Shown here piece after piece: positions 1 through 64,000 of a stretch of DNA of 64,000 nt. This stretch comes from Herbaspirillum hiltneri N3. Lineage in GTDB: Bacteria > Pseudomonadota > Gammaproteobacteria > Burkholderiales > Burkholderiaceae_D. The notes under the pieces were generated by a model, which searched no databases, was not told the DNA's origin, and was given only the letters and a program-made list of their open reading frames with translations. The position numbers were made by a program, and so were the translations under genes. The stretch is taken from NCBI RefSeq assembly GCF_001267925.1, contig NZ_CP011409.1, positions 3,906,001 through 3,970,000 of the forward strand, written 5' to 3'. Position 1 is the stretch's first letter; each line of letters starts with the position of its first letter.

Positions 1-16
1 CCCTTTTTCTTTTTCA

Positions 17-41
17 TTTCCGTGTAGGCGCCATGTAGGCA
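17..41 (-). repeat. 25-bp motif matching the integrase upstream site
   Basis: This 25-bp sequence matches 42398-42422 at 23 of 25 positions, in the same orientation. Each copy contains a direct repeat of GTGTAGGC or ATGTAGGC spaced 11 bp. At the right end the motif lies just upstream of the integrase start codon. Here, reading leftward on the minus strand, an ATG (17-15) overlaps the motif edge and opens a lysine-rich frame (MKKKKG) that leaves the window. This suggests a second integrase or a related gene outside the window; that is inference. Confidence 0.55.
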
Positions 42-61
42 TTTACGGTCAACACGAGTCT

Positions 62-307
62 ATGCAGTTCGTTTGCTACCGAGCATTTCGAGGCAGACCC
101 GCCCCTTTTAAACGCGTCATTCCAATCGACCTTATCTTCGCGGGGCGCCCTTACGTTAAAGACTACCCGCTACTATGCTGGTTTGATTTCGGGGACCCAG
201 ATGTTCACGTCCTCGCTTTATCCGTCGCCCCTTATAACCTTCGATCCGATGAATCGCCTATTCGTTGTCGCTACATCGGCGTTGATGACTATCATAACGA
301 CTGTTGA
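62..307 (+). CDS. Small hypothetical protein (81 aa)
   Basis: An open frame of 81 codons from ATG to TGA. The middle of the product (WFDFGDPDVHV) has a protein-like mix of aromatic and acidic residues, but I recognise no domain. No strong ribosome binding site is visible. It is the only plausible plus-strand gene before the minus-strand frame at 327-533, with which it is convergent. It could be a chance frame in a degraded island end. Confidence 0.3.
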   Translation: MQFVCYRAFRGRPAPFKRVIPIDLIFAGRPYVKDYPLLCWFDFGDPDVHVLALSVAPYNLRSDESPIRCRYIGVDDYHNDC

Positions 308-326
308 AACTACGGCCGGGAGAAAG

Positions 327-533
327 CTAGTCGCCAGCCTGCTTCGAGTCGCTCGTGGCCCGAATCAACGTTTCCCGTTGCAGGTTATACAGCGAGCGAA
401 GATACTTAACTCCGTAAATTTCAGAGTACTCCCGCTTGTCCAATTTTTCAGCGATTCGCAGAAACAGTCGGACCTCGAGTGGAATAAGATCCTGCTTACT
501 TGGCGACCCGGAGCGCTTCGACGGCAATTTCAT
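327..533 (-). CDS. Small charged hypothetical protein (68 aa)
   Basis: Minus-strand frame read from an internal ATG at 533; an upstream ATG at 623 would add 30 residues of low-complexity Arg/Ser sequence that looks non-native. The product is basic and helical in character, with a protein-like stretch LFLRIAEKLDKREYSEIYG near the middle. No family is recognised. A competing 28-codon plus-strand frame starts at 532, so coding status is uncertain. Confidence 0.35.
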   Translation of the reverse strand: MKLPSKRSGSPSKQDLIPLEVRLFLRIAEKLDKREYSEIYGVKYLRSLYNLQRETLIRATSDSKQAGD

Positions 534-674
534 GTTGATGACCGACGAATACGACAAGCTGCTGCGCGATCTGGTTACATACCTAGGGGGCCCGTTGAAT
601 GCTGCGGAGGCGGCGTGACGCACACTGAAGTCGACGCACGTCTGCTCCTAGAAACGTCTCCCCGAGCGAGAACG

Positions 675-1307
675 TTATCGAAAGCTGTGGATTTGAAGCG
701 CATTGGCAGCATGCCGACATTCGTCCGAACATGCGTTAACTACTTTCTGGGTAGCAGCGAGATTCGGATACAGTTTGCGAGCGAACTCCATTCTACGCGG
801 GCCGTCGTTCGCAGCTGGTTTAGCAGGAAACTGTCGCAAAATGATAATGGCGGTCTTGATCTGGTCGCCGCTCTCAGCTAGACGAACCGCAAGCGTCGGT
901 ATAGCCGCAAGTTGCGTCAGATCGACGGGAGTCCACAAATCTATCGACTCCATCTCCAAAGCCGCATCGCTAAACTGACCAAGCCCTACATCGACCTTGC
1001 CGGCTTCATCGATTTTCCTGCTTGCCTTTGTAAGAGCAGAAGCTGCATGTGCAAGTCGCAAAACCATACTGGCGGCAAGCAACTGTGCAGCCACCAGTTC
1101 AGAACGCTCGCGGCGTCGCGTTTCATTGGTCGCAAGCCAAACGGTACCACCGAAGGCAAGAAAAGTGCCGAACGCTCCGGCCCAAGTTGCGGCATCAGAT
1201 TCCTTGGTGGGAGGATGGGCGCCAAAGAGCCCGAAAAGGTAGCCGCACAGCCATATGACCGTCGCAGTCATGAAGAATCCCGCGGCTTTCAAGAATGCAT
1301 GTTGCAT
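675..1307 (-). CDS. Small inner-membrane protein, paralogue of the upstream gene
   Basis: Start chosen at 1307, where GGGGA lies five bases before ATG; a longer frame from 1343 lacks such a site. The product is about 210 aa with two N-terminal membrane spans (roughly residues 5-30 and 40-62), then a charged Arg/Glu patch (NETRRRERSE) and a long soluble, probably helical part. The second span and the patch match the neighbouring gene at 1350-1994 (ATW.G..GT followed by W.A..E.RRR), so the two are diverged tandem duplicates, 42 bp apart and probably co-transcribed. The function is unknown. A predicted role at the membrane is inference from topology only. Confidence 0.65.
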   Translation of the reverse strand: MQHAFLKAAGFFMTATVIWLCGYLFGLFGAHPPTKESDAATWAGAFGTFLAFGGTVWLATNETRRRERSELVAAQLLAASMVLRLAHAASALTKASRKIDEAGKVDVGLGQFSDAALEMESIDLWTPVDLTQLAAIPTLAVRLAESGDQIKTAIIILRQFPAKPAANDGPRRMEFARKLYPNLAATQKVVNACSDECRHAANALQIHSFR

Positions 1308-1349
1308 CGATTCCCCAATTATTTTGAAAGAAGCGTAGCACAACAGTCG

Positions 1350-1994
1350 CTAGAAATTTTCTTCACCCCAAAGTTCTTGTCCAGTCGGTTGGGTCACATA
1401 TGCCTGTGCCGCCGCCTCGAGATCGTGATGCACGACCAAGAGGTAATCGTGAACTACGTCAATTTTTTTGACCCAACTAGCACTCATATGCCGGCTAAGC
1501 GGTTTGTCGCTTGCAATTGTGGCAGCCGCATCAGCAGCGATCTGTTGCTTTGCCACGCTGACCAACGAAACTGCGTGTGCCAAACGCATCGCACATTTGT
1601 TTCCCAACGAGGTCAGCGCAAGGAGTTGGGATTCGGAAGGCATCAACGCAGGAAATTCTGCGTGCCCGCGGAAAATTTGGTTTGCAGTCTGCACGTAGGT
1701 TTGGTCGGAACCAAACGACAGATAGGCACTGAAGCGAGACAGGTGCTGAATTAGTGCCCAAACACTCGGGGTGAGCCCTGCGGCCACCACGGTAGCCCTC
1801 ATCAAATCTTCATTATTGCGCCGACGTGCTTCTGTGTTGGCGATCCACACAGCGCCAATCAATGTACCAACGGTCCCAATAGAGCCAACCCATGTCGCCC
1901 AATCCGACGCAGACAAACAAAAGAAAGTCTGAACAACAACCACAGTCATCCACGCCAACGTAAAGACGCTGTATCCGGCATTAAATCGATTCAT
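1350..1994 (-). CDS. Small inner-membrane protein, first of a tandem paralogous pair
   Basis: The product is 214 aa from ATG at 1994, preceded by AAGGGG with good spacing. Two hydrophobic segments lie at about residues 8-28 and 34-52, followed by NTEARRRNNE and a soluble C-terminal region. The layout and the conserved junction (ATW.GSIGT...IA.TEARRR) match the downstream gene at 675-1307. No catalytic motif is visible. Because the two genes share spacing, orientation and nearly identical ribosome binding sites, they probably arose by local duplication and may form a hetero-oligomer (inference). Confidence 0.65.
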   Translation of the reverse strand: MNRFNAGYSVFTLAWMTVVVVQTFFCLSASDWATWVGSIGTVGTLIGAVWIANTEARRRNNEDLMRATVVAAGLTPSVWALIQHLSRFSAYLSFGSDQTYVQTANQIFRGHAEFPALMPSESQLLALTSLGNKCAMRLAHAVSLVSVAKQQIAADAAATIASDKPLSRHMSASWVKKIDVVHDYLLVVHHDLEAAAQAYVTQPTGQELWGEENF

Positions 1995-2030
1995 TCGATC
2001 CCCTTTATTTTTGAGGAGATCGTAGCACAG

Positions 2031-2318
2031 CTACTTCAGGTCATCGGCCGTCACGGAGATGTACGGGGCCAGCGGCGCTGGAAGCTTCTTACGCACCGCG
2101 GCCGCGATCTTCGCCACGTTCTGCGTGAACAGCGTAACCTGATTGTTTGTGGTTAGGCCCCCAATGCCGATCAACGTGGCTTGATCGATGAATCCCGGGA
2201 GCACTGTTCCGTTGAACTTGATGATGAACGCCACCCAACCATTGCCAGTGTCTGTCGGTTGAGCTACCTCAGCATGCGCGAACGTGCCAACAAGACCCTC
2301 ACGCCGCCGACGTGCCGG
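2031..2318 (-). pseudogene. 5'-truncated remnant of a possibly exported protein
   Basis: The frame ends with TAA at 2031 and stays open up to a stop at 2319-2321. The only start codon inside is GTG at 2234, but the residues upstream of it (VGTFAHAEVAQP) resemble the end of a signal peptide with an AHA cleavage site, so the real start seems lost. The mature part would be about 75 aa, ending in VTADDLK. The upstream junction runs into an unrelated plus-strand-like coding frame. I read this as a gene cut by rearrangement; the family is not recognised. Confidence 0.4.
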
Positions 2319-2414
2319 TCACGCACTGCAAGTCCGTACAAAACCTCGAGGAAGTCGACATGGTCGCCGTGCGCCTGCCGGCGCCAGTCAATCACGAAGA
2401 CGGAGCCCCAACCT

Positions 2415-2678
2415 TTACTCCTGCGGGAAAGTCTTTGCTCGTTCTATGCCCCAATGAACACCAGCGATTTCAGCCAAGCCGATAGTCTCATAGGTGCCAG
2501 TGCCGAACTGCTTTTCCCCCTCCACGCGGGTAGGAGGAATGCCGGGTATATCAATCCAATACCACGCCTCGAATTTTTCCGTTCTCACAGCAGGCCGGCT
2601 CGATCCATACACCAAGTATTTCCCAACTTGCGCGGGGTTTCCCTTTGGCTGCTTGTAACCCGTGTCGACGCTTCTCAT
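2415..2678 (-). CDS. Hypothetical protein (87 aa)
   Basis: Last of three closely spaced minus-strand small genes (3202 to 2415). It starts with ATG at 2678, three bases after the stop of the preceding gene, so translation is probably coupled. The product is soluble, rich in Gly, Tyr and Trp near the middle (EAWYWIDIPGIPPT) and has no signal peptide or membrane span. No domain is recognised. The spacing and sequence character support a genuine gene, but not a function. Confidence 0.55.
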   Translation of the reverse strand: MRSVDTGYKQPKGNPAQVGKYLVYGSSRPAVRTEKFEAWYWIDIPGIPPTRVEGEKQFGTGTYETIGLAEIAGVHWGIERAKTFPQE

Positions 2679-2681
2679 TGC

Positions 2682-2894
2682 TCATTCCTTTTTCTTTTCG
2701 CTGGCCATGACCATTTTTCCGAAGATCACGACAGATGTATCGCTTTCCGTGGTGGCCAAGCGAAACTCCGCCACTGCGCCATCGATATCTCCAGCGTCCA
2801 ACAGCTTAGAGGCCTTCATCTGAAAAGCAATCCGTCGTTGATCGCAATCTTCGTATTCCTTGAGCAACGCCTTGTACTCATCACTTTGTAGCAT
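2682..2894 (-). CDS. Small acidic helical protein (70 aa)
   Basis: Start taken at ATG 2894, preceded by GGTGGGGAT; the longest frame would need a TTG at 2933 overlapping the upstream stop. The product is helical and charged (DEYKALLKEYEDCDQRR) and ends in a lysine-rich tail. The pattern of a short helix followed by LLDAGDIDGAVAEF recalls a single TPR-like helical hairpin, but 70 residues is too short to be sure. It lies between two other small genes of the same orientation. Function unknown. Confidence 0.55.
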   Translation of the reverse strand: MLQSDEYKALLKEYEDCDQRRIAFQMKASKLLDAGDIDGAVAEFRLATTESDTSVVIFGKMVMASEKKKE

Positions 2895-2929
2895 ATCCCC
2901 ACCGTTTTTTTGGACGAATCCTAGCACGA

Positions 2930-3202
2930 TCAACGTATACCCTCTCTAATGGCCGACCCGCTGAGCTTGTAAGCTATTCGTCTCTCTGCGCCAGGTGTCT
3001 GGTCGAGGAGTGCCTTCGCACGCGCGAGCACTTCTGCTCTGCCGGTGACGGCGTCGTTTGCAGCGGGAACGAACGTGGTAGCTGGAAACTGAAAGGATTT
3101 TTCTGGGGCCTCGAACGTCGTGCTATTGGTCCATTTCCCATCTTTAGTCGCAATCATCTTAATTCCGATTGTGTAGCCTCGATAGTCGAAGAAGTCTCGC
3201 AT
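2930..3202 (-). CDS. Hypothetical protein (90 aa)
   Basis: First gene of the three-gene minus-strand set. The N-terminus (MRDFFDYRGYTIGIK) looks like a beta-hairpin of the kind found in small 'YRGYxI' hypothetical proteins of Burkholderiales; the rest contains a likely helix (GRAEVLARAKALLDQ). There is no signal peptide. The next gene follows within 35 bp. Function not recognised. Confidence 0.55.
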   Translation of the reverse strand: MRDFFDYRGYTIGIKMIATKDGKWTNSTTFEAPEKSFQFPATTFVPAANDAVTGRAEVLARAKALLDQTPGAERRIAYKLSGSAIREGIR

Positions 3203-3415
3203 TTCGCATCCCCAATTGCAAGTTAAGACTCACGATATCACGGACTGGAAAGTACACGTGAAAGAACGCCCTATCTCGCAGTGCGTCCTTACTTTAAAGA
3301 CAGCCTGCCACTGCCATTCTCATTCAATAAAATCTCAGCCACATATTCCTTACTTGCGATCGGATAGGTTTGCCTATTCCGTTCGGTTGATCCCTCTCTC
3401 AATTAAGGAACAAGA

Positions 3416-3505
3416 ATGCAATCCTTACTGACTCTTACCGCCGGCATGTATCAGCGGTTTGTTACCCATAGCCTGCGACGGCCCTTTCGTGGAGGGCGAG
3501 TATGA
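3416..3505 (+). CDS. 29-aa leader ORF translationally coupled to the next gene
   Basis: ATG at 3416 has a good ribosome binding site (AAGGAA, seven bases upstream). The frame runs 29 codons and its TGA overlaps the ATG of the next gene at 3502 (ATGA). The peptide is basic toward the C-terminus (SLRRPFRGGRV). Such an arrangement is typical of translational coupling; the peptide itself may be functional or only a leader. Confidence 0.45.
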   Translation: MQSLLTLTAGMYQRFVTHSLRRPFRGGRV

Positions 3506-3834
3506 CGATCGCTTGCCCTCATTGCCAATCTTTTCGGATTCAGTCTAAAGACTATGGCAAGAAAGTTGCCGGTTCATTAGGGACACTCGCTGGCGCTGCT
3601 GCGGGGTTTTCGGGGGTTCTTGGCGGCGCTGAAGCCGGCGCATCAGTCGGTGCTTTCGCTGGACCTGCTGGCCTTCTTTTAGGCGGCTTGGCTGGTGCCA
3701 TCATTGGCGGCATTGTCGGTGGTAGCGCTGGTGGTCTTGCCGGCGTCGCCTTAGGCGACATGGTCGACACCAACGTGCTAGACAACTTCGAGTGCCGCGA
3801 CTGTCATCAAGTTTTTAGTGCCTCACCCGAATAG
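3502..3834 (+). CDS. Glycine-zipper membrane protein with a split zinc ribbon
   Basis: The 110-aa product starts with a CPHC pair (residues 5-8) and ends with a CRDC pair (about 98-101). These bracket roughly 65 residues of Gly/Ala-rich sequence with repeated GxxxG spacing (AGAAAGFSGVLGGAEAG, LLLGGLAGAIIGGIVGG), which is a typical glycine-zipper membrane insert. The two Cys pairs could meet to hold one zinc if the zipper forms a membrane hairpin. Start: GAGG nine bases upstream of ATG, coupled to the 29-aa leader. Proteins of this type occur on plasmids and islands without an assigned role. The membrane hairpin is inference. Confidence 0.7.
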   Translation: MTIACPHCQSFRIQSKDYGKKVAGSLGTLAGAAAGFSGVLGGAEAGASVGAFAGPAGLLLGGLAGAIIGGIVGGSAGGLAGVALGDMVDTNVLDNFECRDCHQVFSASPE

Positions 3835-3947
3835 CCTTACCGCAGGCGCTTTCTCTTCTCATTTCTACTCATTTCAATTGGTCGCGCTCTGCCACTGCTT
3901 TGTCAGTGTGCAGAACGTGGCTTTTTCTATTTTTAAGGAATTTAAAA

Positions 3948-4892
3948 ATGGCACATCTCATCAATTCAATGGCTTATACCAACACAACACCTTGGCACGG
4001 CCTCGGCAATCGTCTTACCGAGAAACAACCGATTGAAGTCTGGGCAGAACAAGCTGGGATGAACTGGAAGATTCGTCAGTCGCCGGTATACTTTCATAGC
4101 CAGGAGCGTACCAGCGTACTTTATCCGGATCATCAAGTCTTGTTCCGCTCCGACACAGAGCAAGCCTTGTCGGTCGTCTCTAGCCGTTATCAAGTCGTCC
4201 AACCACGAGAAATCTTGGAGTTCTATCGGGATTTGACAGAGGCAGGCGGCTTCGAGCTGGAGACGGCTGGCGTATTAAAAGGTGGCCGCAAGGTGTGGGC
4301 CTTAGCCAAGACCAACCAGTCCGCAGCCATCAAGCGTAATGATATCGTCAATGGCTACCTACTGTTGGCAACAGCATGCGATGGTACGTTAGCCACTACA
4401 GCGCAATTTACCAGCGTACGCGTCGTCTGCAACAACACGCTTGCCGTCGCTCTCACCAACGGTACTGGCGCCATCAAAGTCCCTCATTCCACCGCATTTA
4501 ACGCTGAAACCGTGAAGAAACAATTAGACATCTCAGTCTCCAGTTGGGATCGTTTCATCTATCGCATGAAAACGCTCTCTGAGCGCAAGGTGACAAATCA
4601 GGAAGCTGAGAACTTCATACGGCGATTGTTCAACGAGATTGCCAGCACGCCCAATACAGTCAATGGGCGCGCCATGAAGAAGGTAAGGGAGCTGTATGAC
4701 GGTGGAGGTCGTGGGGCTGAATTGAGTTCAGCTAAGGGGACCGTATTTGGCCTACTGAATGCGGTGACGGAGTACGTTGACCACGAACGCCGTGCACGTA
4801 GTCAAGACCATCGTCTCGATTCTGCCTGGTTCGGAGCCGGCGCGGTCTTGAAACAGAAATCATTGGGACAAGCAATGTTGCTAGTGCAGTGA
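3948..4892 (+). CDS. DUF932 phage/plasmid-like protein
   Basis: The 314-aa product starts at ATG 3948 behind AAGGAA; a longer frame from 3900 adds an unlikely leader. The N-terminal half carries features of the DUF932/TIGR03299 'phage/plasmid-like' family: TPWHGLG near residue 12, VSSRYQVVQPREILEF around residue 80, and an ATTAQFTSVRVVCNNTLA block around 155. The C-terminal half is helical. Members are common on plasmids, phages and integrative elements; their biochemical role is not established. It is followed by a hairpin terminator. The length is normal for the family and no truncation is evident. Confidence 0.85.
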   Translation: MAHLINSMAYTNTTPWHGLGNRLTEKQPIEVWAEQAGMNWKIRQSPVYFHSQERTSVLYPDHQVLFRSDTEQALSVVSSRYQVVQPREILEFYRDLTEAGGFELETAGVLKGGRKVWALAKTNQSAAIKRNDIVNGYLLLATACDGTLATTAQFTSVRVVCNNTLAVALTNGTGAIKVPHSTAFNAETVKKQLDISVSSWDRFIYRMKTLSERKVTNQEAENFIRRLFNEIASTPNTVNGRAMKKVRELYDGGGRGAELSSAKGTVFGLLNAVTEYVDHERRARSQDHRLDSAWFGAGAVLKQKSLGQAMLLVQ

Positions 4893-4909
4893 TCCGTAGC
4901 CGTCATAAA

Positions 4910-4941
4910 GCCCGGTTGAGTTCCACTCACCGGGCATTTTC
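4910..4941 (+). terminator. Rho-independent terminator of the DUF932 gene
   Basis: A hairpin pairs GCCCGG...GAGT with ACTC...CCGGGC around a short TTCC loop and is followed by TTTT. It lies 18 bp after the DUF932 stop codon. Confidence 0.7.
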
Positions 4942-4970
4942 ATTTAAAACATTTCCGTTTTGCGCAAAAG

Positions 4971-5219
4971 CTATTCGGGACTTTTTAGAAGTACATACAT
5001 CGGCACATTCAAGGCGCGTGCAATCCGCTCAATATTGCAAATCGAGATATTTCGCTCGCCTCGTTCGACAGAGCTAATGTAATTAGTGTGAAGGTCTGCA
5101 GCTTCAGCCACTTGCTCCTGCGTCAATTGTCGCTCCAAGCGAATTCGCCGGATGTTTGAGGCAAAAAGTAGCTGGGCTCCACACTCTTTGAGTTGTTGTC
5201 TTTGCACAACTCGGAGCAT
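4971..5219 (-). CDS. XRE-family helix-turn-helix regulator (82 aa)
   Basis: A compact Cro/C1-type repressor. Residues 20-78 form the HTH_3 domain, with the recognition region TQEQVAEAADLHTNYISSVERGERNIS typical of XRE proteins, followed by the conserved IERIARALNVP. The gene is divergent from the zinc-ribbon pair at 5384-6068, and the intergenic region has paired repeats (5243-5258 and 5281-5296) that are plausible binding sites, so it probably controls itself and the divergent genes. No extra effector domain is present. Confidence 0.85.
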   Translation of the reverse strand: MLRVVQRQQLKECGAQLLFASNIRRIRLERQLTQEQVAEAADLHTNYISSVERGERNISICNIERIARALNVPMYVLLKSPE

Positions 5220-5242
5220 CTCGCGTCAGAACTTAAAACTCC

Positions 5243-5296
5243 ACACACTTTGGGTTTGTTGATAAAATTCAACACTAAATACACACTTTAGGTTTG
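5243..5296. promoter_or_regulatory. Direct-repeat operator candidates between XRE gene and zinc-ribbon genes
   Basis: ACACACTTTGGGTTTG at 5243-5258 and ACACACTTTAGGTTTG at 5281-5296 differ at one base and are 38 bp apart. A partial inverted copy (ACACCCAAACC) follows at 5347-5357. Placement between divergent genes, one encoding an XRE repressor, suggests operators; binding is inference. Confidence 0.5.
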
Positions 5297-5383
5297 ATTT
5301 TATAGTCAGCATTTTGGCTCTTGAGCCATTAATTTCGACATCAAAAACACCCAAACCATTCGGGTACTAAAAATAGGAAAGGC

Positions 5384-5728
5384 ATGTCTATGAGCATGAT
5401 CTTCTGCCGTGGATGCGGCAAACAGATTCATGAGAGCGCTCCACATTGCCCGCATTGCGGGGCGCCACAAGCAAGTAGTACTACCTCCACAAAAATCAGT
5501 TGGATGCCCATTGTCGCCATCATTCTCGGAGCCCTGGGCTTCCTCTGCAGCTTCGATTTCAATCCTAGGGATAAGGATCAAGTCACAGGAATCGTCTTTC
5601 TCACCACGCTGGGGCTGCTGCTAGCGGGCACGGCCCTTTATCAGAAAAAGCAGGGACGTACCTTGTCCATCATTGCTGTCACCTTGTCTTCCCTTGGCCT
5701 GCTCATTTGCCTTGGCAACCTTCATTAA
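5384..5728 (+). CDS. Zinc-ribbon membrane protein (114 aa)
   Basis: The N-terminus holds a zinc ribbon with two CxxC pairs (CRGC at 8-11, CPHC at 22-25), followed by a short linker and three hydrophobic segments (about residues 40-60, 68-85 and 95-112). Start at ATG 5384 is preceded by AGGAAAGG; two further in-frame ATGs follow within five codons. Such 'double-Cys ribbon plus TM' proteins are widespread small inner-membrane proteins of unknown role. The next gene starts 19 bp downstream and encodes a similar ribbon, so the pair is an operon of related proteins. Confidence 0.7.
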   Translation: MSMSMIFCRGCGKQIHESAPHCPHCGAPQASSTTSTKISWMPIVAIILGALGFLCSFDFNPRDKDQVTGIVFLTTLGLLLAGTALYQKKQGRTLSIIAVTLSSLGLLICLGNLH

Positions 5729-5747
5729 TTTCTCTTTAGGAACCACT

Positions 5748-6068
5748 ATGAATGCCCTCGTCTCATGCCCTCACTGCGCTCATCAAGTCCATGAAAGCGC
5801 TCCGACATGCCCACAGTGCGGCGCCGCACGCATGGTGAACACGACGGCTGCCGTGTCTTACGCCTCGTATGACCAAGTCCCTTGGTACCGCAAGCGATGG
5901 TTTGCTTTTGTCTGCGTCTTTGTCTTCATGCCTTTATTCCTTCTGATTGCCTTTACCGGCAATGTTTATTTTCAGAAGGACGATGAACTCAAGACGATTC
6001 CTCCCAATGCGAAGTTCATCGTTCTGGGTATTTTTATCGTCATGGTTCTAATCCGCATGAATGGTTAA
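5748..6068 (+). CDS. Zinc-ribbon membrane protein (106 aa), partner of the upstream gene
   Basis: Starts at ATG 5748 behind TTAGGA; an in-frame ATG at 5673 lies inside the upstream gene and is unlikely. Two Cys pairs (CPHC and CPQC) give the same ribbon as the upstream protein, including the shared HESAP segment between them. Two membrane spans follow (about residues 48-70 and 84-100). The shared ribbon and close spacing indicate duplication followed by divergence of the membrane part. Confidence 0.7.
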   Translation: MNALVSCPHCAHQVHESAPTCPQCGAARMVNTTAAVSYASYDQVPWYRKRWFAFVCVFVFMPLFLLIAFTGNVYFQKDDELKTIPPNAKFIVLGIFIVMVLIRMNG

Positions 6069-6119
6069 GCCCTATTATCAACGCCCTTTTTCCTTTCCTA
6101 ACTACCAAAGAATAGAATC

Positions 6120-6464
6120 ATGAAAAAACTCGTTACCCTATTCGCAATCGCTCTCTCGACCATGTCAACAGCTCATGCAAAAAGCGCTATCGGTCAATGC
6201 GTCGGCCCAGAAACGACGGTAGCCAAGAATGGTTATCTGGAATTGAAGAAGCCCGTCTTCATTTTCAGTGCACCAGACGAGGCAAGTAGCAAAGTGGAAT
6301 TTAAAAAAGCAAATGCCTCCTTTACTGTTAACAAAGAGGTAAAAGGCTTTATTCAACTCACCGAAGTCGAGGGATGGAGTGATGCCAATCCCAACGCAGG
6401 CAAAGTACTGGGTTGGGCGAAGAGAACCGATTTTCGATTCTTGGCATTACGCAATTGCAATTGA
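6120..6464 (+). CDS. Secreted small protein (114 aa)
   Basis: A clear Sec signal peptide covers residues 1-20 (lysine pair, hydrophobic core, STAHA cleavage region). The mature part is about 94 aa with an SH3-like flavour: a short strand with KKPVFIFSAPDEASSKVEF, then FIQLTEVEGW and GKVLGWAKRTDF. This resembles bacterial SH3 'stress/peptidoglycan' modules, but the match is loose. It is the third gene after the zinc-ribbon pair (52 bp gap). Two Cys (in GQCVG and RNCN) could form a disulfide. Confidence 0.65.
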   Translation: MKKLVTLFAIALSTMSTAHAKSAIGQCVGPETTVAKNGYLELKKPVFIFSAPDEASSKVEFKKANASFTVNKEVKGFIQLTEVEGWSDANPNAGKVLGWAKRTDFRFLALRNCN

Positions 6465-6654
6465 GCCGATACGGGATTAACAGTCCATGTCGTCAATAGC
6501 TTTGTTCGATGAATGAAGCGAATGAGGTCAAAAGGTGTTCCTAGTGAGGAGGACAAGCATCCTCCTCACAATCATCCTAGTTACCGCCGAAATGCATAGT
6601 CAGAGCAGAGATTTCGTCTCAGCTAAGAGTGCAAACCGATCGTTGGTGAACAAC

Positions 6655-7224
6655 TCAATGGCAAGGAAAAATTGTCTGTGCCAGATTAGCCGAAATTCGA
6701 ACATACTCATTTCCGCTCTTTTCGATTTCAAATTCCCGACTACGAAATCCGTTGTCCCCATCTACAACGATCTCATAGTCCGTGTATTCATTCGGCGTAA
6801 ATCTGAAGAACTTTGTATATAAAATGAAATTGGATGTCGCCTTTGATTTCCACCAAGTGATCCCATAAACGAATGGTCGCCCAGGCGGCACAGAGATTTC
6901 GACATATTGCTCCGACCGATAAGTATCGCTCAACGGCATTTTTAGTTTGGCTGGAGGGCTGATCCGCTGAGATACATGCTCTGTCAGCGTCATATCAGGA
7001 CCGAATAGTCTCCCGACAAATGCAATAGCACCATCAGAAGTCAGCAAACATTGTGCATCAGGGTATTGCTTTACGTTGGCCACCCCGATGCCCTCAAGGG
7101 TGAATCTGACTCGGGCGGAGTCCGTGGTGGCGCTCTTATAGTCAGGCGCGGCGCAGCCGGCCAAAAGCAGCGTAAAAATCAAACTTTTTATGCGGGATTT
7201 TTTTGATATGGGAAATTTAATCAA
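6655..7224 (-). CDS. Predicted lipoprotein, partner of the MalM-like gene
   Basis: The lipobox LLAGC lies about 20 residues after a TTG start at 7224, which overlaps the stop of the upstream gene; the only ATG in frame (7278) would place an implausible 18-residue hydrophilic stretch before the signal peptide. The mature protein (about 170 aa) is mostly beta (YVEISVPPGRPFVYGI..W) and ends near a single Cys. The role is unknown. Overlap with the MalM-like gene suggests that the two lipoproteins are made together at the outer membrane. Confidence 0.65.
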   Translation of the reverse strand: MIKFPISKKSRIKSLIFTLLLAGCAAPDYKSATTDSARVRFTLEGIGVANVKQYPDAQCLLTSDGAIAFVGRLFGPDMTLTEHVSQRISPPAKLKMPLSDTYRSEQYVEISVPPGRPFVYGITWWKSKATSNFILYTKFFRFTPNEYTDYEIVVDGDNGFRSREFEIEKSGNEYVRISANLAQTIFPCH

Positions 7225-7819
7225 TTGAGACGTCAACCTTCCCTGTATAGGTATTTGGTATCGCATAGGCCGTGCCATTCTCGGAGAACATAATCAGACG
7301 CGGCGCAGTAGATGGTGCCGTATAGACAATGAGATAGATCGCACGTGGAGGAATTTCCGCAGATCCTTGAAACGTCGATGCAAAGATGGCTCTCTTTTTT
7401 CTGACTAGAAGATTATCAATTTTGTCGAATCTTATAACATTCTTATTTTCATCGAGAAAGATCAGAAAAGGTCTCGCAACGGTCGCTTGTGGAAGGTATC
7501 CAGATGATTGAGAAAGGCTAACCCTCACCTGCGAGACGCCGGCGCTGTCGGGAAGTTTATACGCAGAAAATAATGCCACTCCCTCTGGCGATTTAAACGT
7601 AGAAAAAGACTTCGGGTCAAAAGCGATTGTCGTTACCGCATGTTCTTTGAGTGTGCTGAAGTGCATTTGACTGTACGAAGCACAGCAGATACTTGATTGC
7701 TCTGGTGGTGCTGTATATATCGGTGCACTCTGGCAACCCACGAGCATAACTAATGAGACGAATGCAAGCCCAGCGCCATGAAACCTCAACTTGGATAAAA
7801 CGCGTATTTTCTTTGTCAT
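7217..7819 (-). CDS. MalM-family-like lipoprotein (200 aa)
   Basis: N-terminal signal peptide with lipobox MLVGC (residues about 25-29). The mature region follows the layout of the MalM family: a CC-S segment (SSICCASYSQM), a VALFSAYKLP strand comparable with the VAAYSVP region of MalM, FLIFLDENKNV, and IYLIVYTAP. The family includes the periplasmic maltose-operon protein of enterobacteria, whose function is unclear; no maltose genes are nearby, so the name should not imply maltose use. The gene is 167 bp downstream of the CDI immunity gene on the same strand and overlaps the next lipoprotein gene. Confidence 0.65.
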   Translation of the reverse strand: MTKKIRVLSKLRFHGAGLAFVSLVMLVGCQSAPIYTAPPEQSSICCASYSQMHFSTLKEHAVTTIAFDPKSFSTFKSPEGVALFSAYKLPDSAGVSQVRVSLSQSSGYLPQATVARPFLIFLDENKNVIRFDKIDNLLVRKKRAIFASTFQGSAEIPPRAIYLIVYTAPSTAPRLIMFSENGTAYAIPNTYTGKVDVSID

Positions 7820-7986
7820 AAATTTCCGTTTAAATTAACCTTTGGTACCAATTCGTTAATGCACCCTACGCAACGAAAGCGGTATTCCTCGCATGAAAAA
7901 ATACCAATGCATTTAAGCCACACTATCGGTTGATGATTTTCACTGACACTCGAAAAACGATAGCAGGCCTACAGCGCCCTATCCTC

Positions 7987-8310
7987 TTACAAATTCTGAC
8001 TTCTCAATAAAATAAATTTACTTGCTTTTTGATTAATTCTTTTCTGCAAATCCAGCGAACGTGGCGTGTCATTGACGTACAACAAGATCGGATATTCTGG
8101 GAATTTCATTTCCACAGGTTCTTTATCAATAGGGTCCACATTTCTTTTTAGCACGAAATTTTCCTCAGTCCGCTTACCGAAAATGAAATACTCTCCTCCT
8201 TGATAAGCACTCTCTCTTGCCTGAAAATCAATATCGAAAGCAGCTTCTAAGGACGCTTTAGCCTCCTCGAGGTCAACAGATAAAATGCCGTAAAGGTCAT
8301 ACATTTTCAT
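7987..8310 (-). CDS. Candidate CDI immunity protein (107 aa)
   Basis: Begins three bases after the stop codon of the giant CdiA-type gene, with its ribosome binding site (AAGGTGA) inside the end of that gene. In CDI loci this is the invariant position of the immunity gene, which blocks the toxin tip of the neighbouring exoprotein by direct binding. The product is soluble, acidic and small (for example VDLEEAKASLEAAFDIDF near the N-terminus), as expected. It shows no family I recognise, which is normal because immunity proteins diverge with their toxins. Function is inferred from position. Confidence 0.7.
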   Translation of the reverse strand: MKMYDLYGILSVDLEEAKASLEAAFDIDFQARESAYQGGEYFIFGKRTEENFVLKRNVDPIDKEPVEMKFPEYPILLYVNDTPRSLDLQKRINQKASKFILLRSQNL

Positions 8311-8313
8311 ACT

Positions 8314-11300
8314 TCACCTTGATAAATTCGGTAGGACAATACTCGGTGCTCTTTGAGTTGCACTCGCCGTAGAATTGTAAATCATGAAATTTACATCTCT
8401 ACCTGCCTGCTGACTCATCTGATTTGCCAAGTCCTGTAAACCTAGAGACTTCAAATCGGCTGCGCTCAGTGGCCCCGTACGAGTGCCACCTGAACGCAAT
8501 CCGATACCTGCATCTTCAGCAGCTTGCAATAACTTTGGGCTTGCAATCGCAACGTCAAAATCACTCGCGCGTCCCACATCAAACGGTCGTCCAGTTGCAA
8601 AGCTTTTGCCGGTAACTGCGCTCCCCTGAAGAATCGGTTCGGCATCAGTGTAACCAGCAGCGCTCAATCCATTTCGCATATTGACGCCAAATTGGGTAAA
8701 TGCCTCGTTGCTTGCAAATCCACTCGGAATCACTGCATTACTTGCCCCGACAATTCTTGGAGCCTTAGGTAAATTGAAGCCCGATATACTCGCCAACAAA
8801 CCATCTGTAGCCGTTCCCAATTGAGATGCGTAAAACGCATCCAAATTGGAACCCCCAAAGTAATAGGCAAGTCCACCAAATATCCCCGCTAGTGGATTGC
8901 CAAGCATGTTATCGAGCGTTGCCGCGCCCACATTTGGCTGCGAACTAGATGGTTGCGGTGCAGGCGTTGCAGTTGCCACGCCGTTCACAAACTGGACATC
9001 ATTACCTGTCGCCGTTGCCAGTAACTTCTGGAATGCGCACGAGGCCGAAGACGGAGAGGAGCACGCTTTAGCTAACGCTGCATCTCGTTGTGCTGAAACG
9101 CTACTCAAGGCCTGCGCATCCGAGCAGGCCCCTGGATTGGTCGGCGAACAGTCCTGCTGAGCTTGAGCTAGTTTTTCTGCCTCAGATTTCTGTCCGGGCA
9201 ACAAGCGGATATGCATTGCCCAGTTATTCATTGCTTCATTCTGAGCGGCGGTTGCCGCGGCGACCGCATCCTTACCCAACAAGGAGGCAACTGCACCACC
9301 GGACAGCATTGCTAAAGCCGTGACAGTCGCAAGCTGCTCGTTACTTAATTCCGTTTGATCACCTAGCACCGCAGCACCAATGTAAGGAGTCAGAGCGGCA
9401 CTGGTTGTTCCACCAATAGCCCCGCTCGCGCATCCGCTCCCCCCCGCTGCACTCGCGGCACAACCCAACAAACCGTGAGCTGCCAGATAGGCGATCTCTT
9501 TTCCGACAGTTCCCAAATCGCTAGTCAATGTAGGCGTGAAATCTCCGATGGCATTGGCCCCCACCGCCGCTGTGCTATTGACGACATTATTCAGAAACGC
9601 TGTCCCGAAACTTCCTCCATTAATTGCCGTATTGACGCCAGCGGAAATCAACCCCTGCTCGCCAATCTTCAGCGCCGTTGAGGACACATTCGCTAACGTT
9701 ATTTGCGGATTCCCTTGCACAACACCGTTACTGAGCGTGTTCATTCCTGTGTCGCCGAGTGTGCCTTGTGTCAATCCAGCCGTCAGCCCGGATACCGCCC
9801 CTGCCTTGAATACACTTCCAATGTTCAGTGAACCTGTCGTCGCTAGTTGGGTAAATGCATTCGAGGCCATTGCTCCGGCCGCAGCAGAAACTGCCCCGAC
9901 AATAATCCCGCCTGCGGCACTCGCCATAATGCCGCCGACAGCTGCGGCTTCTGTAAATGTTGCCCCAGCTGCAATGGCATCAAGCATGGCCACCGATGCA
10001 GCCTGTTGCATTCCGCCAAGTGCCGCTGCGGCCGCCCCGCCAGTGACCACCGCCAAAGCAATCGCCATCGCGATAATAAGCACCTGCCCAAACGCCCCCG
10101 GCCCACTCGTATCCTTGATGAAATTCGTCTGAATATTGTCGTGCGGTGTGATCTCTGTGAAATCACTTCCCAGCTGCTGCCGCAATGAACTCAGCAACGC
10201 CGCAGTGCCTGCGGTATTCGGCGTGCCGTCCGTATTGACTACCCGGAACGCGTCGCCGATGGAGGTAATACGATCTGCCTGCACATTGAGATTGACGGCG
10301 GACATGAAACCGCCCGGCTGCAATTGCGTGCCGGTGTACTCCATCCAGCCGCCTTGCACCTTGTAGGCCGAGGTGCCGATGTCGACACTGCGCTGCTCGT
10401 TGGTGAGCGTGGCCGTCTTAACGTCGAGATTGGTCGCCTGAATAATCCCGGTATTGGTGATGCTGTCTTTGAACGTCAGCTTGACGTCGTTGCCGCTGAT
10501 GACACCACCAGAGGTGGAGCCGGCATAGTTTTGCGGCAGGTAGATTTGCGGCATCAAGGCACTGACTGTGCCGCAGACAGTGCTCGTGAAAGAACAGGAC
10601 GGATCAGGAACCGTCTGTTCCGTGTACCACAGCATCGGCTTGTCGAGCGCGCTGATCTGCGCAGAGCTTAGCGGCTTGCCCAGTTGCAGATTGTTTTCTG
10701 TTGCGTAGGTAATCGCGTTGTTGTAGAGGACCGCCTTCTGCTGGTCGTCAATACTGAGATTGTTGGTAGAGCTCCATGCCACGCCGTTGACGAAGGTGCC
10801 GGAACCGGTCTGTTTGATCGCTTCCTGACGGATCAGATTGCTCTCAGTAGAGGCATCGTAGTAGAACTGATTGGTCTCGGGACGCAACGCGGGCGGCAGA
10901 TTCGCCACCAGCAAACTCGGTCCGAACGACGACAACAAATCGCCGCCCGACACGTTCACCGCATACACCGGCGCCAATGTACTCGGCGTACCGTCAGCGC
11001 TCACTGCGTCACCGCTTGGTCCGATAGGAATCCATTGCGGCGCCACTGTCGACGCCGCTGTCGGTTGGCGTGTATCAGTGATGCCATTGGTCAGACTCAA
11101 ACCACTCAACGCCACGTCGCTGCCAAACAAGTTCCCCGTATTGAGTACGTTGCCGCCGGAAATCACGGTCAAGGCATTGCCCGCCTGGATGCCGGCAATC
11201 TGCGTACCGTCAGCGATGACGCCATTGGTGTAGTGCTCTTTGTCGCTGCAGAACCAGCAGGTTTCTTCGGTCCAGTGTCCTTGCCAGTAGGTGTTCAAGG

Positions 11301-14300
11301 CAACCGCGGTATTGCTGACTGAACCAGAAATATTGATATTGGCGTCAGCGCCGGCGGTAATCAAACCGCCTGTATTCACTAGGGAATCACCATTGACATT
11401 GACATTGCGCGCGCCGCTGATAATCGCCGCAGCACTGGCCTGGTTCTCGCGATCGATATTGCACTCGCTGCCTTTATACGTTCCGCCGGCATTGCAGCCC
11501 AATGCAAATTCAGGATTGACATCGCCGTAACTAACGTGGGTCGTCACCGGGCTGACGACGCGGTTGGTGATGCTTGCCGCAGCGATGTTGACGTCGCCGG
11601 AGGTCGACAGGATGGTCCCGGCCAGGTTATCCAGACTGTTGGCGCTTAAGTTGACATTATTGCGGGCAGACAATGTGCCGAAGTTATTCGTAATGGTGCC
11701 TGCTGTGACGGTCAACGTACCACCGGCAACCACACTGTTAGAAGTCTGTTGATAAGCAAAGGTATCGACGTGCGCGTTGTCTTCACGGCAGGTGGCGCTC
11801 GGCAAGCAACCTGGTCTGGTCGTGAATGAAGACTGATAAGTCCCTTGGTTGACGAAGTTTCCGGGTAGCGTGATGTTGATGTTGTTGCCGGCTACCAGAT
11901 CGCCTGCATTGACGAGATTGCCGGAGCCATTCAGTGAAACATTTGCACCTGCGCGAAGCATGCCACGTGTACCAAGAACCGAAGTCTCAACAACGTTAGT
12001 TAGCGCAACAACGGATTGGGCTTGCGAAAAAACGCTGCCCGTTAACTGTGATGGTGCTTCGACCACAGATCTTACATTCGCAAATCTTGTCAAATTGGTC
12101 AAATCAATTTGAGCGGCCTGTAAGAACGCGTTTAACGACGCTTGATTGACGGTTTCGCCGGCGCGGTAGGTGATGAAAGAATCAGATGCGCCGTTACTCA
12201 ATGTGGATAAATTGGCGACAAGGTTGTTTCCAGCGGAAATGGTACTACCGCGATTCGATAAGGTCGTAGCCGTCACAACCAAGTTATTTCCGGCTAAAAT
12301 CTGACCTGCAGCTCCCTCAGTCTGCTTTACCATCACTTGGTCAACTTTTGGTAGCTCGTAGGTTCGAGTACTAGTTTGCGAACAAAAGGCGTTGTCACAA
12401 CTTTCAGAGATAGTCAATGTCCCCGCAGTGCGATCAACCGACGTGGTTTGACCAAAAAGTGTAGAAATATAGACGTCTGTCTTGATGGAACTTGGAACAG
12501 GTGCCCCCCCGGCGTTCGATGCGTTAACTGAGCTTAAGGTGTACACCCCGAGATAGGTATTTCCGACAAAATCAACGTCAACTATCTGCTGCATGGTAGA
12601 CACCGCTGTCACCGGCGCAGCCCTATCATTATTAACAGTCGCCGCCTGAATCGATACATCCTTCTGCGCCGCAATCGTCCCCGCAACGTTAGTCAACGTC
12701 CCCGTCAAATTTGCCGAGAAATTATTATTGGCTTGAATGATGCCTTTGCTGTTATTAAAGTCACTGCCTTGCAGCGAAACATTCCTGAGTGCTTCCATGG
12801 TGCCGGCATTCGTGCCCGCGCCATTGATCGTCAGATCACGCTCGGCATGCAAGATCGCACCAGCGATGTTATTGGTCGTGCCGTTGAGAGTCAGATCTTG
12901 CCCTGCCACCAAGGCTCCACCATTGGTGATCACACCGGCCGAAGAGGACAGCGTGAGATTGCCAGCACTCTGAACCACGCCGGCATTCACAATACCGTTC
13001 ACGCCAGACAACGAGACGCTGCTGCCACTTGCCAGCCAGGAGCCGCTGTTGACCAATAGGCCAGCGTTGACGGCGAGTGCACCACCCGCGTTCAGCCGCC
13101 CGGTCGCCGTGCCTGACATATCAAGCGCCGCATTGACCGCATTGACAGTGAGGCCGTTGCTGGCCGCAATCAAACCACCAAGATTGTTGAAGCTGCTACC
13201 AGAACTGGAGACCGTTAACGCCAGATCGCCGGCAGGTGCAGCGTTTGCCGCAGCGTTAGGGTCCCCGACATACATCGTGCCGCCCAGATTGCTGACCAGA
13301 CTACCAACGTTGGCAACCATCGCAGTCTTTGCCAACATGCTACCGAAGGTATTGTCTAATCCACCGGACAAGGTGACTCGCAGGTTGTCGCCGTACAAGG
13401 TGCCGTAGTTGACCATGCTACCTGCGGTGACGGTGGTACTGCCCAATCCGGACAGTTGCGAGGACAAGGCGTTGCCGACGGTATTGGCACTGATGTTTAA
13501 ATTGCCCCCGGCAGTCCAGTTACCGGTGTTGGTAAAACCACCTCCCGCCGTAAACTGAGCATCACCCACAATCGCGCCACTTTGGCTGGTCGTGACGTTG
13601 CCGCTACCGTTGACCGTCAGCGCACCGCCCACAACGGCATTGCCGATCGCGATGTTGCGCCCGGTAATCTGCGCGTTATTGGCGGCGGTTATCTGGCCGA
13701 CGGTGACATCCGTACCGGCATTGAAGGATGCGGCACCATAACTGGTCACCGTGCCAGCGCTGACGCTACCATCGGCTCTGATCGTCGCGCCCTGGCTGCC
13801 ATAAACGTTCGTTGCGTTGACGTTGCCATTGGCATCAATGGTGACATTGCCATTGTTGGCATTGAGAACGCCAGCCTTGACGCCGAGACCGGCGGTCGTG
13901 GCGACCACTTTGATCTGACCAGCGTTCATCGCCCCAAAGGCGGTAGCATCAATTTGCAGCGTCGGATCCGGTCCGCTGAAGTTAGGCGAAGAGCCGTTGG
14001 TCGCAACACTATAGTCACTATCCACCTTGCCTTGCCCTGCCACCGCTTCGGACACCAACTGCTGACCGCTGATCAGATTGATCTGCTGGCCAGCATTGAT
14101 CGATGCATTGACGCCAATACTGCCGCCGATCAAATCAATGACACCGGCGCTGCCCTCAATACCGGCGCCCGGCGTGCCGGTCACACCGGCCAATCCTTCG
14201 ATCTGGATATGACCGCCGCGCACGTCATAAGACAACGCCTTGGCATTGTCGAAACTACTACTCACGCCACCACGCGCCGACAAGAATTGTGGTGTGCCGG

Positions 14301-15138
14301 TCGTCATGACGACGCGCGGCGTATTGATGAAGCCACAGGCGGTGCAATTGATACCGTTCGGATTGGCGATGATCACATCGGCTTGGGTACCGAACACTTC
14401 GATCGTTCCGGCAATGCGGCTGGCGCTGCCTTGTGTCGTCACCTGATTGATGATCTGCGACGCCGTACGACCCCTCAGATTGCCGTTGGCCGTCACAGTG
14501 CCGCCCAAGGTACTGCCACCGCTGATCAGACTGTTGTTGAGAATCAGGCCGATGGCATCGACATTGAACTGGCTGTATTGATTCAACGAAATACCCGCAG
14601 CGTTGGGGGCTGTAATGTTAACAACAGGAACACCGCCGCCAACGCCGGTGCTCTGCGTGACCTGCGGCTGAAACCGGATTGGTGCCGCCGGATCGGCAAT
14701 CGGCGCTGCAAATGCGGGAGTACCAAACTGCAAGCTAGGCAAACCACGGGTAATCCGTACTCCCATTGCCGCCAGATAGCCCGGCAGCCTGCTCTCGAAC
14801 AATGACAAGGTCGGCATCCAGTTGCCGTCATGCTCGGCAGCAGCAACGCTCTTCTTGACCTCAACGGCAAACACCTGCCATTCGCTATAGCCATGGCGCG
14901 CCACCTGACTCTCAATGCTGTCGCCCAGCTGCGATGCGGAATTTTTTGCATCCTGCCAGACAAATTGCAGCGGCCCCATCCATAACGTGACCACCAATAG
15001 TGCAGAGATACTCCGTTGCCAAAAGGGCCGCGGCTTGGGGCCGGTGCCAATCGACAATTGGAACGACTCTGTCAGAGCGGTCTCTGCCGAGACGCCCTTG
15101 TTTCCGAAGGAGCTTGCTGGTTGGGTGGCGCGCTGCAT
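8314..15138 (-). CDS. cdiA: CdiA/FhaB-type two-partner-secreted exoprotein with C-terminal toxin
   Basis: A giant filamentous haemagglutinin of 2274 aa from ATG 15138 (GGGAA upstream); an ATG at 15180 adds 14 residues. Order of parts: an extended N-terminus with a hydrophobic segment near residues 45-60; the TPS domain with the NPNGI motif; long beta-helical repeats rich in N, G, T and A; a DUF637-like pretoxin region (GVNTAINGGSFG); a VENN-like junction (QNEAMNNW, DNA 9243-9220); and a variable tip of about 300 aa. The tip contains GSAVTG, then SDFDVAI about 20 residues later, and DVNFMIY near the end. This is the G-S...DxD...D pattern of the nucleotidyltransferase fold, so the toxin is probably a nucleotide-transfer enzyme (inference). 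It is exported by the TpsB encoded upstream. Confidence 0.88.
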   Translation of the reverse strand: MQRATQPASSFGNKGVSAETALTESFQLSIGTGPKPRPFWQRSISALLVVTLWMGPLQFVWQDAKNSASQLGDSIESQVARHGYSEWQVFAVEVKKSVAAAEHDGNWMPTLSLFESRLPGYLAAMGVRITRGLPSLQFGTPAFAAPIADPAAPIRFQPQVTQSTGVGGGVPVVNITAPNAAGISLNQYSQFNVDAIGLILNNSLISGGSTLGGTVTANGNLRGRTASQIINQVTTQGSASRIAGTIEVFGTQADVIIANPNGINCTACGFINTPRVVMTTGTPQFLSARGGVSSSFDNAKALSYDVRGGHIQIEGLAGVTGTPGAGIEGSAGVIDLIGGSIGVNASINAGQQINLISGQQLVSEAVAGQGKVDSDYSVATNGSSPNFSGPDPTLQIDATAFGAMNAGQIKVVATTAGLGVKAGVLNANNGNVTIDANGNVNATNVYGSQGATIRADGSVSAGTVTSYGAASFNAGTDVTVGQITAANNAQITGRNIAIGNAVVGGALTVNGSGNVTTSQSGAIVGDAQFTAGGGFTNTGNWTAGGNLNISANTVGNALSSQLSGLGSTTVTAGSMVNYGTLYGDNLRVTLSGGLDNTFGSMLAKTAMVANVGSLVSNLGGTMYVGDPNAAANAAPAGDLALTVSSSGSSFNNLGGLIAASNGLTVNAVNAALDMSGTATGRLNAGGALAVNAGLLVNSGSWLASGSSVSLSGVNGIVNAGVVQSAGNLTLSSSAGVITNGGALVAGQDLTLNGTTNNIAGAILHAERDLTINGAGTNAGTMEALRNVSLQGSDFNNSKGIIQANNNFSANLTGTLTNVAGTIAAQKDVSIQAATVNNDRAAPVTAVSTMQQIVDVDFVGNTYLGVYTLSSVNASNAGGAPVPSSIKTDVYISTLFGQTTSVDRTAGTLTISESCDNAFCSQTSTRTYELPKVDQVMVKQTEGAAGQILAGNNLVVTATTLSNRGSTISAGNNLVANLSTLSNGASDSFITYRAGETVNQASLNAFLQAAQIDLTNLTRFANVRSVVEAPSQLTGSVFSQAQSVVALTNVVETSVLGTRGMLRAGANVSLNGSGNLVNAGDLVAGNNINITLPGNFVNQGTYQSSFTTRPGCLPSATCREDNAHVDTFAYQQTSNSVVAGGTLTVTAGTITNNFGTLSARNNVNLSANSLDNLAGTILSTSGDVNIAAASITNRVVSPVTTHVSYGDVNPEFALGCNAGGTYKGSECNIDRENQASAAAIISGARNVNVNGDSLVNTGGLITAGADANINISGSVSNTAVALNTYWQGHWTEETCWFCSDKEHYTNGVIADGTQIAGIQAGNALTVISGGNVLNTGNLFGSDVALSGLSLTNGITDTRQPTAASTVAPQWIPIGPSGDAVSADGTPSTLAPVYAVNVSGGDLLSSFGPSLLVANLPPALRPETNQFYYDASTESNLIRQEAIKQTGSGTFVNGVAWSSTNNLSIDDQQKAVLYNNAITYATENNLQLGKPLSSAQISALDKPMLWYTEQTVPDPSCSFTSTVCGTVSALMPQIYLPQNYAGSTSGGVISGNDVKLTFKDSITNTGIIQATNLDVKTATLTNEQRSVDIGTSAYKVQGGWMEYTGTQLQPGGFMSAVNLNVQADRITSIGDAFRVVNTDGTPNTAGTAALLSSLRQQLGSDFTEITPHDNIQTNFIKDTSGPGAFGQVLIIAMAIALAVVTGGAAAAALGGMQQAASVAMLDAIAAGATFTEAAAVGGIMASAAGGIIVGAVSAAAGAMASNAFTQLATTGSLNIGSVFKAGAVSGLTAGLTQGTLGDTGMNTLSNGVVQGNPQITLANVSSTALKIGEQGLISAGVNTAINGGSFGTAFLNNVVNSTAAVGANAIGDFTPTLTSDLGTVGKEIAYLAAHGLLGCAASAAGGSGCASGAIGGTTSAALTPYIGAAVLGDQTELSNEQLATVTALAMLSGGAVASLLGKDAVAAATAAQNEAMNNWAMHIRLLPGQKSEAEKLAQAQQDCSPTNPGACSDAQALSSVSAQRDAALAKACSSPSSASCAFQKLLATATGNDVQFVNGVATATPAPQPSSSQPNVGAATLDNMLGNPLAGIFGGLAYYFGGSNLDAFYASQLGTATDGLLASISGFNLPKAPRIVGASNAVIPSGFASNEAFTQFGVNMRNGLSAAGYTDAEPILQGSAVTGKSFATGRPFDVGRASDFDVAIASPKLLQAAEDAGIGLRSGGTRTGPLSAADLKSLGLQDLANQMSQQAGRDVNFMIYNSTASATQRAPSIVLPNLSR

Positions 15139-15219
15139 GATGATTCCCGTTTTTTTCTTTTCTATACCGCTACTGCACACTGGCTGTTACTGCCTATTTT
15201 TTGTTGCTTGCCGCTCTTT

Positions 15220-16074
15220 TTATTGTTCGATCTTGGCCGACTTGGTCAGATCGCCGACCAGCGTCATCGTGGCGCGCTCCAGTGCCTGGCGCTCCATGGT
15301 TTGACGCAATGCGCCCTTGACGTCGTCATACTGGGGAATCTGTGTCGGACGAAGCTGATCCAGCTTGATCACATAACGTTCGTTGTTCCAGACCACCGGT
15401 GTCTGTGTCAGGCCGCCTGGTACCAGTTGAGAGATTGCTTGTGCTACCGGTAGCGGCAAGTTTTGGGTCTTGCCTTCCTGCGCCGGTAACTTGAAGCTGA
15501 CCCATTCCAGTTCGCCGCCTTTGGTTTTATTGTTGGCGCTGCTCACTTGCGCCGCCAGCTGGGCGAAATCAGCACCGGACTTCAGTTGTTCCAACACCTT
15601 TTGTGCGGCGGTATCGTCAGCTACCTGGATCAGGCGCGCCTTGTATTCATTCGGGCCAAGACTGGCAACGATGGCATTGAATTGCTCGCGCACCATCACC
15701 TCGGTCACCGGAGTCGGCTTGATGGCGTCACGCAAATAGGTTTGGATGACAGCGGCTTCCTTGGCGTCCTGCATTGCTTTTTTTACTTCAGGGCGGTTCT
15801 CGAGCGATTTGTTTTTTTCAGCTTGCTGACGGAACAATTCACGCGCGATCAGCTGTGCCTTAACTGCACCACGCAATTGCGGAGAATCCGGCAAGCCGGT
15901 CAGCCTGGCCGCTTCCTGGATTTGCGATTCCGGAATCTTCTTGCCGTTGACGATGGCGGCAACACCCGCCGGCAACGCCGTCTTTTCTGCCGTCTGGGCA
16001 AACGACAACAACGGTGTGCACAACATGCCATAGACGATGCCAATGGCGATTTTTTGGGAGAGTGTGGAGTTCAT
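15220..16074 (-). CDS. Periplasmic PpiC/SurA-type peptidyl-prolyl isomerase
   Basis: The 284-aa product has a signal peptide (residues 1-26, SFAQTA cleavage region), an N-terminal SurA-like helical part (VNGKKIPESQIQEAARL), and a parvulin PPIase domain at about residues 135-235 with the conserved ARLIQV start and DFAQLAAQVS segment. It ends with a helical region. Such proteins assist folding or secretion of outer-membrane and exported proteins in the periplasm. It is encoded between the TpsB gene (40 bp upstream) and the giant CdiA gene (81 bp downstream), all on one strand, so it is probably a dedicated chaperone for one or both TPS exoproteins (inference). Confidence 0.87.
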   Translation of the reverse strand: MNSTLSQKIAIGIVYGMLCTPLLSFAQTAEKTALPAGVAAIVNGKKIPESQIQEAARLTGLPDSPQLRGAVKAQLIARELFRQQAEKNKSLENRPEVKKAMQDAKEAAVIQTYLRDAIKPTPVTEVMVREQFNAIVASLGPNEYKARLIQVADDTAAQKVLEQLKSGADFAQLAAQVSSANNKTKGGELEWVSFKLPAQEGKTQNLPLPVAQAISQLVPGGLTQTPVVWNNERYVIKLDQLRPTQIPQYDDVKGALRQTMERQALERATMTLVGDLTKSAKIEQ

Positions 16075-16114
16075 GTTTTCTCTAAATAAAAATTCAAAAT
16101 AATCCTGTTAGGTG

Positions 16115-17908
16115 CTAGTAAGACCAATTCAGGGTAGCCAGCAACAAGGCGCTTCTCTTTTCCAGGTAGTCCGGTTGCTGCACGGGCCGCCCCAAGGTGA
16201 TTTCACTCGACCAGGCGTGCTTTGCTAGTTGCAGCTGCATGCGAACTCCGACTCCGATGCCGGACAGTTTTCTGGTGTGTTGTTCGGAAATCAGTTCAGT
16301 CATACCCGCATCAAAAAATGCATACGGCTCAAAATGGATGTCGCTCAACGTTGGCGCATTAGCCCAGATCACTTCATTTCTGGCGTACATGCCGCGGTCA
16401 CCGCTGATGCCACTTTCACGAAAGCCACGTACCGACGACATGCCGCCCACAAAAATCTGCTCTGAACCGAACAACGCTTGCTGCGTCCACTGACCACTCA
16501 CCTGAGTTCGCCAGGTGAACGCCGCTGCAGCAATAGAGGGCAATGCTGCCGTAATCGCCCCATTGACATCGAGCTTGGTGAATTGTCCGTGCGCTTCGCT
16601 GTCCTGAATCTGTGGACTGTCCTTGTTGGCACCGAAGGCACGCAAGCCTTTCGACACACCCGCTTCCAGGGTCAGCGTCGCCGGTTGCTGCCGCACCAGA
16701 AAGCGCAACAGCGTGTTGATGGCAACACGTAGTACGGTGAGTTTTTGCGGATCAAGCGTCAGGTTGTTGATGTCACGGTCGGCCCGGCGTAGCGACAAGG
16801 TCGTGTCGATGGCTGTCTTCGACGTCTGGCTGCGCGAGATGACGCGGTTCCAGCCCCAGGCGTTGCTCACGGTATTGCCATATAAGAGCGCGGTGTCGCC
16901 GATCAGTGACTGGTATTCGGAAACGGAGGCGGTGTAGCTGAAGGTGTTGTACCCAAAGGGAACCGAAGCCGATCCGACCAGAGCATTGGTCTCGCGGCTG
17001 CCGCTATAGTTGAACGACAGAATTTCCTGGAATCCCAACAGATTGTCGGCCTCCACGCCAAGACGCGTGCGGTTGAGTCCGGTCTGCTGACTGCCGTAGT
17101 TGTCGATGCCGGCACTAAACCACAGCCGATCCCCAACCTTGTTGTTGAGACCGATGACGGAACCTCCCGGCGAGCTGCCCGGCAAGATCTGCAACTCCGC
17201 CTTATTGCGCCGCATGCGGTTGATCTGCTCCACGCCCTGCTCCAGATCGGTCAGGTTGAGCAATTCTCCAGGCGCAGTAGGAAGCGCCATCTTCACCCCA
17301 ACGTCAGTCAGCCAACCACCGCTATCCGGCGATGCATCCAGCTTGCTCGGCGACAGCGCCTGACCATTGAGCTCAATAGACTCCACCTTGCCGGGCACGA
17401 AGGTGATCACCAGTACCCCCGAACGCAGATTCTGTTCGCCAAGATAAGCGCGTGTAGTAATCAAGCCATGCTTGACGAACGCCTCGGTAAATCGTCGCAG
17501 CAGCAAATTGATTCTGGCGCCGCCCAGGGCTTTATCGACAAAGGCTTGTGTGATCTGCTGCACTTCATCGTCCGGCAACACGGTGTTGCCGACAACATCG
17601 ATGTGATGGATCTGGAACGTCGGCCCTTTCTCCGGTACTTGCTCGACGTCGGTGACCACGTCGGGCGCCTTCGGCTCCGGCTTGGCAATCTCGATTTGTG
17701 GCGCCGGCTGCGTCGCTTCACGCTGCCGCTCGCGGTCGCGTTGTTCTTGCAGCAGGCGCTGCGCGGGATCTTGCTCGGGACGTGGAACCTGCGCATGCGC
17801 ACTGGTCATCGTGACGAATTCAATTGCAGCAACAACCGCCAAGTTGCGGATGAACCCGGGCATGGAGTTGTTACGTGACCTCATCATCGGATGCGCCAGC
17901 GTCACCAT
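16115..17908 (-). CDS. TpsB outer-membrane transporter (ShlB/FhaC/HecB family)
   Basis: The 597-aa product starts at ATG 17908, overlapping the stop of the upstream exoprotein gene (17902) by seven bases; the much longer open frame to 18109 reads backward through that gene and is not real. The order is: signal peptide ending TSAHA, a Gln/Arg-rich linker, a POTRA domain (FQIHHIDVVGNTVLP and GLITTRAYLGEQ), then the 16-strand barrel with the family motif VRGF (SSVRGFRESGISG). The C-terminus ends in aromatic Tyr (LNWSY), as in beta-barrel signals. It exports TPS exoproteins. As the only TpsB here, it probably serves both the 870-aa and the 2274-aa exoproteins. Confidence 0.93.
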   Translation of the reverse strand: MVTLAHPMMRSRNNSMPGFIRNLAVVAAIEFVTMTSAHAQVPRPEQDPAQRLLQEQRDRERQREATQPAPQIEIAKPEPKAPDVVTDVEQVPEKGPTFQIHHIDVVGNTVLPDDEVQQITQAFVDKALGGARINLLLRRFTEAFVKHGLITTRAYLGEQNLRSGVLVITFVPGKVESIELNGQALSPSKLDASPDSGGWLTDVGVKMALPTAPGELLNLTDLEQGVEQINRMRRNKAELQILPGSSPGGSVIGLNNKVGDRLWFSAGIDNYGSQQTGLNRTRLGVEADNLLGFQEILSFNYSGSRETNALVGSASVPFGYNTFSYTASVSEYQSLIGDTALLYGNTVSNAWGWNRVISRSQTSKTAIDTTLSLRRADRDINNLTLDPQKLTVLRVAINTLLRFLVRQQPATLTLEAGVSKGLRAFGANKDSPQIQDSEAHGQFTKLDVNGAITAALPSIAAAAFTWRTQVSGQWTQQALFGSEQIFVGGMSSVRGFRESGISGDRGMYARNEVIWANAPTLSDIHFEPYAFFDAGMTELISEQHTRKLSGIGVGVRMQLQLAKHAWSSEITLGRPVQQPDYLEKRSALLLATLNWSY

Positions 17909-20514
17909 AAGCCGCTTCCCACACCAAGATGATTCTCTATCGACACTGGATCGCGCCGCGGCGCACGCAAGGTCAAGATGCCGTTGGTAGCGACGATCTC
18001 CGTCATGCCGGCAAAACTGCCGCCATCGATGACGCCTTGTCCGTTCAAGGTCAGCTTGCTCCCCGCCAGCCACGAGCCGCCGGTGTCGGTCGCATACAAA
18101 CGCGCCCAACTACTGCCGAACCAGGTCTTCATGCCGCTTTGCGAATAGGCGCGATAACCCACCACGCCTTGCGCGTAGATGCGCGGAGCAGTCACGGTCA
18201 GGTTGCCCAGGGCAAGTACATCGCCACCAATGTTGGCCGCTTCCGTTCCCGCAGTGATGCTGATGTTGCCGCTGGCGGTGAGCGTACCGCCATGACTGGT
18301 AATCGTGCTGGAAGCGCTGGCGCTGCAAAAGATCATGCAGCTGCGCTGATAGTGTGCGCTGCCGTCGAACAAGGCTTCATTGTGAAAAGCGCCGGTCACG
18401 GCGATGTTCATGTTGCCGTTGTTGACCAGACCGATGCCGCCCTGATTGGTGAAATTGGCCGCTTGTACGTCGATACCGGTCTCTCCGACCAGATAAGCCA
18501 ACTGACTCGGCATGGTGACGACGCCATAATCGACGTCAAAGCCGGTATTGCGCCGCGTAAAAAACAACCACTGACTACTACTGTTGGCATAGGCGGCTCC
18601 TTGCTCGCCGTTGGCGCCCGGCGTCTTGTCGATGACGTTCACCACGTTTCCACCCGCCGTCAGCGACAAGCGATTGTTGCTGATCATGCGCGCATTGCGA
18701 TTGGTGATATTCCCAGCGGCCCGCACAACAACGTCGTCATTGACGCCAAAAATCGCACCCAATACGCTTTCCGACGGCGACTGATTGAACACGGAACCGA
18801 GCGCGGCCAAGGTCACGGCGCCGGTCGACGCGGCATTTCCTGCAATACGAACCTGCCCCTGAAGCAGGCTGCCGATGTTGCGAATATCACCACTGCTGTT
18901 GACCAACAGGCCACCGTTGGAAGCAACCACAGAACTATTCAGTTCGCCATCGTTGGATGCAGAGAATCCGGTGTTCTGCAAGATCACATTCTGCGCGGCG
19001 AAGACATCGGTTGCAGTCAATGTGGTCGTTCCCGCGCTGGTAATCAGAACGTCTCCCGTCAGTGATAGCGTCGCACTCTTGACACTTTGCTTGCCGTCGC
19101 TGCTACGTATCGCATTGGCAGTGAAACTGTTGGCGTTGACGACCACCCCTGTCGCGCCGTTGACCGACGAGCCCGACAACGTCACGGAATTGGTCGCGGT
19201 TGCGGTCACCGAACCTGTTTTGGATGTCAGACTGGCGCTGCTGCCAAGCGATGACGGTGTGCCTGCCGAAAGCGCGATATTACGGCTTTTGACGATCACG
19301 TCCTGCTCGGCGGACAACTGACTGGAATTGATCAACACTTGCTGGCCATCGTTATACAAACCGATGCCACCAGTAGCATCAAAGGTCGTGCGACTGAACG
19401 TCAGATCATGCAAACCCGCCACACCGTCGGTGCCGATTAGGATATTGCCGCGCTGTGTAACGATCACATTGCCACCGGCGTCAACTGCGCGTTGACCGGC
19501 ACTCAGATTGGCGTCCGTCAGTGCCACCTGTGCAGCGCTGATATCGATCGTGCGTCCGGCCTGGAGTGATGCTGCGACACCGTTATTGCTCTGGCTATCC
19601 ACCGACGCGTTGGCCACGACAATATCGTTCACTGCCTGGATGCGGCCACCGTCGACATGCAGGTCGCCATTGCCGGCAATCGTGAAGTCGCCCACATTGG
19701 CATAGATGGCCCCGGCATGCCGGACACCTGCGCCCTGCTCCGTGACCACGAGCTCCACCCGGCCAGCAGTCAAACTACCGAGGGCGGTGATGTCGAGCGC
19801 AGTCGCTCCTGGGTTGCTGGTGCCAGTCGCCGTATGCCCAATCCAGGTACTGATCAAGTCGGTCGGCGAGACGCTGCCGTCAATTTCCGAATGACTGGCG
19901 CCGGCCACCGTACGAATGCGCGCAGCGCTATTGCCGACAGTATTGAGGACTGCCCCGTTGACGGTGATTTGCTTGGCAATCAACTCCAGGTCCAACATGG
20001 CGCCGCTCAGGCCATTGGGACCGATCACGATCTGGCCCTGGGAGGTGTTCAGGATGATGTTGCGTTGTACGTTGCCCGGCGACAGCGTGATGTCGTTAAA
20101 ACTGACTTGTCCGGTGGTCAGGGCGACGTTGCCGGTATTGACGAAGCTGCCGCCGTTGACCGTGATGCCGTTGGGATTCGCAATGATCACATTGGCCCGT
20201 GAGCCGAGCACCGTGATATCGCCCTGAATCAGACTCGGGTTAGTGCTGGTGACCTGATTGACGATGTTGCGCGCATTGACGCCGACGTTGTTCAATATCG
20301 CGCCACCGGGACCGACATTGAACTCCGTGTAAGTATTGTGCGAAACACCAAACGCCGCTGGCGCAATGTTGACAGTCTGACGCGCGCCGCTCGTCGACAC
20401 GCTCGTTGCGGTGCCACCATCGACGACAATGCCCGCTGCATGTGCAATGGATGTTTGTAAAAGTGTCGCACCCACGACGACACGCCCCACGCGGGAGCGA
20501 AATGAAGACCCCAT
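17902..20514 (-). CDS. Short TPS exoprotein (filamentous haemagglutinin N-domain, 870 aa)
   Basis: Starts at ATG 20514; an in-frame stop lies just upstream, so no longer form exists. Signal peptide residues 1-26 (SIAHA). The TPS domain follows with NxxG-type motifs and NPNGI at residues 113-117, then beta-helix repeats. There is no VENN-like junction, DUF637 region or toxin tip, and the protein ends in VGSGLW, so it looks like a structural adhesin or pilot rather than a CDI effector. It is the first gene of the locus and overlaps the TpsB gene. It is likely the original partner of that TpsB, with the larger CdiA acquired or duplicated downstream (inference). Confidence 0.9.
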   Translation of the reverse strand: MGSSFRSRVGRVVVGATLLQTSIAHAAGIVVDGGTATSVSTSGARQTVNIAPAAFGVSHNTYTEFNVGPGGAILNNVGVNARNIVNQVTSTNPSLIQGDITVLGSRANVIIANPNGITVNGGSFVNTGNVALTTGQVSFNDITLSPGNVQRNIILNTSQGQIVIGPNGLSGAMLDLELIAKQITVNGAVLNTVGNSAARIRTVAGASHSEIDGSVSPTDLISTWIGHTATGTSNPGATALDITALGSLTAGRVELVVTEQGAGVRHAGAIYANVGDFTIAGNGDLHVDGGRIQAVNDIVVANASVDSQSNNGVAASLQAGRTIDISAAQVALTDANLSAGQRAVDAGGNVIVTQRGNILIGTDGVAGLHDLTFSRTTFDATGGIGLYNDGQQVLINSSQLSAEQDVIVKSRNIALSAGTPSSLGSSASLTSKTGSVTATATNSVTLSGSSVNGATGVVVNANSFTANAIRSSDGKQSVKSATLSLTGDVLITSAGTTTLTATDVFAAQNVILQNTGFSASNDGELNSSVVASNGGLLVNSSGDIRNIGSLLQGQVRIAGNAASTGAVTLAALGSVFNQSPSESVLGAIFGVNDDVVVRAAGNITNRNARMISNNRLSLTAGGNVVNVIDKTPGANGEQGAAYANSSSQWLFFTRRNTGFDVDYGVVTMPSQLAYLVGETGIDVQAANFTNQGGIGLVNNGNMNIAVTGAFHNEALFDGSAHYQRSCMIFCSASASSTITSHGGTLTASGNISITAGTEAANIGGDVLALGNLTVTAPRIYAQGVVGYRAYSQSGMKTWFGSSWARLYATDTGGSWLAGSKLTLNGQGVIDGGSFAGMTEIVATNGILTLRAPRRDPVSIENHLGVGSGLW

Positions 20515-20933
20515 CCCCTACTTTCCAGATTTTTTGTTTCACAACTTAGTTCTGGAGACCGGCACAATCTGACCGGACATTCTTGTAAGGAGGTTGCGGT
20601 CACTGCTGTTCTCGTTTTGTTTTACACAGCTTTACCGGTGTAAGCCTGTGTTTATACAGAAACGTTTTCCACATAGAAATGTCCATGCGACAACAAACAA
20701 CAACATACTAGTAATATGATGTTGACTACATGAACTGACTTTACTTTGGTCCTTTTTTTGTCTTGGGAGAGAGATGGGAGAACGTCATTTTGCGCAAATC
20801 GCCCGTCTTTTTCGATAGCTTGTTAACTCGATTGTGAAGATAATTTTGCGTAAAAAAGAACGATGAATGCAGGCGTTCTACGGGACGCTAAGCCGAGACA
20901 GCGCCTCACGGGGCAATGATGCTTTAATCAAAT
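20515..20933. other. Intergenic region upstream of the TPS/CDI locus
   Basis: A 419-bp AT-rich stretch between the IS21 remnant and the 870-aa exoprotein gene. It must hold the promoter for the minus-strand TPS operon. I see no convincing -35/-10 pair, no gene and no strong hairpin. A minus-strand frame starting GTG at 20542 overlaps the exoprotein start, but the signal peptide lies in the other frame. Confidence 0.4.
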
Positions 20934-20966
20934 CTAATAAAGCGTTTGGCCTTTCTTACAACATGC

Positions 20967-21335
20967 TGTTCCTTTGCTCGCAGCATTGACCCTATATAAC
21001 TGATCCACTTTCCATTGCCGAGCGAACGCGGCAACGCGATCATAAGAGCCTTCAAATCCCAACACACACAAGTCTGCGTGCATCTGCTTGAGACTGCGCT
21101 TTTGCTTCCTAGATTTGGTGGATTCGGTTTTAAGCCATGCGGATAGTTTGAATGTGTACACATCCAGAGCACTGGCTGAACGCCGGTCAGCGTTGGCTGG
21201 CTCTACAGTTTCAGAGCGCAGGTAACGTCTAACGGTGTTCCTGGAGATGCCAAGTCGCTTGGCGATCTCCCTTAGCGATATCTGGTCACGTAAGTGCCAG
21301 CGCCGAATAATTCCTAGTAATGCCTCGTCGATCAC
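20967..21335 (-). pseudogene. istA: Truncated IS21 transposase IstA
   Basis: ATG at 21335 begins MIDEALLGIIRRWH followed by a helix-turn-helix (ISLREIAKRLGISRNTVRRYL), which is the IstA N-terminus. Family similarity continues through QWKVDQLYRVNAASKGT at about residue 123 and then stops abruptly; the final ten residues before the stop (ending QTLY) are not IstA sequence. The DDE catalytic domain is absent, so the gene cannot encode an active transposase. Confidence 0.85.
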
Positions 21336-21440
21336 TCCAATCTCCTACCTGATTGCTTAGGTAGGATTGTGTCTCAAACGTGGGTCAATTTTCGATGCAA
21401 AATTCCCAGCAAAGTGGGTCAGTTTTCGATGCAAAACTAC
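20967..21440 (-). mobile_element. IS21-family remnant (one end plus truncated istA)
   Basis: The terminal region holds two 23-bp direct repeats of GTGGGTCA(A/G)TTTTCGATGC at 21380-21402 and 21414-21436, the multiple-repeat ends typical of IS21 elements. Inside lies the N-terminal part of IstA. The rest of istA, all of istB and the other end are missing. Confidence 0.8.
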
Positions 21441-21500
21441 AAACAACGGTTAAAAAGCACTTTGCGTAAAAGAATCGTTAGTCCCTTTTACGTCTGAGCG

Positions 21501-21780
21501 TCAGCCTCGTAGAAACTCGTAGAATTTTTTTTGATATTGGTGGGTTAACTTGGCTTTTAGCAATGATAGTGGCGGTTTCGCGTTCGCCTGCGATGATGCA
21601 AAAATATCAATCTGTGCCAGCACATGGAATACCCGACTGTCACAGACAGGGTGCATGATAGGTCCTATTTTTGTGATGACGGGACTTTTGCCAGACCAGG
21701 ATTTCATTTCGGAAATCATTGGAAAACGGCCGCGTGATTTTTTTATAATCGCCAATAGAAAAGCTGAAGCTATCCGTCAT
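21501..21780 (-). pseudogene. Small gene downstream of HNH nuclease, frameshifted in an A7 run
   Basis: An ATG at 21780 overlaps the TGA of the HNH gene (ATGA), the same coupling seen across this operon. That frame reads MTDSFSFSIGDYKK and then meets a run of seven A. Past the run, the protein-like sequence continues in the +1 frame (SRGRFPMISEMKSWSGKS ... LTHQYQKKFYEFLRG) to a stop at 21501. With six A the whole would be one frame of about 92 aa. The span of 280 nt equals 93 codons plus one base, as expected for one extra base. This could be a mutation, a slippery or phase-variable tract, or a sequencing error. No family recognised. Confidence 0.55.
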
Positions 21781-22892
21781 GGCGCAGTTCCTGCTTTTAC
21801 GATTGGCTCAAACAGCCCCACCGTTTTGCAGCCGTGAAGGAAGCCATTTTTTAGGAAATTGGCATTAGCATAGGGGGATTTTAGGGTGTGACGGGCCACA
21901 TCTCGCAAATATTCATCAGGTTTCTTACCCTCTGCGCCGGCGGTGTCGTCGCTCCAGCGCCACTCATCAAGCACTTCGACGAGCCACGCTTTGCCGTCAC
22001 CACCAAGCAGTTTTCCTCGATACCTTTCCACAATTCCGTATACATCCTTCCATGTATCAATTTGTTCGGCGATGTTTGGTGGGCCAAACGCCAAATTGAT
22101 ATCCGTTGCTGTCAGATTTTCAATGTCCGCGTGTCGCAAAGTTATCTTTATATCGACGACGTAAGGTAATGTTGAGAAAGGGTAAAAAGCCTTACGGCGA
22201 ACAAACGCGCCGGCAGGGTCTTTTGGTGTGTATCTCGGATCTTTGCGGCCCTTGTAGCTGCTGTTGCAGTGGTGGCAGGCAGGGACGAGGTTCTTAAAGT
22301 TGATGGAATTGAATGGGTACAGCACCTTGGGGAGATAATGGTCGTACGCTTCGCGCTTACTGTGATACTCCCCCAGCAGATCATTGATGCCGCAGAATGG
22401 GCATTTGCTCGTTTTGTTGACGGTCACAAAGGCTTTGTAGTGATCATTAATGGTGCCGACCTTGGCTTTAATATCGGAAGCATCGAAGTCATAAAGGTCT
22501 GAAAAAAATATGCGAAGGTCTTTGAGTAACGTGGGATATTTGCGCTCGATGTCCTTGTAATGCGCTGGATGGAGTGACTGATCGTTGGCACAGAGCCGCT
22601 CAATATCATTGTTGCTGAAGTACCACCATTTCAACCTACGAATCTGTTTTAAATTCAGGTGAGTGAAATGGCCGTAGATTCGTTCAACGTTGCCATAGAA
22701 AAAATCAGCATTCTTCTTGTCAGAGTAAAAAAATTTCTTCATGACTTCAAATAACTCAGGATTGCCGCTACACGAGTTGAATGAGAAGTTGATCTCGGGA
22801 GTTGCCTTGCACCACACTTCGTGAAAAATGAAGTCGATAAAGGTCTGCATCTTCTCCATCTGGTGTGGCACGTAGGTATAAGGAAACAGCAT
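21777..22892 (-). CDS. HNH endonuclease, partner of the AAA ATPase in the RM operon
   Basis: The 371-aa product has an N-terminal helical half with no recognised domain and an HNH module at residues about 164-215: CPFC (164-167), DHYLPK (184-189), the asparagine-bearing NLVPACHHCN (201-210). The zinc-binding Cys pairs and DH catalytic pair are intact. It overlaps the ATPase gene at one base (ATG within the stop region, 22892). An SMC-like ATPase followed by an HNH nuclease is the layout of the PtuA/PtuB (Septu) defence pair, and similar pairs occur as accessories of type I restriction operons. The assignment as a Septu-like effector is inference. Confidence 0.82.
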   Translation of the reverse strand: MLFPYTYVPHQMEKMQTFIDFIFHEVWCKATPEINFSFNSCSGNPELFEVMKKFFYSDKKNADFFYGNVERIYGHFTHLNLKQIRRLKWWYFSNNDIERLCANDQSLHPAHYKDIERKYPTLLKDLRIFFSDLYDFDASDIKAKVGTINDHYKAFVTVNKTSKCPFCGINDLLGEYHSKREAYDHYLPKVLYPFNSINFKNLVPACHHCNSSYKGRKDPRYTPKDPAGAFVRRKAFYPFSTLPYVVDIKITLRHADIENLTATDINLAFGPPNIAEQIDTWKDVYGIVERYRGKLLGGDGKAWLVEVLDEWRWSDDTAGAEGKKPDEYLRDVARHTLKSPYANANFLKNGFLHGCKTVGLFEPIVKAGTAP

Positions 22893-24694
22893 CAGTCTTT
22901 CCTCCCCCCATTACCAGGATCGTAACTATCGAGAATGGCCGTGATCAGTAGCACCTTTTCTACAGAATCGCCGAGTTTTTGGTGGATTTCGTTGATGAGC
23001 GCGTCCTTGTCCTCACCACCGTTCTCAAACCGCCCACGCAAGCCATCGAGAACTTCCTGCGCTCGCCCGCCGATAGTTTCGCGCTTGCCAAAGGTACTCA
23101 TGGTGATCTTGTTGATCGAGGCGCCCAGCGTGTTGTAGTGTGGTGGGTTAATTCTGACTTCACCGGTAGACTTGTCTTTCTCGAAGACCAGTACCTTGTC
23201 AGGTTTACTGTCTGAGATTAAGAATGGCGAATGCGTCGTAATCAATATTTCTTGGCCAACATTGTCATTAGCCTTGTCTGGCAAACACCGGCGCAAGCGA
23301 CTGATGAAATTAGCTCGCCAATCAGGATTGAAATGGGTCTCCGGTTCGTCTAGAAGGAAAAGACTATTTGTATTACGAAACAGTAGACTCATCCCAAGAC
23401 TATGCAATAGCTGATGCTCCCCATCCGACAATCCTTTCAGCATCATCGGTTCAGTCACATCCTGCTTGATAAAGCGGACAAACTTGAAACGCATGATGCG
23501 CTGATCTGATGCCAATCTAGGCACAGTCTCGCTGACGTAGTGACTACCTGAACGATAGACATCCTCCTTGAGCCCTTCAGCCACTGCATAAAGATTTAGC
23601 GTCAGCAAGACCTGAAATGCTTGGAACAATGCGAGAGGTGATTTGTAAAATGCATAATCGAAGTTTTCGCGAAATGCCTCACGTGCTTCCTGATTTACCC
23701 AGTAGTCTAGAACCAGAGTATCTGTAGTTTCATCTTCGTACCAGCATGTAGCGCAACGCTTCAACCGCGTAACAATTGGGTCAAAATTATCAGCCGATTT
23801 TGAATCAGCCTCTAATAAGTGCATCAGGTTGATTCTGAATTCACCGGTCTCATTGTCCGTCATCAATGCAGGATGATCGCTGCCGAATATTGTGGCCACA
23901 TCGGATGAGGCCGTAATGCTGCGTCGAATGACTATGCGAAACTCAAGCAAAGCTTCGATACCCACATCCTCGCGGAAAGGCTGTAAGGCGTCATCATCCT
24001 GTAGCAACAGATTGCACAGCAGAATAGCTTGGCTGAATTCGCTATCAAGGTAGGCTAAGCGAGATTCTGGTCGGCCAAGATAGGGCAGTTGCTCCTTTAG
24101 GCAATTCCAATATTCATCAAATTGCACGAAACGCATTTTGAAGAAGGGTAAACTGAGGATCTCGTTTTCGCCCGAGGAATAGCCCAAAACATACTCCGGC
24201 AAAAGAAATTCCCGCTCGCGCTCACTGCACAAACCATCGGAAGCAAGACCGTCACTACGAGTGACAAAATTTTCTGGATTCAACCAATACATCTGAGGTG
24301 ACGTCTCACTTACCTTGATCACTCGAACGTGGGCATAGCGTTCGCGCTCGGGTAAAGCGCCATGAGGCAGCATTATCAGGTATTCCAGTTCAAACGCATT
24401 CGGGGTGCCGTCACTGTCTTTAATTCCATTTGGATTGTCATCCGAGGCAAAAGCGTCTGGTAAAAAATTACGGCGCACGCGCTGCACCTCCAGTTGGAAG
24501 AAGATCGCCGCAAGCGCTTCGAGCAGATTGGATTTGCCGCTTCCGTTAGGGCCGGCGCAAACAAAAGGCGCGAAGCCTTCGGAGTTGTCCAGTTCGGCCT
24601 GCAGGTCAAGTTCACTGCGAAAGTAATGTACAAAACCGCAATGCAGGCTGCGAAAGCCCGCTGGATCCGTAATTTTGAGACTTAGCAGTTTCAA
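22892..24694 (-). CDS. Restriction-system-associated AAA family ATPase
   Basis: The 600-aa product is an SMC/OLD-type ATPase: Walker A GPNGSGKSN at residues 48-56, a long divergent middle, then Walker B and signature region LFLLDEPETHFNPDW at about 445-459, and a conserved ITTHSPFL switch at about 485-493. It matches in layout the ATPases known as 'restriction system-associated AAA family ATPase' and resembles PtuA of Septu. It overlaps hsdS by four bases (ATGA) and is followed by the HNH gene, so it is translated with both. It probably senses DNA ends or the state of the RM complex and gates the HNH nuclease (inference). Confidence 0.87.
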   Translation of the reverse strand: MKLLSLKITDPAGFRSLHCGFVHYFRSELDLQAELDNSEGFAPFVCAGPNGSGKSNLLEALAAIFFQLEVQRVRRNFLPDAFASDDNPNGIKDSDGTPNAFELEYLIMLPHGALPERERYAHVRVIKVSETSPQMYWLNPENFVTRSDGLASDGLCSEREREFLLPEYVLGYSSGENEILSLPFFKMRFVQFDEYWNCLKEQLPYLGRPESRLAYLDSEFSQAILLCNLLLQDDDALQPFREDVGIEALLEFRIVIRRSITASSDVATIFGSDHPALMTDNETGEFRINLMHLLEADSKSADNFDPIVTRLKRCATCWYEDETTDTLVLDYWVNQEAREAFRENFDYAFYKSPLALFQAFQVLLTLNLYAVAEGLKEDVYRSGSHYVSETVPRLASDQRIMRFKFVRFIKQDVTEPMMLKGLSDGEHQLLHSLGMSLLFRNTNSLFLLDEPETHFNPDWRANFISRLRRCLPDKANDNVGQEILITTHSPFLISDSKPDKVLVFEKDKSTGEVRINPPHYNTLGASINKITMSTFGKRETIGGRAQEVLDGLRGRFENGGEDKDALINEIHQKLGDSVEKVLLITAILDSYDPGNGGRKD

Positions 24695-26265
24695 GGCCGA
24701 GCTCCGCGCTTAATTTCTATGAGATTGCCAAAAATCGGTTCCCCACTTTCGTCACGCCCTGTAATGTTGCGCGATTGCTGGAGGCGACCATCGGTCAGAG
24801 TTTCGAACACCCAGGTTTTTACGTACTCGTAGTCGTTAGCGCCCAGCTCGAAGTCGGTTTCCGGATGCAGTTCCGCCAAGCGGGTTTGCGCAGCCGCCAT
24901 GAAGCGCTGTACCGAAAACGGCATGCTGCCCAATTGGCTATGATAGGCTTCCAGCCATTGTGTGATCAGTGCGTTTCTTGCATCGACATTCTCAATGGCA
25001 TTGAGTAAGTTATCGGTATCGGGCAGATAGATGGCAAGGCTTTCGTCAGCGCGAGCCGGCAAGGGTTCTGCATCCACGGTTTTCTCTTTCTCTAGTCTTA
25101 TGTCCGGCAAGGGCACGTGCGACAAATTCAGTTCACCCTTGAATGCCTGCTGGCTCAGCGCGCCATAGAGGACTTCCAAATTGGTTAGGCTTTGCTGATA
25201 GTGAGTCTTGATGCCTTCAATTTTTTCGACGACAATTGCAAATTGATTTTGAAGATCAATTGGGGGCTTGATCATCTTGATCAGCTCGAAATCCCCTTTG
25301 GTCAAAATCTTCTTCATTCCTTTCGTGGCTTGACTCTGTATATAAGGCCGGGAGAATCTAAACAAGCTATACAGATATAACGGATTGACGTCCTTGCCAG
25401 GTTGGATGGCATTAATCTGCTGATTAAAAGCCACTGTTCTGTCAGTCAACGCTGCACGGCCAATTGACTCCACGCTGCCTGCGATGCAAGCAACCAGCAA
25501 TGCCCCACTTGAGATGGTTCGACCACGCCGAGCCCCTGTCTCTGAGAGATGCTCGGCAGACGGCGTGACGAAAACGGCATCAGCCGTAATGTTGTCGGTT
25601 TTGATCCACTCGATGAAATCGTCGCCGTAATTTGTGGAGTCATTTCTTGGTGGCGTATTGCCCGTGGAAATTTTTCCGAAGGCCTTCAGTTCGGTCTTAT
25701 CCCACCCTTTCTCATTTCTCACTGGATCTCCAAACATCTCCAGAAATACGCTCTCGAGCAGGTCGTGGAGCTGTTGCAGGTGGCGTTTGCGCTGGGCGAT
25801 CAGTTTTTCCACTTTGCCAAGCAGGTTGGCAATACGAATTTGGTCGTCGAGCGGAGGGAGGGGTATTTCTACTTTCTTTAAAGTGTCTTGCGTAATAGCT
25901 TTGAACGTCGAGCCTGTACCTAATTTTGCAATCGTCTGCTCGTTTGACTTCAAAAAAAAGTAAAGAAAATCAGGGTCTAGAATTGAGCTCGCTCTAATCG
26001 CCGCCAACCCACGGCCGATGATTGATTTCTGATCACAAATATTCACTGAGCCAACTGGTGCTCGAACAGACATAAGGATGTCGCCTGGTTTGGCTTCTTT
26101 TGCTTTTAGACTGTTACACCAGAGACGAACTCGTGGGTACTTTTCCTGAAAATCTGTCTTCCCTTGAAAGAAAGGCAAACCATCGCCCTTTGAGTTGTAC
26201 GTTGACGAGGGCGGCGATTGTCCAGCGATGATCTTTGCGACGGTATGGAGTTGCTGCTTCTTCAT
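24691..26265 (-). CDS. hsdS: Type I restriction specificity subunit HsdS with C-terminal extension
   Basis: The 524-aa product contains two target-recognition domains separated by the conserved helix: TRD1 covers residues 1-170 ending in IPLPPLDDQIRIANLL, TRD2 about 190-380 ending in IKPPIDLQNQFA, each followed by a long helix that sets the spacing of the bipartite site. Beyond residue 400 comes an extra region of about 115 aa (ending TDGRLQQSRNITGRDESGEPI) that normal HsdS proteins (about 400-450 aa) lack. It overlaps hsdM by four bases and the ATPase gene by four. The extension may dock the ATPase/HNH pair (inference). Confidence 0.9.
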   Translation of the reverse strand: MKKQQLHTVAKIIAGQSPPSSTYNSKGDGLPFFQGKTDFQEKYPRVRLWCNSLKAKEAKPGDILMSVRAPVGSVNICDQKSIIGRGLAAIRASSILDPDFLYFFLKSNEQTIAKLGTGSTFKAITQDTLKKVEIPLPPLDDQIRIANLLGKVEKLIAQRKRHLQQLHDLLESVFLEMFGDPVRNEKGWDKTELKAFGKISTGNTPPRNDSTNYGDDFIEWIKTDNITADAVFVTPSAEHLSETGARRGRTISSGALLVACIAGSVESIGRAALTDRTVAFNQQINAIQPGKDVNPLYLYSLFRFSRPYIQSQATKGMKKILTKGDFELIKMIKPPIDLQNQFAIVVEKIEGIKTHYQQSLTNLEVLYGALSQQAFKGELNLSHVPLPDIRLEKEKTVDAEPLPARADESLAIYLPDTDNLLNAIENVDARNALITQWLEAYHSQLGSMPFSVQRFMAAAQTRLAELHPETDFELGANDYEYVKTWVFETLTDGRLQQSRNITGRDESGEPIFGNLIEIKRGARP

Positions 26266-27965
26266 CCTACCATCCCCCGCAACTCCAGCAGCTCGCGCAC
26301 GATGCCTCTCTGCACCTTAGCAAGATCTTCTTCGCTAGCATCACCCACCTCGGCCTCGAGCAGTCGATCTAAAATCAGCGTCGGGGCGTCGTAGTGAACT
26401 TCTTCGAACACATCTTGCTTATAGCGGGAGAGTCCAAGGTCATAGCCATCCTCAGCTTCGATCTCAGTACGCGGCACCATGAAGCACTTTGCAGTACGGT
26501 CGATGCCTGTATCGATCTTGCGAGCGTGGTACTTGGCAATGATGTCCTGCAGATCACCAAATCCCTCTTCCTTGTCACGTTTGTCGTTCAAGGTATAACC
26601 GTCAGCGGTCATCTCGTAAAACCAGACGTATTCAGTAGCGGGCTGGGTGACTTTGTCTTTCGGCCCCCACACCTTAGTGAATAAGAGGATAGCGGTGCTG
26701 ACCCCGGCATAGGGTTTGAACACGCCGCTAGGCAACGTGATAACAGCTTTAAGGTCGCAACGCTCGACCAGCATCTGGCGCAAGGTCTTGAAGGCGCCGC
26801 CAGAACCAAACAGCACACCTTGCGGCACGATTACGCAAGCGGTGCCGCCTTTCTTTAGCAGCCGATAGATATTCTCGACGAACAGCAGCTCGGTCTTAGT
26901 AGTACCCAATTGAAGACTTTCGTTGATGTCGCCTTTGTCGATGCTGCCGGTAAAGGGCGGATTGGCCATCACGATGTCGTACTCGGACTCTTCGATAAAA
27001 CTCTTGCTCAGCGTGTCCTTGTAGTCGACGTGCGGCTCATCAATGCCGTGCATCATCAGATTCATCAGCCCCAGGCGCACCATCGTGGCGTCAATATCGT
27101 AACCCCACAGCGAGCTGGACAGAATGGCCTGGGCCTTTTCGGTGAGGGCAGCCGCGACCGAGGTCCGCACAAAGCCGTCTTCATCGGGTGTGAGGCCCGT
27201 GGTGCCCGCCTTGACGGCGAGTTGGGTGACGATGTACTGATAAGCCCCTAGCAAAAAGCCGCCGGAGCCGCAGGCCGGATCGGCGATCTTGTGGCCCAAT
27301 TGAGGCTGCACCAGATCTGCCATCATCTTGATGATGTGGCGCGGGGTGCGGAACTGACCGTTCTTGCCAGCAGTTGCGATCTCCGATAGGAGCATCTCAT
27401 AGACATCGCCCTGGATGTCTTGGAAGGCTTGGCCGTTCTCCCGTGAGTCGCGTTCCATCACTTCAAAAATTTCGTCGATGGTCTTTACCGCTTCCACCAG
27501 CAGGGCCGGCTTGGGAATGATGAACACGGCGTTCTTCATATGATGGGTGAAGTTGGAGTCGGCACCGTTCAGATCTTTTAGGAACGGAAACACCTTGCCT
27601 TGCACATGCTGCAGCATTTCTTCGGCTTGCATATGCGTGAATTCGCTCCAGCGCAACGTGCGCTTTTCGATTTCATACATCTTGGCATCGGCGTGACGTT
27701 TGTCGGCTTCTTTCGGAGTGTCATCATCTCTTGCTTTGGAGCGATATTCGGGAGGAATCCATTTTCCTTCGAATTTTGAGATGTACTTTTCGCCAGTGAA
27801 TTCAGCATCGGCCTGTTTTTTTTGATCCAGCTCGTCGAGCCGCTTCATGAATAGTAGATAAGTAATCTGCTCGATGGCGGTGAGCGGGTTGCTAATGCCT
27901 CCACTCCAGAATTTGTTCCAGAGCTGGTCGATCTTGCTTTTGAGTTCGGAGTTATTTTGTAGCAT
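26262..27965 (-). CDS. hsdM: Type I restriction DNA methyltransferase HsdM
   Basis: The 567-aa product is an N6-adenine methyltransferase: HsdM N-terminal helical domain (residues 5-150), SAM-binding motif DPACGSGG at 229-236, and catalytic motif IV NPPF at 335-338. With HsdS it methylates one adenine in each half of the bipartite recognition site and protects host DNA. Start at ATG 27965; hsdR ends 31 bp upstream. All key residues are present, so the methylase should be active. Confidence 0.95.
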   Translation of the reverse strand: MLQNNSELKSKIDQLWNKFWSGGISNPLTAIEQITYLLFMKRLDELDQKKQADAEFTGEKYISKFEGKWIPPEYRSKARDDDTPKEADKRHADAKMYEIEKRTLRWSEFTHMQAEEMLQHVQGKVFPFLKDLNGADSNFTHHMKNAVFIIPKPALLVEAVKTIDEIFEVMERDSRENGQAFQDIQGDVYEMLLSEIATAGKNGQFRTPRHIIKMMADLVQPQLGHKIADPACGSGGFLLGAYQYIVTQLAVKAGTTGLTPDEDGFVRTSVAAALTEKAQAILSSSLWGYDIDATMVRLGLMNLMMHGIDEPHVDYKDTLSKSFIEESEYDIVMANPPFTGSIDKGDINESLQLGTTKTELLFVENIYRLLKKGGTACVIVPQGVLFGSGGAFKTLRQMLVERCDLKAVITLPSGVFKPYAGVSTAILLFTKVWGPKDKVTQPATEYVWFYEMTADGYTLNDKRDKEEGFGDLQDIIAKYHARKIDTGIDRTAKCFMVPRTEIEAEDGYDLGLSRYKQDVFEEVHYDAPTLILDRLLEAEVGDASEEDLAKVQRGIVRELLELRGMVG

Positions 27966-27996
27966 GCGCTCAATTCCTTGGGTTTATATGGGGGCG

Positions 27997-30792
27997 TTAT
28001 GCGGCCAGTCGCTCAGTGAGCTGCAGGATTTCATCGATTTCGGCCGGACTGAACACGCCGCGGATGCCCTGCGGATGAATGACCGTAAAAGGCGTGTTGA
28101 TGAGGTCCCGTTTTTCCACCTTTTCGCGCTCAACGATAAAGCTCTTCAGCAATCCCAGAAACTCCAACTGGCGACCGTTAAGGGTGGCGTGCGTGCGGAT
28201 GAATCGATCAAAAGCTGCGCTGACCGTATCGGGAAAACTTTGTAGCACCTCGATGCCGAGAATGTGGCGAATGAATTGAATCAAGTGCGCTTTGCGGTTT
28301 TTGTAGACTAGGCGCAGCAGGGCTTCGGTGATGTGCGGATGCTCCTCATGCAGTAGCTCGGCCAGTTCGTTGGCTTCCTGGGTGCTCACAACTTCACCGG
28401 TTTTGATCTTCTGCAGCACCGGGTTGTGCTCTGTGAGTTCGACGATCAAAGCCGCGACCATTTCGCGGTAACGACTGACGCTAACGGCCTCGTGCTGTGG
28501 CCCGAATTCCACCCATTCCTTCTTGTGAAGTTCATCCTTCAGATCAAGATGCGTTTGCTCTTGAGTGGAGCTTTGTTCGCGAAACTTCATCAGAGGGCCG
28601 AGCTTGACGACCATGTCGTCGAAGGCCTCTTCATCCGCTTTTGCCCAATAATAGTTGGTTTGGGCGGCGCGGATCAGAGCTTCTTCCTGCTTCACGAAAC
28701 CGACCGAGAGCGGCAGTTCGCTAATCTGTTCGATGATGCCTTCCTTGATGGTTTCGGCTTGTTCCTTTTCTTCGTTGAGCAGGGCGAGGGAATATTCTAG
28801 AAGGTCGCGTTCAAAGCGCATGGCTTTGAAGTCGGCTTCCGAAACGGTGCGAAACAGCGGTTTGATTTCGGCGCGCAGGAACTCCAGCTTCTGGTGGTTG
28901 AGTATGTTCCAGAAATTTTCTTCTCGGAGACGGTTCAGCGCTGCTGCTGCCTCCTTGATGACTACGGAGGTTTGCGGCAAGGTGTTGAGCTGCAAGTGCA
29001 GTTTTTTGGTTTCGCGTTCGGCAATTTCGTGATGGCCGCCATCTATGGCTTTTTCGATCTTGTCCAGCCGCAAGCCAACAAGACGGACAGGCAAAGGTAG
29101 CTGTGGTTTGAGTTTCTTACCTTTGGGGTTCAGCTTGAAGTATTCAAAATTGTCCCAACAATCAAGAATCAGGAACACGTCCTTGTCCGTACACCAGGGC
29201 TTGGGTTTACTGGTTTCCAGCAAACGCGTACCGCGCCCCACCATCTGCCAAAACTTAGTGTAGGAATACACTGGCTTGGCGAACACAAGGTTAACGATCT
29301 CGCGCACGTCGATACCGGTGTCGAGCATGTCCACACTGATAGCAACGCGCGGCATATCGCTGTTGGTAAATTGATCCAGCAAACCGCCCTTGCCATAAAC
29401 GCGCGGATCATCGGATACGAGTACCTTGGCCAACTCACCTTTGTGCTGCGGGTAGAGCTTGTCGAAGATTTCTTCCATGCGCCGGGCGTGCGCCTTGGTA
29501 GTGCAGAAAAAGATGGTCTTGCCGGGTAGTACTCCGTTGGAATCCTTGATGGATTCCTCCATGAACTCCCTGACGATTAAGGTGTTGGTGCCTTTGTTGA
29601 TCACCTGCTTTTCTAACTGCGAGCCTTCGAAGTTGATTTCTTCAACTTCTTTACCTTGTAGAATTAGTTTTTTCTGGTCGTCCAATGAAATGGTGCGCTT
29701 GCTTATACCTTCAATCTGGAACTTAGTCTGAATTTTCATGACCTGAAAGTTAGATAGGTAAGGCGGCACGTTGTTCACGGCCTCTTCATAAGTGTAGGCA
29801 AAGGTCGGTAAGCCATCTTCGCAATGGAAAAGTTTAAAGGTATTGTGATCAATGATGTCGGTAGGTGTTGCAGTCAAACCAAGCGTGATGGTTTTGAAAT
29901 AGGCGAGCACTTCGCCGTAGCTGTTGTAGATTGAGCGGTGGCTCTCATCTACAACGATGAAGTCGAAGAAGTGTGGCGACAAATGCTGCGCCTCGTCACG
30001 AATAATGTTGAGCATCGTCGGGTACGTAGCAACATAGATGCGACGATCTTTGGCAATCAGTTTCTCACCAACATTGGGCCAGCGCGGTTCGTTGGGCAGA
30101 TATTCCTTGAAAGCGGCCAGCGCCTGCTCGCGCAGTGCAATACGGTCCACGAGGAACAGGATTTTCTCGGCGTGGCCAGCGCGCATCAGCGTATCGACCA
30201 TGGCTATGCAGGTACGGGTTTTGCCGGTACCTGTGGCCATCACCAGCAGGAAATCGCGTTTTTTCTGCTCTATGCCTTCGAGCACCGAACGAATCGCACG
30301 GATCTGGTAGTCGCGTCCCGCAATCGAAGTGTTGATGACCTCTTGCGTCAGTGGTTTGCGGTTGCGGCGGATATAGGCGAAACGCTCCAGATCGTCCCGC
30401 GTCGGAAAGCCCATGACCTTGCGTGGCGGGGCGTTTTCAAGATCCCAGAAATAGATGTCGTGGCCATTGGTGTAGAAGCAGAACGGCAGTTCACCTCCCT
30501 GCTTCTGGATGTTGTAGCAGTATTGCTTGGCCTGCTCGCGGCCTATGGCGGCATCCCGGCTGGATTTTTTGGCCTCAATCACGGCTACAGGCTTGCGGTC
30601 TTTACCCAGCAAGACGTAATCGCTGAACTGGTGACCATCGTAGGGGGGGGCAGACTCTGCAGCACCTCGCGGCAAAGCCGTTAGAATGTCGAATTCTTCT
30701 ATCACCTGCGTAGGGTCTTTGACGTTCCAACCAGACTGCGCAAGCTGCTGGTCAATGAGGTCAAAACGGGTTTGTGCCTCGGATTTGCTCAT
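27997..30792 (-). CDS. hsdR: Type I restriction endonuclease subunit HsdR
   Basis: The 931-aa product is the motor and nuclease subunit. An N-terminal PD-(D/E)xK nuclease has VIEAKK at 71-76; the helicase has Walker A ATGTGKT at 186-192, DESHRS at 282-287 and GLTATP at 305-310, then a second RecA domain with VGRGTRL and an EcoEI-type C-terminal domain. Family members translocate DNA using ATP and cut far from the site when it is unmethylated. The gene overlaps the small HTH gene by four bases. A run of eight C in the coding strand falls at residues 48-50; the frame is intact here. Confidence 0.95.
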   Translation of the reverse strand: MSKSEAQTRFDLIDQQLAQSGWNVKDPTQVIEEFDILTALPRGAAESAPPYDGHQFSDYVLLGKDRKPVAVIEAKKSSRDAAIGREQAKQYCYNIQKQGGELPFCFYTNGHDIYFWDLENAPPRKVMGFPTRDDLERFAYIRRNRKPLTQEVINTSIAGRDYQIRAIRSVLEGIEQKKRDFLLVMATGTGKTRTCIAMVDTLMRAGHAEKILFLVDRIALREQALAAFKEYLPNEPRWPNVGEKLIAKDRRIYVATYPTMLNIIRDEAQHLSPHFFDFIVVDESHRSIYNSYGEVLAYFKTITLGLTATPTDIIDHNTFKLFHCEDGLPTFAYTYEEAVNNVPPYLSNFQVMKIQTKFQIEGISKRTISLDDQKKLILQGKEVEEINFEGSQLEKQVINKGTNTLIVREFMEESIKDSNGVLPGKTIFFCTTKAHARRMEEIFDKLYPQHKGELAKVLVSDDPRVYGKGGLLDQFTNSDMPRVAISVDMLDTGIDVREIVNLVFAKPVYSYTKFWQMVGRGTRLLETSKPKPWCTDKDVFLILDCWDNFEYFKLNPKGKKLKPQLPLPVRLVGLRLDKIEKAIDGGHHEIAERETKKLHLQLNTLPQTSVVIKEAAAALNRLREENFWNILNHQKLEFLRAEIKPLFRTVSEADFKAMRFERDLLEYSLALLNEEKEQAETIKEGIIEQISELPLSVGFVKQEEALIRAAQTNYYWAKADEEAFDDMVVKLGPLMKFREQSSTQEQTHLDLKDELHKKEWVEFGPQHEAVSVSRYREMVAALIVELTEHNPVLQKIKTGEVVSTQEANELAELLHEEHPHITEALLRLVYKNRKAHLIQFIRHILGIEVLQSFPDTVSAAFDRFIRTHATLNGRQLEFLGLLKSFIVEREKVEKRDLINTPFTVIHPQGIRGVFSPAEIDEILQLTERLAA
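30643..30650. repeat. G8/C8 homopolymer inside hsdR
   Basis: Eight G on the plus strand (eight C in the hsdR coding strand) encode the end of Ala and two Pro at residues 48-50. Homopolymers of this length near the 5' end of restriction genes are classic slippage sites for on/off phase variation; here the frame is on. Confidence 0.6.
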
Positions 30793-31022
30793 GCTTTACC
30801 TGCCTCTGGCACAGCTGTGTGATTTACGTTTCTGCGTTCCAAATCTTCATCCGCCCCACCCACGCGCACCCACTCATCGACCTCGGACAATTGGAATTTC
30901 CACAGGCGGCCAATCTTATGCGCGGGCAGCCCCTTGCGCTCACGCCAGCGGTAGACGGTTTCTTTTACCACGCCCAAGTGCTGAGCAACTTGTTCGGTAG
31001 TGACCCACGGTTCAGTGTTCAT
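30789..31022 (-). CDS. Excisionase-family helix-turn-helix protein in the RM operon
   Basis: The 77-aa product carries a MerR/excisionase-type HTH: WVTTEQVAQHLGVVKETVYRWRERKGLP at residues 6-33, followed by the wing KIGRLWKFQLSEVDEWV. It is the first gene of the RM operon and overlaps hsdR by four bases. Small DNA-binding proteins in this position often act as control proteins for restriction genes, but the fold is also that of recombination directionality factors. Control of the operon is more likely given the coupling. Confidence 0.85.
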   Translation of the reverse strand: MNTEPWVTTEQVAQHLGVVKETVYRWRERKGLPAHKIGRLWKFQLSEVDEWVRVGGADEDLERRNVNHTAVPEAGKA

Positions 31023-31146
31023 GGCATTGGCGTTCAGGGGTTGACCTTCATAGTCGTCTTAAATCGTTTTAAGTCTAGCAGAGCATCGGCTCTGTGACCA
31101 TGGAAAAGCGCTGCGTCTGCCTCCTGGAGCAGGTCACAATCGCTCC

Positions 31147-31332
31147 ATGGCGGGCAAAGATGCAGGTATTTCAGAGCAAAGCTACTACCGCTGGAAGAAG
31201 GAATACGGCGGCCTTAAGGTCGACCAGGCTAAGAAGTTGAGGGAGCTTGAGCGAGAGAATGCAAGGATGAAGAAGATCGTGGCAGATCTGTCGTTAGAGA
31301 AGTCCATACTCAAGGAAGTCGCCTCGGGAATG
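31147..31332 (+). pseudogene. Fragment of an IS3-family OrfA
   Basis: The frame encodes GISEQSYYRWKKEYGG followed by the leucine-zipper stretch DQAKKLRELERENARMKKI and ILKEVASGM, which is the typical C-terminal half of IS3-family OrfA. The N-terminal helix-turn-helix part and all of OrfB are absent, and similarity stops at about 31332. It is the remains of a transposition event next to the RM operon. Confidence 0.75.
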
Positions 31333-31844
31333 CGTGTATTCACGTATCAAGTACATCGCAAAGCATTCCTTCCATCAAGTGTCACAAGGGCAAAAGGGCG
31401 ACAACATGCCGAGAGCCCGTTATCTTTTATCGACGTGCCGCGCTATTGCATCATGCAGAGCGCGCGCAGAAGATCATCAACACTTCCCAATAACACAGCT
31501 CGACACTCTCGAATGTGTGCTGGCAGTTCCTACTGCCATGTCAAAGTTTGGCCGTTTTTTCTGACGTGTTGTTAACTATCTGTTGATTTGCTCGCAGAAT
31601 TGCCCCGTCCAATTGATTCACTTCTAACGTCCGGCAAAGGCTGCGACACGGATCGTACGATCCCTCACAAGGTGTTGCGTGAGATGTTTAAACGCCTAGA
31701 TATCTCTCGCCATGGGGCCTGGTGTGTCTCAAATGGTCAGTTTTCGGTAAAATCTCCACGGCATGGACACCTGGACAGATTGTTCGATGTCATCGATAAA
31801 ATTCGTTAACGTTTGCACTCAGCTAACCAAGAACAAGGACACTC
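31333..31844. other. Degraded mobile-element debris
   Basis: About 510 bp without a gene I can support. At 31723-31752 a sequence starting TGTGTCTCAAATGGTCAG and ending GTAAAA resembles the IS21-type end at 21369-21402, in the same orientation but with small deletions. The rest shows no coding frame with protein-like composition. Confidence 0.4.
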
Positions 31845-32297
31845 ATGACTGAGGATACGAAGTTTATATATACCGTCGATTGGAAAATGATCAGAGGTCT
31901 GACGGATGCGTTCCTCCAGCAAAGATGTGATAAACAAAATCTCGTGTTGGCAATTGCAATGATCCAGGGAAACGCCGTTCATTCGGCTGTTGGTATTGTT
32001 GAAACCACTACGGGGTTGCATGCCATAGTCGGCGTTTCTTGCCCCAAATGTGGCACGCTTGAACAGGCTTTATTCAAGGGTGGTCCCGAAATGGGTGGTA
32101 ATTTTGGAGAGTGTCCTAAGTGCGTTGGCTTTCTTTTCAACATTGTCCTGCAGTCAATTTCTTGGTCACTCGTTGACAACGCAGTCTCTATCAACAAAAC
32201 AATGTTGCAGCCCAATGAGCTTGCTCATTTTCAGGGGGACTCCATTTATTCCAGAAGTCGCTTGCCTGCGTGGCTCGCTCGTTTGGTCGAAGAATGA
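31845..32297 (+). CDS. Hypothetical protein with a CPKC zinc-ribbon-like pair (150 aa)
   Basis: ATG at 31845 is preceded by AAGGACAC. Near the middle, CPKCGTLEQ (from about residue 66) and ECPKC about 25 residues later form a plausible zinc ribbon or knuckle. The N-terminal half looks alpha/beta without a known motif. It sits between IS debris and the nuclease-like gene at 32520 on the same strand, 222 bp away. No family is recognised. Confidence 0.6.
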   Translation: MTEDTKFIYTVDWKMIRGLTDAFLQQRCDKQNLVLAIAMIQGNAVHSAVGIVETTTGLHAIVGVSCPKCGTLEQALFKGGPEMGGNFGECPKCVGFLFNIVLQSISWSLVDNAVSINKTMLQPNELAHFQGDSIYSRSRLPAWLARLVEE

Positions 32298-32519
32298 AAT
32301 GCTAAGCATCCCATCTGACCGGGTTAGACACATGGGCAGGTGGGGAGATCGGATTCAATTGCTCAGTATTCCGAACTGATCGAAAAATGTTAAACGCTAC
32401 AGTTTCTAACCTTGTGCTCAAGGTCACTTCATCCGGTCGCTGAACCGCCAGCGAATGGATCTCGTCAGCATGCATGGCGTTTGCGATCGGTATTTATAAA
32501 TCCAAATATAAACAAAGCA

Positions 32520-33521
32520 ATGCTACGAAACAAATCCCCTCTTGAAACATTAGCATTAAGTACCGCAGAAAAATTCCGTAAGGACTATGTTGACCTTAGT
32601 CGAATGCTCTTCGCGTCTGATCAAGCTCGCAATGGCTTGCATCATCCCGGCGAATTTGGACGTTACAGAGAAAATTTAATTCGCAAGTTATTGGCGTCTT
32701 TTCTACCCGCCCGCTTGGGTATTGGTGATGGCTTCGTTGTCTCAACTGACGGAAGCACGAGTAGTCAATGTGACATAGTTCTTTTCGAGCGTGACGCTAC
32801 CCCGTTACTCGAGATTGCTGGCGGTCGGGCTTTATATCCTGTTGAAACCTGTGTTGGTATCGGGGAAGTAAAATCAGTTCTAGATTTTTCAGATCTTAAA
32901 TTATGTTTATCAAAATTGATGGACGTGAAAAAAATACGCCACCAGATGACGCCGTTTGGATTGCCGGTTGCTCCAATTGACGCAGTTGCTGCCGTTGCGT
33001 TGATGGCATCGAACGGGGAGAAAGATGAAATTTTAGGTGAGATGTTTAACGAGCGAATCTTTATTGAAAATTTGGTCGAAAACAATTTCAATCCGGATTA
33101 CTACGAGCAGCACAATTTGGTTTCCTTTCTGGTGTGCGAAAAAATAAATTGGCCTGCTAACTGTGGCCCCACTTCACGCCGGTTTGGTGAAACATTAAAT
33201 GATCTTTATGAACCGAGGCTCAAGGATTTTCCAATTCGGCATAATTTTATTTTGAGTATTGAAGACGGTTTCTTATCGTACTACTTCACGCAAGAAGATG
33301 CCTCAGGGGAAGTCCGATCTATACCTTATTCGTTTCCTCGACATGAAGAATCGGATTGTGGATGGAGGTGGTTATCGGCTGATAACGATAATCAACACAT
33401 CTTGACATTTGCAGCCGAAATGGCGATTGCAGCGTCAGCGACGTGGGTATATCAATTTAGCTCGAAAGCACATTCAACTTCTCCGCGAGGTTTCGAATTT
33501 CAATTTTACCCACTGAGTTAA
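32520..33521 (+). CDS. Predicted PD-(D/E)xK nuclease-like protein (DUF6602 type)
   Basis: Start at ATG 32520 gives 333 aa; the open frame from 32412 has an atypical leader. After a helical start, HHPGEFGRYRENLIRKLL and LPARLGIGDGFVV lead to CDIVLF (residues 84-89) and PVETCVGIGEVKS (108-119). The D...E-x-K spacing fits the restriction-endonuclease fold, and the whole is the pattern of DUF6602 proteins found in defence islands. The remaining 210 residues are unassigned. No partner is obvious. Catalytic activity is inference. Confidence 0.65.
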   Translation: MLRNKSPLETLALSTAEKFRKDYVDLSRMLFASDQARNGLHHPGEFGRYRENLIRKLLASFLPARLGIGDGFVVSTDGSTSSQCDIVLFERDATPLLEIAGGRALYPVETCVGIGEVKSVLDFSDLKLCLSKLMDVKKIRHQMTPFGLPVAPIDAVAAVALMASNGEKDEILGEMFNERIFIENLVENNFNPDYYEQHNLVSFLVCEKINWPANCGPTSRRFGETLNDLYEPRLKDFPIRHNFILSIEDGFLSYYFTQEDASGEVRSIPYSFPRHEESDCGWRWLSADNDNQHILTFAAEMAIAASATWVYQFSSKAHSTSPRGFEFQFYPLS

Positions 33522-33582
33522 TTTTTACGGTGCAGATACCTAACCAAAACTCACATCGACGGATGCATGCTTCAATCCAGAC

Positions 33583-33608
33583 GCAGCCAGAACTTTTCGT
33601 CTGGCTGC
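33583..33608. terminator. Hairpin between convergent genes
   Basis: GCAGCCAGA pairs perfectly with TCTGGCTGC around an 8-nt loop. It lies between the ends of the plus-strand gene (33521) and the minus-strand Rep gene (33669). The U-tract is poor in both directions, so termination is likely but not certain. Confidence 0.45.
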
Positions 33609-33668
33609 AACCGACATCCGCCTCGATACAAGCGCTTCATCCAAACTATATCGACAGCCTGTGATTTT

Positions 33669-34982
33669 TTACTGGCTTGCAGTACCTGACGCTTCGGCAC
33701 TCGTCCCTGCCAGGTTAGTCACGTCCATCAACGGAATATTAAGTACTTCGACATTCGACGCCTTCCTCGGTCTGGTCGACTGCACTTTCGCAGGCCAAGG
33801 TTCAGATGCCGAAACACCCTTGCTACGTGGGCGACCGATGTTCTTGTTATAAGGCTTCAATCCGCCGGTCTGGAAGACACGATGCTTTTCGCCTGGCTTG
33901 ACGCGTACGTATTGATCACGTTTGGTCAGATAGGATAAAGCGAGATAGAGCGACGCACGTTTCTCGACATCGTGAGCCTCCACACGACCAATGCCCCAGT
34001 TCCGATAGCTGCGCTGATCCTGATTGCAATTATGCGCAAAGCCACGATTGTCCGTGACTTGCGCCCAATAATCGCCCAGTTGCTTTGCAAGCCAATAACC
34101 GTTTTGTACATGCGCACCATCGAAAAGAAATGCGCAATGAAAGTGGTAGCCACTCCATCGTGACCATTCCATTTTAATGACATAGCCCACCAAGTATTCA
34201 AAAGCCAATTCGCGGTGCTTTTCCTTGAGGAAACGCGTGATGTCGGCCTTTGCTGCATTAACATCAATACGGGCAAAGGTCTCGCGTTCTTTAGGTAACT
34301 CATGACCATACAAGAAATGCCGCTGCTCTTGGTGAGCCGCATTATGCAAGCGCCCATTGGCAGCAGGATAACTCGCCTTGTCCAAGCTCGCTTCCCGATA
34401 TAGCAAGTCAACACGCACGACCTCCAACCGAGAATGCTGGTCGAATTTAGCGTCTAAATATTCGACTAAGCGAGCCTGATTTTTGCGAGCATTGCGCGCC
34501 CAATCATTGACCTTCTTGTTTGTTCCCTGCGCTTTGGCTTGGGTACGCATGTCCTCAATGAACTGATTGAACACGTCAGCTTCAATCAATTCACTCGTGA
34601 TCGAAGCATTGTACTTTTCGAACGTGCAAGTGCGCACAGGGTGATTACGTACGCATTCGAAGAACAAGGCGATGTCTGGGCTATATTCGACATCCACGGA
34701 GTACAGGGTGTAGAACACATGGAAGCCCTTGTAAAAGGCGGCGAGCTTAGACGCCTCCTTCGCTCGCCGCTCATACATGCCTTGACCCGTCACAATGAAG
34801 GCCACGCTCTTGGATTTCAACACCAAATCAACAAACTGGATCAGCCGAGCCAGACGCGCCGTCCGATCACCGACCATGTAAGTCTTACCATCTACTGAAG
34901 TGACAGCATTGAATTCCTGTTCCAATGCCGCAGCACAAACCTGCTGCATGCCCAACTGGCGAGATTCATTTTCTTGGTCCAT
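33669..34982 (-). CDS. HUH-type replication initiation protein (inovirus Gp2/YagK-YfjJ type)
   Basis: The 437-aa product has an N-terminal half of unknown fold and a C-terminal HUH endonuclease domain: the metal-binding HFH at 280-282 in a GYHFHCAFLFDG strand, and a tyrosine motif YLTK at 351-354. These fit the YagK/YfjJ C-terminal family and the inovirus-type Gp2 initiators, which nick DNA at an origin for rolling-circle replication. Proteins of this group occur on satellite-like islands. The tail after residue 400 is basic and disordered (RPRSKGVS). The gene overlaps a 94-codon frame upstream. Whether it replicates the island after excision is unknown. Confidence 0.72.
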   Translation of the reverse strand: MDQENESRQLGMQQVCAAALEQEFNAVTSVDGKTYMVGDRTARLARLIQFVDLVLKSKSVAFIVTGQGMYERRAKEASKLAAFYKGFHVFYTLYSVDVEYSPDIALFFECVRNHPVRTCTFEKYNASITSELIEADVFNQFIEDMRTQAKAQGTNKKVNDWARNARKNQARLVEYLDAKFDQHSRLEVVRVDLLYREASLDKASYPAANGRLHNAAHQEQRHFLYGHELPKERETFARIDVNAAKADITRFLKEKHRELAFEYLVGYVIKMEWSRWSGYHFHCAFLFDGAHVQNGYWLAKQLGDYWAQVTDNRGFAHNCNQDQRSYRNWGIGRVEAHDVEKRASLYLALSYLTKRDQYVRVKPGEKHRVFQTGGLKPYNKNIGRPRSKGVSASEPWPAKVQSTRPRKASNVEVLNIPLMDVTNLAGTSAEASGTASQ

Positions 34983-35250
34983 CGTTATTCCTATCGTAAT
35001 TCACTCGGCGCATCGGGCGCTGAGTGTTTGCAGTAAAGTCCGCCAACGTAACGGCTTGCTGGTTCATGTTTAACATGACTGTTAAGCGATACGAGGACAG
35101 CGTTTCCGCACGATGAAGCCTTGAGCGCTTTAGGGTGTGGTCCTCATTGATCCTGCTGTTGTTTCGTTCCAGCGAGAACGCATCCACTCCTTCGTTTGCA
35201 AACGAAGGAGTAGGCAGTTGGTTATCAGGTAGTCGATGCTGGTGCATCAC
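34966..35250 (-). CDS. Small hypothetical protein overlapping the Rep gene (94 aa)
   Basis: Minus-strand frame from ATG 35250 (GAGG upstream) to a stop at 34966, overlapping the Rep start by 17 bp. The product is hydrophilic, Arg/Asn-rich and without a recognised domain. A perfect 26-bp palindrome (35186-35211) lies inside it, so the region may be a regulatory or origin sequence rather than a gene. Confidence 0.4.
   Translation of the reverse strand: MMHQHRLPDNQLPTPSFANEGVDAFSLERNNSRINEDHTLKRSRLHRAETLSSYRLTVMLNMNQQAVTLADFTANTQRPMRRVNYDRNNDGPRK
35186..35211. repeat. Perfect 26-bp palindrome upstream of Rep
   Basis: ACTCCTTCGTTTG is followed directly by its reverse complement. It can form a cruciform without a loop gap or bind a dimeric protein. 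It lies 204 bp upstream of the HUH Rep start and could be a nick-site hairpin or an operator; it has no U-tract. Confidence 0.6.
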
Positions 35251-35862
35251 CTCTTTGTTAAAAGCTCGTTTTTATGAAAACTAGGTTTGCCCTTGATGCC
35301 AAACCTGAATACATTACCTTTTGTTGCAGTCTTACTTGCAGCATTGCAAGTTGAGATAGCAGCTTAGCAATCGACATTGTTATCTAATTAGCAATATCTG
35401 TCATTGATCCCATTAATAACCAGAAGTCACGAGAATCCCAAATCGCTGAAATTGCAGAGATTTGGAATGCCTCAATGCCGGAGATCACAAGGTTTTTCTC
35501 TGTTCCAAATTGCAAAGTTATGCCGAATTAAAGGGCAAGAAATAACGAAAAAATGCGCTATATTGCCTCTGCCCATTGCAGGAAATTACGCTGCGATGGT
35601 TGCAGGAACATGCAGCCCCTGACTGCACATTTAGATCAAAGACTCAACGAAAGTCCGCGTAAAATATGAAAAGGAACTAAGTTTTTTGATTTAAAAACTA
35701 AGATTTCATGGCTTTATTGCTGGCTCATTGCCACAGAATCGTCTGAACAACATGCTTAAATTGGCAATAATGCAGTCGCTGAAATGACAGAGTTTACGCA
35801 CTAAAAATCTTGCCTTAAAGCACGTTATTTACCACTGGCATATGACGCTCTGCCAACCAACA
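35251..35862. other. AT-rich intergenic region with short repeats, possible origin
   Basis: About 610 bp between the Rep-side gene and the AlpA-like gene without a supported CDS. It contains many TTGCA(G/A) units (for example AAATTGCAGAG, AAATTGCAAAG, CATTGCAGG, GTTGCAGG) and a repeated CGCTGAAAT...AGAG (35442 and 35775). Both orientations of TTTGGAA occur. An AT-rich repeat region next to an HUH Rep is a plausible replication origin; this is inference. Confidence 0.4.
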
Positions 35863-36177
35863 CTAGGCGTCCATACGCAACAATTTCCTAACGTCGTCAC
35901 TCCACCAACGCAACCGTCCATTTGGAAGCTTCGCTGGTTTGACGTCGAAATAGCTACCTGTCTCCGAGTAACGCTTTCGGATCGACTGAGGTTGCAAACC
36001 CAATGCGTAGGCAAATTCTTCCGTCGTCAGAGATCGACTACTCGCATATGACGTTGAGATGCCAAGTTCCGTTTTGGCGAAGGTATGATGGCCTTGCTGA
36101 AATTCACTGACGTGATTCATGCCGTGGTGACTGAACGGCGAGAACGCGTGATGTGCTTGCTGCTTGTTAAAATCCAT
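35863..36177 (-). CDS. AlpA/excisionase-like DNA-binding protein (104 aa)
   Basis: Start at ATG 36177; the frame upstream of it is open but Arg/Ser-rich and unlikely. The N-terminal 50 residues are His/Gln-rich and probably flexible. The C-terminal half is a MerR/excisionase-type HTH: SLTTEEFAYALGLQPQSIRKRY, then a wing with LPNGRLRWWSDDVRKLL. Such proteins regulate excision or replication in satellite-like islands. It is divergent from the 336-aa gene at 36271. Confidence 0.75.
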   Translation of the reverse strand: MDFNKQQAHHAFSPFSHHGMNHVSEFQQGHHTFAKTELGISTSYASSRSLTTEEFAYALGLQPQSIRKRYSETGSYFDVKPAKLPNGRLRWWSDDVRKLLRMDA

Positions 36178-36270
36178 TGATCGACTCCTGTAGTTGCGAA
36201 AGATGCACATCCATCATAGGGAATTGAGGCCAATTGATCTATGTACCCGAGGGCGCTCCCGAGTGTGACC

Positions 36271-37281
36271 ATGACAAAGAAAAAGATAGATAACGCGCTG
36301 TACCACCACCTAAAAAACGCTGTCAGCAAGGCGCTTCCGCTCGAATACGCGATTCGCGCTACACGACAATCACGTAGTGTTGAATTTCAGAAACTGTTAG
36401 AAATTGATCTACAAATCAGAAAATATTGGATGAGGCTTGGGGCAACAGAGGCTGAAATCGATACGGAAGGTTTCATGGATCTGGCTTGGGACACAGTTCA
36501 GATAGGCTTTCCTCTTGCCCACCGGCACGGCAGGCTATACCCGCCAACGATGCTGGACTTGATTAATCGAGGACTTGCCGAAGTAGGTGGGATATTTAGG
36601 GATGAGGCACTACAGTGGGATGTACCTGCAGCGAATTACTTTCGCTTGAGCGATTTGCTACATGGCAACGATATGCAATATATGTTGCGTGCGGCAGCGC
36701 TGGCCTTAAAAGAAGCCAGGCATTACAAGCCCGAAGACGATGTCGATCTGAAATTCTTCGCAAAAGAAATCCGCCAACCTATCCATCTTCACCCTGGCCT
36801 GAGGTATGCAGCGGACGAGCGCGAAGAAAACGGACGCTCCGTTGAACAATTCGGCATTCTCTTAGATACCAAAATGGAATTTTCTTTACCGGATTTGAAG
36901 CGACAGATTCGCGAATTTATCTACCAATACGCCGCCCGCCGTAAATCCTTGCGTCCGGCATTTGCAAAAGATCTCACTGCAGAACGCCTGTTGAATGATT
37001 TTTTCAGCACCGATTTACTCGACGCCGAAGAGGATGACGAAGTGCAAATTACACGTCATGACGCGCTCATGAGTGGCTTAGCAGGCCTGCATTGCTGGGA
37101 TAGATGGATGCTCTATCAACTACAAGGCCACAAATTCCCAGCGGCTCGCGCTATTAAAGACACTCTGGATATTTATCCGAAAGAGGCAATACCGGTAATG
37201 GAGCGCGCTATTCGAAAGAACTGCAAAGCCGCCGAAGAAATAATCAACGATACCATTACGCGTCTTGAGCATCGTGCTTAA
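36271..37281 (+). CDS. Hypothetical island protein (336 aa)
   Basis: Start at ATG 36271; an ATG at 36241 adds ten residues and lacks a better site. The product is mostly helical and soluble, with a proline/histidine segment (PIHLHPGLRYAADERE) and a C-terminal ARAIKDTLDIYPKEAIPVMERAIRKN. I see no catalytic motif and do not recognise the family. It is divergently transcribed from the AlpA-like gene, a position often held by island-encoded regulators or cargo. The composition is normal and I see no sign of truncation. Confidence 0.65.
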   Translation: MTKKKIDNALYHHLKNAVSKALPLEYAIRATRQSRSVEFQKLLEIDLQIRKYWMRLGATEAEIDTEGFMDLAWDTVQIGFPLAHRHGRLYPPTMLDLINRGLAEVGGIFRDEALQWDVPAANYFRLSDLLHGNDMQYMLRAAALALKEARHYKPEDDVDLKFFAKEIRQPIHLHPGLRYAADEREENGRSVEQFGILLDTKMEFSLPDLKRQIREFIYQYAARRKSLRPAFAKDLTAERLLNDFFSTDLLDAEEDDEVQITRHDALMSGLAGLHCWDRWMLYQLQGHKFPAARAIKDTLDIYPKEAIPVMERAIRKNCKAAEEIINDTITRLEHRA

Positions 37282-37606
37282 TCAGATGCCCTCCTGTATT
37301 TGCTCAAGGATGAGCATGTTAGCGCTAATGCACAGTTCTGAACTGTCTCGGTCATGTCACGAAGAAATTGCATTTCTTCTAGGGCAACTGGGATACGACT
37401 GCTCTTCAATTGACGCTTTTAGCCGCTTAGCGTCATCCAGAAAAGCTAACGTAATCAGGTAGATTGGGAGGCTGATATTCATTGCTGATTGAATCGGACT
37501 TTTAAATAAATGCCTGCGATATAGAATCATTACCATTTCTCTTCCACAGGACTTGGAGTTATCAACTTCTTTTCATAACTGCCATAAAAAACAAATCTTC
37601 CGCGAT
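37282..37606. other. Intergenic region with an uncertain short frame
   Basis: A 325-bp gap. A plus-strand frame (37265-37462, 65 codons) overlaps the preceding gene end and has a partly protein-like tail (EEIAFLLGQLGYD), but the opposite strand is equally plausible and there is no good ribosome binding site. AT-rich sequence near 37500-37550 probably holds the promoter for the next gene. Confidence 0.35.
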
Positions 37607-39157
37607 ATGACTAACGCCCCTTCTGTTTCTGACGACGTAAAACAAGCAAAAGAAATTGCGCTAACCGAAGAATCCAAAGCCAAAACGCTAGCAACACATA
37701 TAGAAACAGCTCGAAAACTAATCCCCTCTCTGTTTATTTCATATGGAATCCTTTTATCGTTTCTTTATTTTGGCGGAGCATTACATTTCTTTCCCTCCGG
37801 ATTAAACATTGGCGACACCTTATTTTTGGTCTTCATCACCATTGGATACGTTGTGTTCTTCTGGATGATTGCTGCGAGCGGAATGCTCCTGCTAACACCA
37901 CTCTGGGTAGTGAAAGAAAGCTTTTACAAGTTTGCGCCAGCCAAATCAGAAAGACTTCCCATTATTCTCCTGTGGTACGTCATTGGAGGGGTCGTTTGCG
38001 TGCTAGCGACTGGCGGCATCGCGTTATTAGTTAAGGATCAGGACCTCAACTTTTTCTTGCTATTTGGTGGCGTTTTCATTGCTATCACGCTTCTTATCGC
38101 AGGGGCAAGATTCCATGCCAAGAGAAAAGGAATTGACTCCTTCACCAAGAGCATCCATGGGCCACCCATTTTTGAGACAACGGGAGAAGTTGCATTCGAC
38201 GTCCTAGGAAAATCATTTGTATATTTTTTGGGACTCATTTTTTCGATTTTAGCAATCGGCCTTGGAGAATCATCAGGTCTTATTTTTGTTCTCAGCGCAA
38301 TGTGTGTTGCGGTCTTACTGTCGATCGCATTCGGAGAATTCGATAAAAACACATCTTCGGGAAAATCCACAGTCATGGGCCCGCAGATGCTACTCACTCT
38401 CACTGTCTTTGGAGTCGCCACGTTGCTCCCTATTTTTTGGGATGGAACTCAGGGTGAGTTCAAACTTACAAGAAGTGTGTTTGGTTGGCTAGGCCTAAGC
38501 CAACCTGAAGCCTCCGTCCGAGCTAGAGGTGACTCATTAAAGACAATAGAGGAAACCGATTATGACTCAGACCGTATATTAGACATTTGTAGATCGTCAG
38601 ATGGGAGCGCTACGATTTCCGGTGTAGACGTGCTTTGGCACGGCATGGGAACTCGCTCACTTCTCCGTTTGGGTCTGAAAGGAAAACCTGAGGTAGAAGT
38701 AGATTCGAAAGAGATCGCTGTGCTCAGAAATCTAACACTGACTTGCCATGAACTGTCTAAAAGAATCAATTTTCCATCCGGGAAATTCGAACCAGAAGAT
38801 GTACAGCAGCTTGTTGACCTCAAAAATGAGTTCAGGGCGACGATCAGTAAGAAGTCCAGCAATTGGGAGCTAGCGCGAATTACATTTTTTGGATTTGCTG
38901 ATCCGATGGTATTAGAAAGCGGAAACCAGCGACTCTCATCGCAAAGAGCTAAAAAAATTTATGATGCGTTTAAAAATGACTCGAAGCTGAATATCAAGCC
39001 GGATGTCGTTCTTGAACTCGAACCTCAAGGGTCTCGCACTGTGTCGGCTGGCCGTTGCCCGGGAATCACTGATATGAAAATGCTATCAGAATGCTACGCA
39101 GCGGATCGGCGAGTTTCCGTCAAGTTATACTTCAAAAAGGTCAAGAACAAAACATAA
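37607..39157 (+). CDS. Multi-span membrane protein with OmpA-like C-terminal domain
   Basis: Start at ATG 37607 gives 516 aa. About six or seven membrane spans lie between residues 38 and 280 (for example VVFFWMIAASGMLLL and LFGGVFIAITLLIAGA). After a soluble linker, the C-terminal part (about 425-510) contains ITFFGFADPMVLESGNQRLSSQRA, which matches the F-G-x-A/T-D...GNxxLSxxRA pattern of OmpA-like/MotB domains. Such domains usually bind peptidoglycan in the periplasm. It is convergent with the small-peptide/membrane-protein operon at 39356-40762. A link between the two is only positional. Confidence 0.65.
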   Translation: MTNAPSVSDDVKQAKEIALTEESKAKTLATHIETARKLIPSLFISYGILLSFLYFGGALHFFPSGLNIGDTLFLVFITIGYVVFFWMIAASGMLLLTPLWVVKESFYKFAPAKSERLPIILLWYVIGGVVCVLATGGIALLVKDQDLNFFLLFGGVFIAITLLIAGARFHAKRKGIDSFTKSIHGPPIFETTGEVAFDVLGKSFVYFLGLIFSILAIGLGESSGLIFVLSAMCVAVLLSIAFGEFDKNTSSGKSTVMGPQMLLTLTVFGVATLLPIFWDGTQGEFKLTRSVFGWLGLSQPEASVRARGDSLKTIEETDYDSDRILDICRSSDGSATISGVDVLWHGMGTRSLLRLGLKGKPEVEVDSKEIAVLRNLTLTCHELSKRINFPSGKFEPEDVQQLVDLKNEFRATISKKSSNWELARITFFGFADPMVLESGNQRLSSQRAKKIYDAFKNDSKLNIKPDVVLELEPQGSRTVSAGRCPGITDMKMLSECYAADRRVSVKLYFKKVKNKT

Positions 39158-39355
39158 AAAAAATCCTGATAGTCAAAGAAATGCGCGGCAGATCATCCGT
39201 TCTTAACGTAGAAAATTCTAGTTCATCGGAAAATTGGATTTTCAGATCGGTCCCCTAATACAACGGCCACAGCATCGCGCCAGTCTCTCTTTCCAGAAAA
39301 AAGGATTCTAGGCTAAGCCGGAATTCTCTGACGTGGAAAAACAAGTTCTTTGAAA

Positions 39356-39565
39356 TTATTTACTACCGCCGCTCGAGCCGCTTCCAGAACCAGATGTTCC
39401 CGATGTACCGTTTCCTGTCGAACTTGTCGACGATGCGGGTATTTTAGTCATCCCTGCGGAAGGAACGCCTCTCTGCGAAGTCCCAGTCGAACTTTGAATT
39501 TTCGTCATCTGCGCTTTAGGCATGCCATCTTCCGCATAGCCTCTTACGGTTTTCTTTTCACTCAT
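39356..39565 (-). CDS. Small repeat protein with two MTKI motifs (69 aa)
   Basis: Start at ATG 39565 behind AAGGAA. The product has DGMPKAQMTKI and then GVPSAGMTKI about 20 residues later, followed by a Ser/Gly/Thr-rich disordered tail (SSTSSTGNGTSGTSGSGS). The same bipartite layout is found in the 67-aa protein upstream (39643-39846), and a single copy in the 59-aa protein at 40583-40762. No signal peptide or membrane span. Function unknown; the conserved motif suggests a binding or processing site. Confidence 0.65.
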   Translation of the reverse strand: MSEKKTVRGYAEDGMPKAQMTKIQSSTGTSQRGVPSAGMTKIPASSTSSTGNGTSGTSGSGSGSSGGSK

Positions 39566-39642
39566 AAACGATTCCTTCCCTCTAAATGTGGCATTGGCAG
39601 GAGAGGCTCCGAAGCATTTTCTCCACGCCAAGGCAGTCGGAC

Positions 39643-39846
39643 TTACTTGCTCGAATTTTGGTTCCTAGGGACCGTAGGAGCTGGTGCTGTGCCACCGGTG
39701 CCCACCGGCGCAGGCGGGGTTATCTTCGTCATGCCAGCGCTGGGAATACCTTTCTGCAAAATCGCGCCGTTGCTTGAAATCTTGGTCATCGAGGCCGTTC
39801 CTACGCCTTCTTGAATGATTGTGCGGCCAATATCTTTATCTGCCAT
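39643..39846 (-). CDS. Small repeat protein with two MTKI motifs (67 aa)
   Basis: Start at ATG 39846 behind AAGGA, eight bases after the stop of the membrane-protein gene. The sequence contains GVGTASMTKI and GIPSAGMTKI separated by about ten residues, then a Pro/Thr-rich tail (TPPAPVGTGGTAPAP). It is a clear paralogue of the 69-aa protein downstream. The small size, repeat and low-complexity tail resemble precursor peptides or tethered adaptor tails; neither is established. Confidence 0.65.
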   Translation of the reverse strand: MADKDIGRTIIQEGVGTASMTKISSNGAILQKGIPSAGMTKITPPAPVGTGGTAPAPTVPRNQNSSK

Positions 39847-39854
39847 GGCTATCC

Positions 39855-40586
39855 TTAGGGTGTGCCGGTTATGGTAACGATGCTCGTTACCGTCGTTGTA
39901 ACTACACGTTCTGTCTTGGTACTTCGTGATGATACTTTCGCATCACCAGCGACGTTAGGTGTCGCCGCTACGGGTCCCGATGGGTGAACGAGTGCTGGTG
40001 CCATTGCAGAAGTAGACATCTTCTTCTCCAAAATTTCGCTGGCAGTTTTTAGATTGAAACCAATAAAGCACGACGTAGCCACAATTGCCGCAATGAATGT
40101 AACGCTCGAGACTCGATTAGCCCACTTCAGTGCTACGTCCCAGCACGACTGCTTATTGAAATATGACTCAATCCTATCAATGTAATATTTCTCGCAATAC
40201 TCAATCGCCTTTTCCTGAGCTCTGTAGCTGATTGCAAATGAGAGTGTGGTAAGTGTAATTGACACCACAAAACACACCCAAGAACCATATAGAACCCAAG
40301 GAAGTTCTGCCTTCGTAATCGGAATAAAATCCTTCAAGAAGGCCAGCGATAACGCTAGGCCGCTCGCAGAATAGGTCAAGATGGATTTGTCAAAGTTCTC
40401 CGAGCTGGAAAGCTGCCGCTTCCGAGCCTCGTTGCACAAATCTTCATAAATTTTTTGCCGCAACTTTTGCTCATCTTCAGCTGCCTTTTCAGCTAGGGCC
40501 TTCTCTTCAACAGCAGTGTCTTTAGCTGCCAGTTCCCCAGCTAACTTGACCGTTTCGGAATCCCCCTTCCCGTCGTTAACACTCAT
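39855..40586 (-). CDS. Membrane protein (243 aa) with coiled-coil N-terminus
   Basis: Residues 15-55 are charged and helical (AAKDTAVEEKALAEKAAEDE), probably a coiled coil. Spans lie at about 69-88 and 98-120 (a pair), and at 160-177, followed by a Ser/Thr-rich C-terminal tail of 60 residues. The two-span unit followed by EKAIEYCEKYY is reminiscent of the SLATT-like class of 2TM effector proteins, but the match is weak. Start overlaps the stop of the 59-aa gene (ATGA), so the two are coupled. It is the only non-repeat gene of the four-gene operon. Confidence 0.65.
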   Translation of the reverse strand: MSVNDGKGDSETVKLAGELAAKDTAVEEKALAEKAAEDEQKLRQKIYEDLCNEARKRQLSSSENFDKSILTYSASGLALSLAFLKDFIPITKAELPWVLYGSWVCFVVSITLTTLSFAISYRAQEKAIEYCEKYYIDRIESYFNKQSCWDVALKWANRVSSVTFIAAIVATSCFIGFNLKTASEILEKKMSTSAMAPALVHPSGPVAATPNVAGDAKVSSRSTKTERVVTTTVTSIVTITGTP

Positions 40587-40762
40587 TTGTTACCGCTGCC
40601 TCCGCCCGTCTTGTTCGGATTCGGAATTTTTATCATGCCTGTCGAGGGCACTCCTCCAGTTACCTTCCCTGGATTCCGATGAATCAGTGTGGTGCTTGAG
40701 GGGCGTGATCCACTTGGAACCGGTATACTTGGCTTGTTTCCGCCATTTTTATTTCCACTCAT
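40583..40762 (-). CDS. Small MTKI-type repeat protein (59 aa), first of the operon
   Basis: ATG at 40762 opens 59 codons rich in Gly, Asn, Ser and Pro. The core GGVPSTGMIKI matches the GVPSAGMTKI motif of the two downstream proteins; here it occurs once. The product starts MSGNKNGGNK and ends GGGSGNK. The stop overlaps the start of the membrane-protein gene by four bases, which supports real translation. Confidence 0.6.
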   Translation of the reverse strand: MSGNKNGGNKPSIPVPSGSRPSSTTLIHRNPGKVTGGVPSTGMIKIPNPNKTGGGSGNK

Positions 40763-41044
40763 AAAAGCCCTTTGTTTATTTGTTGTGGTCGGTTACTCAG
40801 CGTGACTGAAGCACTCTTTTCCAGAACAGTATCCCATCAAAATGAACCTGTTATCTGTTGCCGTACTTTATGGCCCCTCGACCCGGCTTAACGATTTTGT
40901 CACTTCACTATCAAACACACAACCGCTATAAGTTAACTTAAAAGAATAATTAAGCAAAGTCACCAATCATTGCTAAAAAGGAAGACCCAACCGCCCCCTC
41001 TTAGGCACATTCGCTACTGAAGTCAAAGTATTTGAACAGAGAAA

Positions 41045-42393
41045 TCAAGCGACCTTCTCAGATTGAAACTCGATGCCAGCTTGCTCAAGCATCCAGACTT
41101 CGATTCTGTCATGCCACATACGCAGCAAATCTAACGGGCGACGGCGATAGTGTTTTTCAGCGATAGCCGACGGCTTATGCCCCATAATTTGCGCAACGAC
41201 TCCAGACGGGCATTCCACCCATTCAGCCAGCGTACCAAACGAGCGACGTAGCCCGTGCAAAGTAAGGTGTGGCAGCTCAGCAGCGGCCAAAGCGCCGTTA
41301 TGTGCAATGCGTGGCTCTGCAATCTTGCCATCGGCCGACGTTTTGCTGACAAAGACCCACGGCGATGGACGCCATTGTTCTCCCTTATCAGCCAGGGCTC
41401 TGAGCTGACGTGCATTGGGAGGCATCTCGTTCAGGCTCTTCAGATACAACAGGACGCTAGCCAAATAGGGAGTAAGCGGGATGGTTCGCCCCCCCGTCCC
41501 TTCTACTTTGTCATCCAGCACTAAGCTTCTCCAACGAAAATCGACATCTTCCCATCGCAAACTTGCCCATTCTTCTCGGCGTGCTCCTGTGATCAACAGC
41601 CCTTGTAAATAAGCGCTAATGACTGGATTTCCAATGTCACGCACATGAAGAAACCACGCCTTCAACTGCTCCCGCTGGAGAGAGTCCCCACTTTTCGCTT
41701 TTACACGTGGCAGCGCATCTCTGACATCTCGCGCTTTATAACTGTCTATAGCAATGGCCCCTTGATACGTAGGAGTCTCAGCGGCCCAACGAATAAATCC
41801 CCGCAATAGCCGGAACGACAGCGCGGACATAGTCGGACGCTCCGTCGACTGGCTTGCCAGCCATTCCGCGATCTTCACGCCAGTCAACTCAGATAGTTTC
41901 AGTGAACGCAGCTCCGCCAAAGGGCCTGAGCGGGTCACGCCCTTACCACGCTTCTTAGGTTGACCACCTGGTCGGCATGCTGCAGGTGGTCTTGATAGTG
42001 CCGCTCGCTCCAATATATCTTGCGGCTATCTAAGTATTCACCCCAAGCTTCACTAAAAGTAACGTCACGTCGACGTGCCTCTACTTTTCTTGCCTCATGT
42101 GCAGCTTGCTGCTCAGCACGGACTTCACGCGGATCTTTGCCATCATCGATCAAAGTCTTGAGTCTGCTGCTTTCCGTACGGGCTCGTCCTAGATCCCAGA
42201 CACGGACGTCTCCTATAGTTACCCGAATGGATTTGCCAAATAGCCTTGATTCAAAAATATAGGCCCGAGAACCAGCGGCAGTGACCCTTAGACCAAACCC
42301 CGGTGTCTTGGCATCCCAGTAGATTGTTTGTTGTTTACCTGCCTCACATTGAAGGCTCTCCACCCGTGCTGCTGTAAAATTTTGTTTGGTCAT
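41045..42393 (-). pseudogene. int: P4-type tyrosine integrase with a single-base frameshift
   Basis: Reading from ATG 42393, residues 1-140 carry the DUF4102-type arm-binding N-terminus (TPGFGLRVTAAGSRAYIFE). Near 41969-41973 the frame changes: frame 1 reads HLQHADQVVNL, while the family sequence continues in the other frame as GGQPKKRGKG. One missing C in a CCC run explains it; the span of 1349 nt is one base short of 450 codons. The second part holds the catalytic GARREE, HGLRRSFG and KHYRRR residues (R, H-x-x-R, Y), all intact. The N-terminus is right beside the tRNA-Lys fragment. It would be an active integrase if the base were restored; the change could also be a sequencing error. Confidence 0.88.
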
Positions 42394-42397
42394 GCAT

Positions 42398-42422
42398 TTT
42401 CCGTGTAGGCACCGTGTAGGCA
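42398..42422 (-). repeat. 25-bp motif at the integrase start, copy of 17-41
   Basis: The motif lies 5 bp upstream of the integrase ATG and contains GTGTAGGC twice at 11-bp spacing. It could be an integrase arm site, an operator or the integrase promoter. The copy at 17-41 has 23 of 25 identical bases. Confidence 0.55.
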
Positions 42423-42548
42423 AATCGTACGGAAAACAATCTATTCAAGTCAACAATAATATTTAGAAAAATCCCTTACAACCCTTTAAATTAAAGGGAA
42501 TTAGAAAATAAATGAATTTTAATCAACGCCAATAAATTTAAATACCTT

Positions 42549-42597
42549 CGGACTCTTAATCCGTAGGTCGAGTGTTCGAGTCACTCACGCCCCACCA
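42549..42597 (+). tRNA. 3' fragment of tRNA-Lys(CTT), island attachment site
   Basis: The sequence from CGGACTCTTAATCCG (anticodon arm with loop CTCTTAA, anticodon CTT) through the T arm GTTCGAGTC to CCCACCA is the 3' two-thirds of a tRNA-Lys. The D arm and 5' acceptor strand are absent; the sequence upstream is AT-rich island DNA. This is the duplicated core left by integration into the tRNA 3' end, so the intact gene should lie beyond the left end of the window. Confidence 0.85.
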
Positions 42598-42621
42598 AAG
42601 AATTTGCAGTAAGGAAATCAG

Positions 42622-42652
42622 GCACTTGCGAGTCATCGCGGTGCTTTTTTTT
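42622..42652 (+). terminator. Terminator downstream of the tRNA-Lys end
   Basis: A hairpin with inner stem GCGA/TCGC and outer GGCAC/GTGC pairing is followed by eight T. It is the original terminator of the tRNA-Lys gene. Confidence 0.7.
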
Positions 42653-42687
42653 CGTCTATGCCCTCGGCATCCTGGTCTCGAAAACAG

Positions 42688-42725
42688 CAACGACCAGCTG
42701 GTCGAGATTCGACGGCTGGTCGTTG
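42688..42725. repeat. Inverted repeat with 11-bp arms
   Basis: CAACGACCAGC at 42688-42698 is the exact reverse complement of GCTGGTCGTTG at 42715-42725, with a 16-nt loop. It lies between the tRNA fragment and the end of the sugar-binding protein gene and may help end the minus-strand ABC operon; there is no U-tract. Confidence 0.4.
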
Positions 42726-42852
42726 AACTGAAACGCGTAAATAAAGCGTGTGACTGTGACACCCCTGTTCATTCCGGAATGGGAACGAACAGAGATGTCC
42801 CATGCATTTCACTTCTGGCCATCTCCTGAACGACAGCCCCGATATTGAACGC

Positions 42853-43806
42853 TCAATACAGCACGTTCTTGGCTTCAGGAAGGTCGACGTTTGCCTTCGT
42901 GACAATGACCACGCCGGTGTTGACGAAGGCCGGGACTTTCTTTCCCTCGATCAGGCTGATCACTGTTTTGACGCCCAGGGAACCCATCGAATAAGAGCCC
43001 TGGACCGCAGTTGCGTACAGCGTTCCGTCCTTGACGAAGTTCTTCAGGTCTTCATTGCCGTCGAAACCAACCGCGACGATCTTGCCCGCTTTGCCGGCTT
43101 GCACGATGGCACGGCCCATTCCCACGGCCGTCGGCTCATTGGCGCCGAAGATTCCTTTCAGATCAGGATTCGCCGCCAATACGTCGGTGGTCTGATTCAG
43201 CGCGGTCGCCATCTGGGATTGGGAATAGTAAGGGCCGACAATTTGCAGCTTGGAATTTGCCTCGATGTATTTCTTGAAACCGCCTACCCGGCCCACTTCA
43301 GACCCGGCGCCGGCCACGTAAGACATGATGGCGATTTTTCCGGTTTTACCGACTTGGGAAATGAGCGCCTTGGCACTTTGCTCTCCTGCTGCCTCATTGT
43401 CTGTTGACAGGAACGATTGGTAATATTTCTTTCCGGCGTCCGAGACCATGGAATCGATCAGCACCACCGGAATCTTCGCTTCCCATGCCTTTTTCAATGC
43501 AGGAATCAGCGCATCCGGATCGGAAGCGGCCAGCACGATGCCGGCAACCTTGCGGGTGACGGCGTTCTCAACCATGTTGACCTGATCCGCAATGGCCGAT
43601 TCCGATGCGGGGCCCTGGAATGTCATCGTGTAGGCTTTGGCGTCCTTGGCGCTCGCCGCCGCTCCTTTTTGGACGTTTTGCCAGTAATTGGAATTCGTCG
43701 TTTTGACGATCACGGCGATTTCTCCGCCTGCGGCAAATGCCGGACTCACGACCATCGCGAATGCCGCCGCTGTCAAACTCAGTGCAATCTTCTTTGTATA
43801 GTTCAT
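42853..43806 (-). CDS. Ribose-type ABC sugar transporter, periplasmic binding protein
   Basis: Start at ATG 43806 (GGAGAC upstream) gives 317 aa. Signal peptide residues 1-24 (VVSPAFAAGGE). The mature protein follows the Peripla_BP_4/RbsB pattern: IAVIVKTTNSNYWQNVQKG, GIVLAASDPDALIPALKKA, VVLIDS and GIFGANEPTAVGMG. It binds a sugar in the periplasm and hands it to the permease. It is the last gene of the ABC part of the locus. The substrate cannot be read from the sequence; the neighbouring enzymes suggest an L-galactose-like aldose. Confidence 0.9.
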   Translation of the reverse strand: MNYTKKIALSLTAAAFAMVVSPAFAAGGEIAVIVKTTNSNYWQNVQKGAAASAKDAKAYTMTFQGPASESAIADQVNMVENAVTRKVAGIVLAASDPDALIPALKKAWEAKIPVVLIDSMVSDAGKKYYQSFLSTDNEAAGEQSAKALISQVGKTGKIAIMSYVAGAGSEVGRVGGFKKYIEANSKLQIVGPYYSQSQMATALNQTTDVLAANPDLKGIFGANEPTAVGMGRAIVQAGKAGKIVAVGFDGNEDLKNFVKDGTLYATAVQGSYSMGSLGVKTVISLIEGKKVPAFVNTGVVIVTKANVDLPEAKNVLY

Positions 43807-43886
43807 TGCTGTCTCCAGTAGTGTTATAGAAATGTGGTACCGCTTGTTCACAACGATTGCGCCAATCAACCGGCGGTTCGCTGTCC

Positions 43887-44870
43887 TTACCGGCGATTGC
43901 GTTTTTGATCGATCCAGACCGTGAGGAGGATGACCAATCCGATAATTATTTGCTGAATAAAACTTGATACGCCGTTCATGTTCAGTCCGTTGCGCAGAAT
44001 GCCGATGACAAAGGAACCGATTAACGTGCCTGAAATGCTGCCGATGCCGCCAATCAGCGAGGTGCCGCCGATCACGGCACTGGCGATGGCGTCGAGTTCA
44101 TACATGACGCCTTCGTTTGGCTGGGCGGTGACGAGACGGGACATCAGAACGCATCCGGTCAGACCCGCCAATGCCCCGGCAATGACATAGGTCCACAGCG
44201 TCACACTGCTTACTTTGACGCCCGACAAGCGCGCAGCCTCCGAGTTGGAGCCGACTGCATAGATATGCCGTCCGAAAGTGGTGCGGCTCAACATGACGGA
44301 AATCGCGATGGCGATCACGAACATCAACACCACCGGATAAGGAATGCCCGGGAAGAGCACATCCGGAAAAGTCCCGCCGTTGTCATGTTCAATCCGAAAC
44401 AACACGCCGTTTCCAAGTTCGCCGAAGGACTCGCCAAGCCCTGATATCGCGCGCGCGCCGGTAATCTGCAGCGCCAGACCGCGCGCGATCAGCATCATGC
44501 CCAGCGTGGCGATAAAAGGCGGTAATTTAAGATGGGTGATACACAATCCATTGATGCCCCCGCATATCGCGCCGACGGCGATGCCGCCGAACATGCCGAT
44601 GACGACCGGGACGCCGGATTTCACCAGCAATGCGGCGACAACCCCGGACAGCGCCAACACCGAACCTGCGCTCAGGTCGATACCCCCGGTGATGATGACG
44701 CAGGTCGCAGCGATGCCGAGATAAGCGATCGAGGTAACTTGCAGCGCAACGCTCATGCCGTTGCTGACAGAGAAAAAAGCGTCGCTGGTGAGCGAGAAAA
44801 CCAGCACCAGCAGGGACAAGCTGCCCAACGCCGCAAATTTTTGTATCAGATCTTTGTGTTTTTCATTCAT
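43887..44870 (-). CDS. Ribose-type ABC sugar transporter, permease
   Basis: Start at ATG 44870, which has a strong GGAGG five bases upstream, rather than at 44888. The 327-aa protein has about nine to ten membrane spans of the BPD_transp_2 family, with TGGIDLSAGSVLALSG near residue 65 and the family loop GRHIYAVGSNSEAARLSGV near 215. It forms the inner-membrane channel and overlaps the ATPase gene by eight bases. Confidence 0.92.
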   Translation of the reverse strand: MNEKHKDLIQKFAALGSLSLLVLVFSLTSDAFFSVSNGMSVALQVTSIAYLGIAATCVIITGGIDLSAGSVLALSGVVAALLVKSGVPVVIGMFGGIAVGAICGGINGLCITHLKLPPFIATLGMMLIARGLALQITGARAISGLGESFGELGNGVLFRIEHDNGGTFPDVLFPGIPYPVVLMFVIAIAISVMLSRTTFGRHIYAVGSNSEAARLSGVKVSSVTLWTYVIAGALAGLTGCVLMSRLVTAQPNEGVMYELDAIASAVIGGTSLIGGIGSISGTLIGSFVIGILRNGLNMNGVSSFIQQIIIGLVILLTVWIDQKRNRR

Positions 44871-46449
44871 GCCTGCCTCCTGGTTCATCGTTATTTTTTG
44901 CTTGCTTCGTTGTACGACCAGAAGCGAGGTGCATGATCTCTTCCTGGGATGTTTCCTTCGTGTTGACTATCCCGCTTATTTTCCCTTGGTGAAAAACAGC
45001 AACGCGGTCGGTCATCCCCATGATTTCGGGGAGTTCCGATGTGATCAGAACGACCCCGATACCTTCCGATGCGAGCTTGTCAAGCAACTGATAAATGGCG
45101 AACTTCGCGCCCACGTCAATGCCGCGGGTGGGTTCGTCAAAAAGAATGATTTTGGAATGACGGAAAAGCCATTTGCCGATGGCGATTTTTTGCTGATTTC
45201 CACCCGAGAGATTTTTCACGATCTGGGCGGGGGACGGCGTTTTGATCCCGAGCGCCTGAATATTCTTCTTGGCGACCGCGTCCTCCTGGGCGAAGTCGAT
45301 GAAGCCCGCGGCGTTTGATACTGCCGCCATATTGGTCAGGGTGATGTTGGCGGCCACCGACATGCGGACGGCCAAACCGAGATCCTTTCTGTCTTCCGAA
45401 AGATAAGCCAGGCCGTGCCCGATCGCATCTTTGGGAGATTTGATCGTGACGACCGCATCGCCAATCTGAACAGTGCCGCTTGTGATGGGGTCCGCGCCGA
45501 AAATCGCCCGCGCGACTTCGGTGCGTCCTGCGCCCATCAAGCCGGCAAAGCCGAGAATTTCACCGCGTCGCAAGTCAAAATCAATCGGACCGAAATCTCC
45601 TTTTCGAGACAGATTTCTTACCGTCATCAGGTTTTCCTGCGTAGGACAGGACAATCTTTCGGGGAAGGTTTCATCGAGGGCTCGTCCGACCATTTTCGAT
45701 ACGATGTCATCGAGGCTTGTTTCTGAAAACTCATCGGTGCCGACGAATTTTCCATCCCGCATGACGGTCACCCGATCGATGATGTGCTTCAGTTCGTCCA
45801 AACGGTGCGATATATAAACAATGCTCACGCCTTGACGCTTGAGCTCGTTGATGATGTGGAACAACTGTTGAGTTTCACTCTCTGTGAGCGAAGAAGTCGG
45901 CTCGTCCATGATCAGGACTTCCGCATTGAGGGACAGGGCTTTGGCGATCTCCACCATCTGTTGCTGTGCAACGGAAAGCGATTTGACCAACGCCGTCGGG
46001 TCAATCCGTACGTTCAATCTATCCAACAGAGACCGGGCGTCGACAAGCATTTTCACCCGGTCGACGAAGGGTCCCTTTTTCGGCTCGCGGGCCAGAAAAA
46101 TATTCTCGGCTACGGACAAGTGGGGGATCAGGTTCAGTTCTTGATGGATGATCGCAATGCCGGCGGCCTCAGCTTGCACGCTGGATCCGAAACGGCACTC
46201 CTGACCTTTGTACAGAAGCACCCCGTCGTCCGCCTGGTAGACCCCGCTGATGACTTTCATCAGCGTCGATTTTCCGGCACCGTTTTCGCCGCACAATGCG
46301 TGCGCCTCGCCTCTTTTCAAATTGAAGCTGACGCGGTCGAGAGCGAGTACGCCGGGAAAACGCTTCGTCACATTTTGCAATGCAAGAATATATTCCAATG
46401 CCGACTCCGGACTGCCTCCGGACATCGCTGGAACGCATGGGTGTTGCAT
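44863..46449 (-). CDS. Ribose-type ABC sugar transporter, duplicated ATP-binding subunit
   Basis: The 528-aa protein has two ABC domains as in RbsA/MglA. The first has Walker A GENGAGKST, signature LSVAQQQMVEI and Walker B VLIMDEPTSSL. The second has the degenerate GLMGAGRTE and signature LSGGNQQK, with ILFDEPTRGID. This asymmetry is normal for the family. About 20 residues before the first domain may be extra; the start at 46449 has GGGAGC upstream and directly follows a hairpin (46461-46482). It powers import through the permease. Confidence 0.92.
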   Translation of the reverse strand: MQHPCVPAMSGGSPESALEYILALQNVTKRFPGVLALDRVSFNLKRGEAHALCGENGAGKSTLMKVISGVYQADDGVLLYKGQECRFGSSVQAEAAGIAIIHQELNLIPHLSVAENIFLAREPKKGPFVDRVKMLVDARSLLDRLNVRIDPTALVKSLSVAQQQMVEIAKALSLNAEVLIMDEPTSSLTESETQQLFHIINELKRQGVSIVYISHRLDELKHIIDRVTVMRDGKFVGTDEFSETSLDDIVSKMVGRALDETFPERLSCPTQENLMTVRNLSRKGDFGPIDFDLRRGEILGFAGLMGAGRTEVARAIFGADPITSGTVQIGDAVVTIKSPKDAIGHGLAYLSEDRKDLGLAVRMSVAANITLTNMAAVSNAAGFIDFAQEDAVAKKNIQALGIKTPSPAQIVKNLSGGNQQKIAIGKWLFRHSKIILFDEPTRGIDVGAKFAIYQLLDKLASEGIGVVLITSELPEIMGMTDRVAVFHQGKISGIVNTKETSQEEIMHLASGRTTKQAKNNDEPGGRHE

Positions 46450-46460
46450 ATTTTTGCTCC

Positions 46461-46482
46461 CATAGTGCGTGGGCGCACTATG
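46461..46482. promoter_or_regulatory. Hairpin abutting the ribosome binding site of the ABC ATPase gene
   Basis: CATAGTGCG and CGCACTATG are perfect 9-bp arms around TGGG. The hairpin ends directly at the GGGAGC ribosome binding site, so it could act as an operator in DNA or affect translation as RNA. Confidence 0.5.
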
Positions 46483-46904
46483 CAGTCTGTCTTATTAAAC
46501 CGAAATCAAGGCCGATTGTTTTGGCAACGTCGTGGACGCTTTTCGGTGTCTCCGATCGAAGGGAGCAGATCGTTCCGCTGCCGTCCGACATGTTTGTTTA
46601 TTGTATTTAAAAATCATTCAGGGAAAAGCGATTTATTGGCGACAGCAGATACCCTTTAAACAAAGAAAACGAGTGAATCCATCAAATGATGAAGAGTCGG
46701 CTTAGTCCAGCGTAGCCGTTTTGAAATGCCATCTTTAATTTTAATGTTTTATAAATATATAATACACAAAAAAATGAATCAACCATTTTCATCGGCGGCC
46801 CGTATTTCATGGGCATCTCGCGGAGCCTTGGCGACGGCCTGAGTCCGCTTTTCATCGAGACCTCTGCCTTCTTATTATTCTTTTTCCCGCCGCAATGCGC
46901 ATGA
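46483..46904. other. Promoter region of the ABC operon
   Basis: About 420 bp between the aldo-keto reductase gene and the ABC operon. It holds the AT-rich 28-bp element at 46739-46766 and a second AT-rich stretch near 46585-46620 (TTTATTGTATTTAAAAATC). No gene is supported. Confidence 0.5.
46739..46766 (-). promoter_or_regulatory. AT-rich 28-bp element, copy 1
   Basis: Identical over 28 bp to 51536-51563 and in the same orientation. It contains the inverted repeat TTATA-AATA-TATAA (46749-46762). Each copy lies in front of a minus-strand transcription block of the sugar locus, so it is a strong candidate for the operator of the GntR-type regulator encoded between them, or for a shared promoter. 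Confidence 0.6.
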
Positions 46905-47918
46905 TTAGCCTCCCGCCGGGACCGGAGCCGCATCGTCCAGCAACCCGCGCTGCTTGAGTGTTTGCCATAATTCTGCGGGGATGGGCGAATCGAACCACTC
47001 GGCGTTTTGCTGTAACTGCGCCAGATCCCGACCGCCAGGTATGCAGGAAACAACTGCCGGGTGCGCCATCGGAAATTGCAGAGCGGCGGCCGCCAGCGGC
47101 ACCGAAAACTCCCGGCATACCGCCTCCAGCGCCTCGACGCGCGCAACAATCCGGGCCGGGGCGTCGGCATAGTTGAACTTGCGGCTTCCGGCCAGGATAC
47201 CGGAGTTGAACGGACCGCCAATCACGATGGCGTTACCCTGACGCTCGCAGGCCTCAAGCAAAGGCGACAAGGATTCTTGCTCAAGCAGGGTATAGCGGCC
47301 GGCGAGCAAGGTGCAGTCGAGGTCGAAGATCTGCATGCAGTCATGAACGATTTGCCACTCATTGACACCCAAGCCGACTGCAGCCACCTGCCCGCTGCTG
47401 CGCAGTTCGTCCAAGGCCTTGAAGCCTCCGCCGGCGGTCAGCTGCTGCCAGTAGTGATCGTGTTTTTCTCCGTGCGTCGCGCGACCGATATCGTGGACGA
47501 ACAGGATGTCGATACGCGAGGTCCCCAGGCGCTGCAGGCTGTCCTCATGCGAACGAAGAATGCCGCCGTAGCTGTAGTCGTAATGCGCGCGGAAAGGCAG
47601 TGGCGCAGCCCAATCATTGTCCCCCGGACGAACGCCGGCGTCGGGCTTCATCAGCCGGCCCACCTTGGTGCTGATGACATATTCGTCGCGCGAGCGTTCT
47701 CTGAGCGCCGCACCAAGACGATGCTCCGACAAGGTGGAGCCGTAATAGGGTGCGGTATCGAAATAACGCAGTCCAAGATCCCAGGCGCCATCCACGGCGG
47801 TGCGCGCGTCCGTTTCGGAAGTCGCTTGATACAGTCCGCCAATGGGGGCGCATCCCAAGCCTAGCTTGGTTAGCGGCAAACGGCTGCGCGGCAACAGTGA
47901 CAAATCCTTAGCGAGCAT
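46905..47918 (-). CDS. Aldo-keto reductase, aldose 1-dehydrogenase type
   Basis: The 337-aa product is a full AKR barrel of the D-threo-aldose/L-fucose/L-galactose dehydrogenase type: LGLGCAPIGGLY near residue 20, catalytic FDTAPYYG (D54, Y59), K85 in VISTKVGR, and RLGTSRIDILFVHDIG near 140. Family members oxidise C1 of aldoses such as L-galactose or L-fucose with NAD(P) to the lactone. It lies downstream of the GntR-type regulator gene and upstream of the importer genes, so its substrate is probably the imported sugar. L-galactose is preferred here because the two other enzymes fit L-galactonate use (inference). Confidence 0.87.
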   Translation of the reverse strand: MLAKDLSLLPRSRLPLTKLGLGCAPIGGLYQATSETDARTAVDGAWDLGLRYFDTAPYYGSTLSEHRLGAALRERSRDEYVISTKVGRLMKPDAGVRPGDNDWAAPLPFRAHYDYSYGGILRSHEDSLQRLGTSRIDILFVHDIGRATHGEKHDHYWQQLTAGGGFKALDELRSSGQVAAVGLGVNEWQIVHDCMQIFDLDCTLLAGRYTLLEQESLSPLLEACERQGNAIVIGGPFNSGILAGSRKFNYADAPARIVARVEALEAVCREFSVPLAAAALQFPMAHPAVVSCIPGGRDLAQLQQNAEWFDSPIPAELWQTLKQRGLLDDAAPVPAGG

Positions 47919-48208
47919 ACGGGTCTTCTCAAGTTACACCGGCGTCAGATTGCCCGTGACGGGAACAAGCTGGGCCGGTAGATTCAAAATGTTGACAGGC
48001 CGACGCGAACGCCGCGACATCGCCGGCCCTCGTCAAGGTTCGCGCAATCGGGAAATCGTCTTCCGTCGACGTGGGCAACAGGCTCGACGGGACCATTCGC
48101 GCAGGAGTGCCCATCATGCAAGCCCTCCCCTCAGGAAAGCATCGGCAAGACGGTAGATGAAAGAGGCTGTGAGCCTGATCCTGTTGCGAAGCCGTCGGGC
48201 TCGCAGGG

Positions 48209-49123
48209 TCAGGTATGCGAGAAGTTGCGTTCGCGGTTGCGGATGGCTTGCAGCATGGTGCGGCGAGAGGAATTCAAATGCGTTTTCATGCAGCTCAGCG
48301 CCCGCGGCGCATCGCAATCCGCGAGCGCGCGCAGAATGGAAAGATGCTCCTGCAACGCATGCTTGTTGCGATCCATCTCGTCGCTTTTGTCCCACTGATA
48401 GTGATAGTGAAAGACGAAGGAAACGATATCGTAGAATCCCTGAGCAAAGCGATTGTTCAACAGGCCGATCAGGAAGGTGTGGAACTCGCGGTCGAGCGGA
48501 GGAAATTCGCTGCCCCGCGTTTCGATCTTCGCCGCCAGGCGTTCGTGGCGGGAAATCAGCCGCGCGAGTTCCTTGTAGGCGGGATCGGATGGAGGCAACG
48601 TTGCAAAATGTTCGACCGCGGCGAATTCGAACATCTGCCGCATATCTGCCAGTTCCTCGGCGAATGAAAGATCGAACGCGCAGAGACGCCATCCGCCCCG
48701 AGGCTTCTTCTCGATCAAGCCAAAGCGGGAAAAACCAATCAGGAACTCGCGCACGCTCACGGTGCTTGCGTCGGCTTCGCGCGCCAGTTCCGCTTCCGAG
48801 AACTCGGTACCCGGCGGCATGTCTCTCAGGTAGACGCGCTCCATCAACACCTGCTGGATGCGGTCCGCTCCCGACTGCAATTCCGCGACGTCGAAATAAT
48901 CGCCGGCAATGGGCTTTCTGATCAACTGCCGGTCTTTTAGACTGTTGATCAGGCGCCGGGTATTCAGGTAGGAAATCGCACTGCGTACTGCGGTTCGGCT
49001 CCCCTGGCAAATTGTTGTCAAATGGTGCTCGGTCGGCAGCATTTCTCCCACCGCCACATTTTCGGCGATGAATTGCAAAAGCAGGTTCGTGCACCTTTTG
49101 AATACGGTTGGAGGCTTTGCCAT
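48209..49123 (-). CDS. GntR-family regulator with FCD domain and two winged helices
   Basis: The 304-aa product begins with one winged helix (residues 8-70, LPTEHHLTTICQGSRTAVRSAISYLN), then a second GntR-type winged helix (about 88-150, FSEAELAREADASTVSVREFL), then the all-helical FCD ligand domain (150-290) with EFHTFLIGLLNN and a His near the C-terminal helix (ALQEHLSILRAL). Normal FadR/FCD proteins carry one. It is encoded within the locus and probably represses it until the sugar acid binds. The 290 bp downstream (47919-48208) has no gene I can support. Confidence 0.87.
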   Translation of the reverse strand: MAKPPTVFKRCTNLLLQFIAENVAVGEMLPTEHHLTTICQGSRTAVRSAISYLNTRRLINSLKDRQLIRKPIAGDYFDVAELQSGADRIQQVLMERVYLRDMPPGTEFSEAELAREADASTVSVREFLIGFSRFGLIEKKPRGGWRLCAFDLSFAEELADMRQMFEFAAVEHFATLPPSDPAYKELARLISRHERLAAKIETRGSEFPPLDREFHTFLIGLLNNRFAQGFYDIVSFVFHYHYQWDKSDEMDRNKHALQEHLSILRALADCDAPRALSCMKTHLNSSRRTMLQAIRNRERNFSHT

Positions 49124-49261
49124 GAAATTCTGCAGGCGCGGTGTCAGCCGCCCGGGTATTTGAATTGGATAGCATTATAGTCAAATTCGTTAATAGTCGT
49201 TTTCACTAAATGAGCCCGCCAATCGAAAGCCGGAGCGGCGCGACACTGCCGGATGAACCGC

Positions 49262-50383
49262 TCAGGCAGCGGTCCTCGCCAGCGCCGCCCGCAGACGATT
49301 CTGCGGAATCGCCAGTCCCTGCCCGGCCGCCAGGGCCAGCACAGGTCCGAAACGCCGGCGTTTTTTTTCTGCGTGATTCTGCGCAATGTCAGAGAGGCGA
49401 TGAACCAGAAATGGATTGCTGAAGCGGTCTATCACCTGTTCCAGATAGGCACGGCTTTCGTCTTCTTCGCCCAGGGCGCGGAAAATCGGCATGACCTCCT
49501 CTTCCCACAGCGCCACGAGTTGCGACGACAACGAGTGATCCGTCATCGCGTCCAGTACGGTCATCTCTGCAGGGCCTCCTGCAATTTGCCACTGCTCGGC
49601 TAAAAACGTATGGCCGAGGTTCAGGAAAAACAGCTTGCGCCTCTCGTAGGGCTCTAGCTTGTCGGTCACGACCATATCCGGATGGCGGCAAGGCAGCAAC
49701 ATGTTCGGCTGCCGTTCAATGGCCCAAAGTGCATAGGGCTCGGCTACGGCGCCGACAGGCTCAAGCGGCTCCGACACAATCCTGTCGACCAATGAATTGA
49801 CCCAGATGCAGTCCGTCTTCAAGTAGGTGACGAACTCCTCGGAAAGCGACCAGTCGCGCGCCAGCTTGACGACCAATTCGCTCAGCACCGTGCCGTTATT
49901 GACAAGCAATTCGCAGGGCAACAGCGTGACAGGCGCAGCATTGCGTTTGAATCGCGCATGGAGCAGCACCAGCAGCTTCGCCGGAAAACCTGCGGGCGCG
50001 ATATCGCTTTCGAGCAAGCCTGGATGATCCGCGTCCGACAGCACATAGCCGGTGTCGCCCGCATTCGAAATGATCACCTTGACGCTGGTGCACATCTCTT
50101 CGCGGATTTGCGGCCAATCGTGGCTGGCCTGCAGCGCACGCGTAACGGAAGTAACCCGTTGCTCGCGGTCGAGCGCAACACCGTTGCGCCGGCCCCGTAT
50201 GCGAACCGGGAACCCGCCCGGCTGATTGAATGCGGCAACCCGGCGCGCACTTTGTGCGCTGTCGGTGGTTTGCACTATCGTGATCGGACCGAGGGCATCG
50301 CCGTTCTCCAGCGCTTCGCTGATGAACAGGTCGGCGTGGGCTTGCAAAAATCGACTGGTGCCAAATTGCAAAATGGGATTCAT
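49262..50383 (-). CDS. Mannitol dehydrogenase-family oxidoreductase (tagaturonate/fructuronate reductase type)
   Basis: Start at ATG 50383, seven bases after the stop of the preceding gene; the 31 residues upstream in the longer frame overlap that gene. The 373-aa product has the N-terminal Rossmann domain (LQFGTSRFLQAHADLFI) and the C-terminal polyol dehydrogenase domain with the catalytic K-x4-N-x2-H signature (KLFFLNLGHTFLA). Members reduce tagaturonate or fructuronate with NADH to altronate or mannonate. It is shorter than UxaB (about 480 aa) and close to MtlD in length. Tagaturonate reduction is the best fit given the LgoD-like neighbour. Confidence 0.82.
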   Translation of the reverse strand: MNPILQFGTSRFLQAHADLFISEALENGDALGPITIVQTTDSAQSARRVAAFNQPGGFPVRIRGRRNGVALDREQRVTSVTRALQASHDWPQIREEMCTSVKVIISNAGDTGYVLSDADHPGLLESDIAPAGFPAKLLVLLHARFKRNAAPVTLLPCELLVNNGTVLSELVVKLARDWSLSEEFVTYLKTDCIWVNSLVDRIVSEPLEPVGAVAEPYALWAIERQPNMLLPCRHPDMVVTDKLEPYERRKLFFLNLGHTFLAEQWQIAGGPAEMTVLDAMTDHSLSSQLVALWEEEVMPIFRALGEEDESRAYLEQVIDRFSNPFLVHRLSDIAQNHAEKKRRRFGPVLALAAGQGLAIPQNRLRAALARTAA

Positions 50384-50390
50384 TGTCGAC

Positions 50391-51401
50391 TCATACCTCG
50401 AGAATGGCCTTGATGACACCGGTGGACGGCGCCATCCAGTGCGGCAAAATCTCGGTGAATTCGTCCAGGCCGGCACGGTGCGTATTCAACAATTTCGTCG
50501 GCACCAAACCCGCCCTCATTGCAGCAATGACATCCTGGAAATCTTCTATTGTGGCATTGCGGCTGCCAAGCAGACTGGTTTCGCGTTTGTGAAACTCCGG
50601 GTCCGAGAACGACAGCGTGTCCCGGACAATCGAGACCAGTACATAGGTCCCGCCGTGGGCCACGAACTCCAGGCCTCTTTCCATCGCCTTGATATTTCCG
50701 GTGGCGTCGAACACGACATCAAAGAATTCGTCGTTACTCATTTTGGAAAGCTGCTCCTTGTCGCCTGGACCGACTTCGACGGTCTGCGCCACCTGCAAGG
50801 CATCCCGGCAAAATTGCAACCGGTCCTGGCGCGTATCAAGCGCGGTGACAACCGCTCCTTTGAGCTTGGCAAAGAGCATTACCGCCATCCCGATCGGACC
50901 TGCTCCCACCACCAGCACGTTTGCTCCCGGACCGACCGCGCCACGTTTCACCGCATGCGCCCCGATCGCCAGGAACTCGATCATTGCGGCGTCATCGAGC
51001 GAAATACCGTCGGCTTCCACGACAAACTTTTCGGGGACCGACAGAAATTCGGTCATGCCGCCATCGCAATGGACGCCGAGCACCTGGATTTTGGTACAAC
51101 AGTTGGTTTTCCCTTTGCGGCAGGCGACGCACTCACCGCAAGCCATATAAGGCATGACCGCCACTTGACTACCGACAGCCAGGCCGGACCCGGCTGGCGC
51201 CTGCACGACTTCTCCCGACAATTCGTGCCCCATGACGCGGGGGTACTCCAGGAACGGTTGCTTGCCGTTGAAAATATGCATATCGGTGCCGCAAATGCCA
51301 ATACGCCTTACGCGAATCAGCACTTCGTCAGGACCTGGGGTTGGCACTGGCCTCTGCTCCATACGCAGGACGCCCGGGGTATCACACACGATACATTTCA
51401 T
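50391..51401 (-). CDS. Zn-dependent medium-chain dehydrogenase (LgoD/RspB type)
   Basis: The 336-aa product has the catalytic zinc ligands C37 (GICGTD) and H59-E60 (GHE), the structural zinc Cys set (C88, C91, C94, C102 in ACGECVACRKGKTNCC) and the Rossmann motif VVGAGPIG. The C-terminal FSDPEFHKRETSLLGSRNAT block matches the L-galactonate 5-dehydrogenase LgoD (YjjN) and RspB of enterobacteria. The likely reaction is oxidation of L-galactonate to D-tagaturonate, feeding the reductase downstream. First gene of its transcription block; the AT-rich 28-bp element is 135 bp upstream. Confidence 0.85.
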   Translation of the reverse strand: MKCIVCDTPGVLRMEQRPVPTPGPDEVLIRVRRIGICGTDMHIFNGKQPFLEYPRVMGHELSGEVVQAPAGSGLAVGSQVAVMPYMACGECVACRKGKTNCCTKIQVLGVHCDGGMTEFLSVPEKFVVEADGISLDDAAMIEFLAIGAHAVKRGAVGPGANVLVVGAGPIGMAVMLFAKLKGAVVTALDTRQDRLQFCRDALQVAQTVEVGPGDKEQLSKMSNDEFFDVVFDATGNIKAMERGLEFVAHGGTYVLVSIVRDTLSFSDPEFHKRETSLLGSRNATIEDFQDVIAAMRAGLVPTKLLNTHRAGLDEFTEILPHWMAPSTGVIKAILEV

Positions 51402-51535
51402 TGTTTCCAGCGCTTTCAGAGATATTTAAATGATTATTATATTTAAGATACAAATTCAAGGAGCCGAAACTCCAAGCGATAAATGCAAGGATAAAAATCG
51501 AACAAAGATGAATGAGAAGAGGAAAGCGTTCTATT

Positions 51536-51563
51536 TTTAATGTTTTATAAATATATAATACAA
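51536..51563 (-). promoter_or_regulatory. AT-rich 28-bp element, copy 2
   Basis: Identical to 46739-46766, with the inverted repeat TTATA-AATA-TATAA at 51546-51559. It lies 135 bp upstream of the Zn-dehydrogenase start and 122 bp upstream of the divergent TonB receptor gene. Confidence 0.6.
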
Positions 51564-51633
51564 GAAAATAAACTACAAGAAGTTTCAGAAAATCACCAAC
51601 TGCTTGCCTCCGATCGCGAACTTTTTTACAAAG

Positions 51634-51652
51634 AATAACGATTCTCATTTAT
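51634..51652 (+). promoter_or_regulatory. Fur-box-like site upstream of the TonB receptor
   Basis: AATAACGATTCTCATTTAT matches the 19-bp Fur consensus at about 12 or 13 positions and ends 33 bp before the receptor start. It suggests iron-dependent repression. Confidence 0.55.
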
Positions 51653-51684
51653 ATTCCGGCTTTTCTTATTTTTAGTCGGAATAT

Positions 51685-53790
51685 ATGAATTTGCTCAAAG
51701 GGACGCCCCGTTCACGCCGGTTTTTAGCGGTCAGTCTATTGGCTGCCAACAACCTGGCATTAGCCCAGACCGCAGGCAATACGCTCACCGAATCCGCACT
51801 CCCCTCAATCAATGTGGTCGCCGACAAAGCGCCTCAGTCGTACCACGCGACGAGCAGCAGCGGCGCAACCCGTACCGACACTCCTTTGCGCGAAGTGCCC
51901 CAGGCCGTCCGCATCATGACCGCGCAGCAGATTGAAGACCTTGGTGCATTGCGTTTGGCCGACACCGTCGATTTCGTCAGCGGAATTACGCGACTCAATG
52001 ACTTCGGCGGCACGTGGGACAACTTTGGCATCCGTGGTTTCAGCAGCACCGACATGGGATTTCTGGTCAATGGATTTCCCGGCTCTCGTGGCTACAATCC
52101 GCGTCGGGACACCGCCACAGTGGAACGGTTCGAGTTCTTGAAAGGTCCGGCATCGGCGATTTACGGTAGTAGCGAGCCAGGCGGCACCATCAACATCGTC
52201 ACGAAGAAACCGCAATTTACACAGAAGAACGTCGCCGAGTTCAGCGTTGGAAGCAGCGGGCTGAAGCGCGCAACCCTGGACACTACCGGCCCGCTCGGCA
52301 AGAGCGTCGCCTATCGCCTCAACGTGATGAGTGAAGAAGGAGACACGCGCTCAAACCTGCTCAGCAATCGCCGCTCCCTGATCGCGCCGGCCATTGCGTG
52401 GGTGATCGACAAAGACACCATGCTGAACTACGAAGGCGAATTTTTGCAGTCAAGTACGCCGCTCGACCGCGGCCTGATTAATGTGCGTGGAGTACTGGGA
52501 ACGCTTCCCCGTGACCGGGTTCTGAACGAGCCATCGGACGGCAACATGAACATGACCAGTAATACGCATCAGCTGACACTTGATCGCACGCTGTCGGAAA
52601 ACTGGCGCGCACGTTTCGGCGCGAGTTACAAGGAGAGCACTTTCGATGGCTACTACACCGAGGCGGACTCGCTCGCCGCGGACAATCGCACATTGAACAG
52701 GCGTCGGACCTGGCGTCAATTGCCGTCACGGGACGTGTCCTTCCAGGCTGAATTGGAAGGAAAATTCAACACCGGCAGCATCGGCCACACCGTCCTGTTC
52801 GGCACGGAAGCTTCCAGGCTGTGGATGAACACGGAGATTTTGCGTTCCGCCAACACCCCCATTGACATCTACAACCCGGTCTATAGCACGGCGTTACCGG
52901 CGCTGATTACACGGACGTCCAGTTCGGATGAATATCAGCGTGTGAAGGCCGTGTTTGTCCAGGATCAGATCAGCCTGTCTCCGCAATGGAAATTACTGGG
53001 CGGTTTGCGTTGGGACCAGTACAACCAGACGGTTCGCAACCGCGTGCCGACCGTCTCCTCCAGCTCGCGGCAGCAAAGTGCGGTTTCACCGCGTACAGGC
53101 ATCACCTATCTGCCCAACGACTGGAGTTCGTATTACATCTCCGCCGGAAAATCCTTTCGCGGCAATAGCGGCACCGACATCAACGGCAAGGCTTTTGATC
53201 CGCAGCACTCCACCGCCTATGAGGCGGGCGTGAAATTGCAGACCCCGGATGAACGTCTGGGCGCCACCTTCGCGGTCTATGACATCACCAAGACCAACGT
53301 ACTGACATCCAGCGATGTAGCTGGTTTCTCGGTGGCTGCGGGCGAGGTGAAAAGCACCGGTTTCGAGGCGGATGTCTTCGGTCAGATCAACACCAACTGG
53401 CGTGTCTCCGGGAATTTTTCCTGGGATGATGCCCGCGTAACGAAGGACAAGACACTGGCAGCCGGAACCCGCCTGACGAACATCCCTGCTTTTAGCGCCG
53501 GCCTGCTGGCCATGCGTGAAGATGCCCTGGCAAACGGGAGTCGCTTTGGCCTGGGCGGCGGCGTCAACTATGTAGGCAATCGCTCCGGCAACACCGCAGA
53601 TACCTACACCTTGCCGGCCTATGCAACGGTGAAGCTGCTGAGCTACTGGCAAATCAATAAAACCGTGCGACTGTCCGTTGACGTGCACAACCTGTTCAAT
53701 CGCAACTACTACGCCGGCTCGTGGGGCAATCTGTATGTCATTCCGGGGACGGAGCGAAGTGTGGTCGGTCGTTTGAAGATGGACTTTTGA
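51685..53790 (+). CDS. TonB-dependent siderophore receptor
   Basis: The 701-aa outer-membrane protein has a signal peptide (residues 1-28), a TonB-box-like SINVVA near residue 40, a plug domain with DTPLREVPQAVRIM and FIRGF-like GIRGFS, and a 22-strand barrel ending in KMDF, with a terminal Phe as expected. It belongs to the siderophore receptor family (TIGR01783 type, FhuA/FpvA/FoxA group). The specific siderophore cannot be told. A Fur-like site lies upstream. It is a single gene with no biosynthesis or ABC genes beside it, and a terminator follows at 53855-53884. Confidence 0.92.
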   Translation: MNLLKGTPRSRRFLAVSLLAANNLALAQTAGNTLTESALPSINVVADKAPQSYHATSSSGATRTDTPLREVPQAVRIMTAQQIEDLGALRLADTVDFVSGITRLNDFGGTWDNFGIRGFSSTDMGFLVNGFPGSRGYNPRRDTATVERFEFLKGPASAIYGSSEPGGTINIVTKKPQFTQKNVAEFSVGSSGLKRATLDTTGPLGKSVAYRLNVMSEEGDTRSNLLSNRRSLIAPAIAWVIDKDTMLNYEGEFLQSSTPLDRGLINVRGVLGTLPRDRVLNEPSDGNMNMTSNTHQLTLDRTLSENWRARFGASYKESTFDGYYTEADSLAADNRTLNRRRTWRQLPSRDVSFQAELEGKFNTGSIGHTVLFGTEASRLWMNTEILRSANTPIDIYNPVYSTALPALITRTSSSDEYQRVKAVFVQDQISLSPQWKLLGGLRWDQYNQTVRNRVPTVSSSSRQQSAVSPRTGITYLPNDWSSYYISAGKSFRGNSGTDINGKAFDPQHSTAYEAGVKLQTPDERLGATFAVYDITKTNVLTSSDVAGFSVAAGEVKSTGFEADVFGQINTNWRVSGNFSWDDARVTKDKTLAAGTRLTNIPAFSAGLLAMREDALANGSRFGLGGGVNYVGNRSGNTADTYTLPAYATVKLLSYWQINKTVRLSVDVHNLFNRNYYAGSWGNLYVIPGTERSVVGRLKMDF

Positions 53791-53811
53791 TCTGTGCAAG
53801 AGGCTTTATGA

Positions 53812-53838
53812 TCTCTTGCATCTCTTGCATCTCTTGCA
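53812..53838. repeat. Three tandem copies of a 9-bp unit
   Basis: TCTCTTGCA is repeated three times without interruption after the receptor stop codon, with a degenerate fourth copy. It is short and probably without function, but its copy number may vary between strains. Confidence 0.6.
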
Positions 53839-53854
53839 TCTTGTGCCTCAAACA

Positions 53855-53884
53855 AACATCCCGCCGGCGGGCGGGATGTTTTGC
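53855..53884. terminator. Terminator after the TonB receptor gene
   Basis: AACATCCCGCC pairs with GGCGGGATGTT around a short GC loop and is followed by T residues. It can serve the plus-strand receptor gene and the minus-strand gene ending at 53925. Confidence 0.75.
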
Positions 53885-53924
53885 AAATCGCTTCTCTTGC
53901 GCGGATTACGGCTTCCGCTAAAGC

Positions 53925-54359
53925 TTACAACTTCCCCGCAGCCACCTCTTCATCAATCACCTCGCGCGCCACCGCCACCGCGTGGTCTTCCGCTTCCTTG
54001 CGCGTGTTGCCGCGGAAAGGGGTGACGTTGGCGCGGCGGAACGGCACCGGATTGTCGTTGCGATGCAGCTGGTAAGCGCCGATCCAGGTTCCGTCGCGTT
54101 GTTCGCTGCCGCTGGCGCGGATGAAGTAGCCCTTGTGTTCGTAAGAGTCGAGGTCAAGTTCGGAGTCGATCAGCGCGCGCGCGAATGCCGCGCCGGCCAT
54201 CTGCGCGGCGTGGACCGTCTCGAAGGGCGAGCCCTTGATGTCCGGGTATTCGTCTTCACCGTCGACCTTGATGCTGCAAAACACGCCCTTCTGGCCGGGC
54301 TTCGTGCTGTCGACCACGATGAAGTGTTTGCCGCGATGGGTGGAACCGTACTGCGCCAT
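53925..54359 (-). CDS. Hypothetical protein (144 aa)
   Basis: Start at ATG 54359 (MAQYGSTHRGKHF); the longer frame from 54476 overlaps the promoter of the divergent methyltransferase gene. The product is soluble, with a duplicated look: GKHFIVVDSTKP and GYFIRASGSEQ each begin a strand-rich half, and the C-terminus is a helix (TRKEAEDHAVAVAREVIDEE). No family recognised; similar short proteins are common in Burkholderiales. Confidence 0.7.
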   Translation of the reverse strand: MAQYGSTHRGKHFIVVDSTKPGQKGVFCSIKVDGEDEYPDIKGSPFETVHAAQMAGAAFARALIDSELDLDSYEHKGYFIRASGSEQRDGTWIGAYQLHRNDNPVPFRRANVTPFRGNTRKEAEDHAVAVAREVIDEEVAAGKL

Positions 54360-54493
54360 TGTTTCTGCCTCAATAGATAATCTGCGAGCATCGTAGCATA
54401 TGCCCCTCTTGCATGGAGGCAATGCCTCGCCCTTGCCTCGTCCTTCCTGCAGGCGGCTACAATATGCGTCAAACAAATTTACAGGACAAGTTC

Positions 54494-55153
54494 ATGGATG
54501 CAGAATTCTGGCTGGAGCGCTGGCGCGACGGACGCACGCATTTTCATCAAAACCGCGTGACGCCGCTGCTGCAAAAATACTGGCCGACGCTGGCGCTGCC
54601 GCAAGGTTGCCGGGTGCTGGTGCCGCTGGCCGGCAAGTCGCTCGATATGGTGTGGCTGGCCTCGCAGGGACATCGCGTGCTGGGCGTGGAATTGTCGCAG
54701 CTGGCGGTCGAACAGTTCTTCGACGAGAACCGCTTGCAGCCGGAAATCCATGAATCCGCTTATGGCCGCCACTATGCGGCCGGCGATGTCGAGATCATTT
54801 GCGGAGATATTTTCAAGCTGGATGCGGGGCTGCTGTCGGAATGCGTCGGCGTCTACGACCGCGCCGCCCTGGTGGCGCTGCCGGCCGACATGCGCGCACG
54901 CTATGCGCAGCACGTCTACGGCCAGTTGTCCGCGCACTATCGCGGCATCCTGATCACCCTCGATTATCCGCAGGAGCAGATGGACGGGCCGCCCTTCTCA
55001 GTCGGCGATGCGGAGGTGCAGGAGATCTTCGCAGCGCATTCCGCCGCGCTGGTGATCGACCGTCGCGACATCCTCGACAAGGAGCCGAAATTCAGCGAGC
55101 GCGGCGTCAGCAGGCTCGATACGGTGGTCTATCAGCTGCAGCGCAAACGCTGA
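54494..55153 (+). CDS. tpm: Thiopurine S-methyltransferase
   Basis: Start at ATG 54494 behind AGGAC gives 219 aa. The TPMT family signature is complete: [15 protein letters not shown] at the N-terminus, [21 protein letters not shown] (SAM motif I), [13 protein letters not shown], and [15 protein letters not shown]. Bacterial members methylate thiopurines and also selenium or tellurium compounds using SAM. The gene stands alone between a divergent hypothetical and a convergent hydrolase. Confidence 0.93.
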
Positions 55154-55169
55154 TTGCCCTCATCGCACC

Positions 55170-56213
55170 TCACCTGAGCTGCCCGATCCTGCGCAGGAAA
55201 TCCTCCACGTCCTTGCTCGCCAGTTCGCGGTAACGATTGTCATACGAACCGACGGTGACGCCGACACTGGTGCAATCCTTGTAGATCTTGCGCTCCTCCG
55301 CCGCCGACAGCTTGTCACTGCTGCCGACCAGGTGGCGGCTCCAGCTGGCGATGTCGGTTTCGGTCATCGGGCAGTTGCGGGTGGAGGTGGCGAGTCGGAG
55401 GTAGTGCACGCCCTGATTGCCGTCGAAGCTGTGATGCGCGCCGTCGTAGACGCGGTAATCAATGACGCCCGGATATTCCTCCTGCATGCCCTTGATCTGA
55501 TCGAGGCAGAACGCGGCAGGCGTGTAGTCGTCCTTGCTTCCCATCAGGAATAGCATCGGCGCACCGGTCTTGTCGTAGCTGCCGTTCTTGCGGAAGCGTG
55601 AATTCTGGCAGCCGGGGAAAGCGGGAATATGGAAGGCGAATTGCAGATTCTTGTTTTCGCGCAGCACGTTGTCGCGAAAGGACTTGACCGCTGTTTCATT
55701 GGCCGCAACGCCACCTCGGCTGAAACCGATGATGCCGATGCGGTCAGCGTCGAAGCGCGGATCGGCGGCGAGGAATTTAAGCGCAAAGAATGCGTCGGCG
55801 GTGTCGGCGGCGTTGCTCACCAGAGTCTGATCTTCCACCGTCCTCTCGACGCCGCGCGGCGTGAACGAATCGACCACGAAGGCAGCAAAGCCGAGCTTGT
55901 TGAAATACGGCGCCCAGAAATCCGTGTCCTTGGCTTCCACGCCGGCACTGCCGTGCGCGATCACGACCACGGGAATCTTGCCGGCCGGCGGATTCGGCGG
56001 CAGCGTCAGGTAACCGAAAATCTCGATCGGCTTGCCGGCCTTCTTGGCCATCTCGAACTTGTTGGCGTATTCAGCCGAAGGGAAGCTCAACTTTTGCTGG
56101 GCGGAGGCGGTACCGGACCAGGACAGCATGGAGCACAGCGCCAGGAGCGGCATCAGTACCTGCGCATGGTGACGAAGATGGCGGAGATGGCGGAATATTT
56201 TTTTCGAGTTCAT
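55170..56213 (-). CDS. Secreted dienelactone hydrolase-family alpha/beta hydrolase
   Basis: Start at ATG 56213 gives 347 aa with a signal peptide up to about residue 38 (TASAQQ). The nucleophile elbow is GFSRGG, the oxyanion region PVVVIAHGSAG, and the catalytic histidine is in YDGAHHSFDG; an Asp in GSKDDYTP completes the triad. Members hydrolyse lactones or esters; the substrate is unknown. The N-terminal RHLRHLRHH stretch is unusual but lies before the hydrophobic core of the signal. Confidence 0.82.
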   Translation of the reverse strand: MNSKKIFRHLRHLRHHAQVLMPLLALCSMLSWSGTASAQQKLSFPSAEYANKFEMAKKAGKPIEIFGYLTLPPNPPAGKIPVVVIAHGSAGVEAKDTDFWAPYFNKLGFAAFVVDSFTPRGVERTVEDQTLVSNAADTADAFFALKFLAADPRFDADRIGIIGFSRGGVAANETAVKSFRDNVLRENKNLQFAFHIPAFPGCQNSRFRKNGSYDKTGAPMLFLMGSKDDYTPAAFCLDQIKGMQEEYPGVIDYRVYDGAHHSFDGNQGVHYLRLATSTRNCPMTETDIASWSRHLVGSSDKLSAAEERKIYKDCTSVGVTVGSYDNRYRELASKDVEDFLRRIGQLR

Positions 56214-56371
56214 GTCTTCTTTCCCAAAAATGCACTCCATCATGCCAGCAAGCACGGCATCTTGGCTGACAAGTGCGTCAGAAGCCGGAGATTGCGAACG
56301 CCTTGACGGCTACTCCCCTCGAAATAAAGCGATAATGCTGTTTTCCCTCAGCCAGCGACGACGTCCAGCCA

Positions 56372-56791
56372 ATGCAAGACCCAGATCAAGACTCTCCCGA
56401 CATCCAGCCGACCCGCCCATGGATCGTGCTCACCACCACCTACGACGTGGAAGCGTGGATCGATAGTTACAACCGGGATTTGCAGCAGGCCGTGAAGAAG
56501 GACAACACCAAGGGTTACGGCATCTGTTTCTGCATGGAACTGGGCGGCGAGGTGTACCTGCACACGACGCCGGAAGGCGACATCCTGCTGGACGTGACGG
56601 AAGAAGCGGAATGGGTGGCGCCGGTGATCAGCGCCGCAACCGGCATCGCGGCGCCGTCGTCATCGGTATGGGCCGTGCCCGGCGACAGGCTGACGCAGCT
56701 GGTGCTGGGACTGAGCGGATTGATTGCGGCGACGCGCATTGTCGTCAGCCACGCCTACAAGACCCCGAAAAACTGGCAGCAAGGCTATTGA
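56372..56791 (+). CDS. Hypothetical protein (139 aa)
   Basis: A soluble protein with a Pro/Asp-rich start, followed by TYDVEAWIDSYNRDLQQAVKK and the beta-rich GYGICFCMELGGEVYLH. It has one weak hydrophobic helix (LVLGLSGLIAATRIVV). No family recognised. A single gene with normal chromosomal composition. Confidence 0.65.
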   Translation: MQDPDQDSPDIQPTRPWIVLTTTYDVEAWIDSYNRDLQQAVKKDNTKGYGICFCMELGGEVYLHTTPEGDILLDVTEEAEWVAPVISAATGIAAPSSSVWAVPGDRLTQLVLGLSGLIAATRIVVSHAYKTPKNWQQGY

Positions 56792-56825
56792 ACGGCGCCC
56801 CCGCCGCCAGTCGGCTTCACTGACG

Positions 56826-56966
56826 TCATTGCGACTTCGGTTTGGTGTTGATGGCGCGGCGGGCGTCGGCGTCGCGTTCGGATTTCTTTTCGAATTCAGT
56901 GCGTTCGCATGCGCACAGGATAAAGGCGATGCAGGCAGCCAGCGAGATGGCGATAAAACGCTTCAT
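56826..56966 (-). CDS. Tiny predicted lipoprotein (46 aa)
   Basis: A 46-residue frame with a lysine-started signal sequence, hydrophobic core (ISLAACIAFILCAC) and a Cys at the expected lipidation point, followed by a short charged tail (RTEFEKKSERDADARR). Such small lipoproteins are often missed because of length. It lies downstream of nothing obvious and 149 bp before the end of dctD on the same strand. Confidence 0.6.
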   Translation of the reverse strand: MKRFIAISLAACIAFILCACERTEFEKKSERDADARRAINTKPKSQ

Positions 56967-57115
56967 GATATTCCCCGATAGTGATAGGTCGACGCCGCAA
57001 GTCGCTGCTGCAAGTCGTTGCTGCAGCGTGGAATCGTCCTCTTGTTTCCCTTGGGCAGGAGTCTAACCCAGGCCGTCCCGAAAACAAAGGATAACGCGTC
57101 TGCCTGGCAGCGTGC

Positions 57116-58456
57116 TCAGCCGCCGCGCGCATTCGCCAGGTCGTATTTCCTGATCTTGTCGTATAACGTCTTGCGCGGAATGCCGAGGTGCTCCGCCGCC
57201 AGCGCGACGTTGCCGTCGGCCCCCGCCAGCGCATCCTCGATCAGCGTGCGCTCATAGGCATCCAGTTGCTGCGGCAGGCTGGCTGCCGCAGTCGCGGCGG
57301 CGGCATCGGCCATGCTACTGTCGGCCACGCCGAGCACCCAGCGATCGGCGAAGTTGCGCAGCTCGCGTACGTTGCCGGGCCAGTCGCGTTGCTGCCACTG
57401 CGCCATGAGCGCCGCCGTCCAGGGCGGCGCCGCCCGGCCATACCGGATTGCCGCAGCGTGGATGAAATGCGCCAGCAGCAGCGGAATGTCTTCGCGCCGG
57501 TCACGCAGGCGCGGCAAATCGATGCTGACCACACCGATGCGGTAATACAAGTCTTCACGGAATGCGCCCTGCGCGCTCAGCTGCAGCAGGTCGGCCTTGC
57601 TGGCGGCGATGACGCGGCAATCGACGGCGATGGACTCGTTGCCGCCCAGGCGCTCCAGCCTGCGCTCCTGCAGCACGCGCAACAGCTTGACCTGCAAGGC
57701 CATCGGCATGCTTTCGATTTCATCGAGGAACAGCGTGCCGCCGTTGGCGTATTCCAGTTTGCCGATGCGGCGTTTTTGCGCGCCGGTAAACGCGCCCGCT
57801 TCGTGGCCGAATATCTCGCTTTCGAATACGCTCTCCGGCAATGCGCCGCAATTGATCGCCACGAATGGCCCCTTGCGTTCGCTGGCGGCGTGCAGCTGGC
57901 GCGCCACCACTTCCTTGCCGGCGCCGGTCTGGCCGTTGATCAGGATGTCGACCGAGGTCGGACCGACGCTGCGGATCAGCGTACGGATCCGCTCCATCGC
58001 CGCCGACTGGCCCACCAGCGCCGGTGTGGCGGGATCGGTCAGCCAGGCTTCGCGCAGGCGGCGGTTGTCGAGCACCAGGTTGCGCTTCTCCTGCGCGCGC
58101 CGTGCGGTCTCCAGCAGGCGGTCGGCGGCGAAGGGCTTTTCGATGAAATCATAGGCGCCGGCCCGCATCGCTTCCACCGCCATGGCGACGTCGCCATGCC
58201 CGGTCACCACGATCACCGGCAGGTCGGCGTCGGCGGCGACCGCATGCGCCAGCACTTCCAGGCCGGAACGTCCCGGCAGTCGTACGTCGGTCACCACGAT
58301 GCCGGCGAAACCGGCGTGCAGCAACGGCAAGGCCTGCTCGGCGTCGGCGCAGGCCTGCACGCTGAACCCGCCCAGCTCCAGCGTTTGCGTGGTGGCTTTG
58401 CGCACGCTTTGTTCGTCTTCAATCAGGATGGCGAGTGCGGTCAATGATGTCTCCAT
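57116..58456 (-). CDS. dctD: Sigma-54-dependent response regulator, DctD type
   Basis: Start at ATG 58456 (MET-SLTAL) gives 446 aa; the longer frame reads into dctB. Receiver domain residues 5-120 with phosphorylatable D57 (VVTDVRLPG) and K107; AAA+ domain with Walker A GQTGAGKE at 175-182 and the sigma-54 contact loop GAFTGA at 221-226; C-terminal Fis-type HTH (NVALAAEHLGIPRKTLYDKIRKY). It activates sigma-54 promoters after phosphorylation by DctB. The gene overlaps dctB by 38 bp. A clear target is the promoter at 61913-61928 in front of the permease. Confidence 0.92.
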   Translation of the reverse strand: METSLTALAILIEDEQSVRKATTQTLELGGFSVQACADAEQALPLLHAGFAGIVVTDVRLPGRSGLEVLAHAVAADADLPVIVVTGHGDVAMAVEAMRAGAYDFIEKPFAADRLLETARRAQEKRNLVLDNRRLREAWLTDPATPALVGQSAAMERIRTLIRSVGPTSVDILINGQTGAGKEVVARQLHAASERKGPFVAINCGALPESVFESEIFGHEAGAFTGAQKRRIGKLEYANGGTLFLDEIESMPMALQVKLLRVLQERRLERLGGNESIAVDCRVIAASKADLLQLSAQGAFREDLYYRIGVVSIDLPRLRDRREDIPLLLAHFIHAAAIRYGRAAPPWTAALMAQWQQRDWPGNVRELRNFADRWVLGVADSSMADAAAATAAASLPQQLDAYERTLIEDALAGADGNVALAAEHLGIPRKTLYDKIRKYDLANARGG

Positions 58457-60278
58457 GAATTGCTGATGCAGGGTCCGGTGCCGGTGCCGGCAAGCGCACG
58501 ATGAATTCGGCGCCGCCCTCGGGCAGATTATGCGCCGACAGGCGGCCATTCATCGCCTGCACGATCGACGACGATATCGCCAGTCCCAGCCCGAGGCCCT
58601 TGCCGCTCGGCTTGGTGGTGAAGAAGGGTTCGAACAGGTGCGGCGCGACTTCGTCAGGAATGCCCGGGCCGCTGTCGCGGATGCGGATGACAGCTTCGCC
58701 GGCTTCGTGCCCGACGATCACCGTCACGCGCTTGTCGGCGACGTATTCGACCGTCTCGACCGCGTCGATGGCATTGCGCAGCAGGTTGATCAGCACCTGC
58801 TCGGTGCGCACCACGTCGCCCATCACCTGCACCGGACTGCGCACATCGATCTCGATGGCCACTGCCTGCTGACGGAACTCGTTGCGCAGCAGCAGCACCG
58901 CCGCCTCCACCGTCTGGGCCACATCGACCACGGCGATCGCGTCGCCGCTCTTGCGCGCGAAGCCCTTCAGCTGGGCGATGATCTTGCCCATGTGGGCGCT
59001 GGCGCCGCTGATGTGTTCGAGATTCTCTTCCACTTGCGGCAACTGGCCGCGACGCATGAATTGCACGGCGTTGTCGGCGAAGGCGCGAATCGCCGCCAGC
59101 GGCTGGTTCAGCTCATGCGTGACGCCTGCCGCCATCTGCCCCAGCATGGCCAGCTTGCCGGCCTGGACAAGCTCATTCTGCGTCGAGCGCAGCAGGCTTT
59201 CGGTCTGCTGCAGGGTGACGTATTTTCCTTCCAGCGCCTGGTTTGCCACGCGCAGCTCCTGGGTGCGCACGGCGATGGTGGCGTCCAGCTCCTGCGCTGC
59301 ACGGCGCAATGCGTCGCGCGATTCAAGCCGTTCCTGCAAGCGCCGCCTGCGCTGGTAGATCGCCCACAGCGAAATCGCCGCGATCGCCATGATCAGCGCC
59401 ACCCACATGGCCCATAGCATGGCAATGCGATTGATGCGCGACTGCGATGGAAACAGCATCAGTTGCCAGTCCTGCTTGTCGATGGAACGCGAGACGTGAT
59501 CGCCGAAACCGCGCCGCAACGGCTTGGGCATCTCGGCCACCGGCGTGATCGGCTGATCGGCGTACTGGTGGGTGCCGGCAAGCTCCTGCTGCAGCTTGCC
59601 GTCGAGCGGGCGCAGGCTGTGATATTTCCATTCCGGGCGGTTGCTGAGGAACACCACGCCACTGTGATCGGCCAATGTGATCGGATCTTCATTGCTGCGC
59701 CAGGTGTGTTCGAACTCGGACAGGTCGACCTTGACCGTCATCACGCCGATCGGCTTGCCTTCCCCGCGCGGCGTACCGGCCGGATAAATCGGCTGGGCCA
59801 TGAAATAGCCCGGTTCGCTGGAGATATTGCCGATGCCATAAAAACGTCCGGAGCCGCCCGCCAGCGCCTCTGCAAAATAGGGCCGGAAGCCGAAATCGCG
59901 GCCGACGAAGCTAGTTTCCTCGTTCCAGTTACTGGCCGCCAGCGTCATGCCGCGCGCATCCATCATGTAAATTGCCAACACCTTCGACTGCATCTGGATC
60001 GCCTGCAAGCTCAGGTTGAGCCGCTGCACCGCAGCTGCATCGCCGGGATGATGCAACACCTGGTCGACATCGGCCAATGCACCCAGCGCGTACGGCATGA
60101 TCTCAAACTTGTCGAGGATGGATTGCAGGTCGAGCGCGACGATTTGCAGCTGGCGTTCGCCGGCAGCATGCAGGTCGCTACGGGCCTTTTCCGCCGCGAC
60201 GAAGTACGACGCAAAAAAAACCGCCGCCGCGCACAGCGCGCCGACGGCGATCAATATTGGAAATTTGCGGGAAGTCAT
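58419..60278 (-). CDS. dctB: Sensor histidine kinase, DctB type
   Basis: Start at ATG 60278 gives 619 aa. Two membrane spans (about 9-27 and 286-308) enclose a periplasmic double PDC (dCache) sensor domain of the kind that binds C4-dicarboxylates. The cytoplasmic part has a coiled coil, the phosphoacceptor H388 in GVTHELNQPLAAIRA, and an ATPase domain with RIRDSGPGIPDE and GKGLGLGLAISS. It phosphorylates the DctD encoded downstream. The gene starts 92 bp after the permease stop. Confidence 0.92.
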   Translation of the reverse strand: MTSRKFPILIAVGALCAAAVFFASYFVAAEKARSDLHAAGERQLQIVALDLQSILDKFEIMPYALGALADVDQVLHHPGDAAAVQRLNLSLQAIQMQSKVLAIYMMDARGMTLAASNWNEETSFVGRDFGFRPYFAEALAGGSGRFYGIGNISSEPGYFMAQPIYPAGTPRGEGKPIGVMTVKVDLSEFEHTWRSNEDPITLADHSGVVFLSNRPEWKYHSLRPLDGKLQQELAGTHQYADQPITPVAEMPKPLRRGFGDHVSRSIDKQDWQLMLFPSQSRINRIAMLWAMWVALIMAIAAISLWAIYQRRRRLQERLESRDALRRAAQELDATIAVRTQELRVANQALEGKYVTLQQTESLLRSTQNELVQAGKLAMLGQMAAGVTHELNQPLAAIRAFADNAVQFMRRGQLPQVEENLEHISGASAHMGKIIAQLKGFARKSGDAIAVVDVAQTVEAAVLLLRNEFRQQAVAIEIDVRSPVQVMGDVVRTEQVLINLLRNAIDAVETVEYVADKRVTVIVGHEAGEAVIRIRDSGPGIPDEVAPHLFEPFFTTKPSGKGLGLGLAISSSIVQAMNGRLSAHNLPEGGAEFIVRLPAPAPDPASAIHGDIIDRTRHPD

Positions 60279-60369
60279 GGCTGGAGAGGTGCGCTGAACA
60301 TGGATGCCGCCATGATACCCGCTGGAGCACCCTGCCTTACCCTCTCCTGCCTTGCTTGCCGCAACTCCA

Positions 60370-61704
60370 TCAGTCTTCGTCCTTGAGGTAGCCGACCTTG
60401 CTCGGATCACGCATGCAGAAAGTGATCAGCAAGGCGATCGCGCATATGACGGACACGTACCAGTAGAAATTGGACTCCATACCGGCCGCCTTGAACGACA
60501 GCGCGACGAACTCGGCCGAGCCGCCGAAGATGGCGTTGCCCACCGCGTACGACAACCCGACGCACAGCGCGCGCACTTCCGGCGGGAACATCTCGGCCTT
60601 GATCAGGCCGCTGATCGAGGTGTAGAAGCTGACGATGCACAACGCCAGGATCGCCAGGCCGAAGGCCGCGTACGGGTCGGTGACGTCCTTGAGCATATGC
60701 AGGATGGGTACGGTGCAGAGGGTACCCAGCGCACCGAACAGCAGCATCATGTTGCGGCGGCCGATCTTGTCGGACAGCGCACCGAACAGCGGCTGCAGGA
60801 TCATGTAGACGAACAACGCGCCGGTCATGACCGCGCTGGCGGTCTTGGCATCCATGCCGGCGGTGTTGACCAGGTATTTCTGCATGTAGGTGGTGAAGGT
60901 GTAGAACATCAGCGAGCCGCCGGCGGTGAAGCCGACCACGGTGAAGAAAGCGCGCTTGTGCTTCCACAGGCCGGCGAAGGTACCGGCTTCCTTCTTCTTC
61001 CGGGTCTCGTCGGTAGCGGTCTCGGTCAGCGACTTGCGCAGGTACAGCGCGATCAGCGCGCCGCATGCGCCCAGCACGAACGGCACACGCCAGCCCCAGG
61101 AACGCAACTCCTCATTGCTCAGCGTCTGCTGCATGACCACCAGCACCAGCACCGCCAGCAACTGGCCGCCGATCAGCGTGACGTACTGGAACGAGGCGAA
61201 GAAGCCGCGATTGTTCTTGGGTGCGACTTCGCTCATGTAAGTCGCGCTGGTGCCGTACTCGCCGCCCACCGACAGGCCCTGGAAAAGGCGCGCCACCAGC
61301 AGCAGGAACGGCGCCGCTGTGCCGATCACGGCATAGGTAGGCAGGAAGGCGATCATCAGCGAGCCGCCGCACATCATCAGCACCGAGATCATCATCGAGG
61401 TCTTGCGGCCGTGCTTGTCGGCGATGCGGCCGAACAGCCAGCCGCCGATCGGACGCATCAGGAAACCGGCGGCGAACACGCCGGCGGTATTGAGCAGTTG
61501 CGTCGTGGTGTCCCCCTTGGGAAAGAAGGCCGGTGCGAAATAGATCGCACAGAACGAATAGACATAGAAGTCGAACCACTCGACCAGGTTACCCGACGAG
61601 GCGCCCAGGATCGCGAAGATGCGCTGCCTGGTGGTGGATGGTCCGGTAGCGACGGATGCGGCCGGAGCCGGCGTCGGTGGCGTGGTGGAAACTGTTTGGG
61701 TCAT
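60370..61704 (-). CDS. MFS permease of the metabolite:H+ symporter type (dicarboxylate/alpha-ketoglutarate)
   Basis: The 444-aa protein has 12 membrane spans and the MHS-family motifs: [16 protein letters not shown] at the first span, [12 protein letters not shown] in the first loop, and [20 protein letters not shown]. This group takes up alpha-ketoglutarate, dicarboxylates or related acids with protons. Start at 61704 has GGAGATAGC upstream. It is followed by dctB and dctD and preceded by a sigma-54 promoter, so its expression is probably induced by its own substrate through DctB/DctD. Confidence 0.9.
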
Positions 61705-61912
61705 TGCTATCTCCAGGTTTGTAAGCGGCCGGCGGCGCTCCGCGAAAAATCACGGGGCAAACCGGCTGTTTGATGTTGGTGTCAGGCGCGTGCCTGCAAT
61801 CGCTGCCGCCAAGGCGGTGCGACAGGAGCGAAAAAGGACATTGGTTTGCCGGGTTGCGGCGGAGGAAGCGGCCTCACATCTGTCTCCTGCTTTCTTGTTT
61901 TGGAGACCTGTA

Positions 61913-61928
61913 TGCAGGCATCGTGCCA
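61913..61928 (-). promoter_or_regulatory. Sigma-54 promoter of the permease-dctBD operon
   Basis: On the minus strand TGGCACGATGCCTGCA matches the -24/-12 consensus (TGGCACG, four bases, TTGCA) except one base. It lies about 210 bp upstream of the permease start. Confidence 0.75.
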
Positions 61929-61984
61929 GTAAGCGGAGCTTGCTCAAGCGTCTGATTTCAAACGGGTTTTCGAAATCTGTTGCG

Positions 61985-62006
61985 GCAAGGAAAGCGCTTT
62001 CCTTGC
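61985..62006. promoter_or_regulatory. Perfect 22-bp palindrome, likely DctD enhancer site
   Basis: GCAAGGAAAGC is followed by its exact reverse complement. It lies 57 bp upstream of the sigma-54 promoter. A second, weaker inverted repeat (GATTTC...GAAATC) lies between. Positioning fits upstream activating sites for DctD. Confidence 0.6.
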
Positions 62007-62062
62007 GAACATCCGGAATCCCGGACACGCAGATTGCGGATATCCAGCCAGAATGCAGGCCG

Positions 62063-62096
62063 ATAAAAAAGCCCGGACCGTTGCCGGGCCGGGCTT
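62063..62096 (-). terminator. Terminator of the chemotaxis receptor gene
   Basis: On the minus strand AAGCCCGG...CCGGGCTT forms a GC-rich hairpin followed by TTTTTT. It lies 24 bp after the receptor stop codon. Confidence 0.8.
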
Positions 62097-62119
62097 CCTG
62101 TTGCAGCGTGTCCGGCGGA

Positions 62120-63733
62120 TCAGCGCAGGCGCGGTTCCGTCGGCGTGATGTCGATGGTGCGGCGCACGGCCGGCAAGGCGGGCGTACCGCTCAGCGTAAA
62201 CACGCTGACCAGCTGCGCCAGACTGTCGGCCTGGCTCTGCATCGAGGCGGCAGCGGCGGCTGCTTCTTCCACCAGCGCGGCGTTCTGCTGGGTGACTTGG
62301 TCCATTTGGGTGATGGCGTGGTTGATCTGCTCGATGCCGGTGGTCTGCTCTTCGCTGGCGGAGCTGATCTCGGCGACGATGTCGGTGACCCGCTTGACGC
62401 TGTTGACCACTTCAGCCATCGTCGCGCCGGCCTGCTCGACCAGTTTGCTGCCGTTGCCGACCTTTTCCACCGAGTCGTTGATCAGTACCTTGATTTCCTT
62501 GGCGGCGGCTGCGGAGCGTTGCGCCAGGCTGCGCACTTCGGAGGCGACCACGGCGAAGCCGCGCCCCTGTTCGCCGGCACGCGCGGCTTCCACAGCGGCG
62601 TTCAAGGCAAGGATATTGGTCTGGAAGGCGATGCCGTCGATGACGCTGATGATGTCCACGATCTTTTTCGACGAGTCGTTGATCGCGCCCATGGTGTCGA
62701 CCACCTGGCCGACCACACCGCCGCCCTGGGTCGCGATTTCGGATGCAGACACGGCCAGTTGGTTGGCCTGGCGCGCGTTGTCGGCATTCTGCTTGACCGT
62801 GGAGATCAGTTCTTCCATCGACGACGCCGTTTCTTCCAGCGCGCTGGCCTGCTGCTCGGTGCGCGAGGACAGGTCGAGGTTGCCGGCGGCGATTTCGCTC
62901 GAGGCCGTGGCGATGGTGTCGGTGCCGGTGCGCACGTTGCTCACGATGCCGCGCAGGCTGATGTTCATGTCTTGCAGCGCTTGCAGCAACTGGCCGGTTT
63001 CATCCTTGCTGCTGACCTGGACGTCGCTGGTCAGGTCACCCTCGGCGACGCGGCGCGAAATCGTCACGGCGGAATTGATCGGACGCGTGATGCCGACCGT
63101 CAGGTACCAGGCGCAGAGCACGCCCAGCGCGAGGATCAGACCTTCCAGCGCGAGCAGCAAAATGCGGCTGTCTTCGGCGATGACATCGATGTGTTTGGCG
63201 GTCTCGTCGATGTCCTTGCGCTGCAGTTCGACCAGTTGCCGCATGGTGTCCTGGTAGGCGTTGGATGCGGGTACGAAATCCTTTTCCAGCACGCGCTCGG
63301 CTTCCTCGATGTTGCCGGCGGCCTTGGCCTTGTTGATCGCGTCGCGCGAGCTGAGATACAGCTTGCGCTGCTCGCCGATCTTCTGGAACAGCTTCTTTTC
63401 TTCATCGCTTTCCAGCAGTGCTTCAACCTTTTTCTGGTACTCGCCGGAGCCCTTGGACGAAGCGGCCGCTTCCGCCGCAAAATACGGGCCGAGCGCCGGA
63501 TCGCTGCTCTTGGCGATGGCGATGGTGCGGCGGATGCCGCTGGCGAGGTTGGCGTACCAGTCGCCGATCAGGCGCTCCTTCAGGAGGGGCTGGCTCATCA
63601 TCTCGCGCGTGGCCGACGACACCGTCTGCAAGCGCCAGATGCCGATGGCCGTGATCACGATGGAGAAGGCCAGAATGACGGCGAAGCCCAAAGCCAGGCG
63701 CTTGCCGATTCGCATGTTTCCGATAATGTTCAT
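62120..63733 (-). CDS. Methyl-accepting chemotaxis protein
   Basis: The 537-aa receptor has a first span (residues 10-32), a periplasmic four-helix-bundle domain of the 4HB_MCP type (35-190), a second span (about 192-215), a HAMP domain with TRPINSAV, and the signalling domain whose tip is [41 protein letters not shown] (the key E/A-rich hairpin sequence is intact). There is no NWETF-like C-terminal pentapeptide. Ligand unknown. It is a single gene. Confidence 0.93.
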
Positions 63734-63874
63734 TACTTTTTTCCATCCCGTTTTACCGCCGCTGCTACGACGTGTTTTTTAAATTCTCGGGGCGACCCCG
63801 ATCCGCCCGGCACCGCCGGGCAGGTCGCCATTACAAATCAAAACGGGATGTTTGATTAGCTGCAACATACGCCG

Positions 63875-63898
63875 AAAAGCCCCGCAGATCGGGGCTTT
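63875..63898 (-). terminator. Terminator of the gene entering from the right
   Basis: AAAGCCCC pairs with GGGGCTTT around a 7-8 nt loop, followed on the minus strand by TTTT. It follows a stop codon at 63950-63952. Confidence 0.65.
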
Positions 63899-63949
63899 GA
63901 GGTTGATGTTGCACAAAAGGCATCAGAAAAACGAAAATAGTATTAGCGC

Positions 63950-64000
63950 TTAGGCAAGATCGACCTTCAAGTGTTGCCGGAAATACCACGATCTTGCCGA
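63950..64000 (-). CDS. C-terminal end of an unidentified gene (partial)
   Basis: Sixteen codons and a TAA on the minus strand (ending SWYFRQHLKVDLA) precede the terminator at 63875-63898. The rest lies beyond the window, so no function can be given. Confidence 0.45.
   Translation of the reverse strand, partial: SARSWYFRQHLKVDLA

Follow-up and report, generated by a model that had tools for sequence, protein, structure and literature searches.

The window, a stretch of 64,000 nucleotides of Herbaspirillum hiltneri N3 (NZ_CP011409.1, positions 3,906,001-3,970,000 of the forward strand) by which all coordinates below are numbered, carries a type I restriction-modification operon with a second ATPase-nuclease pair, all of whose genes look intact. 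A C-terminal tail on the specificity subunit comes and goes with the pair, and this suggests that two weapons may share a single sensor. Type I restriction enzymes belong to the oldest bacterial immune systems known; one branch of them can carry a second nuclease pair, the presence of which is marked by the tail of the recognition subunit. We lean slightly towards the view that the methylase-specificity core serves two effectors, HsdR and a PtuA/PtuB-like pair docked through the HsdS domain. The features are as follows.

30789-31022, minus strand: HTH_17/excisionase-type DNA-binding protein, 77 aa (PF12728, E 2.3e-16)
27997-30792, minus strand: hsdR, type I restriction translocase/nuclease, 931 aa (ResIII, HSDR_N, EcoEI_R_C)
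26262-27965, minus strand: hsdM, N6-adenine methyltransferase, 567 aa (N6_Mtase, E 1.6e-56; HsdM_N)
24691-26265, minus strand: hsdS, specificity subunit, 524 aa (Methylase_S in two stretches)
24694-25146, minus strand: C-terminal extension of HsdS, residues 374-524, a linker and a winged-helix-like domain
22892-24694, minus strand: PtuA-like ABC/SMC-type ATPase (restrict_AAA_1), 600 aa (TIGR04435, 782.5 bits)
21777-22892, minus strand: PtuB-like HNH nuclease, 371 aa (motifs CPFCG, YDHYLPK and NLVPACHHCN)
21446-21776, minus strand: non-conserved remnant containing most of the small-gene frames (no homologue found)
20934-21445, minus strand: IS21-like end and truncated istA fragment (77.3 bits), the downstream border of the operon

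The operon and the identity of the ATPase-HNH pair

The six genes from the HTH gene to the HNH gene all lie on the minus strand and look intact. Their junctions are as a sequence-only reading of this DNA had described: four-base overlaps join HTH to hsdR, hsdM to hsdS and hsdS to the ATPase gene, the ATPase and HNH genes share one base, and a gap of 31 bp separates hsdR from hsdM. Since the one-base ATPase/HNH overlap recurs in 63 of the 70 loci in which it was measured, the arrangement is beyond chance. The one locus holds all three type I subunits, HsdR having both nuclease and translocase domains; HsdM carries the motifs DPACGSGG and NPPF and reaches 543 bits against the PADLOC MTase_I model. 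ATP-dependent restriction and methylation is the predicted activity. The HTH protein, a relative of which was detected in nine examined loci besides our own genome (one of them, L097, duplicating another), is likely a regulator and is not a conserved core gene.

The Walker A (GPNGSGKSN) and DEPE (LLDEPETH) motifs of the ATPase are intact, and both, together with SDGEHQLLH, are well conserved across 73 aligned ATPases. The protein had been assigned to a class already known as restriction-associated, and this holds: it scores 782.5 bits against TIGR04435, for which the cut-off is 300. Family scans also returned AAA_21/AAA_15, PADLOC PtuA (167.6 bits, E 1.2e-49) and AriA profiles (E 1.1e-18). The proposed Septu PtuA/PtuB layout was likewise borne out, as the ATPase gene is followed directly, with overlap, by the HNH gene, which matches PADLOC PtuB at 2.8e-9. 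The curated NCBIfam cut-offs are missed by far, with 41.7 bits for PtuA, where 500 are needed, and 18.6 for TIGR02646, where 52.15 are needed.

The HNH protein had no Pfam match and only the weak one to TIGR02646; a sequence search of PDB chains with its profile found no match, and Foldseek alone gave nothing at E 0.001. In a second comparison, in which 99 chains were aligned, it shows the PtuB fold, as judged by Z, by coverage and by the distance to the row that follows; at 371 aa it is longer than the matched chains (211-224 residues). Among the families listed there was no anticodon nuclease match (best 25 for PADLOC) of the kind expected of a PrrC-type effector, the effector here being an HNH protein, and no TOPRIM match for the partner gene of the ATPase of the kind expected of PARIS AriB.

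The sequence-only reading had also included a small frameshifted gene downstream, making seven genes in all. Two frames come into question, a 46-codon ATG frame (21780-21640) that overlaps the HNH stop as ATGA, and the 84-aa TTG frame originally proposed (21501-21755). Neither has a convincing counterpart in the 127 other loci (best E 0.12); five same-strand matches lie no more than 1.5 kb beyond HNH, at E values of 0.14-6.7 over 15-78 aa. The 46-aa frame had no match in 72,556 plasmids and no candidate among 5.8 billion proteins in a search that detects similar-length proteins only. When the DNA of the frame was searched against our own genome and 100 relatives, with up to four candidates scored per genome, only the IS21 end recurred: 21386-21445 repeats in relatives beside an IS21 istA fragment, which here scores 77.3 bits, under its 160-bit cut-off; an IS21-like end lies near 21445. 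It is very improbable that the small frame represents a genuine third component, such as a peptide serving as adaptor or for immunity, that happens to be frameshifted here. Its ATG does overlap the HNH stop by four bases like other junctions of the operon, and some same-strand ORF of at least 60 aa stands close after HNH in 27 of 78 loci; but these 27 ORFs are not one family, several looking RhuM-like by eye, and for the frame itself the searches found no homologue. The stretch between HNH and the IS21 end is treated as a remnant and not as part of the system. The seven-gene composition is thus not supported, and the core consists of five genes, R-M-S-ATPase-HNH.

Linkage of the pair to the hsd genes

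We scanned genome contigs with an HNH alignment, which yielded 80 loci, and annotated these with profiles in six frames. By their titles the loci belong to Pseudomonadota, Desulfobacterota, Bacteroidota, Cyanobacteria, Nitrospirota and others. The HNH protein has at least 300 aa in 70 of them, and 68 of these have the ATPase; the remaining two start at a contig edge. Where at least 2.2 kb lay upstream of a full-length HNH gene the ATPase adjoined it in every case (64/64), and where at least 9 kb lay upstream, ATPase, S, M and R were all present (49/49). The expected co-occurrence of HNH with hsdRMS and the ATPase therefore stood in all 49 testable loci, while that of the small gene fell away, as no homologue of it was found. 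Shorter HNH genes (<300 aa) were found in ten loci; four of these (L028, L080, L083 and L084) kept the ATPase, and the other six (L073, L075, L076, L079, L081 and L085) lack it and look like relics. Among 72,556 plasmid records the ATPase was found in four and HNH in the same four, all with M and S (S being split in L002).

These counts bear on whether the pair is a Septu system in its own right, working alone and sharing the hsd operon only as a defence-island neighbour. Canonical Septu is a two-gene system. The matches of both proteins to the PtuA and PtuB profiles speak for such independence, as do the use of the same slot by other effectors, described below, and the viral contigs L121 and L122, on which a distant ATPase-HNH pair occurs and no hsd gene was detected. 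However, no full-length HNH of this family stood outside an hsd operon where the flank allowed the test, all 49 lying inside; the partial HNH genes that do lie outside (L073, L076 and L079) look like truncated relics, and the HsdS domain tracks the ATPase. We consider an independent system improbable.

The link was also approached from HsdR. In 54 loci from the HNH search or from plasmids, HsdR is 63-90% identical to ours over more than 800 aa. In HsdR-first searches of 369, 392 and 399 genomes, our own counted in each, identity falls from 65% to 42% and less. Fourteen loci, including our own, lie at 65-100% identity; two of them run off contig ends (G1222 and G1363), leaving 12 readable. The pair is present in six (G000, G719, G920, G951, in which hsdM is split, G1047 and G1237) and absent from six (G555, G813, G1185, G1214, G1304 and G1378). 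Among the latter, G1185 lacks hsdS, in G1378 hsdR is interrupted by a stop and hsdM is broken, and G813 is a scar. Since half of the readable loci do without the pair, the link is one-sided: the pair goes with this hsd branch, and the branch can do without the pair. Three HsdR matches at 35-37% were set aside, as was G1282 at 42%, likewise accompanied by an ATPase-HNH pair, though a distant one. A census by TIGR04435 was dropped because the family is too rare in the phylum: in 398 genomes, two proteins exceeded the cut-off (our own and that of G302) and four reached E 1e-40.

Among viruses, the ATPase had no match in 50,697 phage records. The operon has a close copy on one viral contig (entered twice, as L120 and L123) and a more distant copy on another (L124); neither the HNH sequence by itself nor the HsdS domain found anything when used to scan viruses. 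In L121 and L122 a distant PtuA-like ATPase is followed by a small HNH relative, a more ordinary Septu-like pair.

The HsdS tail, the slot after hsdS and loci without hsdR

A profile of the C-terminal domain gave 71 matches among 12,830 ORFs, every one of them an HsdS. The domain is present in 68 of 80 distinct ATPase loci, of which 38 had trained the profile and 30 are independent of it, and is intact in none of seven readable loci without the ATPase. Length tells the same story: the motif AFKGEL occurs in 62 of 82 ATPase loci, and the tail beyond it measures 116-278 aa in 61 of these and 42 in one, as against 8-48 aa in five readable ATPase-less loci; in two others it was judged by eye to have about 15-19 aa. 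In L098, from which the pair is absent, a frameshift lies within the domain. HsdS-domain and ATPase distances correlate across 33 loci when R and M are controlled (partial r 0.25, p 0.004). The idea that the domain was copied from the C-terminal domain of HsdR was rejected, the profile comparison giving a probability of 0.1%.

In four loci with an HsdS that lacks the domain, another gene directly follows hsdS and overlaps it: a PDC-S06 ATPase in L075 (972.9 bits), a UG5-nitrilase reverse transcriptase in L081 (1059.7 bits) and a PDC-S46 ATPase in L092 and L102 (757.3 and 758.5 bits). A truncated HNH gene still stands at the downstream end in L075, where the histidine of YDHYLPK is lost, and in L081. 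These relics are traces of the replacement of an ATPase-HNH module, and the slot is thus exchangeable. The L081 gene (6961-10002, Nitrosomonas sp. Nm132, a four-base overlap with hsdS) is a reverse transcriptase defence gene inside a type I operon. Extra genes also occupy two fixed positions within the operon, between hsdR and hsdM (L009, L012, L013, L029, L051, L052, L064, L070, L071, L085 and L091) and between hsdM and hsdS (L008, L015, L039 and L053). Ten of these extra genes were scanned and gave Bro-N, KilA-N, RhuM, RhuM-Fic, YhcG/DUF1016 and Schlafen-AlbA_2; they may be regulators or further effectors.

Some loci have the pair with no hsdR beside hsdM, which is how hsdR-less is meant here, a dissimilar hsdR elsewhere in the E. 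coli genomes being possible. The ATPase region was matched in 96 of 5,426 complete E. coli genomes, of which 10 have the matching hsdR and 11 the HNH allele of that operon. A second HNH allele (at least 99% identity) occurs in 85 genomes, and a 1.5-kb stretch entering hsdM without hsdR is present over at least 80% of its length in 85; these are presumably the same genomes, the comparison being one of numbers alone. Three such loci were read, two with intact M-S-ATPase-HNH and one with a split hsdM, and no hsdR remnant was found in the E. coli genomes read. The 85 loci probably descend from one event. One further E. coli genome keeps only the ATPase and HNH genes, beside an IS3; R, M and S are gone, the start of the ATPase is clipped and the locus may be dead. 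Elsewhere, the plasmid loci L003 (Priestia) and L005 (Hymenobacter) have M-S-ATPase-HNH with no hsdR in view, and L094 (G050) has no hsdR nearby, its genes being rearranged and its ATPase split.

The loci without hsdR weigh against the back-up role first suggested for the pair, a guard like PrrC in which an intact restriction complex silences the ATPase-HNH pair and inhibition of restriction by a phage fires it, ending in cell death or arrest. Guards have precedents in PrrC within a type I operon and in the PARIS ATPase-nuclease, as set out in PMC12707154; according to PMC11555353, retron PtuAB without its retron partners arrests growth and depletes tRNA-Tyr; and the same slot holds other ATPase-type effectors in related loci. 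A latent toxin that HsdR restrains should not, however, tolerate the loss of hsdR, as the 85 E. coli genomes with the hsdR-less junction, the 85 with the matching HNH allele (presumably the same ones), the two plasmid loci and, unless it is dead, the E. coli locus reduced to ATPase and HNH appear to do. We regard such a guard as unlikely. Taken together, slot exchange, the hsdR-less loci and the HsdS domain indicate that the pair is probably a second effector and not only a back-up for a failed HsdR.

A possible mechanism, related systems and surroundings

If the core does serve two effectors, HsdR would be its classical one and the C-terminal winged-helix domain of HsdS would dock the ATPase onto the M2S core, with the HNH protein carried by the ATPase in the way that PtuA carries PtuB. 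The trigger could be an encounter of the core with non-self DNA or its blockage by a phage anti-restriction protein. The ATPase would then change state and release or activate the HNH protein, which would cut nucleic acid, be it phage DNA or a tRNA, and so stop the infection. A broader version is possible and is offered tentatively: the M-S core would be a shared sensor platform with exchangeable effectors after hsdS, restriction being carried out by HsdR, by ATPase-HNH, or in hsdR-less lineages by ATPase-HNH alone, and the winged-helix domain would be a dock on HsdS evolved for the SMC-like ATPase. Should the tail dock the ATPase, a Septu-type effector would be under the direct control of methylation-based self/non-self recognition, and one could regard the slot after hsdS as a socket into which effectors fit. 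With the natural hsdR-less loci of E. coli, the question can be addressed in a laboratory species.

The pair differs from Septu and from the effector pair of retron I-A (Ec78) in being tied to hsdRMS instead of standing alone or with a reverse transcriptase, and from Septu further in its scores, far under the NCBIfam PtuA and TIGR02646 cut-offs, and in its longer HNH protein. The ATPase is a clear member of TIGR04435, a family whose NCBI name already ties it to restriction systems, so that this link was known before; the name is silent, however, on the HNH partner, the HsdS domain and slot exchange. A literature search for the TIGR04435 accession or the phrase 'restriction system-associated AAA' found no paper. 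EcoprrI with PrrC likewise has a nuclease effector embedded in a type I operon, but that effector is a single protein, the tRNA-Lys anticodon nuclease PrrC, whereas here there are two genes, an HNH nuclease and a marker domain on HsdS. To MADS the HTH, methylase, ATPase and HsdS-like proteins show weak likeness, with all NCBIfam matches under their cut-offs (MAD1, the HTH protein, 63.3 of 80 bits; MAD2, 119.6 of 720; MAD3, 30 of 420; MAD5, 28.6 of 400). OLD-ABC ATPase and nuclease modules near BREX and related systems, OLD-ABC with HNH among them, are described as a likely back-up effector layer in PMC12839542 (2026); that survey covers BREX and related loci, while ours is a type I hsd operon, and for RM-like systems its sources include Krishnan et al. 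2020. The HsdS domain, slot exchange with HNH scars and an hsdR-less lineage were not found in the open literature searched, a scope outside which Krishnan et al. 2020 lies.

GC content is 46-56% over 21-31 kb, against 55-59% at 14-20 kb. The HNH DNA used as query had no match reported in 99 other relatives (up to four candidates scored per genome), in keeping with acquisition from elsewhere. An IS3-type transposase fragment (31147-31575, plus strand) lies just upstream and a phage-type integrase gene at 41045-42013 on the minus strand, which together suggest an island. Divergent to the operon, a DUF6602 protein (32412-33521, plus strand) matches PADLOC PD-DExK (4.7e-29) and NucC models and is possibly encoded by a further defence gene, going by these profiles. 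Downstream, at 16115-20514 on the minus strand, translations read as an FhaC-like secretion protein and a haemagglutinin-like gene; a haemagglutinin/FhaC-type locus likewise neighbours this operon in E. coli L089, where a CBASS operon and genes of an integrative element are present too.
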